From positions 2,042,746 to 2,106,745 of the forward strand of contig KV748194.1 in assembly GCA_001692895.1 (NCBI GenBank): 64,000 bases of DNA, read 5' to 3'. Of this stretch, positions 1-64,000 are shown piece after piece (the first letter of the stretch is position 1; the number at the start of each line of letters is the position of its first letter). Under the pieces are notes generated by a model. The model was not told where the DNA came from. It made no database searches and saw only the letters and a list, made by a program, of their open reading frames with translations. Both the position numbers and the translations under genes were made by a program. Source of the stretch: Cenococcum geophilum 1.58 (lineage: Eukaryota > Ascomycota > Dothideomycetes > Gloniales > Gloniaceae).

Positions 1-1689
1 CGAAAACCATTTCATAAGCACCCCTATTACGGATATTATAGATTATAAGCAGGACCTATTTGCATATATTACTACAGAATGCTATACCCCTAAGGAATTC
101 TATAGTGTTATAATCGACATAGGCGCCTCTAAGAAGTCTACTATAGGCTATGGATAATACCTTATATATAGGACCACCGCAAATAATAATACGGACATTA
201 ATATTACGTAAACTGGGGCCGTAAACGTCTAATTCGGCATTGGCTTAACTGCATTAATTGGATTAGTTACAGTTAAGACCCTAATTGGCCTAGTTAACTT
301 CTATATAGTAAAAGTAGACACCCCTTTCTTACTTTGCCTTGCGGACATAGACAGGTTATAGGTTTACTATAATAATATTACGGATACCTTAATTGGCCCC
401 GCAACTGCCCTAGGAAGTAAGTATATTACCCTGCTAATTATATAACGATTTAGACACCCGTTCCTTATATAGGGAGAGACTTTACGGACCTATATTTAGG
501 AATCTTTTAACTATAACCTATGCTACCTTACTAGTACGGAGATCCACCGTCTATACCGCCGTTTCGGCTACCTGTTAGCCGAAAAGCTATATAGAGTCCT
601 TAAACGCTCTAGACACGACAACGTTAACAAAAAGGCAGTTAATTACCTAACTAAATACTGCTCCTTTTACTAGAAATACGGACGTTCCTTAGGCCAATTT
701 AAGTTCACCCTTTATAAGGACCTTAACTTTAACTACTTAGTATACGTAGACATTATATATATTAACGGCAGCCTAGTATTATATATAATTAACGAGGTAA
801 CCCACTACTAAGCCGCCTATTAGTTGTAAAATATATCCGTAAAGTATACTTAGGATATTTTATAGACCTGCTAGATTGATACGTACGTTAAACCTCCTGA
901 GTATATCACCCATGACACCAGTAAGAACTTTATTAGTAAGGAATTCTAGTAGTATGTTACGGCTATAGCTATATTAATAAAAGCTGTTCTAGTTAAGGCG
1001 TATTAGTCTATTAGGCTTATTAAGCGAGCTTACCTAGCTCTATAGAGAGCTTATTAGATTATTATAGACGAGTATAAGGATATCTAAAAGGAATTAGCTT
1101 TATAGATGGCCGTAAAAGCCGTTAACGACACCGCTGGCCCTAATGGACTAGTACCTACCCTCTTGGTTTATGGAGCCTACCTAAGGATAAGTAACCTAGG
1201 CCCCCCTATTTTGTCTATTACGGAACGAGCAGCTATAATACGAAAGGTAATAGCCGAAATAGTTAAATTACGGGCTAAATAAACTATTAATAACGCCTTA
1301 TACTACCGTAACGGACCTAATACGACCTTAGTATATAACCTCCCGCTTAACTCTAAAGTCCTTATATAGCGTAAAAGCGGCAGCTAGAATGGACCCTATT
1401 ACCTACTAGCCGTAGAAAACAAGATGTGCTGTGTATAGCTTCCTAGCGGGCTAACTAGCTTTAGAAGCATATCTATAAAACCCTACTTTTAATCTAAAAA
1501 TACCTATAACGTTAAACCAGACGAACCGGAAGCACCCGCCAAACTAGATAAACTGGAAGTACCCCCGCCTACCTTAGAAGTCCCCTAGGAACTTACTAAA
1601 CCTACTAAACCTACTATAAAGCGTGGCTAAGGACGCCCCCAAAAGTATCCTATAACTAAGAACCCCGTAATAAAGAATTATTTAACCTC

Positions 1690-1955
1690 TGTAGGTATAT
1701 CTGCAAGATAATCTATAAGCTTTGCAGTGCGAAGAATTGAATGAACGACTTAATTGTGAATGTAGCTCTAGAGGCTCTATATATACACGAAGAAGGTAGA
1801 AGTGATGGGGTAATAAATAGCTGAAATGGGAACGGTAATCTGCCACCAATATTGATCTGCAACCACTATATTGGGTGGCGTTAACGCCATCTCGGAGCCT
1901 TCCAAGCGGTGATCTTGTGTCTCAACGCAGTGTCGGTAGTCGGTTACATAATCTC
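1690..1955. other. Less-mutated insertion inside the copia relic (solo-LTR-like)
   Basis: The copia frame is lost between the integrase tail and the RT for about 260 bp. The inserted DNA has a more balanced base composition than its surroundings. It starts with TGTAGG and ends near TTACA, and is bracketed by the similar strings aacctctg and aatctctg. This would fit a solo LTR whose duplicated target differs by one C/T change. No coding potential was seen. The boundaries and the class are uncertain. Confidence 0.3.
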
Positions 1956-2726
1956 TGCTTATGGATATATTAGTCCTAGTATAGGAAACCCCTTTTACGG
2001 ACTTATGGCGTAAAGAGATTAACAGACTACTTAAAAAGGGCGTCTTTGCGGTTATAACGGAAAAAGATATTCCGTAAGGCGTCCGTATATTTAACTTACG
2101 CTTTATTAACGAGATTAAGCACCCTAGTACTAATAAAGTTTTTAAGAAATTAAGGCTTGTTATATAAGCTTATAACGACTAAAGAAAGGACCTAGTCCTT
2201 ACGCAATCGCCTATAATTTAATAAGTTAGTTAACGGATTATACTTATACTTATACCTAGACTACAGTAAACTAAACCTATAGCCCTCTACTTATGGGACA
2301 TCTTATAAGCCTATATATAGTTAAATACCTACCTAAGTAGGGATATCTTTATATAACCACCCTATAAGCTTAACCTATAACTAGGAATAATTTTATAGGT
2401 TATAAAACCTCTTTACAGGGTACTAGAAGCTAGAAACTACTAGTTTAAGATATACTACCAGCACTATATTAGTAAACTTAAAATGGAATAGTTGACCTAT
2501 AACCCCTGCCTTCTATATAGCCTATTAAACGGCCTTAGTATTGTTAGACTCTAAATAGACGATACCCTATTCCTAGTAGACTAGACCTTTACGGACGCTA
2601 AAGAAACTAAACTATAAAAGGCTAAGTTCTTAGTAAAGTTATAAGAGTAGTTAACTAAGCAGAATCTAATTAAGTTTAATAGAGGCCTAATTATATAAAA
2701 GGGCAACCTAATTAAGCTAACTTAGA

Positions 2727-4818
2727 TCTTAGAAAGGGTAATAGCGGAACGCATGGCAGACACGGCAGAGGAACACGCCCTACTACTACAAAGCCAAATG
2801 GGGGCAAGAAAGAACCGCTCAACACTATCAGCACTTACGCTACTCGCTGCCACCATTAAATCTGTATGGGCGATGCGAAAGGACTTCGTAGTATTAATGC
2901 TTAGCCTAGACATCAGTAGTGCCTACGATAATATACCCCACGAGCGTCTCCTACATATCCTTAGGGCAAAGGGCTTCTTAGAATGGATTATATAATTTGT
3001 CCAAGGGTTTATAGGCCAGAAAGAAACATTACTAGTCTTTAGCGGATACTAAAGCCCCCCTATTGCAGTAGCAACAGGAATACCATAAGGATCACCCCTC
3101 TCGCCTATACTCTTCCTTTTCTTTATAAGCAACCTACTTAACTCCTTTAAGAAAGGGGCGACCTAGGGGATAGGCTTTATTAATAATATAAACCTAATTA
3201 TATACGGGCTAATAGCTGCAGAGAATTATAGAACACTAGAGAAAGCCTATAATACTTATATAGAATAGGCAAAACGTTATAGAGTCTAATTCTCACTAGA
3301 GAAATACTAGCTAATCTATTTTATAAGAAAACGCAACTAATCTACAGATCTTTAGCATATAATTTATATCTAAGGCTTTAGGGGTCAACTAGTTTAGGGC
3401 CTAAGGGTATTAGGAGTATGGGTAGACAGTAAGCTCCGGTAGAGCGCATATGCGGCGTAAGCGGCCCGTAAAGGCTAAGCATAGTTTATTGCTTTATTTA
3501 GGATTGTCAACTCTATATAGGGTCTATGCTTCTAGAGGTTACGCCTACTATATACAGCAGTCGTCCGGCCAACCATAATATATAAATCCAGTATTTGGGC
3601 CATTAGAGAAACTAAGAAGGGCCCCCCTAAATTACTCCTTAAACTACTTTAAAAGGTCTAGACAGCCTGCCTCTAAAGTATTATAGGCGGGTATAAGCGA
3701 ACGGCTACAGCACTGCTTAAGAAGGAATCTAATATTCCCCCCCTATAGTTATATATTAAAGCCGCTGTAATATAAAGGACATAAAATAAACGTAACTCTA
3801 ATGTTATAAAGTATATTAAGACACGCCTAAGTAAACTATAGAGGGACCTTAGGGTGCCCTATAGGAGAATAAACCAATAACCCTAAAGTAGGGAAGAGAT
3901 ATTAAAGAAACAGGTAAAGAAAGCAGAAGAAAAATAGTGCCGCTTTAGGGCCCAGGCCCATATAGAGGAGGAAGGGAGACGCGTAAGAGGTTAGTAAAGA
4001 TAATAGTAAGATAGAGAAAGGAGCTAAAGTAAAACACGTAAGAACGCTAGGAAACCATCTACTGTAATATAATACTAGTTAGACCAACGCTAGAGAGGTA
4101 AATAGGAGTTAAAGGTATAGAGGCTAACTTAGGTAAGACGAACCTAAGCTATAGCATAGTTAACGCTATAGGGGGTAAATACCTAAGGGCTCCGAGAAGG
4201 CCTAATAAAGGCAGAAAATATAATAGTAATACTCTTAAGAACAGGAATAATAGGACTAAAAGATTGGCTTTACTGGGTAGGTGTCTTAGTAGGTAGCCCA
4301 AGATGCGAATATGGCTGGCCAAGACAGACACTAAAACATATAATACTGCTATGCCCCCTACGCACCAATTAAGAAATAATACTCTTAGTAGCTAGCATAG
4401 AGAACTATAATACACTACTCTTAATATAAAAAGGCCTTAAGGCGGTTACCTAGTNGCTTATTAGTTAAAATATNCTAAATNAGTTCNNNGTTNNAAGGGA
4501 AATNNTAATANAAGGNAAGGGGGCNAGNAGNAGNTNCCCCCTAGTAACTCTATAGTAGTAGAGTAATAGTTTATAATACTAGCGCGTCCGTAGGCTTGTT
4601 ACGGCAGNAGTAGTTCCTAAGGAGGTTAAATAGTAAGGTAGTAGAGCACTATAGGCGACTTATAGGCGCTAAGTAGGCGAGTCCTAAAAGGCGGGGAGAT
4701 AGATTACGGGGTTTTCTCATTTTTCTTAAATAGAGTTTTCTCCCTATATGTAAATAAGGAGTAGTCCGCATAGGCCCAATAGGGATCCGAATCGGACGTT
4801 AAGCAATAAATTATTATT
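2727..4818 (+). mobile_element. 5'-truncated Tad1-like LINE, copy A
   Basis: The 5' break lies inside the reverse transcriptase domain and the 3' end carries a TTA-rich tail. A 17-bp target-site duplication flanks it (2710-2726 and 4819-4835), and the copia frame continues on both sides. The copy shares its body and 3' end with the LINE copies at 46637-52186 and 55368-61012. The RT catalytic FVDD-type motif reads INNI near 3180, which is explained by G-to-A change in two Asp codons. Several N bases occur near 4455-4610. 5' truncation with a long TSD is the usual product of target-primed reverse transcription. Confidence 0.85.
2753..2995 (+). pseudogene. Reverse transcriptase fragment of LINE copy A
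   Basis: An 80-codon stretch of RT remains open. It contains the palm region with LSLDISSAYDNIPHERL, in which the first catalytic Asp is preserved, and upstream QSQMGARKNRS, a conserved LINE RT block. Downstream, TAG and TAA codons interrupt the frame (for example just after 2995), and the second catalytic motif is mutated. This is the best-preserved RT segment in the left block. It is a domain remnant and not a gene. Confidence 0.75.
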
Positions 4819-5662
4819 AATTAAGCTAACTTAGAAACGCTAAGCTTAAAACCTAAAGCCCGTTATAGTAAAGCCTACGGACCTCACCAGCTCCCGCGGA
4901 GAGACCTATAAAACTATAAATATAAAGGACTAATACATTGCATAGCGTGTAAGAGGCGCCTATATTACTACAGTCTGTTAACCCAAATCTGCCTATAATT
5001 TATCCTTTACAGTCTAGGTAGTAGATCTATAAAAAGAAAATATTAAGCAGCTTAATAAGCGCATTTAGTAGCAAATTAATAATATAGCAAGGGGACTTAC
5101 TTTTATACCACTAGACCTAAGTTCCCTTAGCTTACTAGCATTTATAAACGCCTCCTTTACTAATAACAGGGACCTATTATCGCAAATTGGCTTCGTAATT
5201 ATACTTATAGACCGTAATTAGGACGCAAATATACTATACTAGTCTTTAATTAAGTATAAACGAGTAACCCGCAGTATACTAGCCTCTAAACTATATACAC
5301 TAGCTTATGGCTTTAATATAGCAGCCGTAATTAAATTAACGGTCTAGAAGATTCTATGACTAAAGTAATTACCCCTAGTTTTATATACTAATTTAAAGTC
5401 CCTTTACAACTGCCTAGTTAAACTAGGTACGATATAAGAGAAGAGGCTTATAGTCGACCTAATATGCTTATATTAGGCCTATAAATAATATAAAATTGCG
5501 GAGGTTAAATAAATTAGCGGCGGAAATAACCTAGTAGACGCTATAACTAAGGTAAAGCTGTGTTAAGCCCTTAAAACCCTAATTAATATAAATAAGCTTA
5601 ACCTAAAAGTTATAGAATAGGTAGAACGGGACTAACGGAGTACCTACGGTACGCCTACAGCC

Positions 5663-6115
5663 TGTTGGAAGGCCGTACGGCTTATTATATAGCCTATTCT
5701 ACGGACTATAAGCTATTAGGTAGAAAACGGTGGAAAGCTGTAATGGAACTTAGTGGACTTACGTGACCTGCCAAATTCTGCCATATTCTGCCATAGTGGT
5801 TAAATCCACCAATTACGATTTTCCATACCGGGCACGGAAAATTGCTATTAGCTTACTTAGTACTAGCGTCTTAGCGGCCCTTAAGATCTGACTTATAGCT
5901 CGTCTACTACCCGTTAAAAGGCCGTACGGTTTATTTTACGGACCGTAAGCAGGACTTACGGCCAGCTTAGGGCACCGTTTGGAAGGCAGCCTAGAAGGCA
6001 CCTCAGGAGGAGTTTCCTATATATTTTCTTATGTGTTTTATGGTTCTATTAAGGCAATTACGGAGGCTATATATAAGTGGTTTCATTTTCCAAGTACCGT
6101 TAGTGTATAATTACA
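5663..6115 (+). repeat. Probable 3' LTR of the left copia relic
   Basis: The stretch follows the end of the copia RNase H frame, begins TGTTGG (the usual copia LTR start) and ends TTACA. A partial internal duplication is visible: the ggccgtacgg segment at the start recurs near 5930. Because the 5' LTR is outside the window, the boundaries rest only on the terminal dinucleotides and position. Confidence 0.4.
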
Positions 6116-7120
6116 GCACCTGGTATACGAACGCGTAAATACGCGTTCGTGTACTAACCACCTACGTGCTAACTAATTAGGGGGGAGGCGCGTCAGTATA
6201 TAGACTACGTAGTCTACCTTAATAGAATTGACAGTTACCATCTAAACAAGCATACGATACTACACGTATTTCGTGCCCGTGGATACGAATCACTTATGCT
6301 ATTAAGTTAGTACGAATAATAGTAATTAAGTATAATTTAAGGACTAAGAGAAACTATATTAGACCTTTTTAAAAAAAGTAAATTTAGTAATTTCTTTAAA
6401 TATATCCGTTTTTTCCACATCTAAAGCATTCTCTATTTATAGCTTATATTCTTTATTTATTAGTTCCTAAGGGTATATAGAATTAAGTAGTATTAAGGTC
6501 TATAGGGTTATATATAAGGCTTTTTAGTTTTAAAGACGGATTGCGCTTTAGGGTATATACTAGGTTTATAGAGTTTTAAATATAAGGTATAGTTAGCTTT
6601 AGGGAATAAGTCTATTTATTATATTAAAGGTCCTTATTAATTCGTTAACATATTATAATAAATTTAGGTAAGTCCTTTAGTAGTTCTCTATCTACTAACT
6701 ATACTCTAATTTTATTTAAAATAGCTTAATGGAGAGTAGCTACTCTAGCGGCTTTATTCTAATCTAGATTACTAATAAGGCTTAAAAATTCCAAAAAGAA
6801 GCTAGTAAAGTCTCGGTTTTATTATTATAGGTTTTTAAGTTTAGTAATAGCTATATATTCGTAGCTAGCGTTATTATATATTCGTTTTAATAAAGAGATA
6901 AAATTTTTAAAATTAATAAAGGTGCTATTATAGAAGAATAGGTCTATAGTTTATATAGCATCTTTACTTAAACAAGACATTCTATAGCTAATCTTGCTAG
7001 CTTTAATAAGGTATTAGTTATAGTTTATTAAAAGTTTAAGACGGAGCTTAGTTATAAAGGGATATAGGTTATTTTTATTTTTATTAAATATTAGAGGGTT
7101 AGGGAGCTTTTTAAATTTGA
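6116..7120. other. AT-rich stretch without an identifiable gene
   Basis: Beyond the copia LTR lies about 1 kb of AT-rich DNA with many stops in all frames. A short palindrome (gaacgcgt...acgcgttc) occurs near 6129-6150. The stretch resumes at 16284, after the 15-bp TSD of the inserted non-LTR element, so 6.1-7.1 kb and 16.3-16.8 kb are two halves of one older repeat. I could not name that repeat. Confidence 0.5.
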
Positions 7121-7135
7121 TAATAAGTACTAGGT

Positions 7136-7220
7136 GCCCGCGAAGCCCTACTACACGCGTCTACGTCGCCGCGGGTGGAAACATCATCGGGAAATCATTC
7201 CTTATAATGGCTAAGTGCAG
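7136..7220 (+). ncRNA. HDV-like self-cleaving ribozyme at retroposon 5' end
   Basis: The nested double-pseudoknot order of HDV-like ribozymes can be drawn. P1 pairs 7136-7142 (GCCCGCG) with 7170-7176 (CGCGGGT). P2 pairs 7151-7156 (CTACAC) with 7215-7220 (GTGCAG). P3 pairs 7157-7159 with 7167-7169 across the 7-nt loop TCTACGT. A GG for P1.1 follows at 7177-7178. P4 pairs 7182-7187 with 7204-7209. J4/2 is CTAA at 7211-7214, fitting the CNRA catalytic-cytosine motif. The single mismatches in P2 and P4 both become pairs if one TpA is restored to TpG, the RIP change. G1 is the first base after the TSD. Cleavage activity is inferred and the present copy may be inactive. Confidence 0.72.
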
Positions 7221-7554
7221 AGGCGATAGAGGAGAGCCGTCGCAGCGCACGCAGCGCGCTGGTGTTGCGACTCTGTGGTATTAAGCCTACGACGTGTATA
7301 TCGCCCTCAATAACACCAGGAGTCCTACTGCCCCTACTTAGGGCTCCTGCCATACCATCCAGGGGGGCCATTAAGGGAAACTGGGATACGAAAACCGCCC
7401 AATATATAACTACCTGGCTTACAGCTAGGCCCAAAACTAGCCTTATTTAGCCAGTTAACATAAACACGCCCTAAGCATACAATAGGACACCCTTAGGCTT
7501 ACACTAGCTCTAAGACTAAGAGGATATAGTAAGGGCGTAGGGAACCTCTTTTTA

Positions 7555-7675
7555 TAAGAACTTATTAAGGTTAACGCGTTACAGATACTTTATACAAAAC
7601 TTATTAAGGCCCTAAGGCCACTATAAAGAACTTATTAAGGCCCTACCTAAAGAACTTATTAAGGCCCCTTTATAA
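7555..7675 (+). repeat. Short direct repeats around gaacttattaagg
   Basis: The motif gaacttattaagg(cc/tt) recurs four times in about 120 bp inside the 5' half of the non-LTR element, with spacers of unequal length. It lies in the degenerate coding-like region. It could be a decayed repeat-encoding segment or replication slippage. Confidence 0.5.
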
Positions 7676-8984
7676 GGGCCTATCTAGTATCTAGTACACC
7701 CAGGTAACTTAGAAGAGGGTCTTAATAGGCGTAGTACGCGTAACCTAGACAACGGTGACGCGCTAGTAATATAATAGTAACGCAATAGCGACCGGACGGC
7801 GACCAGATAGCTTAATAAGGTAGAAATACAGGCAAAGCTCTAGGCAGCGGAAACATAGGCCAGCTTTAACGGCCCTATAGCGTTTAACTTACAGTTAACT
7901 TACAGTTAACTTATGGTTGACTTACAGGCAACTTATAGGAGGGTTTTAATAGGCGTAGTGTATATAACCTAATACGTATATACACAAGGCGACTTATAGA
8001 AGGGTCTTAATAGGCGTAGTGCATATAACCTAATATATATATATAGGGGAGGCTATAGGGGAAACACAGGCCAGTTAGATAAGGACTTAATAGTTAGAGA
8101 TATAGGCTAGCTTATAAAAAGGGAGGACACAAGCTTAGTTAGTAGGAGGGGGAAGAGTAGGTTACCTAGTGCGGGACCTAGTCTCTATAGCCCCCCTCCT
8201 ATAAGATATAGTCGGCCTATTATAAGGAGACTCTTATAGGCAATATAAAACGGGAACTAGTAGTACATAGGGTATTACACCCCTATATTACTACTGGCTT
8301 CCTATAGGGTATAGTATATAGTAGCCACTGCTAGCTTTAAGGACCTTATCCCTTAACTAGGCTCTAACCTTTAGTATACTTAGTAGGTAGGCAAGATTAC
8401 ACCCTAGCTATAAAGACTACTATATGGCTTAAGAAAACGGATGCGCGTATTGGTATATTAATAGACGGAACCATTCGCCTCTAGGGCGGCTTGCCAGTAA
8501 GATATACTTAAGGAGTAAATAGGAGTTACTTAGGCAAGAGAGGTAGTAGCTCGGCCTTATCCATAGAAGGTATACCCAACTATATTACAGGATGCAGCTA
8601 TAACGCCTCTATAGGATTACGTTAGTAGGCACGAAAATAGGAGTTATAACCCCTAGAAACGGCAGCTTATGCCCGCGCTAGCGGAAATAATAAAGAAGGC
8701 GTAAAACTAGAGGCTATAAAAGGCTCCCAAGCCGTATAAAAGCATACCAACTCTAGGAGGAAACTCTTATACAAACTACTAGGGGGTAAACTAGTACTTA
8801 GGTAATACCGTTATAAGATATGTCAGGGCACTGAGTAGGCTGATGGAATGATACATATGATACTCTATATCGAAGAATCTCAGGGGCTCGAAGGCCCCGA
8901 GAAGGTATCTACACGATGGCCCGCGCGCTGTCACGTGACACGCCGCTGAGCTCAAAGAGACTGCCCCAAGTACCCCCCCCTACC

Positions 8985-10328
8985 TTATCTCATGAATCAG
9001 ACGCTCCGCAAAAGATTTATTCCGGTGACACAGACCTCCTGCTAACTCCTAGACCAATCAGGGTAGCGCACTAATATCAGCCCCCTGCGCACCCCTGTCA
9101 CCCAGCAAAATCTTCTGCGGAGCGTCTGAGAGCTTATAGGCGTCGCTTTGGTGAGATTTAATTGTTTTGGATCGCGTATTTTAACTTTAACTGGCTCTAC
9201 TAAGGCCCAACTAATAGTTATTAATACTTTGTTCGATGTAATAGGCTCTTTAGGTAATTATATCTTTAAAAATATATATTATAGCCCTATACCTAGAGTA
9301 TTAAGAGGCGAGATACATCGTCGCAAAAGTTAAGTTAGATTTAGAATTGAATGTTTGTAGATTTTAGGCCAAAACTGACCGACTACCTATATCTAACTTC
9401 TTATATAATAAAGCTACGATATCGCTATAATATAGAGGCGATAGAGAAGACAAAGGGCTTTTAGCTCGTACTATTTTGGAGATAATTAGACATAAAGAAG
9501 TATGTAATTTTTGGTAGTAAGGCAAGATTGCGATAAAATAGACTAAAACGACTAACTGCCTATGTCTAACTTCTTGTAAAATAGAGCTATAGTATTACTA
9601 TAACGTAGAGGTAATAGAGAAGAAAAAGAGCTTTTAGCTTGTAGTATTTTAGAGATAATTAAACGTAGAGAAGTATATAAGGTATAGAGCTTCGAGCAGA
9701 GCTTCGAGCAGAGCCTCGTGCAGAGCTTCGGGAAAAGCCTCGTGCAGAGCTTCGAGAAAAGCCTCGTGCACAGCTTCTAGAAAAGCCTCGTGCAGAGCTT
9801 CGAGAAAAGCCTCGTGCAGAGCTTCGAGAAAAGCCTCGTGCAGAGCTTCGAGAAAAGCCTCGTGCAGAGCTTCGAGCAGAGCCTCGTGCAGAGCTTCGAG
9901 CAGAGCAGTGAGGTAAGATTGCGACCGACGAGTTTTGCGACTGACGATTTTTGCGACCGATGAAAATACAACTAACGAAAATANGACNAACGAAAATACG
10001 ACTAACTAATATAGCTACGACGTCGTTATTTATTGCAATAGATAGAGAAATTAAAGAGCTCCTACCTTATAGTATTTTTATAATAACTAGACGTTATAAA
10101 AGGGTCGAGATACAGCGTTGTAATGGAAGAGTCGTCGCCTAATAAAAAACATTGAGTTCTCATANAAAGGGCGCCCATAAGCTCTCAGACCCTCNGGGAG
10201 AAATTCCTCTNGGTGNGATCTNATTGGTCNAGGAGTCCANAGNACTAGGGTAAGGTCCACAAGCGTAGCGCTAGCCCTTAGCTACGTCGTGGCGCAATTT
10301 CTCCCCGGGGGTCTGATTCATGAGATAA
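8985..10328. mobile_element. TIR DNA element (hAT- or Mutator-like, non-autonomous) inside a copia LTR
   Basis: The 1344-bp insertion is flanked by the octamer cccctacc on both sides. Its ends are inverted: ttatctcatgaatcagac on the left and gtctgattcatgagataa on the right. The inverted zone continues for about 165 bp, with shared blocks actcctagaccaatcag and gtctgagagctta, although the segment between them has diverged. The interior contains two imperfect direct copies of about 150-180 bp (near 9375-9525 and 9555-9700) and a 24-bp minisatellite. No transposase was found. An 8-bp TSD fits hAT, while long TIRs fit Mutator-like elements, so the superfamily is left open. Confidence 0.72.
9688..9908 (+). 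repeat. 24-bp minisatellite, about nine units
   Basis: The unit is approximately cctcgtgcagagcttcgaga plus aaag, repeated about nine times with small variants (gcagag in place of aaaag in some units). On the minus strand it translates as an eight-residue SKLCTRLF repeat, but this open frame is simply a consequence of a 24-bp unit. It lies in the middle of the TIR element. Confidence 0.9.
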
Positions 10329-10599
10329 CCCCTACCAACACACCCCCCCAGGCTCTATAAGCTCTAGCGAATAGGAAACTCCTCCAGGATGACTATACCA
10401 TGCTCTATAAGGTTATAGTTAATAGGTAGGGGTAGTATAAGTAGTAAGAAATGAAATTGGGAAAAAATGGAAATTTTTTGAATATCGACGACGCTCGATC
10501 GCCCGTCTCCTATGCTAAAAAATAGTATTAGTAAGCTTTTAAAATTTGGAACTGAGTCAATTGGCATTAATTCCGAGGTTCCGCCGGTTATAGTATAAT

Positions 10600-13500
10600 T
10601 TCCTAATTAGGCCTAGTTAACCCAGGAGACTTTGGTGACTCCAACACCTATCTTAAACGCCTTATGGGCGACCTTTGGTAGAGCCTTCGTTAAGCCGTCT
10701 GCTGGCTGGTCCACGCCTGGTATATAGTATAGTTTAATCCTACCCTGTTTAATATTATCCTTAATCTTGCAGAGCTTAATATCCGTATAGCGCTCTTTTA
10801 GTACTGGTCGTTCGCCCTTAGTGAGTGCTTGTATGTTTGTACTGTCTGTGTAGATCTAAACTGGAGCTAGATCTGTGCCGTTATAGCCAAGGGCTCTTAG
10901 GAAGGTTGTGATCTTGATTGCTTTTTGTGCTGCCGATTCGATTGCTAGGTACTCTGCCACCGTAGAGGACGTTGCTACTGTTAATTGCTTCTTTAAGGCC
11001 CATTTAATTGGAGCTCCAGTTAGTTTAATAAACCAGCCCTAAGTTAATTTGCGGTTATCTAGGTTATTACTATAAGCTGCATTAATATATACCTCTAGGT
11101 TAAGTCTCCTGGGGTTATACTACTTGCCGCTATATATTATTCCATAGTCTTTTATGCCTTAGATATATCTAAATACTCTCTTAACGTGCGCTTAATGTTT
11201 ATTAGGTGGGTTAGCTGAATATTATAATAGCTTTCCTGTAGCCGTAGATAGGTTTAGCCTTATCTAATATAAGAGCTAGGTAAAGGATCTAATGGCTTCC
11301 AGATACCACTTCTTATAGGCCTTATCTGTGAGGTTTTCTAGATAGCGCTTTCTTAATTAAAGGCCAGTAGCCATTGGTGTTGCTTTTAGGTTAATTTTAG
11401 TGAGCTTAAAGGACTTAAGGATCCTCGCTATATAGGCGTCCTGCACGATCGCGATCTTTTAATTAACTTAGTTGCGTACTATACGAATCCCTAGAAAGAA
11501 TTGAAGCTCTCCTAGGTTCTTAATCTTATATTGTTTCTATAGGAGCTCCTTAAGGGCCTTAATAACTAGTATTATTACCGCCGTAATTATAATATTATCT
11601 ATATATAAGTAGAGATAGGCGTCCTAGTATTCGCGGTGTCGAAATATATAAGGATCTTCGTTAATTGGGTTAAATCCTATTATCTTTAGATACTCTGTTA
11701 GGGTGTTATACTATAGCAAAGGTGCCTGTTTAAGGCTATATATCGCCTTTAGTAATAGACAGACTAACGTGCGGTTGTTATTTTTAAATTCTTTTGGCTA
11801 TTGCACGTAGATTAAGTGCTTCCTTATAAAGCTGTTTAGGAAGGCCGTAATAACGTTAATTTGGTAAGCCTTAAGGTTATATACCGTGATTAACGCTAGT
11901 AGTATCCTATACGCAGTTAAGGTTACTACCGCGGCATATATACTGTTATAGTCGATATTCGCCACTTGGTGGTTACCGTATATAACCTACCTTGCCTTAT
12001 ACTGGATTACCTCTCTAGATATATTATATTTAAGGTTAAAGATAAACTTTAATAGTAGTACTTATGCGCCCTTTAGTCTTTTAACTAGTTAATACGTCTT
12101 AGCCTTTTAGTATTAAGTTATTTTAACTATTAGTGCTTGACGCCAGTAAGGAGCTTCTGGTGACTGTAGAGCCTCCTTTAACATTCGCGGTATTTTAATC
12201 TTGTGCGGAGCTTCTAGATAAGGTTCCTAAGGAGCTAGCTATATCTGCATATAGGACAAAAATGCGATTGCTATATAAGAGACCTTCTTCTTTCGGCTAC
12301 GAGTATTTACTTCAATAGGAAGCTCCTCTGGTTTAGAAGCCTCTGTCTCTATACCCCCCTTAAGCTATTAGTTAATTTGGTAGACTCTATTATTATCTAA
12401 GTTAATATTATCTTAATTATTATAGTCTTCGTCGTTACTTTTAGCAATTAACGGTATTATGCTCTCCCTGCCCGCTAGGAGTAAATTAGTAGTTAACTAC
12501 CAGGCTACCTTCTCAAAGGCTTGTAACGCCTTAGCTGCGTCCTTTGTAGTAGGTGCATTGGTTATTTAAAATATAGTAGCGTACCGTCGCATATCTCTAT
12601 ATAGGTTAGTTGCCTTCTTAGAAACTAGTGCTGACGCTAAGGAGTTCCCTAACTCCGTTAATGGGCTCTAACTTAATAACTAATTTGACTAAGTTAACGG
12701 GCCTAGTTCTAGTGAAGGAGATAACTATAGTGTCGCCCCTTTTAGGCCTAGTTCTCCTAGTACTAAGTTAGGAGTATAGGGTCCTTCTAGTTTATCTGTA
12801 CGGTGTTCCTTTTCTTCTAGTACTTTTATAGCAGGGTAGGTAACTATAGTAACTATAATAGTGGTTGGACCTTATAGTTCTAGTAGTAGTTCCAGCTCTG
12901 GCTCCTATACAGTAAGCTTATCCTCCAGCGTGGCAATTAGTAGATCTTAAGCTTTATTAAATGTTATGTCGCGCGATTGTATAATCTTATTCTTAGCTGG
13001 TATCCAAACATGATAAATATGACCGTTATTACCTTTATAACCAACTAAACGTCCTTTTTTAGCTTGTGGAGCTAGCTTCCTTAATTATACGCTTTCTAGT
13101 CCTTTAATATAGACATAGGTAGTTGTACTATAACGTTATAGATATAATATATTTGGTATACGCATTTTAAACGGCTAGTTATAGTATTTAGCGTTAATTT
13201 AAAACGGTAATCTGGTTTCTTTTCCATAAGGTATTCTATTCTAAATTTAAATCACTATCTTATAAGCTTCGTCCCATAGGTGTTCTAGTAGATTAGCCTT
13301 AATTATTATTAATCTAGCTATGCCTAATATAATGCCTTTAATGCGTTTAGGCGTTCTATTCTGCTTGGAGGTATAGGGAGCCATACGCAGTACGTTTATG
13401 CCTATTAATTTGGCGTATTTAGTAAGCTCTTTAATGCCAAATTTTTTGCCGCTGTTAATCACGAGCGAGCTAATATATTGTCCAGTTTGGTTATATACTA

Positions 13501-15300
13501 GATTATTAAGCTCTTAAAGCCCTTCTGCGGCAATTATCTTCTTAGTTTTAAAGAAGGCGTATATATATCTAGCGTGCGCTTCCATAAAGATTACTATATA
13601 CTTATTGCCCCTAACTCCCTCTAGGGTAAAGTAGAAGGTATTAGCATATATACGTTTAAATGGCCGCTAAGGTGGTATAGGTGTAGTATAAGAGACCTAG
13701 CGCTTTGCCGTCGCTAGGTAATAGGCTTTATATTAAGTCAGCTTGCCTATAAGGCTAAAGTCGCCTATCTTAGCTACCTTTTATAGTATATCCTTGCCCA
13801 CATAGCCAAGACGCTAATGTAGTATATTAATGTTAAGCTGCTATACGGTGGCGTGCGTAATATATTAAGGCTTTAGAGCCAGTTAAATTACGTATAGGCC
13901 GTTTGTACACATCGCTCTGCCTATAATTAAGTCATCTAAGTACCTCCGAATTGTACGACTACCTATTTCCTTGTTAGGTCTAATGTAGAGCTGCTTGCGC
14001 TTCTTAAGAGCTAACTCTAAGAGGAGTTTATAAGGTAATTTGGATGCGAAGAAGGCCTTAGTAGCTACTGTATAGGTGCTGTTATCGTCCATTAGTAAGG
14101 GTATATGCACCGTTCCCTTGCCGGTTATATAATGGACGGTTCCTCCTAATATCCCTATTGTAATAGGTGTTAATAGAGTCTTATAGTTAATAAACTTGCT
14201 TTAATTATTGCTTATTATAATATTAAAACAGAAGTTAAGGAACTAGTTGTCCTAGTTACTATTATCTAAGTTATTAACTATAGCTATACTACTGATGAAT
14301 AGGCCTCCTGCTAAGCCTCTGCCCGTCGTCCCAACTTAAGAAGTTAAATTTGGTAAAGTCGCTTCTAGTTCCTAGGGTAGATCTACGCATAGTATATCCT
14401 TATTAAAAGGCTTCTATATCTAAGGTTAAAAGTCTAAGTAAAGGTAGAAGCACCTATCCTTGCTACCATAATATTTTTTACTGTAGTGCGTATAATCTTT
14501 GTACTTCTTATTTAATGCTAATCCTTCTATATTAGATTTTGGTTAATTATCTTTAGATAGCTTCCTGCTAATTAAGAATATTATAGTAGAGGTAGCTGGT
14601 TAAGTATAACTCTTGTCTATAAGGTCGCTTACTAGTTCCTTAATTATAATAAGGTTGTCCTCCTTTATGACTCTCCTAGCTGCCTTTTAACAATTGGCTA
14701 TCTAAATAGGAAACTCCTCCTCTACCGCATAAAGCAGTCAGGCGTATACTTGCTTCCTTAATATTGGCATTAACGCCGTATTTAATTTCCTTATGCCTAA
14801 GACGAAAGCTTCTATATAGGCTTTAAGCGAGGTATAGTCTTTGCGACTAAGATTAAGCTATTGATTCCATATCTAGTAGTTATAAACGAGACCTTGCGCG
14901 GTGTATAGTAATTAAATTAAATCAAGCAGATCCTTAATAGAGTCGCGCGGCTTGCCTAATGCAGCAAGTTAATCGCGAATTGATTCTAATACTACGCCCT
15001 TAATTACCTTAAGTCCCGTTATCTGTTTATAATGCCAATCTCTGTGCTTATTTATCTACTAAGGTGGCTCTACAGCCGTACCTTATATCATTGGTAGGAG
15101 GTTATAAAGCTTAAGTCGTCGTACAATTTAACGATACTATTCTTTATAATTACTGTCCCCTTTTAATATAGGAATAGCCCTAAGAGAGCTCTAGTATTCC
15201 TTCTTCTTTTATACTGTGTTTGCTATAGTATATAATTAGTTGGTTTAACCATATCGTGCGTAGCGTGTATTTGTATTAGTTTGTTATAAATTTCTGTCGC
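10600..15300 (-). pseudogene. Copia 1 gag-pol polyprotein relic
   Basis: The polyprotein frame is recognisable but broken throughout by TAG/TAA codons. The longest open pieces are an integrase segment at 13247-13462, with the motif APYTSKQNRTPKRIKG that is typical after the copia integrase catalytic region, and a segment at 13883-14110. RNase H runs to about 10.6 kb. RT carries YIDN where the family has YVDD. The product would have copied element RNA into DNA and integrated it. It cannot do so in this state. Confidence 0.8.
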
Positions 15301-15413
15301 ACCATACCGGGGTCCAAATTTAAGGATTTGTGGGTTCGTGTTAACTTAGTTAATTAGATAATAATATAGCAGCTAATAAAGCTTTAATTAAAGCTGTAAG
15401 AGGGCTTATAACC

Positions 15414-15581
15414 TATTAGGGCACTAAGCAGGCTAATAGAATAATATATATAATACTCTATATTAAAGAATCTCAGGGGCTCGAAGGCCCCGAGAAGGTA
15501 TCTACACNATNGCCCGCGCGCTGTCACGTGACACGCCGCTGAGCTCAAAGAGACTGCCCCAAGTACCCCCCCCTACCAACA
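15414..15581 (-). repeat. 5' LTR of copia 1
   Basis: This 168-bp copy matches the left LTR apart from C/T and G/A differences and two N bases. It is followed by the TSD agata. Inward of it lies ggttataagccc on the minus strand, a possible primer-binding region that recurs in the second copia element. Confidence 0.9.
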
Positions 15582-16283
15582 AGATATCCAAAAGAACTAG
15601 TGAAATTCCCCGCAATTAGTAGTGGCAGCCAACTGCTTATAGTTTAGGACCAAAGCACTAGAAAACTAGGGTAGAGGCCTAAATAAGTAGGTATATTAAA
15701 CTCTACTGTATTACTAGCTAATATATAACTACCTACCCAAGATATAAATATAGCTAGCCAAGACAGACACCAAAACACGTAATACTACTATACCCCCTAC
15801 GCACCAATTAAGAAACAATACTCTTAATAGCTGGTATAGAGAACTATAATACACTACTCTTAATATAAAAAGGCCTTAAGGCGGTTACCTAGTGGCTTAT
15901 TAGTTAAAATATGCTAAATCAGTTCTAAGTTGCAAGGGAAATGGTAATAGAAGGCAAGGGGGCAAGCAGCAGGTGCCCCCTAGTAACTCTACAGTAGTAA
16001 AGTAATAGTTTGTAATACTAGCGCGTCCATAGGCTTATTACGGCAGCAGTGGTTCCTAAGGAGGTTAAATAGTAAGGTAGTAGAGCACTATAGGCGACTT
16101 GTAGGCGCTAAGCAGGCGAGTCCTAAAAGGCAGGGAGATAGATTACGGGGTTTTCTCATTTTTCTTAAATAGAGTTTTCTCCCCATATATAAATAAGGAG
16201 TAGTCTGTATAGGCCCAATAGGGATCCAAATCGGACGTTAAGCAATGAATTATTATTATTATTATTATTAATAAGTACTAGGT

Positions 16284-16870
16284 TTATTATAGGTATAAGT
16301 TAAGCTACTATTACTAGTTTAGGGTTTATATTTAACGGGCCGGGTTTATATATAGTTATTTTAATTTTATTTATAGGTATTACTATTAGGGTCTTTAATA
16401 TAAGCGCTTTAAGGTTATAGAGTTCTTTGCGGATTGCTCCTATTAATTACTAGTACTAAGCTTTTAATATCGCTCGCTATTAGCTAAAGCATCCGTAAAG
16501 GACTATTGTATTATAATTAACTGTTCCCTAACTAGGGCTATAATGCTTATAGTTAACGCAAGAGGTTCGAGTTTGTTTACTATTTTAATAGTAATTGTTT
16601 TAACGCAACGTAATATAAGGGCGCAAAGAGACTTTAGGAAGATTTAAAGGAATAATATAAATTCTATCTAAATCTAAGGGTATATAGCTCTTGCTAAGAA
16701 CAAGACGTTGCGTAAAGAAGAGGAATAATAAGAAAATCATATAATTAAATAGTCAGGGGCTTGGTGGTCAATGCGTGCGCACGTACGCACGTGGTCTTCA
16801 ACGGACTTCGGTAGAATTCGATAGATCTAGCAGAACTTGGCAGAAGTTAGACAAAGTGTCAGAATTTATC
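16284..16870. other. Continuation of the unnamed AT-rich repeat
   Basis: This resumes the sequence interrupted at 7135. One frame near 16560-16720 gives a coding-like stretch with stops but no domain I can name. Near 16770-16795 there is a GC-rich palindrome (gtgcgcacgtacgcac). Confidence 0.4.
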
Positions 16871-16879
16871 TGTCGAGTG

Positions 16880-18160
16880 TTTCACCAAGACGTTCCTACT
16901 GTAACTAGGCTAGTCCCGTTATAGTAAAAGACAATAGAGCTTAAACGCACAGCGGTATACAAGCCGAAGGATATTAAGGCGTAGTTTTATTAATACCGCG
17001 ACGTTAGAATTAAGTATATAGTTATACCTATAGATATATATAATTTTAATAAGTTAGAATTCTGCGTTAGTATTAGTAAGGACTAGTAGATTATTATAAG
17101 GGAGCTTTATTAAAAAGCTTACCTTTTTACAAATATAAATTATAAGCTAGTTACTATAATAGAAACGATAAGTAGTAACGGAGTTAATTTACTACCTATA
17201 ATTATACTTGCGGGCGTATAGTTCCTCTACTAGTAGTTTAAGAATTCAGCCCTTTCTAACTACTATCTATTGGGCCTATTAGAAATAGGCTATTTAAATA
17301 ATAAATTGGCTTAAGCACTTTAACGTATATAGCTCTTGGCGCTAGCTAGGTGCATATAGGCTCCTAATTTTTAATAGCTACGGCTCTTACCTTATAAAGG
17401 AGTTTATTAAGTATTACGATAATTAAAAAATTATACTATTTACCTTACCTCCGCATATAAGCCACCTTTTATAGCCTTTTAATGTTATTATATTTCAGCC
17501 GTATAAATACTACTATAGTAAGGTAGTTAAGCAAGTAATATAAACGGGCTATACTAACTTTAATAAAGTTAAATTCCTCTACGCGATTAAATTAATTCGT
17601 TGCTAAACATTTAAATTAAGTATAATTAAATTAGCCTTCCGGCAGGCAGGCCTCGTTCCTTATAACCCCCAAATTGTCTTTAATTCTATATGCGAGGCGC
17701 GTCTTACTACCCCCCCCCCTCTACCACCTTATAAGCCACCATCTACGCTATATATACTAAGATCTTTACATACAGTTTGGTGGAAAGTTTTTCCGCTAGC
17801 TTAGGAGGTATATAAAGATAATAAGGAGGCCATAGATATCTTTATAAAATTCGTAAGAGGTAGTTCGGCAAATATACATGCACGACTATAAGCTAAACGC
17901 GAGCTTGCAAATATATAAGCAGTTGCCAGAGCTTATCAGCAACGCCAAAAAAGTAACAGAAAGGTTATACAGAAGGGAGGGGATATATACGCAGTAAATG
18001 CACGGTTAATTATATAAAAGCGCGAGCAGGAGGAAGCTCTAAAAGCTGCATATGTATTACTGAGGAAGGAACAGGCAACTGCGAAGCAGCTTCTTTAAGA
18101 TGCTATAAGGCGGCTAGAGCCTTAATCTATTATATATAGAGACTCCTTCTATTAAGAAAC
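16880..18160 (+). pseudogene. Fot1/pogo-type DDE transposase relic
   Basis: With TAG/TAA read as former Gln/Trp, the frame matches the DDE_1 transposases of Fot1/pogo (Tc1/mariner). Visible pieces include YNFNKLEFCVSISKD (the DE-G-F-GI-KD block), LVTIIETIS, VWWKVF near 17.78 kb and a C-terminal basic, Gln-rich helix with REQEEALKAAYVLLRKEQA near 18.0-18.1 kb. The C-terminal 350 bp is much less damaged than the catalytic part. The N-terminal DNA-binding region (Psq/CENP-B type) was not recognised. TIRs were not found. It abuts the gene island. Confidence 0.7.
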
Positions 18161-18443
18161 CAGTACTATACCACAAGATTCTAAATATTCGACTTTTTAG
18201 TAGAGTTCTGCGGCTTTAAAATCATGGTCTTGGCAAATCTGACGTTGAGGTGGGCTCTACTCGTTGAGTTGGCCGGCACTTACCTCGGTAACGAGGTAAG
18301 TGGATCGCGACAGCGCCCTTTTGATAATGAGCAAATGCAAGCTAAAAAAGAGTGTATATACGTATGGCTGAGTTGATGTCTTTCGATTGTCAAAGAAGAC
18401 AAAAAGGCGTATTGAATCAATATCAATTACTGTGTTTAGAGAA

Positions 18444-19507
18444 ATGCACCACAATATCGTTGCACTTGAGCGCATACACCAGCCCCTGCCCGAGTTCAAC
18501 TTCGCATCTCCCACAACCTTCACCTTGACTTCCTACGAAAGAACCGACCCTTCCGAACTACACAAACGCATTCACAATGCGACCATTATCATCGTTACGG
18601 TGGTTGAAATCGATGCCGCTGCGCTCTCACCCGCCGTGACACCAAACCTCCAACTAGTTGCTGTTATGGCTACTGGCACTGACTGTGTTGACCTAGAAGC
18701 TTGCAAAGCGAGGGGTCTCAGGGTCGTGAATTGTCCAAACGCAGGTATCGATACCGTGTCGGAGCACGCAATTTCCCTATATTTTGCAGCGAGGAGAAGG
18801 GTGGTACAAATGCATGCTGCCACAATGGCCGAACCGAGCGAGTGGAAAGCTAAGAAGACATTGACACGACTCATGCGCTTCGGGGACGGCAAGCCACCTT
18901 TGAGCTGCCAAGATGAGGTATTGGGCATTTTAGGATATGGGTCGTTAGGTATATCCGCTGACTCAGGCGGTTCATCCTGTTACTGACTACGATAGGAAAG
19001 CGCATTGCACACATTGGCAGTGCGCTCGGCATGACTGTCATTGTGGCAGCACGAAAAGGCGCGCCTTCTGCTACAACTGAATTACCTGCAGCCAACAAGG
19101 ATCGGATCCCTTTCGATGAGGTGCTGAAACGAAGCACCGTTCTCATAATCTCCCTGCCGCGCACACCCGAGACAATAGATCTTATATCGACCCCAGAGCT
19201 ACAATCGATGTCCCCTTATGCTGTCGTTATCAATATCGCACGCGGCGGAATAGTGAATGAAGAAGCTTTAGTGAGGGCAGTACAGAAGGGTTGGATTGCA
19301 GGCGCAGCTACAGATGTCTTTGTAAAGGAGCCCGTAGAAGGTGCTCAAGACAGCCCATTGTTGGGAGAGAAGGTGAAAGGTCTCAATATCACAGTCACCC
19401 CTCATGTAGCGTGGTTTTCTCAAAGCACCATAGCAAATTTGTCTAGGATCCTCAAGGATACAGTGGAAGCGTGGTGTACTGGCCATGAAATAAATGTAAT
19501 CGTCTGA
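18444..19507 (+). CDS. D-isomer-specific 2-hydroxyacid dehydrogenase, NAD-binding
   Basis: The predicted protein has 338 aa from two exons, 18444-18948 and 18996-19507. The 47-bp intron starts gtatat, ends gatag and has a ctgac branch-like site. Splicing joins GYGSLG to KRIAHIG, completing the GxGxxG dinucleotide fold (G164, G166, G169). The catalytic triad of the family is present: Arg251 in NIARGG, Glu280 in FVKEP, His305 in TPHVAW. The N-terminal motif ATGTDCVDLEACKARG is typical. The family reduces 2-oxoacids or oxidises D-2-hydroxyacids (glyoxylate/hydroxypyruvate, glycerate or formate-dehydrogenase-like members) in the cytosol. The substrate cannot be told. The first in-frame ATG is at 18444; an open frame upstream lacks an ATG. 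No defects were seen, so the gene is probably functional. Confidence 0.9.
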
Positions 19508-19787
19508 GTGGAGGGGGGGTGGGTCTTTCCGGAAGATGTGGAAGAGGAGTTATATTTAGATGGATCTGTCTACAATAGTAGATTGCATCGGTGATTTCCC
19601 GGTTGATTCTACCGCTAGCCTTCAAATATGTTGGTCGTTCCTGGAATAGCCAGAAAGGGGCACCTTCTTGGAACACTGCATTTCAAGTTGCCTGCACACT
19701 GGATAACCTTGATAGTTCCCGTCGTTCATTACTTTCACCGCCCCTTTAAGTAGCTTACTATAGGTGCCTCATGTTCTCTCGCACGTA

Positions 19788-20168
19788 ACCATACGAGTCA
19801 GCCGCCCACACGAGTCGCCATAAAATTCACTAACTTTAATCCACTATAATTTTACTAACTACTAACTACTAAAAATATTTAAATAAAATTTAAAAAATAA
19901 GGACTTATATATAAAACGAGCTTATTTATAAAAAAAAAACTTATATATATTTTATATTTTAAATTAAATATCAAGTTTTATAATAGTATTATTTTATTTT
20001 AATACTTATTTATAAATTTAATAACTATTTAAATTAATAATATTATAAATACTATATTTGTAAGTTTATATTTAAACTTAAATTTAAATATTTTAATAGT
20101 GAAGTTATAATAGATTAAAGTTAGTAGATTTTAGTGGCTCACTCGCTTGGATGGCTGACTCGTATGGG
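19788..20168. mobile_element. AT-rich foldback MITE, TA target, between two genes
   Basis: The left end accatacgagtcagcc and the right end ggctgactcgtatggg form inverted repeats that continue for about 75 bp (ctaactttaat and attaaagttag pair). A TA dinucleotide lies on each side (19786-19787, 20169-20170), as in Tc1/mariner-type MITEs. The 230-bp core is almost pure A/T and contains no gene. It is the only strongly AT-rich patch inside the gene island. Confidence 0.75.
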
Positions 20169-20809
20169 TAGCTAAGATATTATCCCTTAGCCAGCAACAA
20201 GCCTCTTACGCCTTCATCTCATCAAAACCTGCGCCTAATTCTATCGATTCGGAAGGCCCCGCTGACCCCACCCAACATACCCACCTAATAGCCACCAATA
20301 GGCTGGAGAACGGTCTTAAACAGAGCTTTGATTACATCGGATGACCTGCTTCATGGCTTAAGCCCTGATGTTACGAACCCTGGTTGTGGAAATTTGCTAT
20401 AATGGCACCGGTGCTAAATCTTAGAATCTCCATGCAAGTTTATCTCCGAGAAAGAGATCCCTCAAGCGGAGTATACTGTTCTTGCAGTTGCAAAAGACGT
20501 CATATTTTATCTTCATCTCTGTGAAGCTTGACATTCATCAAGTTGTCGTTCTATCTTCAATAATGAGCTATGCTTTGCTTTTGTCCTTTCCTCAAATAAA
20601 AACCTTTTGTAAGCTAAAATACAGGAAACTGAAACCTACAGCCAACCCTTGGTCTGGCTATGCGCCTTTCGTCCGTTAATTAAGTAAGCAATGATGAACC
20701 CCTGCGTCAGACGGGAGGGCTTGAATAAGAGTGAGGTAACCTCGTATGTATACCTTACGTCGCCCGCCTAAGTCCCTCTCATGTCATGGTCTGTCCCACT
20801 GTCTCAAAC

Positions 20810-22288
20810 ATGGCCTCTTTACTTGGTGCTACATTGAAGGCCTTCAGACTGGTCTGGATATGCCTAGCTATCACACTTCCTTCTGCCTATGGGTTTGAGA
20901 AGCGCAGCTATGAATACAAGCCTGAGGATATCATTACTCGTGATGTCTGCATTATTGGGGGTGGTTCGACTGGGACATATTCTGCTATTCGCCTCCGTGA
21001 CATGGGCAAGAGCGTAGTCGTGGTTGAGAAAAAGGATGTGCTCGGAGGGCACACAAGTTCGTCTGCTCCTTATGTTAACTCTAAGCTTTCATTCTAACAT
21101 TCAACCTGTCTCATAGATACCTATGTCGACCCGGCAACGCATATTCCAATTGACTACGGAGTAATCGATTTCCACAATCTCTCCATCGTAACGGATTACT
21201 TCACTCGGCTCAATGTTCCATGGACTACGGCGATGTTTCCGTCAACCCAGGAGCTATATGTGAATTTCAATACTGGCAAAGTAGTCGATGGATTTGCACC
21301 TGCGGGTCAAGCGGCGTTTGCACAAGCACTGGATGTCTGGATCTCGCATTTGGAGAAATATCCATACCTGAGCAATGGCTTTTTTCTGCCAGATCCGGTA
21401 CCCGCGGATCTATTGCTGCCATTCCACGACTTTGTCAAAAAGTATTCCATCGATGCTCTGGTCTATTCGATGTTTGAATATCGTCAAATTAATATACTCG
21501 TCCAACCCACACTCTATGTAATGATGAATTTCAACCTCGATTTGATCCAGAATATCCTTAATGGTTTCCTCACCACCGCAAGTCACGACAATAGCGATAT
21601 TTACCGCAATGCATTAGCTATCCTCGAGAAAGATGTATTGCTGAGCAGCCACGTAATCTGGACAGACAGGGACTCATCGTCTGAATACGTCAAAGTCGGA
21701 GTCGAGACTCCCTCAGGTCGCAAACTCATCCAAGCCAAGAAACTCGTTATCACCATTCCACCCAAGCTTTCCAATTTCAAAGGCTTCGACCTCAGCCAAA
21801 ATGAAAGCTCGCTGTTTGGCCAATTCTCCAACGTCGCCTACTACACCACCATCGTGAAGCACGACGGCATTCCTGAGAATTTGTCCGTGGTGAACATCGG
21901 CCCCAACACGCCCTGGAACCTGCCTACATTGCCTGCAATCCTCTCCATCTATCCATCTGGCGACCCAGGCCTGCATGAGGTAAAATTCAGCAGTCCATAC
22001 GAGCTCTCTGATGACGCTGTAAAAGCAGCTATTGTGGCGGAATTCAACCAACTGCATACGGGCGGTGCCGTCGCTTCAGCGACGACGCCCGAGTTCGTGG
22101 CGTTTGACAGCCACACCCCGTTTGAATTTAGCGTGCCGGCTGACGCTATCAAGGATGGGTTTTATAAGAAGCTTTATGCGCTGCAGGGGCAGCAGAGGAC
22201 GTGGTATACAGGTGCCGCATGGGATGTACATGATTCAAGCTTGCTATGGCAGTTCACGGAAACGCTGTTGCCCGCTATTGCGGCGTAG
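20810..22288 (+). CDS. Secreted FAD-dependent oxidoreductase, beta-cyclopiazonate dehydrogenase/amine-oxidase-like
   Basis: Two exons, 20810-21056 and 21117-22288, give about 472 aa. The 60-bp intron (gttcgt...catag, with a ctaac branch site) joins GGHT to NTYVDP, which restores a family motif. Residues 1-28 form a signal peptide with the hydrophobic core [11 protein letters not shown]. The Rossmann FAD motif IIGGGSTG is at residues 48-55, an acidic Glu at 73 (VVVVEKK) and the GGHT motif at 79-82. The C-terminus ends in [10 protein letters not shown], usual for this fungal group. Members oxidise amines or hydrophobic substrates using FAD. The signal peptide implies the secretory pathway. The ATG at 20810 has aacATGg context; an in-frame ATG at 20786 is the alternative. 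The frame is intact. Confidence 0.88.
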
Positions 22289-22467
22289 TCCTCAATTTCC
22301 AGACTTTTAGTAACTAGCGGTGTAATTTGTGCAGGCTAATCTAGTGTCATACCAATCTCCACTCTGACACGAACCCTAAAGTTACTCAAATAGTCGATGT
22401 GCTTCGCATTGCAGCAAAGTTCTAACATCCCAGGAATTCTAAAAATAAAAATAAAAGCTTAAAAATT

Positions 22468-23255
22468 TTAATTTCCGACGCTACTACCACCGCTACCCTC
22501 AAAAAATGGCCCAAAACTCCCCTCCCCGCCCCGATGATGCATCCAGTGCTTCCTCGCCCCTCCGCCCCACTCCTTCAACAGCTCCAGCCCCGAATGGATC
22601 TCGTCTATCAGCCACACGAAGACGGGCACGAAGGCGGGCCGCGTTAGCACGTGACTCCCGTTGACATTCACGCTGAAGTTCGCGAGCAGCTGGTTCGTGG
22701 CCTGCGGGTGCAGCTGCGCGTGGTGCGGGGTGTGGAGGCTGCGGAGGGGCGGGATGGTGTGCAGGGCGAGGTGGAAGAGGAAGAAGAGGGTGCCGCAGAG
22801 GGCGAGGCTGGTGACGAGCTCGAGGACGAGCCGCCGGCTGCTAGACGCGTAGGGCGGGAGCGCGCGGCGGGTTTGGAGCGGCGAGGAGAGGGCCGTGTTG
22901 TGCAGAGTTGGGATGAGGGACGTGCGGTGGTGCTTGCTGGAGGGAGGGGTCGTAGTTCCCGGAGAGGAGCATGNTGTCAAGGGGGACGTTGGCGAATTTT
23001 TGATCGTGGTGAGATTAGGGAAGAGCGGGGTGATGTAGGTTAGTTGCGGCGTGACGGGCGTCGCATGCCTCGTGGACAGTCTCGAGAGGTGTGATAGTCT
23101 TTGATTCATGGAGAAGACGCTATTCCGGGTGGTTTACAAACATAAATGTGATGTATAGCTCTATGATGGCATAGCAAAAGACAGTCCATATTGTCTCGAA
23201 AGTGGACCAACAATAGAATAAATTGTTGCTTAGCACGTCCCATAGGGAATCTAGA
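22468..23255 (-). pseudogene. Fatty-acid hydroxylase/sterol desaturase-family gene, broken
   Basis: The open 3' part (22468-23109) encodes three histidine boxes of the di-iron membrane hydroxylases: HLALH (HxxxH, residues 113-117), HTPHH (HxxHH, 126-130) and HWMHH (HxxHH, 188-192). A membrane segment (LVTSLALCGTLFFLF) precedes the first box. Upstream the frame shifts near 22945: one frame holds FANVPLD and MLLSGNYDP, the next SSKHHRTSLIP. Further upstream another hydrophobic frame ends in NHPE then TAG (near 23130), plausibly a former Trp codon. One N lies at 22974. Spacing between boxes is shorter than I expect for the family. Such enzymes hydroxylate lipids in the ER. I infer a decayed gene; unrecognised introns or base errors are the alternative. 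Confidence 0.55.
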
Positions 23256-23675
23256 GCTGGCTGATAGAGAGATGGGAAAGAGTAAGGGAGAGACTTCCAA
23301 GAACAAGACGAGCTTTGAGAACGGAAAAAGAACTCGCACATTTGCTCTGCAACGCCATGGCACACCCCTAATACTGTGAGACGTCGACGAGCGGCCAATG
23401 GCTGGTGGTGACGCTTTCCATCTTGCATGGCCTCGGACCCGATGTTCGGAGCACGAAAATGGGAAAGCGTGCTTGAATGTCACATAAGCCCGTCAAGCAC
23501 AAAAAATATTATATATGATAATTTTCTTATCGACTGCAACTCTCTTGGTGATGACCAGCTCCCAGCACAAAAACTACAAGCTTGGGAGGAGCACGGAGCT
23601 CCGAGTGGGGCCCAAATCTCCGAGAGCTCTGTGCCGAGAATGTCAATCTTGTCTAACCATGATTAGCAACAAGCT

Positions 23676-24270
23676 TAGGGAGTGTTCGGTTGCGATCTGA
23701 GGTTGCTCCGTGCTTTCAACTAGTACTCAATCTGATCTGAAGCCGAGTGTTCGGTTGAGCGCTCTAGAAAGCCTTAAGCCTTGTATCGCGCACGCCGCCA
23801 TTGATTTGAAGCTACTCAAGCAGTTTTCTAAACACCTCCGGCCGCATCCGCGTCATGTTATAGAGCCTCCGCTCACGCCCACGGAGCAACTACGTCGTCC
23901 ACACCATCCGCGTCACATATCAGTGTGTTGAGTACGAACGCCGCCCGGTTGGATGAGAATTGCAAAGGAAAGAATTAGGAGAAGGACGTCGTATAGGGCC
24001 TGCAGCTGCAGCTGCAATATCGTCGGTGGGAGGGGTGGTGGGGGCATACTGGGTAGGGTGGACGATTGGGCGCATGCACAAGCAGAGCTCCAGATTCAAT
24101 CTGGAGCTGAAACTGAGGGCTCCTTATTGATCTGACACCAAGATCTTCAGTTCAACTACTATACATGGTATGGCGTGCGGATTTGACGCGCTTGCCGATA
24201 GAGGAGCTTCAGATTGGAAAGTTGCCGTATACGCCGAACACCCGCTTCTAAACCCAGAACCGAACACTTA
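23676..24270. repeat. Possible TIR element in the intergenic region
   Basis: The left side reads ttagggagtgttcggttg and the right side ccgaacactta, so an 11-12 bp inverted match (agtgttcggtt) frames about 595 bp. A second agtgttcggttg lies inside at about 23741. The interior has a small inverted repeat (gctccagattcaatctggagc near 24089) and a cagctgcagctg run. No clear target duplication was found. A hAT-like MITE is possible. The remaining DNA between 23.26 and 24.40 kb shows no gene. Confidence 0.3.
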
Positions 24271-24403
24271 TCTTTACGGGTTTATTTGTACGGCCTTGAG
24301 CGTATATATATACACAGTTATTTATTTTCCTAACCTTAAATATCCCCTTCACTTTCTATCCGAACTTCAGCTCCATCTCCTCTCAAGAGGATTTGGTATC
24401 AAC

Positions 24404-25153
24404 ATGCTTAACATTAACCTTCGCCCGTTGAAAGACATCTTCTTCGACCCTCTATGTCATTACACACCCTACTTCATAAAGCCCCTCCACGTTACTTTGC
24501 TTGCTTTTGTATGCGGCATCCAAGCATGTATTTACGCATATCTTTCCAATCTCCCAAAGGCTCTCCTTTTCTAGATTCTCAACCGCTCCCTGGATTGCCT
24601 GGATGGAGCACTTGCCCGTTCGCGGAAGCAAGTCTCTAACCTCGGAGGATTCCTTGACCTTCTGGGAGACTTTATTGTGTATTCCATGATTCCAATCTGT
24701 TCGGATCACGGTAGGGGGGGTTTTGGGTTCAATCGATTTCTTCTTCTCTTCTCTATCCTACAGGTGGAATTTGGTAGACCTCCTGAGCTCGCTTAGCCCA
24801 CGTGATTAACCCAATTGGTTACAAGCAACCGTGTCTACATTGCGAAACCTTATTCAGACACAATCTGTTGTGCGCTTGATCAATCGGATATATCTTCACT
24901 CCCCGTCCGCGGATGCCACAGTACCCGGCTATGGGTAGCGGTCGCTTTACTCGAAGCATCCTTTCACATTAGTAACTTTGTACTTTTCTATATCGCGGCC
25001 ATTCTCGAGAAAACAAAAGCAAGTAACACCGAGAAACAGATAAAGGAATTAACCAGTGTTATGATGAAACCGGCTCTAGTCGGGGGCTTTGAAAGTGGCT
25101 TATTCTTCACGGCCATGCTGGCATATCATCAGTACACGAAAGAGCTCTCATAA
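24404..25153 (+). pseudogene. CDP-alcohol phosphatidyltransferase-like gene with a premature TAG
   Basis: The family signature DGx2ARx8Gx3Dx3D is complete: the first Asp is at 24602-24604 and the last at 24668-24670 (DGALAR, then GFLDLLGD). It is preceded in the same frame by a hydrophobic N-terminus starting MLNINLRPLKD at 24404. A TAG at 24572-24574 interrupts that frame just before ILNRSLDCLDG, where a Trp (TGG) would fit. After IVYSMIPI one or two introns probably follow (a gtaggg donor is near 24709). The last exon, open to 25153, reads VALLEASFHISNFVLFY and LTSVMMKPALV, typical of fungal members. The family transfers a phosphatidyl group from CDP-diacylglycerol (or phosphocholine/ethanolamine from CDP-alcohols) in membranes. 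With the TAG, only 56 residues would be made. Confidence 0.72.
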
Positions 25154-25292
25154 GTCATAGCTAAACTTATATCAATTGGCATAGTCAAAAGAGTGTTGTG
25201 GCTTGGCCAGTTCTCAGCCAAGGAAAGAAAGAAAATTTTCATAGGACGCTTTTTGTTCGCCTCACCAAGGCCTCGCCCGCCAATCGCTCAGT

Positions 25293-25997
25293 TCAGACAA
25301 TTACACTCTCAAGCTTATCGATCTGCTGTTTCCCTTCCAAACTAAACCCCTCCAAAAATCTCTCGCCATAACTCCCAACGAAATTGTCATATGTCGTTTC
25401 CGGCTTCGTTCTACAGAGCCTGCACATAGTCTCCCTCACATACTCCTTCAAATTGGCGCGCGGAAACTCAGCCGCAATGCCATCAAACTCCGCCTTGGAA
25501 ATCGTACCCTCCGGCGCCACGGTTGGTCCGGCGAGTTCCGCAAAAATCCCGAGCGAAGTGAATGCAACCTCGGGCTGCTTGAACCTCGCGATGGACGGCG
25601 TGGTATGCAGAGCAATGGCATCCCAGACGAGTTGAAGCCGGTGGGCATCCCAGCCCTGAGATCCTTCAACTTCGCGCTGGATGAAGTCCCGAGCGGCGTT
25701 GGCGCCGTCGACTTCGAAGCGTTTGTCTGTGGAAACGACGTCTCCGGTAATGGCCCACCCGAGGTCGTGTAGGAGGTTGGCAATTGCGAAGGCTTCGAGG
25801 TCGATGGATGCTGTCATCGAGGTCGGGAGGTGGGAGATGATTGCCATGCCTGTGAGCCAGGAACGGACGACATGGTGGTAACCTTGATCATCCATGAGCG
25901 AACGGGCATATGCTAGGGCTTTGGTTATAAGAGGAGTGTCGGGAACGGTGATGCCGGCGATTATGCGGGTTGAGAGGGCAGGAGTAGTTTGTGCCAT
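25293..25997 (-). CDS. HD-domain protein, cyanamide-hydratase-like
   Basis: This is an uninterrupted 234-codon gene. Metal-binding HD-domain positions are visible: His41/His42 (GYHHVVRSW), the His77-Asp78 pair (NLLHDLGW), His131 (AIALHTTPS) and nearby Asp126 (VWDAIALH). The order and the phrase LEAFAIANLLHDLGW match the fungal HD proteins annotated as cyanamide hydratase or related hydrolases. The activity here (hydration of cyanamide to urea, or another metal-dependent hydrolysis) cannot be read from sequence. There is no signal peptide or membrane segment, so cytosolic. It lies tail-to-tail with the phosphatidyltransferase (140 bp between stops) and head-to-head with the P450 across 826 bp. 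Confidence 0.85.
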   Translation of the reverse strand: MAQTTPALSTRIIAGITVPDTPLITKALAYARSLMDDQGYHHVVRSWLTGMAIISHLPTSMTASIDLEAFAIANLLHDLGWAITGDVVSTDKRFEVDGANAARDFIQREVEGSQGWDAHRLQLVWDAIALHTTPSIARFKQPEVAFTSLGIFAELAGPTVAPEGTISKAEFDGIAAEFPRANLKEYVRETMCRLCRTKPETTYDNFVGSYGERFLEGFSLEGKQQIDKLESVIV

Positions 25998-26823
25998 TGT
26001 AGGAATTGCGGTATTAGTCTCTGATCGTCAATAGCGAGTCTAAGTTTGCTGAGGAGAATCGAATATAAATCTCAAACATCTTATATATAGTCGTATCATG
26101 CGCATATTCAAGGTTCCGACTTGCGGGTCTGTTCCGGCAGCGGATTTATCCCGCTCACGATTACTCGCTGTGGGTAATGCGAGGATTTCAGAGCCCAGTG
26201 TGCAGTACAGGCTCCAATTCCAAATGTTTGTTGAATCACGGATTCTGATTGGCCCAAACTAAAGAGATGTGCGAATACAGTGGGCTCCATCACGTGCTAA
26301 GCCGGTTTTACCATTTCCAGTAAACGCAGCTGCATATTCATAAGCAAGAGGATGCTTTATAAACGGATAGTATGTCTATGACCGTTTTTGGGCAAAGTGG
26401 AAAAGGGTTTATTTCTTTAATGCCTTTATACAATGGCGTTCAGCCCATTGTTACAGTAATGACAGCCTTAAAACTTGAGGGGAATAAATACCGTACACAA
26501 TCCAAAATCCTAAATTCAGAAATTATTGATAGCTGAATTTAAGTTCACGCAACACCAACTCATCAGCTGAGGACTTGGTGCGTTTGATCTGAGCTAGCGG
26601 ATCAAGTGCATAGAGAAGGCTTCGGCTGAATTCCGCGTGCGGCTTGCGCATAAATGGGGAAATAGTTCTCCCGAGACGTAGACCCAATGTATGGTCAAAG
26701 CAGCAAGCGGCGAAGATAAGGTTTTCCTATGCAACTGAAGTGGTGGCCCAACCCCACTATATCCCGCAATATCTATTAGATACCGTCTCACCATCTTGAT
26801 ACGTCTGTAGTCATCTTCTGAAC
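25998..26823. promoter_or_regulatory. Shared upstream region of the divergent HD-protein and P450 genes
   Basis: No gene was found in these 826 bp. The two flanking genes are transcribed away from each other, so both promoters must lie here. A TATA-like run (cttatatatag) occurs near 26081, about 90 bp upstream of the HD-protein start. I recognise no transcription-factor operator with confidence. Confidence 0.45.
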
Positions 26824-28547
26824 ATGTTTCTCTCCTCGTGGATCACATCCACACCAATTTCCATTTTGAAGACCGAGCTATTCGTGTGCTTTGCCTTCAA
26901 ATGGCTGGGTTACGAATGGTCGTGGACATCAATGGTAATTGTCTATATCCTGGGAAACCTTGTCTCCAACCTCGAACCCCTATTTCAAATTCGCGCTGAC
27001 CCACGAGAACCCCCTTTAATCCCACACAGAGGTATACCTTTCATCGGACATATCATTGGGATGTTCTGGAATGGCGCGAAGTACTTTCAGCTTGTCAAGT
27101 TAGTTTCACTGTACACTCTATAGGAGATAAGCCGGATCTAATAGCTTTATAGTGAGAAAACAAACCATCCAATCTACACTCTCCGAACGCTGACCGCGCG
27201 CACCATCATTGTAACCTCGCCCCCCCTCGTAGGCATCGTGCAGCGCTCCTCTAAATCCTTATCTTTCTATTCCGTGATTCTAGAGGTCACGAAGCGCCTC
27301 ATCGCCTTCGATGAGCCAACCATGCACATTGTGCATGACAACGCTAATCGTGAAAACGGAGACCACGGGCTGATGCCCGAAACGCATGGTATGACAGCTG
27401 GTGTGTAGGTCCCGGACCCATCCTCAGCTCCATCAGTTCTATCCAACTCGAAAGCTTCACCAATATGCTAGGCCAGCCAGAGTTCCTTGGAGACGGCGCC
27501 CGCACTAGCCTTATGGAGTTCGTGAAGAATATCTTTACAACTTCGAATGCTCTCGCCATATACGGTCCAGAGAACCCGCTCGCCGTGCATCCGGATCTCG
27601 TCAATGACTTTTGGAGTTACGAGAATGGCATGGTACCGCTCCTTGCCGACATCTGTCCCGCCATCACTGCCCGCAAGCCGTATCTAGCCCGTGAAAAGTT
27701 GCTCAAGGGCCTCCAAGAGTTCGTAGAAACTGAACGGTATAAGAAAGCCTCGACGCTAATCCAACAGCGTGTCTCCATCAACTTGAAACACGGTTTGACA
27801 ACAAAGATGGCCGGGAACGCAGAGCTGATCATGCTCTTCGGGATTTTAGGAAACGCCGTCCCAACATTCTGGCTGCTAGCAAACATATTCAGCCGGCCAG
27901 CACTGCTTGCAGGGCTGCGATAGGAAGCCGAAAAGGCCGTCGTCAGGAAAGCTCAAGAGGCAATCGTCAGCGTCAACATCCTCAAAACATCGTGCCCTCT
28001 GCTCGTCTCAACATACCGTGAGACCCTCCGTACAATCGCCAACCTCTCCTCCATCCGCTACGTGCTCGAAGACACACTGATCGCGGACAAATATCTCCTC
28101 AAAAAGAACTCGATCGTGCAAATCGCGTCGGGCATCATCCACGTTGACGAAAAGGTCTGGGGCGCCGACGCAGCGACATTCAATCCGCGCCGCTTCATCA
28201 GCGGCTCCTCGAACAATATCGAGCAGTTCTCTACAGGCTCGGGGGCTGCAGGCGAGCAGACGGCAACGCAGCTGCCTAAGAATGTTCCGTCGGCTGCGTA
28301 CAGGGCGTTTGGCGGGGGTGGTGTGATTTGCCCCGGTCGGCATTTCGCTCAGAGCGAAATCGTGGGCTTTACGGCGCTGATGCTTCTCGCGTTTGATGTT
28401 ACGATGGAGGATGGTGGCGTGATTGAGCTGCCGGAGAAGGACGATCGTCGCATCCCCCTGAGTGTGATGAAACCGGCAAAAGATGTTAGAGTAAGGATCA
28501 GAAGGCGGGAGGCGTCTGAATGGATGAGGTGGGGACTGGAGCTTTGA
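26824..28547 (+). pseudogene. Cytochrome P450 (CYP7/CYP8-like fungal class), frameshifted and with a premature stop
   Basis: Exon 1 (26824-27098) encodes an N-terminal hydrophobic anchor and the proline-rich PLIPHRGIPFIGH segment. A 54-bp intron (27099-27152, gttagt...tatag) joins YFQLV to EKTNHPIYTLRTL. The frame then reaches MTAGV and hits TAG at 27406; it continues one base out of register as GPGPILSSISS, which points to a one-base loss. A second TAG at 27921 stands in LR-stop-EAEKAVV, where CAG would fit. Downstream, the ExxR motif (YRETLR, near 28015) and the heme loop FGGGGVICPGRHF (Cys codon at 28329) are perfect. The I-helix region NAVPTFWLL fits oxysterol-hydroxylase-like P450s. Substrate unknown. 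The gene is probably inactive; a 20-bp GT-AG stretch at the frameshift is too short for a normal intron. Confidence 0.82.
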
Positions 28548-29241
28548 GAATGATGTGAGGGATGAGGGACGGTGAATGTGCGCACCTTGGACATGTAAAA
28601 TATCCCGCTGAAGTAAGTATATTTCTAAAGTTATATTTCGTTAATGCAGTGAGAATATCTTAGAATTGCTTTGTCATGAGGCTATTTCGGGGTGTATTTG
28701 CCTAATGGGTTGGCAGAGGGGGGTTTTGCTGTGTGGTTGTAGGAGCTTAAAAATGTATTGGGAAGGAGAATACGTGGGAGGATGTCTTTCAGTTGTATTG
28801 AGAGCAAGTCTCTATATCTATACTACTGCTGTTTTAAACCGGAGGTCTTTCAGCTATTTTTTTCCAGAGGGCCCAAAAGCAACCACCGTAGAATCGTGGA
28901 CATACAACAGTGATGGGTCAGCCTGTTTTATATGAAGATGAAACTGAATTCGAGATTGGAAATGGATTGTGCAGATGTGGTGCTTGAATTCTCGAGATTG
29001 ATATAAATTTGTGCTGAATCTTGTGCCTATTCCTAGCAATAGGACCAATGAAGGACACTTCAGGTTTCAGTTCTGCTGTCTGATGGTTCTTGTGAGTTTG
29101 TCGTGCGTGGTGGGTGCAAGACTCGGCATAGAGTAGAATCCGATGGGCTTGACCTTGGAGCAGGCTACACAATTATAGATCTTGGCATTGGAGCCTTGAA
29201 GAACGACTTCTTTGCTTCAGGAATAAATCTTGTACTGCACA
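28548..29241. other. Intergenic region between convergent genes
   Basis: This lies between the 3' ends of the P450 (+) and the seven-TM gene (-). No conserved gene, repeat or RNA was recognised. Small open frames here have no domain content. Confidence 0.6.
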
Positions 29242-30811
29242 TCACTCGAAGGGATTGAATGTTTGCGGCGGAGGACCCTCGCGAATAGATTGCCTAGTGT
29301 CAAGCGAATATTTCAGGAGGATCCAGTGGGATCTCGATTGCCGCCAGCCCCGGGCAATACCATTGACATTATCTCTAATCTCTTTTTGCCCAAATTCAGC
29401 AAAGCATGTTGTCCGTGGAGCTTCTGACCAAGCAGGGGCATGAGGATTGCCATGAATTGCCTGTGGAGACGTGACCTCCCGGGTGCTATGCTCGGGGCTG
29501 GCATATTCAGATATCTCGTTTCTGCTCTGAATCTTAACATCCATGCCGCGAGAAATCTTGATACCAGCAGTATGAGGTGATGTAGAAGTAATTTTATCCG
29601 GGTCGATAGGAGGCTGGGGAGGCTCGCTAGTGTATCCTTGGCGGCTGGATATGTTGTGAACGCATCCGGGGCTGTAGCCACTACGCTGGCTAGAGATGTT
29701 GAGGTATCGTCGGAAGAAGACCTTTAATGCTGGGGCAGATGCGCATACTACAGCTAGGTCGGCTTCTACTACAGTCCATGTCAAGACTGGTAAACTAGCC
29801 CAGGTGATGTCGTAAGTGTAGTAATAAACACGGATGGCATAGTATATACGCATTATGCTAGAAATGCAGGTCCTGTTATTGACCTATTTATCAGCGGCCA
29901 TGAGCAAAAGATTACCAGCGGAGAGGTACTTACAGCAATCCGACCCCAAATATTCCCACAACAGCCACCTTTTGGCGCTGGGGAAGCTGAAGATTCCAAA
30001 CGAGCATTACAGGCAATGCGAGTGCGATTATGTCCTGAAGAATACTGATCGCCGCTGCGGTAAGGATTTCTGCCGCTTCATCCGTGCAAGTGAACCTGTG
30101 ACTTAAGGCCCAGATTGGGTCTACGAGATGCCAGAATGCCGAGATAGGTCGACAAGTCAGGAAGAGAAGCAGGACAAATATAACTCCATAAGCAACGACA
30201 AAGGCAATACTACCCCAAGTACAGTAAATGAAGGTCTTTGTGATGGAGCCGGCAGTCATTCGTCTATAGAAGCAGAGTATCGAAACTTTTGTAGAACATG
30301 TACTGAGTATGTATAAGAGACTAATGACCAAGACAATCTGAACGTAGGTTAGCACGAATCATGTAAGGAGACTTGCCACCGTTATCTCACCTGGCGACTC
30401 TGAACGACCAATTCACGAGTTTGGTCCCATACGTGAAGGTTCAATCCATAAATGCGCACACCTCATTGCAGTCAGCTCGCTATCTATCTTATGTAACTCA
30501 CGAAGTATCTTACCAAGACATATTGCCAGATTAAGTCCGGTCAAGGGTAACTGTCAAGGTCAGATTTGACTTTTTGTGCCTAGGGATAGCGTCCAACGAA
30601 CCATTGCCAGCGCTATGAGCAAATCATCGAATCCTGCATCATGTGTCACGGTGAGTCGAGCCCACAACCGGGCGCAAAAGACTAAAAAGGTGATAAAGAA
30701 TAGCACAATAAGTATCACAGGAACCGTCCAATCCCGCTGTACAGGATTAATATGGTTTGGTCGCGGCCAGGATTCAATCACCGATAGTGGTGGACGAAGG
30801 CCTCCGGGCAT
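29242..30811 (-). CDS. Seven-transmembrane Pth11-like/rhodopsin-fold fungal membrane protein
   Basis: Five exons on the minus strand join in frame: 30811-30602, 30550-30514, 30461-30391, 30337-29934 and 29857-29242 (1338 nt, 445 aa). Every intron (51, 52, 53 and 76 bp) begins GT and ends AG. The spliced protein has seven hydrophobic segments: VPVILIVLFFITFLVF, then DDLLIALAMLPLTG, IVLVISLLYILSTCS, a segment around GSIAFVVAYGVIFVLL, ILTAAAISILQDIIALALP, VAVVGIFGVGLL and DITWASLPVLTWTVV. The signatures HDAGFDDLL, ILCFYRRM and CASAPALKVFFRRY are typical of the fungal rhodopsin-domain family. The hydrophilic C-terminal tail is about 130 aa. Pth11-like members act as plasma-membrane sensors; the ligand is unknown. 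No disabling mutation was seen. Confidence 0.88.
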
Positions 30812-31463
30812 ATTGTAGCGCTTTGCTTGGTGTTGTGGATAGGTGGAAAACGAATTGTGAACAACATACGAAAGAGCATGTCCGCAGGGCGCGAGGAAAT
30901 TGACATGTGCTTATATGCCTCTACCTCGTGCCCTGTTACTGCTATCCTCGGGATAGTTTTCTTTAGGTTGGCTGTACGGGGAACGTCGTGATCTGGTATG
31001 GAGATATCCCCGCATATTACTAGGAAGAGCATATTGGTAGTGCCGATGCTGCGTAGCTCTAACGGTGATAGAACCAAGTTCATATGGAGTATAGATATCT
31101 GTCCAAGGAAGCCAATTGTTCTTTTGGGGAGCTCGTCTATTGATAACGCCGATCTATGGCGTATGCCTGAATTTTAGGCATACAGCCTTGTGCACGGCCA
31201 GCTCCCACCCCTCCTTTCTAGCAAAATTCAAATTCGTTAAGCGCATTCAATTTACTCGGGCCTCGGGCAGTAGGGATTTTATCCCTTACACGCGGCCCGT
31301 GCTACAACTAGCCAACCGGCGTCCACGAACTCCTCCGAGTAGTTCTAACATTCTAATGAAGTCCTATCTTTTAATAAAATTAGCCTCTTTAAAGTAAGAT
31401 TTTTAGTAGGCCTTATACTTATAGCACTTAGCTTTATTTAAAGTCTTTTTAATATAATAGGCC
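30812..31463. other. Upstream region of the seven-TM gene and transition to repeats
   Basis: No gene is supported. A hairpin (gtatgcct, 7-nt loop, aggcatac) lies near 31158-31181. From about 31.36 kb the composition becomes AT-rich, marking the edge of the repeat block. Confidence 0.5.
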
Positions 31464-31465
31464 TA

Positions 31466-31596
31466 TCCCTTCGACCGCTGAGTTGCGCCCAGCGTTATCG
31501 ATAAGGAACTAGCCAATTATATGTACTTCTGTGTAGCTGCCATCACGGTATAGCTGTCCGTGCGGCCTTGGCGTTGGACGCCAGCGGTCGAAGGGA
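31466..31596. mobile_element. 131-bp GC-rich MITE, family TCCCTT, copy 1
   Basis: The ends are tcccttcgaccgctg and its reverse complement cagcggtcgaaggga, flanked by TA on each side (31464-31465, 31597-31598). A subterminal gttatcgataag block is shared with the MITE at 37650-37961. The sequence is GC-balanced in AT-rich surroundings. The TA target fits a Tc1/mariner or pogo parent. Confidence 0.8.
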
Positions 31597-31598
31597 TA

Positions 31599-32046
31599 GT
31601 TAAACTCTTATTGTGAGGCAACAGGCTCTACGCCACCCAAGCCAAACAAACCCACAAAAGGTAAGCGAGTATCTGGCTCAATTGGCGCCGCGTAGAACAA
31701 TGTATATAATCTCACTCGGCGAGCTTGGCGCCTGACACTTATTTACGCTTATATTTACCTATTTTATTATCTAATTATCATACCTTCTATACGAAGATTA
31801 TATGATTTTATACACCGTTTTTTAGGGTATTTTATAAGGCTGGCCAGGCCTTTATACACTAGTGCGTTTATTAGAGCCTAAAGCCTAAAGCTTAAATATA
31901 ACGCACGGTATATATAGAGACGTTATCTTTATCTTTATACAGCCTGTCAGACCTCTAGTACCCCCCCCCCCACCTTTTGTATGCGCGCGCTAATTTCGCT
32001 ACATCTGCAGCTAAATTAGTACGTAGAGCTAGCAGGAAGGGGTGTA
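31599..32046. other. AT-rich repeat DNA without a gene
   Basis: Composition shifts from mixed to AT-rich. Runs of C occur near 31960. A second base-balanced patch near 31660-31750 has ggcgcc at both ends (near 31684 and 31733) but no convincing TIR or TSD. No coding frame was recognised. Confidence 0.4.
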
Positions 32047-32194
32047 CAAGGGGGTAACATCAATGCCTTAGACCCCCCCCCTACTAGTATAGGTGAAGAA
32101 ATAAGCGAGTCCAAAGTGATATAGCAGGGCTAGGTTATTTTGTTTACCGTACTAGCAGGGGGGGGGCGTCTGAAGCATTGATGTTACCCCCTTG
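32047..32194. mobile_element. 148-bp palindromic MITE with TA target
   Basis: The left end caagggggtaacatcaatgc and the right end gcattgatgttacccccttg are exact inverted repeats. They extend through a run of C/G to about 45 bp per arm, with TA on both sides (32045-32046, 32195-32196). The unpaired centre is about 55 bp. Base composition shows no RIP. This is a typical short Tc1/mariner-derived MITE. Confidence 0.85.
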
Positions 32195-32425
32195 TAGTAC
32201 GTGGCCGGGGCTTGGCCACGGCCCACATTGAATTCAAAGCTTAGAGCTCGATTTTAAAACTATTCTAAACTTCTCTCTCACCAAAAGTCGTGGTATTGCC
32301 TCCAGATCTTAGTATTTTACTCCATTGCTTCCTTAATATAGCTCTATATATTGGCGACTAGTAGTACACCTTTATTGAAATTCTTCTTGCAGCCGCCGCC
32401 AGTAAGTGCATTTAGAGCTTATATT

Positions 32426-32491
32426 TATTAAAATGTAATACATTAATTACTTATCCCTCTAAGATTAGAGGGCTAGTAGCTATATAATACA
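32426..32491 (-). repeat. 66-bp terminal repeat of copia 2, left copy
   Basis: It contains the 18-bp palindrome ccctctaagattagaggg. The plus strand starts tattaaaatg (formerly TG if one G changed to A) and ends aataca. The equal length of both copies and the shared atatt flank support LTR status. Confidence 0.65.
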
Positions 32492-33430
32492 ATATTAAGG
32501 AGGCTGGTACCCAGCCTCCCTACGCTATTAGGTTAAATCTTAACACTTCTACTTAAACTAATTAATGTAGGTCAATAGCTCCCGGTTAAACTAGCGGCCC
32601 TAATATAGCTCCCACTTAATCCTTATACGGATTAGATAGATAAACATTAATAGGACCTCCTTTAGGCCTCGTTAAACCTTAAAACTCTTAAAAAATAGAG
32701 AAAGAGTGCCTCTATAAAGCCCCCTACGAAGTAGATCTAATCCTTCCCGTCCTTAACTAGTAATATTTATACGTTCTTAACCCTAACGCGTTCCTAAAAG
32801 TAACAAATTTGTCTTTTAGTAGGGCTTTAGTAAGCCCATCTACTACCTGTTTTTTAGTAGGGATATATTATAGGTCCACGTCTCCTTTAGCCTGTCTTTC
32901 CCGTACGTAGTAGTGTTAAATTGTAATATACTTTGTTCTAGAGTAGAACTAGGGGTTTTTAGCTAGAGCTATGGCGCCTTAGTTGTCTCCGTAGATAATA
33001 GTCGCTATTAGCTCTTCCTCTAACTTAAGTAGCTCCGCTAGAAGGTTCCTAAGCCAGATAGCTTCCTTTATAGCTTGTGTTTCTCCTATATATTCTGCCT
33101 TATAGGAGGATAATATAATAACTAGCTGCCTTTTTAATAATTAGCTAATTGCTCTACTTCCAATATTAAAGATATAGCCTATAGTAAAGCGTTTTATTAT
33201 AATGTCTCTTACCTAGTCTAAGTTAGTATATCTAACTAGTTCTTTTAAGGAACTAGAGAAGTTTAGTTCTAGATTAATAGTACCTTAAAGGTATTAGAAA
33301 ATTCGTTATACAGCTTTAATATAAGGTTTTTTTTAAATTAGCTATATAACGGCTGTAAACTAATACCGCGTATATAATATCTAGTCTAGTCCCTAGTATA
33401 GCGTATATTAGTAACCTAATTACCCTAGCG

Positions 33431-33542
33431 GGGCTTCATGAAATCGGCCTCTGCACCTCTACGCGGTGGAGCCCGGGAACCTAGCAGTACTATTAATATT
33501 CCGTTAGGATCGTGTTAATAGACTACCAGAGCAAACGCAGAG
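33431..33542 (+). ncRNA. HDV-like self-cleaving ribozyme, retroposon copy 1
   Basis: P1 pairs GGGCTTC (33431-33437) with GGAGCCC (33468-33474), with one G-U pair. P2 pairs CTCTGC (33449-33454) with GCAGAG (33537-33542), perfect. P3 pairs ACC with GGT across the loop TCTACGC (33458-33464). GG for P1.1 is at 33475-33476. P4 is a long arm, CTAGCAGT-A-CTATTAA (33481-33496) against TTAATAG-ACTACCAG (33515-33529); its two mismatches vanish if TpA is restored to TpG. J4/2 holds CAAA from 33532, matching CNRA. The order and lengths agree with the HDV double pseudoknot and parallel the fold at 7136-7220, with near-identical L3 loops. The predicted cut is just 5' of 33431, the insertion junction. Confidence 0.8.
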
Positions 33543-34438
33543 ACGTCCATACGGCTACACACCACTAGCGCTACAACGGGTGATCGCGAAGAAAGAAGTT
33601 TCTGTTAGGAGGGTAAGCCCTAACAAGGCTTCAGGAACACAACTAACTTATCTTTATATACGGTCGACCTGCTTAAATTACAGCATCTAAATCGGCGTCC
33701 TCCTTTTACATAGCATGGCACGCCATACTATACGACCCTATATAGTATATACGTACCCTTGCAGGCTAAAGCCCGCGATAAGCCTCTTTATCCACCTACC
33801 TTCCAAAAGCCTCTTATCTACTACCTTTTAAGGCCTCTTATTTACCCGCCTTTATTATTACCTAACAGCTTAGACTTACCGCACGCGGTATATATCCTCC
33901 TTTATATTATAAAGGACCTAGGTTAGGGCCCTAGGAGAAGACACCTAGCACGAATTACTATTCTATTATTTTGGTTTTAAAAAAAGGTTATATAGGACTA
34001 GATGTAAATGCATTATATAGGAGGGTAGTGGATTATACTAGAAGGTATAATAATAATATTGGATTATGCTGTAAGTAGGGAAGCTATAAGTAGTATACGT
34101 ATATACATACAGGGCGGAGTAGGGGAAGGGCAGGTATATAATTCCACATAGGTAATAATAGATAGGGAAAGTGGTTTAAAAGGTAGATAGGGTAAGATAG
34201 GTATTTAAGACACCTTCCTTAGGGGTCTCTAAGTAGTAACCTGACGGTGTTTTTCCCCCTATTAATATAGTACGAATACTATCTAGAAGTATTACCTCTT
34301 ACGTTTCCCTTGGGGGTTTTTTGTTTACCCAAAAAATGGGTTTTTCTTAGTGTATATATTAAGTTTTTACTATAGGAATTAGTCTGCGTGGACCCATTAG
34401 GGGGACCGAGTCGGACGGTAAATTAAATCTATTATTAT
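33431..34438 (+). mobile_element. 1-kb non-coding retroposon (SINE-like), copy 1
   Basis: A 14-bp duplication, taattaccctagcg, flanks it (33417-33430, 34439-34452), and the copia RNase H/RT sequence continues across. It starts at GGGC, the first base of an HDV-like ribozyme fold, and ends in an attattatt tail. Its last ~75-100 bp resemble the LINE 3' end (tagtctgcgtggaccca here, tagtccgcgtgggccca there). No open frame of note is present. About 1 kb is long for a tRNA-type SINE and no clear pol III box was identified. I infer mobilisation by the resident LINE. A second copy lies at 53431-54434. Confidence 0.85.
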
Positions 34439-37400
34439 TAATTACCCTAGCGTACTAGTTTTAGTCTATTTCTATAGCTATAAAGCCTTCCTTAAGGGGT
34501 TTTAGTTTATTAGTATCTATAAGAGTTATAACTAGTTTATACTCCTATATATTAAGTTCCCGTAGTACTTTTTTAATATACCCTTTTTAGTAAAGTTAAA
34601 GGGAGCGGGTTGGTTAGTCTCTGTGTATTAATATTCCTAGGTAATAGGTATAAGGGCCTAGGTTGGTTATCTGGAATTATTTACTAAGGGCGTCTTTAAT
34701 TTTTTATATTTCGCCCTTTTTAGGGCCTACTATTAGTAGGTTATCTACGTAGACTGCGAGGTAGATATAACCTTTTGCGAATATACTAAGATTAGATAAA
34801 AGGGGTAAGAAGCTTAAACCTTTTAGAAAGAGAGCAAGAGTATAATACTAGATTTATAGTAATTATTTAAGTCCGTAGAGTGCCTTATTTAGTTAGTAGA
34901 CTCTTTTTATCTTGTTTCTAGCCCTATTAGTTACTTAACATATATTTCTTCGTTAATTGCTCTATATAGGAAGGCTATCTTAATATCCATTTGTTTAATT
35001 TAAGGGTTAAAAGCTACGGTAATAGCAAAGATTACTTTATAGCTTATTAGTTTAACTACTAATGCGAATATCTTATTACAGTCTACGCCTTTTTATTATT
35101 TAAATCCGCGTATAACCCAGCGGGCTTTATACCGTAGTATTTTACTATTTAGTTCTCTTTTAAGTTTATAAACCTATTTCCCTCGTAAGACGCGTCTATT
35201 TAGAGGGGGGTCTACTAGAATCTATATAACATTATTAAGTAGGGACTTATATTTATCCTTTATGGCTATAAGCTATTATTTCCATAAGATATTAGCCCTA
35301 GCTTATAGCAGTATTTTTAGTTTAAAAGGTTCCGTTACAGTTTTTACTATTTTTAGAAGTGCTATAACAAAAATATACCTTCTTATTAAATTTTTAGAGT
35401 ATTAAACTTTAGTTACTCTTATTAATATTTATAGCTTAGGGTGGCTTTAAAGTGTCTTACTGGGTACTAAGTATATATTCTCTATTTCGGACGGTGGTTC
35501 CCTACTATTAGGGTTAGTGTTAATTTAGTTTAATAATTTACCCATTTATAGGTCTAATTTATTGTTTCTTTCTAGCGTTCTACTACTAGTAGTAGTTAAG
35601 GGGCTTACACCGCCCTCCCTTTTGGGTAATATCTCGCTAGTATTTTCCCCTTTAAAGGGTTTAGAAGGTTTAAGGTTCTATAGCTAAGCTAGTAACTTAT
35701 TATCTACTAGATTTCTATCTTCCCTATTAATAGGGTGTAAATCTTCTATATAAGGCACTCTTAGTTATTTAGAAGCCCTACTAGGACCTATAGGGTATTT
35801 AGCTGGTTACTTATTTAACTATTTTTATATCTCCCCTTTAGTACTTAGGGCGCCTAAATAGGGTCTTTTTTTATAAATATAATATTTGTAGAGTGGGTAA
35901 TTATACTATTTTCTATTAGGATATAATAGTTCTAACTTTCTTTAAAGCTAATAAGTTTGCATAGTATTGTTTTTATATTAATAAGTTTTCGCCGTTTCTT
36001 TTTAGGTTTTAGTACTAAGTAGTTATATCCTAGTACTTAGATAAAGGATAAGTCTGGCTTCTTACCATACTAGGCTTTATAAGGTGTTTTGCCAATATAA
36101 GTACTAGGGCTATAGTTACGGATTTTTATAATAGAGATAAGTATCTTTAGCTACTATTTCTTATATAGATTTGCGTTTAGCAGTATAGGGTAAATTTTAT
36201 CTATTAGGATTCTATTTAAGCATTTAGCGGCTCTATTTTATTAGTATTGCTCTATAGTTATAACTTTAATATTAATTCCTCTATCTACGTAGAAGATATA
36301 GAATTTATTTAAATGGTTTTTTTCTCTCTAGTTAAGTCTAACGTGTTAATAGCGGCGATTAGGTTAGAAGTATTTTTTTTATATAAAATGTTAAAAATAG
36401 CAGAAGAACTCGCTTCTCTTAGTAATAAAGTAGGCTTTAGCTATTTGCATATAGTTATTAAGAAACATAACCTAGTATTAGCTTTGATTATAGCCTATAA
36501 TAGGGAAAGAGCCAGTAATATTAGTATAGATAAATTTAAGTAGGTAAGTTCCTAGTTTAAACTTCCTTTTATATAGTTTTTCTTTTATTTATCCTTAGAC
36601 GTATAGGATATATATATATAGTTATCTAGAGGCGAGTTTATTCCAGTTAATATTATTTTAAATCTTTATATATTTTACTCCCTTAAGTAGCCTATTCTTT
36701 TATACCAGATTTTATACTATATAGTAGTAACTATATAGGCGGTTAGTCCTAGGGGTAGTTCTAACTATTAGATATTAAAAGTATATAGTTTATAGAGCAA
36801 GGATGCTTTAAATTTTGTTCCTCTTACAGTAATAGTTATATTATTATTATCGTTATTAAAACCTATTTTTACTTCCTTTGCCTATAGTTTTAATATAAAG
36901 ATTAAATTAATACCCCTATTTAGGATATAGAGAGTATTGTATAGGTATAGGTTTACGTTTTTATTAATAATAATATAGGATAGTTTTATAGTCCTAATTA
37001 CTTCTAGTATTACCCGCGCTTCTATAAAGCCCCTAAGTAGTTTACTAGCGTAGCTTTATAGTTTTATAAAGTCTTTTTTTTAGTAGCTAAAGTAATAGAA
37101 GCAGCTAAAGTTAAGAAAGAAGGTTTCTGTAAGGTTTATATCTATATTAGCTGCTATAAGGTAAATAGCTTTTATGCTATCTAATATAGAATAGCTTAGT
37201 CCTACTATTAGTTTAATTTCGTTTTCTTTTATAGATTTATTATTCTTGCCCTTAGGTTTCTTATTTTCCTTATTATAGGAGTTACTTTATCTCCTTTTTT
37301 TCCCGTACTTTTCCTTATAATACTTCTGTCTAAAGCCTAGGTGTAAGTACTAGCATTTATCTTTTATATAGTAAGGTTTATAGTAGTATTTGCAACCCTT

Positions 37401-37635
37401 TATTGTCTTTTAGGTATTTTAGGAGATTGCTAGTAAGGCAGTCTTATTATCTTCCCATCCCTTTATATTCTGTTCTTCCCTTTCTACTACTTATACCGCT
37501 TTATTAAACATTATAGCTACTTTTATAATCTTATTCTTTTTGTTTTATTTTAGTAAAAGGGAGTGTTTTTAGTAAAAGAAGGTTAAAAATATATCGTAGT
37601 CCGGGCCGAGTCCCGTTAGGAATTTACTAACTAGG

Positions 37636-38159
37636 TATTACGGCTCGTATCCCTTAACACGTTAGGGCACCCAGAGGAGAAGGCCCGTGCGCGAACACCA
37701 AAACTTGAACAACGCGTTTATCTAGGCGGTAGCGTCATTCAAGGACTTATTTTAGCCGCAGTATCTATAAAATACCGTTCTGCAAGAAGTACAACCGTTA
37801 GAGACTTTATATCGAGCGACTTAACTCCAAAGATAAGCTTATATATTATTTCGCTATGAAATCAGAAGCTTTGTATTCCTAAGCACAGGCATTAAATTCT
37901 ATTGATCTGATTGGTAGGCTCTTATCGATAACACGGGTGCCCAAGTTGACGTGTTAAGGGATAAATGCCTCTAAACCAAAGCTTGTAGAATGCTGTATTA
38001 CAAAGATACTAAGCTAAGGAGAAGGGAAAAAGGGGTCGCTAGGACTAATGTAAACAAATATATAGGGTAAGCCGCTAAGGCGCTAGCTCTGGGCAAGCTA
38101 ATTAAAGGGCGGCAGAATATGGCAGAATTTGGCAGGTAATATGCAATAGCGCCGTTATA
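37636..38159 (-). repeat. 3' LTR of the gypsy element, with a MITE inside
   Basis: Without the MITE 37650-37961 and its duplicated TA, 210 bp match the right LTR. The LTR contains the pair of motifs ggcagaatatggcagaattt, which also occur near 38440 and, inverted, near 5770. Confidence 0.85.
37650..37961. mobile_element. 312-bp GC-balanced MITE, family TCCCTT, copy 2
   Basis: The inverted ends are tcccttaacacgt and acgtgttaaggga, with further inverted match at gggcaccc/gggtgccc. TA flanks both sides (37648-37649, 37962-37963). The right arm shares gttatcgataag with the MITE at 31466-31596. It shows little sign of RIP though it sits in a RIP-mutated LTR, so it inserted late or is too short to be targeted. 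Confidence 0.8.
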
Positions 38160-41100
38160 TTACCCCCCTCTTTAAAAGAAAGCCTACCCTTAGGCTTAGT
38201 TAAAAATAGGGTAGTACTAGGCTTATAAATATAGGATTATAAAATATAAGATAAGGAGATAAAGGGGACGTAAGTATATCTGGACTAAGTATAAAAGGCG
38301 ATTATGGGTTAAGTAGAAGCATTAGGCTAGAAAAAGTAGCTACTAAAAGTCTTAGCATAGATCTAACTAATTAGACAACTTTAACTAGCGGTTAAAGTTC
38401 CTAGATATCTAAAATTTTACAGTACTAGTAGAAAACGGCAGAATATAGCAGAATTTGGCAGACAGCTATATTAGGGCTTTAGGGCGTTTTTATCCCTATA
38501 TTCTTCTAGTAATTTATTATCTTTATTATACTAGTATTCCATCTATTCGTCTAGGTACTTTAGGGGTCTAGGTATATTAGGGTATTAGTTATAAAACTTT
38601 TTAAGCTTCTAGGGGCAGCCTATAAAGTTCCACGTAGGGTACTAAGTTAGGTCTAGATTATAGCCCTTTTATCAGATACGGTATTTTAGTATTAACTTCC
38701 CATTTATCGTTACCGTTTACTTAAACTAGTAGGGGAAGCTCGTTCTTTTATCTAGGTAATAGGTTATTTACAGCTTTCTATAACTTATTTGGCAAGAAAA
38801 TAGGGTAAACCCTAATTAAATCTAGGAGCTTTACCTTGTATAAGTTGCCTATCTTCTTAAAAACCTTATACGGTCCTACTATTTAGTAGTCTAGCTTACG
38901 GCTAGGTCGTTTAGTCTTCTAATTCTTTATTATAACCTAGACTATATTACTAGGGGTAAAGTCGGGCTCTTGGCGGTGTTTATTTACCTACTATTTTATT
39001 AACCTTTAAGCTTTTTTTAGGTTCTTATAGGCTACTATCTAGGCTTCCTCTAAGCGTTTAGCGTACTGTTAGGCCTTAGCATAAGATAGCTTCTCTTATA
39101 CAGTTTAGGGTTCTTCTAGCCTTTTCTAGTTAAAGCTTATATGGGGTAAGTATCCCATTTCTAGCTAAATTGGGGCAAACCCTATAGAGTTATAGGGTAG
39201 GGTTGCTTCGGCATAGTCTATTAAGGGTAGTAGTTTAGACTAGTTGTCTTAGAAATAGTTAATGAAGGGCCTAAGCCTCTAGTCTAGATACTAGTTTATA
39301 ATCTCCGTCTGGCCGTCTATTTAGGGGTAGTAAGCCGTAAAAAGCTTTAGCTTAATGCTTAAGATCTAGGTAAACTTATTCCAGAAAGCCGATATAAACT
39401 ATAGCCTATAATTAGATATAATAGTATCTAGTAGTCTATAGATTTAGTAGACGTAGTAGATATATAGCTAGGCTACTTCTTTAGTATTAATATTCTTATA
39501 ACAGGAAATTAAGAACGGGCGTTTACTAAAGTAGTTAACTATAACTATAACTATATTATATCCGTTACGGTCCCTAGGTAGTTTATAAAAGTCTATAAAA
39601 ATATACTACTAAGGGCGCTCTAGTATTAGGAGTGGCTTAAATAGTCCTAGGGTCTTATCCTATGGGATTATAGCTCTTCTATAGCCTTTGCAGTTCTATA
39701 TATATTAATTAATATCCGCAACTATTCTCGGCTAATAGTAGTAGTAGTTAATAATTTTACGGGTCTTATTCTTACTAGGGTATGCTATAAAAACTTAGCA
39801 ATAAGCTTTACGGATTAGTTTAGTCCGTAAATTATTAATATTAGGGACTATAAGCCGCTCCTAGTATAAGAGCAACCCTTCCTCCGCTTTAAAATTAGGG
39901 TTTCCTTTTACGGCTTAATCGCGAAGGGCCTTTAGGGCGTTAGCCGTGCGGTTTATAGTTAGGAGGCAGTTAATTAGCCCTATTAGTTTATCTAAGGTCT
40001 CCTTTATTAATACTAGCTTGTTTAGCTAGAAGTCTAGCTTCTTAAGGATCTCTAGGTTAAGCTATTTAGGATAGAGAAGGGCGCGCGTCTAATATTGGGT
40101 CTTTAGCTTATCCTAGGGTCCTATATCTTATTCTCTTTAGGTTAAGGTATTAGCCTTAGAGTTTTACTTACCCAAATAATATATAATTATAAAGAAGAAT
40201 TAGAAGAGTATCTTAGCCTACTAGGCTTATTATTTAGTAAGATACTTTATAGTTATAAAGTACTTTAGGGCTTTATAGTCTATATATATCTTAATCTAGG
40301 AGTTTATACCTTTAAGCTCTACACGGTATTAGGAAAGTAATTAAATAATAACTAGTATTTCTTTATTATATACTTTATAGTTATACTTAGCTAAGTCTAT
40401 TATTTTTAAAAAGAAAGTAATAGGGTACTATTTACCGTCTAGATATAACTGTAATAGGATTCCCGTTATAACCCTATTAGAGATATCCGTTTCTAGCATT
40501 AATTTAAGGTTTAGGTTATAGTAATAAAGAATTAGGGAAGAGATAAGCTAATCCTTTATCTCTTTAAAGGCTTTTAAGTAGTTATTATTAAAGACAAAAG
40601 GCATATCCTTCCTAGTTAGTTATACAAGAGGTTTTACTATAATTCCGTAATTATAGATAAACTAGCGGTAGAAGTTACAAAATCTAAAAAAGGATTGGAT
40701 TTCTTTTACTATATAAGGGGGCTTCTAGTTACAGATTGCCTTTACCTTCTTAGGGTTAACCTTAATTCCTTCCATAGTTACGATAAACCTAAGGTATTTT
40801 ATACGTTTTACCCCAAACATATATTTCTTAATATTAACTTATAAGCCTATGTTTTGTAGTCTTTCTAGGACCTTTTTAATATAAACTTAATACTTAAGTT
40901 CGTCGTTTAAGTATATAAGAATATCGTCTAGGTAATTAAAAAGAACGTTATTTATGTACTTTTAGTACGTAGCTAGTCTATTTATTAGTCTAAAGGGAAG
41001 AACTTTATATTTATAGGAGCTATAACAGGGATAGAATATAGTTAAATCTTTAAATACGGGGTTTATTTTAATTTAGTAGAAAGCTTAACGGATATTAAGT

Positions 41101-43434
41101 TTAGTAAAGATCTTTACCTAGCTTAGACATATAAGGGTCTTATTAATTAAAGGAATAGGATATTAATCCTTTTAAGTAATAGCGTTTAGCTTTTAATAGT
41201 TAATGCAAAAGCAAAGGCCTCTATTAGGCTTTTTTATAAATAAGATAGGGGAAGTAAAAGGGGCTTAACTTAGCTTAATAAACCCTTTATCCAGGTTATT
41301 AATTAAGTACTACTTTATTACTTTTAGCTTATCCGTTAATTATTAGTAGATAGGGCTATAACCTAGTAAGTTATTGGCTTTTAATTAAATCTTATAATTA
41401 TATATCTGGTAAGGGGGTAATTTATCTAAAGCCGCCTTTAAGAATACATCCCTATAATTTATATAAATAGTAAAAAGGAGGCGTTTAACTAGTTTCTCAT
41501 TAGTTTCCTTAGCTGGCTCTTCCTCCCTATTATTAATAATTTAGTTAATCTTATATAGGCTTGTTATAAAGACCTTATTGTCCTTCTAGTATATATTAAA
41601 GTAGAACGCTATAGCGCTAATTGCGGCAATATCTATAGTAGGGGGGTTATATAATAATAGGGGTATATATAACTTTATAGACTTCTAGGGCACTAGCGTT
41701 ATTATTACTCCTTTTAATTCCTATTACATCTTTTAGAAGTTATCCCTTATATCCTATTAATGCGTTCTTTTCTATACTGGTTAGATCTACGCGATTTAGA
41801 CATTATCTATATTACTATCTGTCCCACTTCTATATATAAAATCCTCTTTAAATATAGCGCTTTAGGAAAGTATCTTTATCGGTATAGAGTTCTTTCCAGC
41901 TTCGCGGCGGGCGTCTTTTTAGGTAAAGGCTAAATTACGGGCTAGGACATCCTACTAGTAGGTAAAATTAGCCCTTATAGCTAGTATCTTATAGTTAGTT
42001 TAGATCTCCCTAATAAAGGAGGGTAACCTTAGTCTATTCTCTAGCTAGACAAACTGTCTTTATTATATATTTAACTAAATATTAAAATAGGACATCTATT
42101 TTCGTCTAAGGATTATATTATAGGACCCTAGGTCTAGGATATAAAAGGGGATACTATATTAGCGTTGTCCGTTAAGAGTAATATATAACTTTAAGATATA
42201 GGTAACGGGCTAACCAGCTTAGCTATTATAGCCTTTTATCTCAATAGGCTTCTCTAGTTAGATAGTTTCTGTATTTAGGAACTTAGTAACATTATTTATA
42301 TAGGTAGTATTTATAAAGGCAAAGCTATTTACTCTAGTGTTAATAAAGGCGGTTATATTAACTTTATATATATTTTAAAATACTATATATAGAACTATAA
42401 AATGCTTTCTACCTATTAACTAACTAAGATTAATCTCTTTAAGATTAATAGGGTACCTTAGGGGGGAGTTTTTCCCTAAGGTTCTTCTTTTCCTAACTTA
42501 TTAGATATCTCTTCTTCCTCTATTTCCTTAATATTGCCTATACCCTTTAGCTCCGGGCAAGATAAGGTAAAGTAACCCTCCTTATTATAGTCGTAGTATA
42601 TAGCCAAGGTAGGGTCGATTAAAGTATTATAGCGAATATTAGTTAATAGCGTGGTATATAGCTAGTTAGGTATTACTTACCGGTATATAGTTATAACCGC
42701 TTTTAGTATAAGAGCAGTTATAGCTTATCTTCCTACTCTAGCTCCTATAGGTATAGCTAGCGAGTTTTAATTACTATAGAGTTACTTCTACCAATTAGGA
42801 TAGGCTTTAATTCGCTTTAGTTTTAAGTCTAATAATAGGTAATAAGCTATAAGTCTATTATAAGTTAGCAGGTTATCTAAGGTTATAGTAATCTTCTTTT
42901 ATAGCCGAATTATTAGCTTATTATATAGGTCTAATTAGTAGTTCTTAAGGGGAACCTAGCCTTCTCCTATAAGGTATCGGAATTAAGTCTAAAATTTAGT
43001 AAAGGGTTAGTTTAGTTTTATTATTAGGCAATTATAGTTATACTAGGCGTCCTATACTTTATTTAGGTTAATATAAATAGCCGCTAGGTGCTATATTATC
43101 TTATTAACAGATATAAATTAGATAGGGGAGTCGTCCTTAAACTTAGCTTAAATGTGCCGTTAGGCGTCCCTAATGGTTCGACTAAAAAGGTAGAGTATTT
43201 TAGTTTCTTTAGAAAGGAAATAGTTATAGTTAACGCGGAGCTTTCCTTATACTTAAATCCTCTAATTCTTAAAGGTAGGGTCTATTCTATTAGATAGTAG
43301 TAGGGGGTTAGGGAGCTTAACGGACTTTAATTACTTTATTATTATATCCATACTCCCTAGTATATCGCATTTAATAGAGTAAATAGGTCGGCTAGGGCTT
43401 TAAAAAGGGAAAGCTAGGCTATTTTATAGGGCTA

Positions 43435-44203
43435 TAGTGGGGTGTTATAAGTGTCCGTGCCCAGACCACACCAAATGTGATATTTTTTGCTAAATTACTA
43501 TATAGCAACCACAAAAATTAATTCTAGAGCTTTAAAATAGTTATAAGGCCTATTACTATATAAAATCTAGCTATTATAACTTTTTTTAAAGTCTTATATT
43601 TTACAGTCCTTTATTAAAAGCCTTGATGTTTTACCAATTTTTTACTAAACTTACTATATTTAGCATATATTTTCTACTACTAGGGATTAAAAATATTTCT
43701 TAAAATTATAATATTTTATAGAGATTTGCTTTTACTAAGATTCTCTATATTTAAAATTTTGTTTAAAATATATATAAAATTATTGTAGGGTTATAAAGTC
43801 AAAAAAGTAGAAAAAAAATGAAATTCCTCATACAAAATAAAAAATTTTAACTTTATAACGTTATAATAAACTTTTATGCTTTTAAAATAATATTCTAAAT
43901 ATACTAAGTTACAATAAATATAAATCTTTATGCGATATTAAATTTTTTTCAAAAAAAAATTAATATCTAGTAGTAGAAAATATATATTAAATATTATAGA
44001 TCTTATTAGGGAACTAATAGGATTTTTAAAAGAGTTATAGGTTTTAAACCCAAAAAAGGCTATAATAGCTAGATTTAATATATAATATAAACTTCAGATA
44101 TTTTTTAAAGCTTTAAAATTATTTATATGGTTGTTATATATAATTTAATGGGGTGGGTTGTCTTGAAAATTCGCTTAGTACGGACACTTATGACACCAAA
44201 CTG
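43435..44203. mobile_element. 769-bp foldback element, Tc1/mariner-type ends
   Basis: The ends are yagtkkggtgtyataagtgtccgt in inverted orientation, flanked by TA (43433-43434, 44204-44205); CAGT next to TA is the Tc1/mariner pattern. The inverted match continues through most of each half (ctagctattata and tatattttctactacta occur in both arms), so the whole element is close to one long palindrome. It is extremely AT-rich and has no transposase. It is inserted in the gypsy gag region. Confidence 0.8.
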
Positions 44204-44637
44204 TATAAGGCTTTCTAAGATCTCTTATAGGGTCTCTTATATATTTCTCGCTTTAAGACAATTGGCTTCCTAACTGGCTGCAAAGGCGCGAATCTACTCG
44301 CGTACGTCTATAACGTTATTATTATCTTTAATTTCTAATCCTAATTAGATCTTAGGTTCCTCTTAAATAGAGATAGCTCTCTTAAATAAGCTTACTTTAG
44401 GTACTATCGTTAACTTCTTAAGGTTTATTAGTATTATATGCTTTAGTTTTAATTCCAGGGGTATAGGTCTAGTCTTATTTAGCTTATAAGGTAGGATATT
44501 ATCTAGGCCTTCCTAGGCAATATAAAGTTGTTTTAGTGTCTAAGTATAGCGCATTAATGCGTTATTGCAGATGAAGTTTCTTTAGGGTAGGATATTATTA
44601 AGGCCTTCCCAGGTAAGGTAAGGTGAGCTTAATATAA

Positions 44638-44849
44638 TATTACGGCTTATATAAATGCCTCTAAACTAAAGCTTATAGAATGCTGTATTACAAAGATATT
44701 AAGCTAAGGAGAAGGGAAAAAGGGGTCGCTAGGACCGATGTAAATAAATATATAAGGTAAGCCGCTAAGGCGTTAGCTCCAGGCGAGCTAATCGGGGGGC
44801 GGCAGAATATGGCAGAATTTGGTAGGTAACGTGCGATAGCGCCGTTATA
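44638..44849 (-). repeat. 5' LTR of the gypsy element
   Basis: This uninterrupted 212-bp copy has a tata in place of the single ta where the MITE inserted in the partner LTR. It is followed by the TSD ctagg. Confidence 0.88.
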
Positions 44850-46233
44850 CTAGGGAGATTTCATTAATTATATAGTTAGGGTTAAGCTCTATAATCTCTG
44901 TTTATGCTTCTTATAGCTTTTCTATATAGTTTATTACCCCTTTATAGGTATCTAGGGTAACTTCCTAGTAACGTCTTTTAAGGAATTAGTAGACTGCGCT
45001 TCCTATTAGACAAAACCAGTTTTATAGCTTAGTAAAGATCTTATCTACATTTTTAATTTCTTTAACTTCCCTTATAGCGTTATAACCGAGTCTACTTTAG
45101 ATAATACTATATAATTATTCCTGCTTATTAAGTTAGGTATTTAACTTAGTTTTATATACTATTTTTAATAGGGCCCCTTATTCTAGTCTTTTTGCGTTCC
45201 GTTTAAGTAGGTCCCTATATCTATTTATTAATAAGTAAAGGCGTATCTATTTAATAAACTTTATCTATTCTGTAGTAGATTTTAGTTTCTTTATTTTATC
45301 TAGTCCCTTAATCCCTTTTTTAGTTATAAAGCTTATTTTTCCCTTAACTATAGGTGTCTTTAGTAAGACTAGTAGAGAGTTCTTAGGCTTATTAGGAATA
45401 GGTTTAATTATTAAGGCTTAGGACGTTTAAGGGAGGCAGGTAAAAGTAAGACGTTTATATTATTAGGTTTAAAGTCTTTAGTAGTAGTAAAGCTTTAAGA
45501 TTCTAGCGTCTCTACTCCTTTAAGTTTAATAGATTTATATATAGTTTTAGAGGCTTAAAAGAGTTTTATTTATTTATTTTGGTTTTATAGGGTAGTTAAA
45601 GAGGGGTTTAGACTTTAAGGCCGAAGAGTTTAGTTAAGCTAGCTATAGAGAGGGTACTATTAGAGGTTAAGGAGCTATCTAAATTACTAGAGTAGTTAGG
45701 TATAGTACTAGGGTTAAAGTTATTATCTTTAAGGTCCTCTATAAAGATATTCTTAGTATTTTTTTAAAAATCTTTAAACGTGTAAGGGTAGAGGAAGATA
45801 TTAAGGAAGCGGTAAAACTGTGCTAGTTATAGAGGTTAAGGCCTTAGTTAGTATAGAATGGGTTTTTCGGGCCTTTAGTATAACCGTTAAGGTGTTAATT
45901 TCTTTATTACTATAGTGGATTTAATAAAGTATATAACTATTTTAAGTTTTAGATATACGGTTATCTTATAAAGTAAAAGGGCTAGTAAGGGTTATGTTTT
46001 AGAAATTTTTTAAAGGTTAGTTTTTAGCGTTTTGGCGCTCAGCTACCTTATAGAGTCTTTTTAGGCCCCTTTTTCTATGCCTTTTTATAGGTGTATATTT
46101 TAGAGATATATAGCGGAAACAGCTATAAGGCTGTAGAGTTTCTCTAAAATATATCTTTTAGTGGGTTATATAGTTAATTATTAGGTATAGTAAGACTTAG
46201 CTAATTTAATTTATATAACCCGGGCTTATAACC

Positions 46234-46299
46234 TATTAAAATATAATATATTAATTGCTTGTCCCTCTAAGATTAGAGGGCTAGTAGCTATATAATACA
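46234..46299 (-). repeat. 66-bp terminal repeat of copia 2, right copy
   Basis: It matches the left copy except for transitions. Immediately inside lies ggttataagcccggg on the minus strand, the candidate primer-binding region, close to that of copia 1. Confidence 0.65.
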
Positions 46300-46304
46300 A
46301 TATT

Positions 46305-46622
46305 AATAAGAGAAAGAAGCTTTATAACACCACGATCTGGAATAGATATTACAACTTTTAGTAATAGAGAGAAGTTTAGAATAGCTTTAAATCCAAGCTC
46401 CGAATTTGATGTAGCTTAAGCCCTCTATAAGGTTTATAAAGTCTATTATATACCTTACGTACCTTATATACCTTACGTATAAAGGGATTTCTTAGGCATA
46501 CGGTTATGTATTTAAGGACCCTTAAACCCTACCGTAGATAGTTCTCTCTTTATAGTGGATCTTAGAATACAACTAAAGTTAATCTATTAGGCACTTACTC
46601 CACACGTTAAGCTTATTAACTA
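46305..46622. other. Spacer containing an inverted copy of 32.24-32.34 kb
   Basis: The reverse complement of about 46318-46385 (attctaaacttctctct...aaaag and ccagatc) matches 32259-32310 on the other side of copia 2. The flanks of copia 2 are therefore inverted repeats, possibly the arms of an older TIR element into which copia 2 inserted. No gene was found. Confidence 0.45.
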
Positions 46623-46636
46623 TTGTTATCTATATA

Positions 46637-49600
46637 ATAATAATAATTCATTGCTTAACGTCCGATTTGGATCCCTATTGGGCCCACGCGGACTACTCCT
46701 TATTTATATATAAGGAGAAAACTCTATTTAAGAAAAATAAGAAAACCCCGTGATCTATCTCCCCGCCTTTTAGGACTCGCCTACTTAGCGCCTACGAGTT
46801 GCCTATAGTGCTCTACTACCTTACTATTTAACCTCCTTAGGAACCACTGCTGCCGTAATAAGCCTACGGACGCGCTAGTATTATAAACTATTACTCTACT
46901 ACTATAGAGTTACTAGGGGGCACCTGCTGCTTGCCCCCTTGCCTTCTATTACTATTTCCCTTGCAACCTAGAACTAATTTAGCACATTTTAACTAATAAG
47001 CCACTAGGTAACCGCTTTAAGGCCTTTTTATATTAAGAGTAGTGTATTATAGTTCTCTATGCTAGCTGCTAAGAGCATTATTTCTTAATTAGTGCGTAGG
47101 GGGCATAGTAGTATTACGTGTTTTAGTGTCTATCTTAGCCAGCTATATTCGCATCTCAGGCTACCTACTAGGACACCCACCCAATAAAGCCAATCTTTTA
47201 GTCCTATTATTCCTATTCTTAAGAGTATTGCTATTATATTTTCTACCTTTATTAGGCCTTCTTAGAGCCCTTAGGTATTTACCCCCTATAGCGTTAACTA
47301 TACTATAGCTTGGGTTTATCTTGCTTAAGTTAGCCTCTATACCTTTAACTCCTATTTACCTCTCCAGCGTTAGTCCAACTAGTATTATATTGCGGTAGAT
47401 AGTTTCCTAGCGTTCTTACGTGTTTTACTTTAGCTCCTTTTTCTGTCTTACTATCTTTACTAACCTCTTATACGTCTCCCTTCCTCCTCTATATAGGCCT
47501 AGGCCCTAAAGCGGCACCATTTTTCTTCTGCTTTCTTTACCTGTTTCTCTAATATCTCTTCCCTACTTTAGGGTTATTAGTTTATTCTCCTATAGGGCAC
47601 CCTAAGGTCCCTCTATAGTTTACTTAGGCGTGTCTTAATATACTTTATAATATTAGAGTTACGTTTATTTTACGTCCTTTATATTATAGCGGCTTTAATA
47701 TATAACTATAGGGGGGGAATATTAGATTCCTTCTTAAGCAGTACTATAGCCGTTTGCTTATACCCACCTATAATACTTTAAAGGTAGGCTATTTAGACCT
47801 TTTAAAGTAGTTTAAGGAGTAATTTAGGGGGGCCCTTCTTAGTTTCTCTAATGGCCTAAATACTAGATCTATATATTATAGTTAGCCGGACAACTACTAT
47901 ATATAGTAGGCGTAACCTCTAGAAGTATGGACCCTATATAGAATTAATAATCCTAGATAAAGTAATAAACTATGCTTAGCCTTTATGGGCCGCTTATGCC
48001 GTATATACGCTTTACCGGAGCTTACTATCTACCCATACTCCTAATACCCTTAGGCCCTAAACTAGTTAACCCCTAAAGCCTTAAATGTAAATTATATACT
48101 AGAGATCTACAGATTAGTTGCGTTTTCTTATAAAATAGATTAGCTGGTATTTCTCTAGTAAGAATTAAACTCTATAATGTTTTGCCTATTCTATATAAGT
48201 GTTATAGGCTTTCTCTAGTATTCTGCAATTCTCTACGGCTATTAGCGTATATAATTAGGTTTATATCATTAATAAAGCCTATCCCTTAGGTCGCCCCTTT
48301 CTTAAAGGAGTTAAGTAAGTTGCTTATAAAGAAAAGGAAGAGTATAGGTAAAAGGGGTAATCCTTATAGTATTCCTATTGTAACTATAATAGGGGGGCTC
48401 TGGTATCTACTAAAGACTAGTAATATTTCTTTCTAGCCTATAAACCCTTAGATAAATTATATAATCTATTCTAAGAAGCCCTTTGCCCTAAGGATATATA
48501 GAAGACGCTTATAGGGTATATTATTATAGGTACTACTAATATCTAGGCTAAGCATTAATACTATAAAGTCCTTTTATATCGCCTATGCAGATTTAATGGT
48601 GGCAGTAAGTAGCGTAAGTACTAATAGTATTAAGCGGTTCTTTCTTGCCCCTATTTAGCTTTATAGTAGTAGGGTATATTTCTCTATTATATCTACTATG
48701 CGTTCCGCTATTACCCTTTCTAAGATCTTACTAAGGGTATTTTTTAAGGCAATAAGGCGGTAGCTTCCTAGGATTAAGTAATCTGCTTTACCTTCTTTTT
48801 ATAGAATAACCGTTGTTATAAATCTTTTAAGTCGCGGGTAGTAGTCTATAGTAAAGTATACTCTAGCTATATCTATAAGCTAAGGTGCTATAAGTGGCCC
48901 ATAGGTTTTTAGGGCCTTATTTAGAATCCCATTTAGTTCTAATACTATATTATTTAAAAGGCGGCTAATAGTTCTAGCTATTTCCTCTATTGTTATATCG
49001 CTGTTGACCTATAGGCGAGTTACTAGTATTTCGCCTATAATATTACTAAGGTCTATTAGAGCTAGTTAGGGGAAGAACCTTTCTATAAGGATCTTTGCCT
49101 TCTTATTATTATTATTTATAGCCTATAATTCTTCTACTCTTTATAGGGGTAGTAGGTATAAGTCTTCTACTAGGCGCCCTACCTTTTTCTTTACCTATTT
49201 TGCTATAGCCTAAAGGCCCTTATTATAGGGGAGGCTTAGGTTAGAAGTATATTTGTTTATAAACTATCTCTAGTTATTCCTTGCTTTTTTTTAGGGTATT
49301 CTTTAGCTAGTTTCTTATATCTTTATATTGTCTCTCGTCTTTAGGGTTATAGCTACTTATATATTTCCTTCTTGCTTATCATTAGCTGGTAATTAGAACT
49401 GCGTATTATATAAACTATACGTATTACGCGTAGGGGCCCAGTTTTAAGATCGGGTAGTGCTCTTTTAGCCTATTTTTAATTGCTGCCTAGATCCTTTCTA
49501 GTCTTCGGTTAATTTCCTTAGGGGTGGCCAATAAGCCTCGCTTATTTAGTATTAGGTGGATTTCTTCTAGGTTTTAGAGTTGTTATTTAACTATATTAAG

Positions 49601-52186
49601 AAAACTGTTTATCTTAAGCTTCCTTATTACGTATCTTTTTTTATTTAGTTGCGCTTTAATATTTAGGTCTAGCTATATCTAAATAGGGATATAGTCTAGG
49701 GTAAGTACCTATTCTTCTTTAGGGTTATACCTTTTAAGTCTCTAGTATAGGCCTTCGTCTATAAATATAAGGTTAATTATACTTTTAGCGGTGCCTTATT
49801 GCCATATAATTACTCCTAGGGGGGTAGCTAGCTTAAGGCCCTAGATATCTATAGCTCTTAATAGGCACTCTAACTATTAATCTACAGCAATATAAATACC
49901 CCCCTACTATAGGTAGTAGAGGTTTATATCTTCTAGTAGGATAAACTCTATACCTTCGGTTTTTAGTAAGCTTATTATTAATATAATATTCTCTATTTAT
50001 AGGACCCCTTTAACCCTAGGGTTATATACATTAATAATTTATACCGGTCCCCTATATATTTAGATTATTATAACTATAATATCTAGGTTAACTGCCTGCT
50101 ATAACTATAAGAATAGACTAATAGCTTTGCTAATTATAAAGTATATATATATAGCTGCTTTTGGTTTATATAGGAGCTGGAATCCTTAAGGGCAGTATAT
50201 TAATTATATAAAGGTATTATAATACAGTTCTTATATAGTAAGGATATAGTATTTCTCTAGGTCTAAACTATCTAGTAGGGGCCTTATAAGGCAGTGGTTT
50301 ATATTACCGCAGTTATACTATATAATAGATAGGTAGCGGACCCCCGGTAAGGGTCCTTTAACTCTCCTTTATTCCTTACTTTTTTTATTTCTACTTTCTC
50401 TAGAATATTTAGAGCTTCTATCTCTTATATCTATACCCTAGTTACTACTTATTTTATATAGAGCTTTCTATTCCCATATCTTATATTCCTGTTAGCGCTT
50501 CTATATCTAAATCTGTTATTATTACTAGTTTTTCCCCTATTCTTACTAGTCGGCTATATACCCTTTATAGGTTAACTATAAATATTATATTTACCGCATT
50601 AAGTCTAATTCTTAATTATCCTAGTCTTAAGCCTACTGTTACTATCCATAGGGGTCTTCCTATAGGGCGTCCTCTCCCTTATATCCCCTGTAACCCTTAT
50701 ATCCCTAATTAGTCTAGTAATATTACGCGGCGTTACTTCTAGCCCGTTAAGGCTTAGGATAGCTAGCCTAGCCCTCTAGTATTAAAGGTAGGAAACGCTA
50801 GGAAGGCGCCTATATCCCCCTAACTTATCACCTATTGTTTTTATTTATATAACCTAGCGTACAGTTATTTCTATAGCTATTAAGCCCTTACCTTCCGTCT
50901 CCTATATTTAATACAGTTTTCTCTCTCCTATACCTTATATATGCTTTAGTAGCAGTTTACGCATTTTATTTAGTCTTAATTTAAGTAATATCTTATATTA
51001 TAGGGGCCTATATAGTGGCCGCAGTATACCTATGCTACGTATATAGATTAGGTGTGTCCCTATTATATATAGCGATAGTATTATTCTAGGTATAGTCTAT
51101 AGTTATAGAGCCTTGTATTATATATAAGGCTATTTATAATTATTCCTTTTTAGATAAGGAGTTTTTATATTCCTAGTATATGTATACTAACGATAAGGAA
51201 GCTATGCGTTTGTTTAGTGTCTCCCTAGCAAGTTTTTAGCGACTCTTATATCCTCTTATTATTCTTATTATATACTTAGTTTACATTTTCCTATTAAAGC
51301 TATTAGATTTAGGTAATTTTAAGTCCTAATATAAGGCGTTCCGTTTATCTTACTATCTCCTATATAATTNCTNTATTNTCNNCCTAGCGTCCCTTTTNTA
51401 CCCTAAGGCTTATANNAACCACTAGGACTTTAACTAGGTAATCCTTATAGAGTACTTTTATGCCAATATGTTCTCCTAGCCTATCCCCTACTTTTATAGC
51501 TTATTCCTTTACCTATTAGTCCTTTAGGGTAACTCTAATATCTCTACTCTTAAGGTATTAGACTATAATAGCGTTGTAAACCTCTTTACGTATCTTTATA
51601 AGGACTTTTATTTTTAATTATCCCCTAAGCCCCTCTACTTATTCTATATTTAGTTATATTATAATTATATACTCAGTTATTAACTTAAGGGGGGTAGGTT
51701 CCCTATGCTATAAAAGCGTAGCTATAGCGGCCTAGGTACGGTTTACCGGTAAAGGGGGATTATACTTATTTTTAATTTTACTTAGCCGTTAGAGGATTTA
51801 ATTAAGGGTTTACTAAAGGGGCGTCTAAGGTTTACTAAACTAGCGGAGCTATTCTACTAGCTATATTAGTTTATTATAGCTAACGGTTACTCCCCTATAA
51901 TTTTAGATACTAAACGCGTCTAATAGGCTTTATATTTTATTAGATGCCTTCTTAATAGAGGTATTTCCGCTTTATAGTGTGGTATTCGCCNNTCTTTNTT
52001 ATNGAGGGCTATTNNTNGGCNTAGTTCTAGCNGTCGCGCNCGAGTGCGAGCNACCGTCGTTNNANGTGTGCCTCCCCTGCGATGCATGCATCTTAGGGGG
52101 ATTCTCTAGGTGTTTTTTAGGGTTCTTTTAGTTGGTTTTGGTCTTTTTAGGCCAGGTGTAGCAAGAGCTCCTTTTAAATAGATTCT
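46637..52186 (-). mobile_element. Tad1-like LINE, copy C, near full length
   Basis: The 3' end, with its ATT-type tail, is at 46637. The candidate TSD ttgttatctatata (46623-46636) matches 52187-52200 with one C/T change. The minus strand, from 5' (right), carries an ORF1 region (about 52.0-50.4 kb), an apurinic-type endonuclease (about 50.3-49.7 kb, with QYNCGN at its start and an INLYY motif) and RT (about 48.8-48.2 kb, LSLDIS block near 48.55 kb). All frames contain RIP-type stops. N bases cluster at 51369-51416 and 51991-52066. The copy is 5.55 kb, about the length of copy E. It faces copy D head-to-head. Confidence 0.85.
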
Positions 52187-52200
52187 TTGTTATTTATATA

Positions 52201-52384
52201 CTTAGCCCATTAACAAGTCCACCGTAGTATTTCCTATAAGGCTTTATTATATCCGTAATTCTATCCCCCTCCTCTCTAACTTCGTCCTTAAAGATACTTT
52301 ATATCTCTAAGTCGTTAATTAAGGGTATAGCATCTCCTTATTAATTTAGTTATTATAATTACTAAATAAACTAAGCGAAAAAAA
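52201..52384. other. Spacer between two head-to-head LINE 5' ends
   Basis: About 185 bp of AT-rich DNA lie between the 5' ends of the minus-strand and plus-strand LINEs. No promoter, gene or repeat was recognised in it. Confidence 0.4.
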
Positions 52385-53430
52385 GGAGCTCTTGCTGTAC
52401 CTAGCCTAAAAAGACTAAAACTAACTAAAAGAACCCTGTAAAACACCTAAAGAAACCCCCTAAGATATATACATCGCAGGGGAGGCATATATTAAACAAT
52501 AGTGGTTTACACTTACGCGCGACCGCCAGAACTACGCCTAGCAATAGCCCTCTACAATAAAGATGGGTGAATACCGCGCTATAAAGCGGAAATACCCTTA
52601 TTAAGAAGGTATTAGATAAAATATAAAGCCTATTAGACGTATCTAGTACCTAAAACTATAGGGGAGTAACTATTAGCTATAACAATCTAACGCAGTTAGT
52701 AGAATGGCTCCGCCAGTTTAGTAAACCTTAGGCGCCCCTTTAGTAAACCCTTAACTAAATTCTCTAACGGCTAAGCAAAATTAAAAATAAATAAAACTCT
52801 TTTTTACTAGCAAACTATACCTAGGCCGCTATAGCTACGCTACTATAGTATAGGGATCTTACCCCCCTTAAGATAATAACTGGGTATATAATTATAATAT
52901 AACTAAATATTAAAAAAAGTAAAGGGGCTTAGAGGATAATTAGAAATAGAAGTCCTTATAAAAATCTATAAAGAGGTCTATAACGCTATTATAATCTAAT
53001 ACTTTAGGAGTAAAGATATTAGAGTTACCCTAAAAAACTAATAAGTAAAGGGATAAGCTATAAGGGTAGGGGATAAGCTAGGAGAATGTATTAGCATAAA
53101 AGTACTTTATAAGGACTACTTAGTTAAAGTCCTAGCGGTTTATATAAGCCTTAAGGTAGAAAAGGGACGCTAGGTAGATAATATAGTAATTATATAAAAG
53201 ATAGTAAGATAAACGTAACGCCTTATATTAGGACTTAAGATTACCTAAATCTAATAGCTTTAATAGGAAAATATAAACTAAGTAAATAATAAAAATAATA
53301 AGAGGATATAAAGGTCGCTAGAGACTTATTAGAAAAACGCTAAATAAATATATAGCTCCCTTATTATTAGTATATATATACTAGGAATATAAAAACTCCT
53401 TATCTAAAAAGGAATAATTATAAACGGCCT

Positions 53431-53542
53431 GGGCTTTATAAAATCGGCCTTTATACCTCTACGCGGTAAAGCCCGGGAACCTAGTAGTACTATTAATGTT
53501 CCGTTAGGATTGTGTTAATAAACTACCAGAGCAAACGCAGAG
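53431..53542 (+). ncRNA. HDV-like ribozyme, retroposon copy 2 (partly RIP-damaged)
   Basis: P1 is GGGCTTT (53431-53437) with AAAGCCC (53468-53474), seven canonical pairs. It differs from copy 1 on both strands while keeping pairing. P3 ACC/GGT and loop TCTACGC are unchanged, as is the CAAA of J4/2. The P2 5' strand reads CTTTAT against GCAGAG, losing pairs through C-to-T and G-to-A changes. P4 is retained with the same two mismatches plus a further one. This copy is probably weaker or inactive, but it fixes the same 5' end. Confidence 0.72.
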
Positions 53543-54434
53543 ACGTCCGTACGGCTGCGCACCGCTAGCACTGCAACGGGTAATCGCGAAGAAAGAAGTT
53601 TTTATTAGGAGGGTAAGCCCTAATAAGGCCTTAGGAACACGACTAACTTGTCTTTACATATAGTCAACCTACTTAAATTACGGCATCTAAATCGGCGTCC
53701 TTCTTCTACATAGTATGGTACACTATGCTATATGACCCTATATAGTATATACGTACGCCTTATAGGCTAAAGCCCGCGATAAGCCTCTTTATCCACTTAC
53801 CTTCCGAAAGCCTCTTATCTATTACCTTTTAAGGCCTCTTATTTACCCGCCTTTATTATTACCTAATAGCTTAGACCTGCCGCACGCGGTATATATCCTC
53901 CTTTATATTATAAAAGACCTAAGTTAGGGCCCTAGGAAAAGACACCTAGCACTAATTACTGTCCCGTTATTTTAGTTTTAAAAGAAGGTTATATAGGACT
54001 GGATATAAATACATTATATAGAAGGGCAGTGGATTATACTAGAAGGTATAATAATAAGATTAGATTATACTGTAAGTAGGGAAGCTATAAGTAGTATATA
54101 TATATATATATAGGGCGGAGTAGGGGAAGGGTAGGTATATAATTCCACATAGGTAACAATAGATAAGGAAAGTGGTTTAAAAGGCAGATAGAGCAAAACA
54201 GGCATTTAAGATACCTTCCTTAGGGGTCTCTAAGTAGTAACCTAACGGTGTTTTCCCCCCTATTAATGTAGTATGAATGCTATCTAGAAGTACTACCTCT
54301 TACGTTTCCCTTAGGGGTTTTTTATTTACCTAAAAAATGGGTTTTTCTCAGTATATATATTGAGTTTTTACCATAGGAATTAGTCTGCGTAGACCCATTA
54401 GGGGGACCGGGTCGGACGGTAAATTAAATTTATT
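53431..54434 (+). mobile_element. 1-kb non-coding retroposon (SINE-like), copy 2
   Basis: The 14-bp TSD attataaacggcct flanks it (53417-53430, 54435-54448) inside LINE copy D. Both ends align with copy 1 (33431-34438), and most differences are C/T or G/A. It starts at the same GGGC and ends in the same ATT-rich tail with the LINE-like 3' motif tcggacgg. Two independent insertions with the same 5' base show a full-length unit of about 1005 bp. Confidence 0.87.
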
Positions 54435-55367
54435 ATTATAAACGGCCTTATATATAATATAAGGCTTTATAACTATAGACTATACCTAAAATAATACTAC
54501 CGCTATATATAATAGGGACACACCTAATCCACATACGTAGTATAGGTATGCTGCGGCTATTATATAGGTCCTTATAATATAAAACACTACTTAAATTAAG
54601 ACTAAATAAAATATATAAACTGCTACTAAAGTATATATAAGGCGTAGAAGAGAGAAGACTATATTAAATATAGAAGATGGAAGGTAAGGGCTTAACAGCT
54701 ACGGGAATAACTATATACTAGGTTATATAAATAGAAATAATAGGAAATAAGCTAGGGGGCATAGGTACCTTCCTAGCGTTTCCTACCTTTAATACTAAGG
54801 GGCTAGGCTAGCTATCCCAAGCCTTAATAGGCTAGAAGTGACGCTATATAATATTACTAGACCGTATAGAAATATAAGGGTTATAGAAAATATAAGGGAG
54901 AGAACGCCCTATAAAAAGACCCTTATAGATAGCTATAGCAAGCTTAAAACTAAGGTAGTTAAGAATTAGACTTAACGCGGTAAATATAATATTTATAGCT
55001 AACTCTTAAAGGGTATATAGCTAACTAGTAAGAATAGGGAAGAAACTAGAGATAATAATAGACTTAGATATAGAAGCGCTAGTAAGAATATAAAATATAG
55101 GAATAAAAAGCTCTATATAAAATAAGTAGTAACTAAGGTATAGATATAAGAGATAGAAGTTTTAAATATTTTAGAGAAAGTAGAAATAGAAGAAGTAAGG
55201 AATAATAGAGAGGCGAAGGACCCTTATTAGGGGTTCGCTACCTATTTATTATATAGTATAACTATAGCAATATAAACTACTGTTTTGTAAGGCCCTTATT
55301 AGATAGTCTAGACCTAGAGAAATATTATATCCTTACTATATAAGAGCTATACTATAATACCTATATA

Positions 55368-58300
55368 GAACTTACCTATATTCTTAACACTAGCAACTCT
55401 TCTTTTATGGTTGCCATCTATATATATATACCGCTCGTGAACCCCTAAGCCCCTTAGTAAAATATAGTGCCTTATTTAGACTTCTAGAGCTCTTGCTGCA
55501 CCCGGCCTAAAAAGACCAAAACTAACTAAAAGAACCCTAAAAAACACCTAGAGAATCCCCCTAAGATATATGCATCGCAGGGGAGGTACACATTAAACGA
55601 CGGTGGCTCGCACTCGCGTGCGACCGCTAAAACTACGCCTAGTAATAGCCCTCTATAATAAAGACGGGCGAATACCATATTATAAAGTGGAAATACCTTT
55701 ATTAAGAAGGCATTTAATAAAATATAAAGCCTATTAGATATATTTAGTATCTAGAATTATAGGGAAGTAACCGTTAGCTATAATGAACTAATATAGCTAG
55801 CAGAATAGCTCTGCTAGTTTAGTAAATCTTAGGCGCCCCTCTAGCAAACCCTTAATTAAATCCTCTAACGGCTAAGCAAAATTAAAAATAAGTATAATCC
55901 CCCCTTACCAGCAAACCGCACCTAGGCCGCTATAGTTACGCTTTTATAGTATAGGAAACCTATTCCCTTTAAGTTAATAACCGGGTATATAATTATAATA
56001 TAACTAAATATGGAATAAGTAGAGGGGCTTAGGGGATAATTAGAAATAGAAGTCCTTATAAAGATATATAAAGAGGTCTATAACGCTATTATAGTCTAAC
56101 ACCTTAAGAGCGGAGATATTAGAGTTACCCTAAAGGATTAATAGGTAAAGGAAAGAGCTATAAGGGTAGGGGATAGGCTAGGAGAATGTATTAGCATAAA
56201 AGTACTCTATAAGGATTACCTAGTTAAAGTTCTAGCGGTTCCTATAAGCCTTAAGGTAGAAAAGAGACGCTAGGTAGATAATATAGTAATTATATAGGAG
56301 ATAGTAAGATAAACGGAACGCCTTATACTAGAATTTAAAATCACCTAAATCTAATAGCTTTAATAGGAAAATATAAACTAAGTATATAATAAGAATAATA
56401 AGAGGATATAAGGGTCGCTAGAGACTTACTAGGGAGACGCTAGATAAATATATAGCTCCCTTATTATTAGTATATATATACTAAGAATATAAAACTCCTT
56501 ATCTAAAAAGGAATAATTATAAATGGCCTTATATATAATATAAGGCTCTATAACTACAGACTACGCCTAAAATATTACTATTACTATATATAATAGGGAC
56601 ACACCTAATCTATATACGTAGTATAGGTGTGCTACGGCCACTATATAGGCCCCTATAATATAAGATATTGCTTAAATTAAGACTAAATAAAATACGTAAA
56701 CTGCTACTGAAGCATATATAAGGCGTAGGAGAGAAAAGACTGTATTAAATACAGGAGATGGAAGGTAAAGGCTTAATAGCTATAGGAATAACTACACGCT
56801 AGGTTATATAAATAGAAATAATAGGCGATAAGCTAAGGGGATATAGGTGCCTTTCTAGCGTTTTTTACCTTTAATACTAGAGGGCTAGGCTAGCCATCCT
56901 AAGCCTTAACGGGCCAGAAGTGGCGCTATATAATATTACTAGACTATATAGGGATATAAGGAAGAGGACGCCCTATAGGAAGACCCCTATAGACAGTAAT
57001 AGCAGGCTTAAAACTAGGATAATTAAGAATTAGACTTAATGCGGCAAATATAACATTTATAGCCGACCTATAAAGGGTATATAGCCAACTAGTAAAAATA
57101 GGGGAAAAACCGGTAATAATAATAGATTTAGATATAGAAGCGCTAATAGGAATATAAAATACGGGAATAGAAAGCTTTATATAAAATAAGTAGTAACTAA
57201 GGTATAGATATAAGAGATAGAAGCTCTAAATATCTTAAAGAAAGTAAAAATAGAAGAAGTAAGGAATAAAGAAGAGTTAAAGGACCCTTGCTGGGGGTCC
57301 GCTACCTATCTATTATATAGTATAACTATGGTAACACAAACCACTGCCTTATAAGGCCCCTACTAGACAGTTTAAACCTAAAGAAATACTATATCCTTAC
57401 TATATAAGAGCTGTATTATAATACCTTTATATAATTAATATACTACCCCTAAGGATTTTAACTCCTATATAAACTAAAAGTAGCTATATACGTATGCTTT
57501 ATAATTAGTAAGGCTATTAGCCTATNNTTATAGTTATAGCAGGCAGTTAACCTAGATATTATAGTTATAATAATTTAAATATATAGGGGACCGGTATAAA
57601 TTATTAATATATATAACCCTAGGGTTAAAGGGGTCCTATAAATAAAGAATATTATATTAGTAATAAGCTTACTAGAAACCAAAGGTATAAAATTTATTCT
57701 ATTAGGAGATATAAACCTCTACTACCCGCGGTAGGGGGGTATCTATATTGCTATAGATTAACAGTTAGAGTGCCTACTAAGAGCTATAGATATCTAGGGC
57801 CTTAAGCTAGCTACCCCCCTAGGAGTAATTATATGGCAATAAGGCACCGCTAAAAGTATAATTAACCTTACATTTATAGACGAAGGCCTATATTAGAGAC
57901 TTAAAAGGTATAACCCTAAAGAAGAATAAGTACTTACCTTAGACTATATCCTTATCTAAATATAGCTAGACCTAGATACTAAAGCATAACTAAATAGAAA
58001 AAGATACGTAATAAGGAAGCTTAAGATAAATAGTTTCCTTAATATAGTTAAATAATAACTCTAAGACCTAGAAGAAATCCACCTAATACTAAATAAGTAA
58101 GGCTTATTAGCTACCCCTAAGGAAATTAACCGAAGACTAAAAAGGATCTAGGCAGTAATTAAAAATAGGCTAAAAGAGCACTGCCTAATTTTAAAACTGG
58201 GCCCCTATACGCAATACGCATAGTCTATATAATATATAGTTCTAGTTACTAGCTAATAATAAGTAAAAAGGAAATATATAAGTAGCTATAACCTTAAAAA

Positions 58301-61012
58301 TAAGAGATAATATAAAGATATAAGAAACTAGCTAAAGAATACCCTAAAAAAGAAGTAAGGAATAACTAGAGATAGTTTATAAATAAGTATACTTCTAACC
58401 TAAGCCTCCCCTATAATAAGGGCCTTTAGGCTATAGCAAAATGGGTAAAAAAAAAAAGGTAGGGCGCCTAGCAGAAGACCTATACCTACCACCCCTATAA
58501 AGAGTAGGAGAATTATAGGCTATAAATAATAATAATAAAAAGGTAAAGATCCTTATAGAAAGGTTCTTCCCCTAACTAGCTTTAGTAAACCTTAGTAATA
58601 TTATAGATAAAACACTGGTAACTCGCCTATGGGTTAACAGCGATATAATAATAGAGGAAATGGCTAGAACTATTAGCCGCCTTTTAAATAATATAGCACT
58701 AGGACCAGATGGGATTTTAAATAAGGCCCTAAAAACCTATAGGCCACTTATAGCACCTTAGCTTATAGATATAGCTAAAGTATACTTTACTATAGGCTAT
58801 TACCCATAACTCGGAAGATCTATAACGACGGTTATCTTATAAAAAAAAGGTAAAGTAGATTACTTAATCCTAGAAAGCTACCGCCCTATTACCTTAAAAA
58901 ACACCCTTAGTAAGATCTTAGAAAGGGTAATAGCGAAATATATAATAGATATAGTAGAGGAATATGTCTTACTACTATAAAGCTAAATAGGGGTAAGAAA
59001 GAACCGCTTAACACTATTAGTACTTACGCTACTTACTACTACTATTAAATCTGCATAGGCAATGCGAAAGGACTTTATAGTATTAATGCTTAGCCTAGAT
59101 ATTAGTGGTGCCTATAATAATATACCCTATAAGCGTCTCCTGTATATCCTTAGGGTAAAGGGCTTCCTAAAATAGATTATATAATTTATCTAAGGGTTTA
59201 TAGGCTAGAAAGAAATATTACTAGTCTTTAGCAGATACCAGAGCCCCCCTATTATAGTTATAACAGAAATACCATAAAGATTACCCCTCTTACCTATACT
59301 TTTCCTTTTCTTTATAAGCAACCTACTTAACTCCTTTAAGAAAGGGGCGACCTAGGGAATAGGCTTTATTAATAACATAAACCTAATTATATATAGGCTA
59401 ATAGCTATAGAAAATTACAGAACACTAGAGAAAGCCTATAACACTTATATAGAATAGGCAAGACGTTATAGAGTTTAATTCTTACTAGAGAAATACTAGC
59501 TAATCTATTTTATAAGAAAACGTAACTAATCTACAGATTTCTAATATATAATTCGCATTTAAGGCTTTAGGGGTTAACTAGTTTAGGGCCTAAGGGTACT
59601 AGGAGTATAGGTAGACAGCAAGCTCTAATAGAGCGTATATACGACGTAAGCGGCCTATAAAGGCCAAGTATAGTTTATCACTTTATCTAGGATTGTTAAT
59701 TCTATATAGGGTCTATACTTCTAGAGGTTACGCCTACTATATATAGCAGTTATCCAGCCAACTATAATATATAGATTTAGTATTTAGGCTATTAGAGAAA
59801 CTAAAAAGGGCCCCCTAAAATTACTCCTTAAACTACTTTAAAAGGTTTAAACAGCCTACCTCTAAAGTATTACAGGCGGGTATAAGCGAACGGCCATAGT
59901 ACTACTTAAGAAGGAATCCAATATTCCCCCCCTATAGTTATATATTAAAGCCGCTATAATATAAAGAACGTAAAATAAACGCAACTCTAATATTATAAAG
60001 TATATTAAGACACGCCTAAGTAAACTATAGAGGGACCCTAGGGTGCCCTATAGGAGAATAAACCAATAACCCCAAAGTAGGGAAGAGATATTAGAGAAAT
60101 AGGTAAAGAAAGCAGAAGAAAAATAGTATTGCTTTAGGGCCTAGGCCTATATAGAGGAGAAAGGGAGATGTATAAGAGGTTAGTAAAGATAATAGTAAGA
60201 TAGAGAAAGGAGCTAAAGTAGAATATATAAGAATACTAGGAAACTATTTACCGTAATATAATACTAGTTGGACTAACGCTGGAGAGGTAAATAGGAGTTA
60301 AAGGTATAGAGGCTAACTTAGGCAAGATAAACCTAAGCTATAGTATAGTTAACGCTATAGGGGGTAAATACCTAAGGGCTCCAAGAAGGCCTAATAAAGG
60401 CAGAAAATATAATAGCAATACTTTTAAGAATAGGAATAATAGGACTAAAAGATTAGCTTTACTAGGGGGGTATTCTAGTAGGTAGCCTAAGATATAAATA
60501 TAGCTGGCTAAGATAGACACCAAAACACGTAATACTGCTATGCCCCCTACGCACCAATTAAGAAATAATGCTCTTAGTAGCTAGCATAGAGAACTATAAT
60601 ACACTACTCTTAATATAAAAAGGCCTTAAGGCGGTTACCTAGTNGCTTATTAGTTAAAATNTNCTAAATTAGTTCTGGGTTGNAAGGGAAATNGTAATAA
60701 AAGGNAAGGGGGCNAGCAGTAGGTGCCCCCTAGTAACTCTATAGTAGTAGAGTAAAAGTTTATAATACTAGCGCGTCCGTAAGCTTGTTACGGCAGTAGT
60801 GGTTTCTAAGAAGGTTAAATAGTAAGGTAGTAGAGCACTACAGGCGACTTATAGGCGCTAAGTAGGCAAGTCCTAAAAGGCGGGGAGATGGATTATGGGG
60901 TTTTCTCATTTTTCTTAAATAGAGTTTTCTCCCCATATATAAATAAGGAGTAGTCCGCGTGGGCCCAATAAGGATCCGAATCGGACGTTAAGTAATGAAT
61001 TATTATTATTAT
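55368..61012 (+). mobile_element. Tad1-like LINE, copy E, full length
   Basis: A 15-bp TSD, tataatacctatata (55353-55367, 61013-61027), flanks the 5.65-kb element inside copy D. It has about 115 bp more at its 5' end than copies C and D share. ORF1-like sequence is followed by an endonuclease with GDINLYYPR (GDFN-type motif) near 57.7 kb. RT is at about 58.8-59.5 kb with LSLDISGAYNNIP, and the catalytic DD reads NN (FINNINL) near 59.37 kb. The 3' end has the cgaatcggacgtt motif and an ATT tail. N bases at 60644-60714 coincide with those in copy A. No RNase H was seen. RIP-type stops prevent function. Confidence 0.88.
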
Positions 61013-61552
61013 TATAATACCTATATATAATTAATATACTACCCTTAAGAATTCTAGCTCCTATATAAACTAAAAGCAGCTATACGCGTATACTTTATAA
61101 TTAGCAAGGCTATTAGCCTGTCCTTATAGTTATAGTAGGCAGTTAATCTAGATATTATAGTTATAATAATTTAGATATATAGGGGTCTAGTATAAATTAT
61201 TAATATATATAACCCTAGGGTTAAAGGTATCCTATAAATAGAAAATATTATATTAGTAATAAGCTTACTTAAAACTAAAGGTATAGAGTTTATCCTATTA
61301 GGAGATATAAACCTCTACTACCTGCAGTAGAGGGGTATCTATATCGCTGCTAAATAATAGGTAGAGTGCTTACTAAAAGCTATAAACACCTAGGGCTTTA
61401 AGCTAGCTATCCCCCCTAAAGCAATTATATAGTAATAAGGATCCGCCAAAAGTATAATTAACCTTATATTTATAGACAAAGGCCTATACTAGAGACTTAA
61501 AAGGTATAACCCTAAAGAAAAATAGGCACTTACTTTAGACTATATATTATAG

Positions 61553-63300
61553 CACTGACCTAACGTATACTGTTTTATACTATCTTATACTATTTCCTAC
61601 TGTTAGCTAGCCTACTACTAGCGACTTAGCGGCCGGCCCTACTATTTATATATAATACCCCCTTTCCACCTTCTTTCCCTCTTTATACTATAACGTAGTT
61701 ATTTAGTCTACTTTATTATAGCACTATAACAGTTTATAGTATCTTTAATTTACGCCCTATCGCGATTACTAATTCCCTGTACCCTAGCTAATTAACCTTT
61801 ACCCTAAAGTAATTATAACCTACGCGCGCCTCTACTAAAACTAATACATCCCTAGTATAGTCCTAAAACGATCCTTAGTTTTTACTTAGCGCCTAAATAG
61901 GCGATACTAATAATGCCGAAATGGCCGAAACCTAGAACCCTCGTAATGTTTTTATAAACCTCTTTATAGAGATATACCCTAATATCGCGTAGATAATCCG
62001 CCGCTCCCTACTATACCCTAAGACCTTTAAGCCTAGCAAAGCTTACCTTACCCTTATTAACTATACTAATAAGTTCCTTAATAATATTAAAATAGGACTA
62101 TAGTATATATATAATACAAACACCGCCAATAAGAAAGCTAACAAAAACCTTAGTGCCCTTATCGCTTTCTAGATAGGAACTATTAACTCCTAAGTAGAGA
62201 CTATTACTATTCTAAAATAATTAACCCCTATAATAATAGTAGTAACCTAGCAGAAAAAACGGAGATCTAAAGACCCGCCAATATTTAGCGGAAAAGGTAC
62301 CCCGCTAGAATAATAAGCTAATTTTAAAACCTAGTATATTAAGATTAAGGGAGTCTTTAACTAGGACTAGGACTACTTTAATATAGTTTAGTTTTAGATT
62401 CTTTATATCTCGGATATACTAAAGGATAAGGCCTATAAGTTTATTAAATAGGGCCTAGAGCTTATATATAAAAACCCAAATAATATATCTGCGTGGAAAT
62501 GGCCTACTAAGGAAGATATACTTAAAGACCTTATTACCTACTATAAGGTCCTTAATATAACCTAAGTCGCAAAGAATAAGCTTAACTATTTCCCCTAGGG
62601 CGAGCGTAATTACTAGTTTTAGAAGGGAGAGCTTAATAAGCTAATAGTCTGCGCTAAGAAGATAAATAAATAAAAGGTAGACCTACTCTAAAAGTTTATC
62701 TCTCTAAAGATAGAAGAGCTGGTACTTAGACTTGCCTATAAAATTAATAACAGCGACTATACAGATTAAAGTAAGTAGATAAATATATTTGCTAAAAACC
62801 TTATAAACTATATATACAAAGCTAACCTTAAAAAAAACGCTAACTACCGCCTACCTACCTAAGCCCCTGCCCCTATGTTAACCCTAACCCTAGTAGTAAC
62901 TAGAGAACCTATAAACCTTAATAAAATCTTAAACACGGAGCGTAAGCGCCGTGTTAATAATAGATTATACCTTACCTGTAGCCTACCTAGCCACTAAAAG
63001 GATGCCTATAACCCTACTAAAATAGCAAACCTAGTCCTAATACTACCCTATTAAATAATATAAACTAATAACTATAAACGCGGTAACTATAAAGTCTATT
63101 ATAAACGCGGCGACTGTGGAGCCTATTATAGCCGTAGCGGACAACCCCCCCCCCTTTAACCCTATAGCTTAGTTACTTTAAACTATACCCTATATAGGAG
63201 CCTAACCCGTTAATAACGCCTAGTATTAATAACTTCGCGCTAGCGAATACAAACACGGCTATATTATTAGCAAGATATTATTTTTCTATACCTTAACTAA
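61553..63300 (+). pseudogene. LTR-retrotransposon gag relic with degenerate zinc knuckle
   Basis: With TAG read as Gln, a long plus-strand frame resembles a fungal gypsy gag: FKTWYIKIKG near 62.32 kb, QKFISLKIEELVLRLAYKI near 62.7 kb, and a basic region followed by LTCSLPSH and DAYN near 62.97-63.01 kb that looks like a decayed CCHC knuckle. A poly-C run follows at about 63146. The sequence begins abruptly where LINE copy D stops, suggesting another nested insertion; its LTR was not delimited. Confidence 0.5.
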
Positions 63301-63312
63301 AACTAAAACTAA

Positions 63313-64000
63313 TACTGCAGGCTAGTAGAAAATCTACAAGATTCCCTAGAGTGGGATTTAGTAGATATATACTATACAGATGGCTCTAAAGATAGCAAAT
63401 TAAGTGCGGCAGCCGTATGCAAAATAGGAGAGAGAAATAGGATTAAATATGCAACAAATTGGAACCTAGGACCCTATATGGAAATTATAAACGCAGAGCT
63501 CTACGCAGTCTATAGGGCCCTAGAACACCTAAAGCAACAAAGACTAGAAGAGAAAAAGGTTTATATTTTTATAGATAGCCAGGCGGCTATTAAAAGATTA
63601 TAACTAAATTCTCTTACAGGAGGGCAAGAACTAGTCTTTAAAATTACGCAAAGCTGCTCCTATTTAGCTAGTAANGGTATCTCTATTAACTTCTATTGGG
63701 TNCCTAGCCACTTAGGAATCTATGGAAACGAAATAGCAGATAAACTAGCTAAAAAGGGTCTCTCTAGAAGAAAAATAAAGTCTTCTTATACTTCTTTATC
63801 CTATATAGGGAGAGTAGNAAGAGAAAAGATANTAGAANAGTGGNAAAACAATTNGCAACAGAACAANAATAAAGGAAAACACTATACTAGGATCTGTAAA
63901 GGAAGCTATTCCTTTTCTCTTAAAGCACCTAAGGATAGATATCCTAAAAAGCTACAATCAGCTTTCTTCCAGCTAAAACTAGGAAAGGGTTTCTTTAAAT
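63313..64000 (+). pseudogene. RNase H domain and downstream region of another LINE, one in-frame stop
   Basis: The frame is open from 63313 to the window end except for TAA at 63601-63603. The RNase H1 catalytic set is complete: YTDGS (Asp), NAELYAV (Glu), IDSQAA (Asp) and NEIADKLAKKG (Asp), with VPSHLGIYGN before the last. This is the domain usually found C-terminal to RT in Tad1/I-type LINEs. The TAA follows AAIKRL and could be a former CAA or CGA. Unlike all other TE frames here, it is nearly undamaged. Several N bases occur at 63675-63867. The element continues beyond the window; its 5' limit near 63.3 kb suggests 5' truncation within the gag relic. Confidence 0.78.

Follow-up and report, generated by a model that had tools for sequence, protein, structure and literature searches.

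The window analysed here is a 64-kb stretch of fungal DNA that holds two copies of a short retroposon, a mutated LINE copy and a gene-bearing island (Table 1). The island, at about 18000-32000, is without a RIP signature, and its genes by Pfam include a cytochrome P450 (27924-28544) and, on the minus strand, an HD-domain protein (25293-26024). The LINE adjoins copia-like coding traces upstream, the copia reading having been made by eye, and a comparison within the window shows its stretch 4754-4823 to be similar to the tail of the retroposon at E 3e-5 (74% over 73 nt). The target-site duplication (TSD) TAATTACCCTAGCG, found directly at both flanks (33417-33430 and 34439-34452), defines the first retroposon copy as 33431-34438. 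The second copy has the same orientation, another TSD (ATTATAAACGGCCT) and a start exactly 20,000 bases beyond that of the first.

An HDV-like fold can be read directly from the sequence at the 5' end of the first copy. The first-pass annotation had proposed five helices (P1, P2, P3, P1.1 and P4) in nested double-pseudoknot order, and reading 33431-33544 bore this out. The helix coordinates of the window copy were mapped through an alignment of copies (A1, described below) and its structure string. P1 consists of seven pairs, GGGCTTC/GGAGCCC, one of them G-U. The 7-nt L3 loop was found as annotated, reading TCTACGC at 33458-33464, where the majority of copies read TCCACGC. One pair of P1.1 is U.G in the window copy. 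The CAAA motif ascribed to J4/2 is contained in AGCAAAC, with the candidate catalytic C at the position named. The first base of P1, G 33431, had been described as the first base past the 14-bp TSD, and the duplication does end at 33430. The helix order, L3 and the C of J4/2 place the fold in the HDV-like structural class, the helices of which are defined in PMC4908430 (consulted in part), with a predicted cleavage site at G1. In the second copy of the window, P1 retains seven pairs and P2 is broken.

Table 1. Coordinates of the retroposon copies, the HDV-like fold and the LINE in the window.
Feature	Position	Strand	Basis or detail
Mutated (RIP) LINE copy	2726..4823	+	RVT_1 piece 2726-2992, 35.5 bits
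5' target-site duplication, 14 bp	33417..33430	+	Repeat comparison in the window
Full-length subfamily A retroposon, 1008 bp	33431..34438	+	TSD flush at both ends
HDV-like ribozyme (P1, P2, P3, P1.1, P4, J4/2)	33431..33544	+	Direct reading, alignment A1, descriptor
P1, 5' strand GGGCTTC	33431..33437	+	Pairs with 33468-33474; predicted cleavage site directly before 33431
P2, 5' strand	33447..33454	+	Pairs with 33537-33544
P3 hairpin	33455..33467	+	Strands 33455-33457/33465-33467
P1, 3' strand, and P1.1 strand (GG)	33468..33476	+	P1.1 is 33459-33460/33475-33476
P4 hairpin, long	about 33481..33529	+	Two A/C mismatches in the window copy
J4/2, AGCAAAC	33530..33536	+	Candidate catalytic C at 33532
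P2, 3' strand	33537..33544	+	8 positions with 33447-33454, one C.A mismatch
LINE-like 3' tail with a TTA-rich microsatellite at its end	34355..34438 (start approximate)	+	Tail of sister copy L002 against LINE
3' target-site duplication, 14 bp	34439..34452	+	Same sequence as the 5' duplication
Second retroposon copy	53431..54439	+	90% identical, TSD ATTATAAACGGCCT

Copies in the genome and their boundaries

The genome searched comprises 177.2 Mb in 162 contigs. The element query gave at least 58 BLAST matches, 40 of 434 candidates having been scored, and the ribozyme core with up to three mismatches occurs at 140 places, compared with 0 for a reversed-pattern control. A single pattern scan of IMG/VR gave no match. 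The copies fall into at least three subfamilies: A of ∼1008 bp, B of ∼945 bp, and C, which is longer and of which the 5' end alone was read in all loci except L089. Fourteen A copies were counted as reaching both ends. Variable-sequence TSDs, a LINE-like 3' tail and the lack of a reverse transcriptase (RT) gene identify the element as a non-autonomous non-LTR retroposon; the longest sense ATG frame is 18-128 aa in 50 copies.

Both ends were compared in 56 distinct A and B copies (L001-L014, L031-L050 and L052-L080, with duplicate places removed and group C left out). Full-length copies account for 51 of the 56, a share that is inflated for B because the search for B copies used a 5'-end query. 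L015-L020 were omitted; they derive from about four additional A copies, of which two are interrupted by insertions and two are without a 5' end. Direct repeats of at least 9 nt flank 47 of the 51 full-length copies, and 7.4% of mismatched flank pairs reach that length. The annotation implied that further copies would start at the same base, and this held at the first G of P1 for 45 of the 47, the repeat stopping directly before that G or including it (offset 0 in 39 copies, +1 in 6, -1 in 1 and -7 in 1). The four full-length copies with repeats below 9 nt are L005, L046, L067 and L077, and the first two also differ in their 5' start.

Subfamily C was represented by eight short pieces (L090-L097) and L089. 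The first P1 strand is GGGCTCC or GGGCTTC in seven of the eight pieces and altered in the exception, L093, as it is in L089; L097 is without the 3' strand of P2. The middle of L089 was considered as a LINE ORF1 and this was ruled out, since it is a separate repeat widespread in the genome. The repeat is inserted at 496-699 of this copy, and ∼204 bp of it are matched at most places (40 of 843 candidates scored). On contig C56 (1121516-1126769), a subfamily A copy is split by ∼5.25 kb, a length equal to that of the full LINE described below, which suggests a LINE insertion into this copy.

Chance expectation, conservation and covariance models

The strict descriptor specified a P1 of 6-7 pairs starting with G, a P2 of 5, a P3 of 3 and L3 as TYYNYGN, together with GG, AG or GA after P1 and C-N-A-A before P2'. 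Applied to both strands of the window, it gave a single start, at 33431. A set of 1500 order-1 Markov sequences, each of 64 kb, contained 14 starts (1 in 60 in a first run), so that ∼0.02 are expected per window on both strands; this descriptor is neither blind nor calibrated, having been drawn up after inspection of the window copy and without trial on known ribozymes. Across loci L001-L097 (595,908 bases with both strands counted), 53 starts were found, each at the 5' end of a copy, against ∼0.09 expected. They represent 41 of the 63 distinct copies with the 5' part available (12 of 16 in A, 24 of 38 in B and 5 of 9 in C). The second copy in the window is missed by the strict descriptor.

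Conservation was assessed in two alignments, A1 (30 rows) and A2 (53 rows), both of which omit L005 and L046, with their different 5' ends, and L047-L050. A2 omits some further copies, and its C rows stop inside P2. The strands of P3, the letters T, A, C and G of L3, and the P1.1 base at position 46 are invariant in all 53 copies. Position 45 is G in 47 of 53, and on the other side of P1.1 the two C residues are kept in 52 and 48 of 53. The candidate catalytic C of J4/2 is retained in 49 of the 53 aligned copies and lost in 4. The conserved core of the C copies is not independent evidence, because these copies were picked by the core pattern. Identity between an A copy (L002) and a B copy (L035) is 97% in the first 60-nt block and 90% in the second, drops to 30-60% in 121-720 and reaches 68-90% again in 721-1008; the ends are therefore the parts that have been kept.

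The named structure pairs in 90.4% of alignment cells, and in 32-42% after the partners are slid by 1-3 columns. Covariation is weak. Four pairs change on both sides, a count matched by 84 of 500 shuffles; the covariation score is matched by 14 of 500 and the pairing by 18 of 500. All 27 distinct A/B rows carry a C.A mismatch in P2, and 26 of the 27 have one in P4. Pairwise counts over the 14 A copies gave 6949 transitions and 222 transversions, a pattern of RIP type. RIP changes may have left the window copy inactive. Covariation was not counted as proof of structure, because double changes are few and RIP-type transitions can imitate compensation.

Rfam models gave no match in the window at gathering level, and at E ≤10 no HDV-type match fell at the ribozyme in the window copy, L002, L004, L035 or L054. 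A drz-agam-2-2 match at 34512-34609 (10.6 bits) lies downstream of the element and was taken as chance. Among five C copies, HDV_ribozyme (RF00094) matched L090 from end to end at 17.0 bits and E 9.5 (cut-off 50 bits), and drz-agam-1 (RF01787, cut-off 37) matched L096 (17.4 bits, E 1.2) and L090 (15.5 bits, E 3.7). These matches agree with the register of the hand-made fold. Among these five copies there were also weak matches to two unrelated Rfam families, one of them at the better E of 0.73.

In the whole genome, RF00094 gave no match and drz-agam-1 gave seven at E ≤10 (56 of 11111 candidates scored). Five of the seven are the element in register (C13:1403909, C44:25929, C27:162798, C65:546053 and C97:269773), the best of them, among the candidates scored, at 24.4 bits against the cut-off of 37. 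The top match of the genome, C37:292875, is unrelated; the match leaves out most of P3/L3, and none of the ribozyme copies could be aligned to the place. The drz-agam-1 search gives matches below the cut-off in 11 of 14 control genomes too, so the E-values alone mean little and the weight lies in where the matches fall. Because its scores lie under the gathering cut-offs, the element is not filed under RF00094 or RF01787. The covariance-model check suggested in the first-pass annotation, run on less mutated natural copies in place of a RIP-reverted consensus, gave sub-threshold matches in register at L090, L096 and the five genome places, none of which reached an Rfam gathering score.

Transcription, the LINE-like tail and explanations for the family

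All of the 50 copies examined have runs of five or more T upstream of their last 60 nt, which argues against Pol III transcribing the whole element. A consensus scan of the first 300 nt of four copies gave no B box under three mismatches; A-box-like stretches with one or two mismatches are present in the same four copies. No tRNA was found in the window. If a SINE is defined strictly by a Pol III promoter from a small RNA gene, the element is not a SINE according to this four-copy scan.

Contig C101 carries a LINE whose 3' end is matched by the tail of subfamily A (L002) at 83% over 84 nt (E 6e-17 at genome size) and by the B tail at 83% over 81 nt. At the same search setting, no match to this LINE tail was obtained with subfamily C (L089) or the window LINE. 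The LINE tail and the tails of A and B are predicted to form similar stem-loops, in which one pair is exchanged between LINE and retroposon (U-A and C-G); in the three tails folded, the predicted energies are ordinary compared to shuffles. The C101 LINE is 5.25 kb long and contains an RVT_1 domain in an 861-aa open frame. Its homology to 32 other places begins near position 624-632 of locus L098, ∼115 nt before the likely start of ORF1. The LINE tail pattern occurs at 101 places in the genome. It lies 5.2-7.4 kb downstream of 24 of the 33 LINE starts mapped by homology (5.22-5.29 kb in 18) and upstream of none.

A start of the C101 LINE at its 15-nt TSD was rejected, as other copies place the common start ∼155 nt further in. 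These ∼155 nt (L098 458-630, C101:33407-33580) seem to belong to another repeat, located at the LINE 5' end within the 15-nt TSD, and may have arisen by read-through or template jumping. Because the C101 copy might itself be truncated, the 5' end of a further LINE copy, on contig C14, was read. Both copies begin at the same AGCCGCAACAG..., and the sequences directly upstream differ; at C14 the 72 nt upstream are A/T-rich. A 12-nt repeat shared with the 3' flank, 24 nt before the C14 start, may be a TSD or chance. No ribozyme core is present upstream of these two LINE starts (72 nt at C14), and the relaxed descriptor found nothing in 851 nt around the C101 start. When the ribozyme cores (100 of 140 listed) were compared with the mapped LINE starts and the LINE tails (100 of 101 listed) at a limit of 12 kb, no core was found near a start, and none on the upstream side of a tail, on the same strand. 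The 3' end is thus common to the retroposon and the mapped LINE and the 5' end is not, for the one LINE family mapped (150 of 8909 RT candidates scored).

We consider it about 80% probable that the family consists of non-autonomous retroposons in which both ends are functional, an HDV-like self-cleaving head and a LINE-mimicking tail, and which are mobilised in trans after read-through transcription. Cleavage, read-through transcription and mobilisation in trans are the three steps that we infer from the sequence. A transcript from an upstream promoter would read into a copy, and the ribozyme would fold and cut directly before G1, giving the released RNA the 5' end of the element; the element RNA probably cuts itself free of host transcripts in this way. 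The LINE protein would then bind the 3' tail and nick a T/A-rich target, and the RNA would be copied by target-primed reverse transcription; a longer LINE probably copies the element. Through its compactness, the 5' fold may in addition shield the RNA and make complete copies more likely. In a wider formulation, to which we give even odds, the family would represent a class of retroposons that are without a promoter and carry a self-cleaving ribozyme where a SINE has its Pol III head. Such elements would be mobile only under read-through, a ribozyme-less LINE would copy the exact RNA, and at least three subfamilies would have kept the ribozyme and the tail region with the middle replaced.

The element could also be a SIDE of a ribozyme-carrying LINE, with a donor that is extinct or lies outside the LINEs found; cleavage would work in the same manner, and origin and partner would differ. 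This origin seems to us possible but rather unlikely. The route itself is known from NARTc/RIME, derived from L1Tc/ingi (PMC4035085, in part), and from the Drosophila R2 SIDEs (PMC3414825, in part). Our mapping covers one LINE family and two LINE 5' ends, with 100 of 140 cores listed and 150 of 8909 RT candidates scored, and a ribozyme of diverged sequence would be missed by the core pattern. However, the C101 and C14 LINEs share their start at AGCCGCAACAG and are preceded by differing sequences without the core, the relaxed descriptor is blank in the 851 nt around the C101 start, and the listed ribozyme cores are located away from mapped LINE starts and tails.

In a further explanation, the fold would cleave itself hardly or not at all; it would be kept for its stability, protecting the RNA or helping to complete the 5' junction, and a promoter would set the 5' end. 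HDV-like folds at the 5' end of the template improve insertion by the R2 protein, apparently via stability, and some R2 ribozymes cleave poorly in vitro (both in the consulted part of PMC11331408). However, the candidate catalytic C and the L3 residues have been retained along with the helices, the element begins exactly at the predicted cleavage site, and the scan of four copies gave no B box under three mismatches. We regard this explanation as improbable, and as less so than a coincidental likeness to HDV in a conserved 5' hairpin region without a catalytic fold. The latter, to which the sub-threshold Rfam scores, the weak matches in controls, the weak covariation and the conserved P2 and P4 mismatches could be taken to point, seems very unlikely in view of the descriptor statistics and the start position, of the five among seven genome matches of drz-agam-1 that fall on the element in register (56 of 11111 candidates scored), and of the loss of pairing on a shift of the partners by 1-3 columns (90% before, 32-42% after).

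Relation to known systems

SINEs with tRNA, 5S or 7SL heads are short and non-autonomous and have a LINE-related 3' tail. In the two-ended family favoured here, the ribozyme seems to take the place of their Pol III head. If cleavage is confirmed, the family would offer a natural system with many dispersed copies in organisms distant from flies and trypanosomes, and the ribozyme would be a transferable 5' module, serving a LINE that itself does without. The two proposed roles of HDV-like 5' ends, formation of the RNA 5' end and completion of LINE insertion, would become separable, and the many natural variants with mapped insertions would allow testing which changes kill mobility. The second of these roles is compatible with the first, and HDV-like 5' folds are described as helping R2 protein templates (PMC11331408, in part).

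The first-pass annotation was not aware of any such description for a short non-coding ascomycete element. This stands for fungi as far as our literature search extends, which found no such element reported in a fungus and had most subscription papers outside its coverage. The novelty is narrower in two other respects: HDV-like ribozymes have already been reported in fungi (PMC3774820, in part), and ribozyme-headed non-coding elements are known in flies and trypanosomatids.

The closest known systems are the R2/R1 hybrid SIDEs of Drosophila (PMC3414825) and the trypanosomatid elements NARTc and RIME (PMC4035085). The R2/R1 hybrid SIDEs are likewise non-autonomous, with an HDV-like 5' module and 14-bp TSDs, and their 3' end likewise comes from another LINE, the presumed source of the machinery; judged by eye, the published primers contain a ribozyme core that resembles that of the fungal element (PMC3414825, in part). 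They are located in rDNA and their ribozyme donor, R2, is known, whereas the fungal element is dispersed in the genome at T/A-rich insertion sites, with no donor found. NARTc, RIME and SIDER, which carry the Pr77 HDV-like ribozyme, are also short and ribozyme-headed. The trypanosomatid LINEs L1Tc and ingi share this 5' sequence, which there doubles as a promoter (PMC4035085, in part), unlike the fungal LINE, of which the two 5' ends read are without a ribozyme. The fungal fold differs from drz-agam-1 (RF01787) and the R2 ribozymes in scoring below the gathering cut-off, in its long P4 and in the mismatches in P2 and P4 of subfamilies A and B. It has the same helix order as both (class helices in the consulted part of PMC4908430), and its P3-L3 is nearly identical to that of drz-agam-1 in the Rfam alignment (ACCTCC-CG-GGT).
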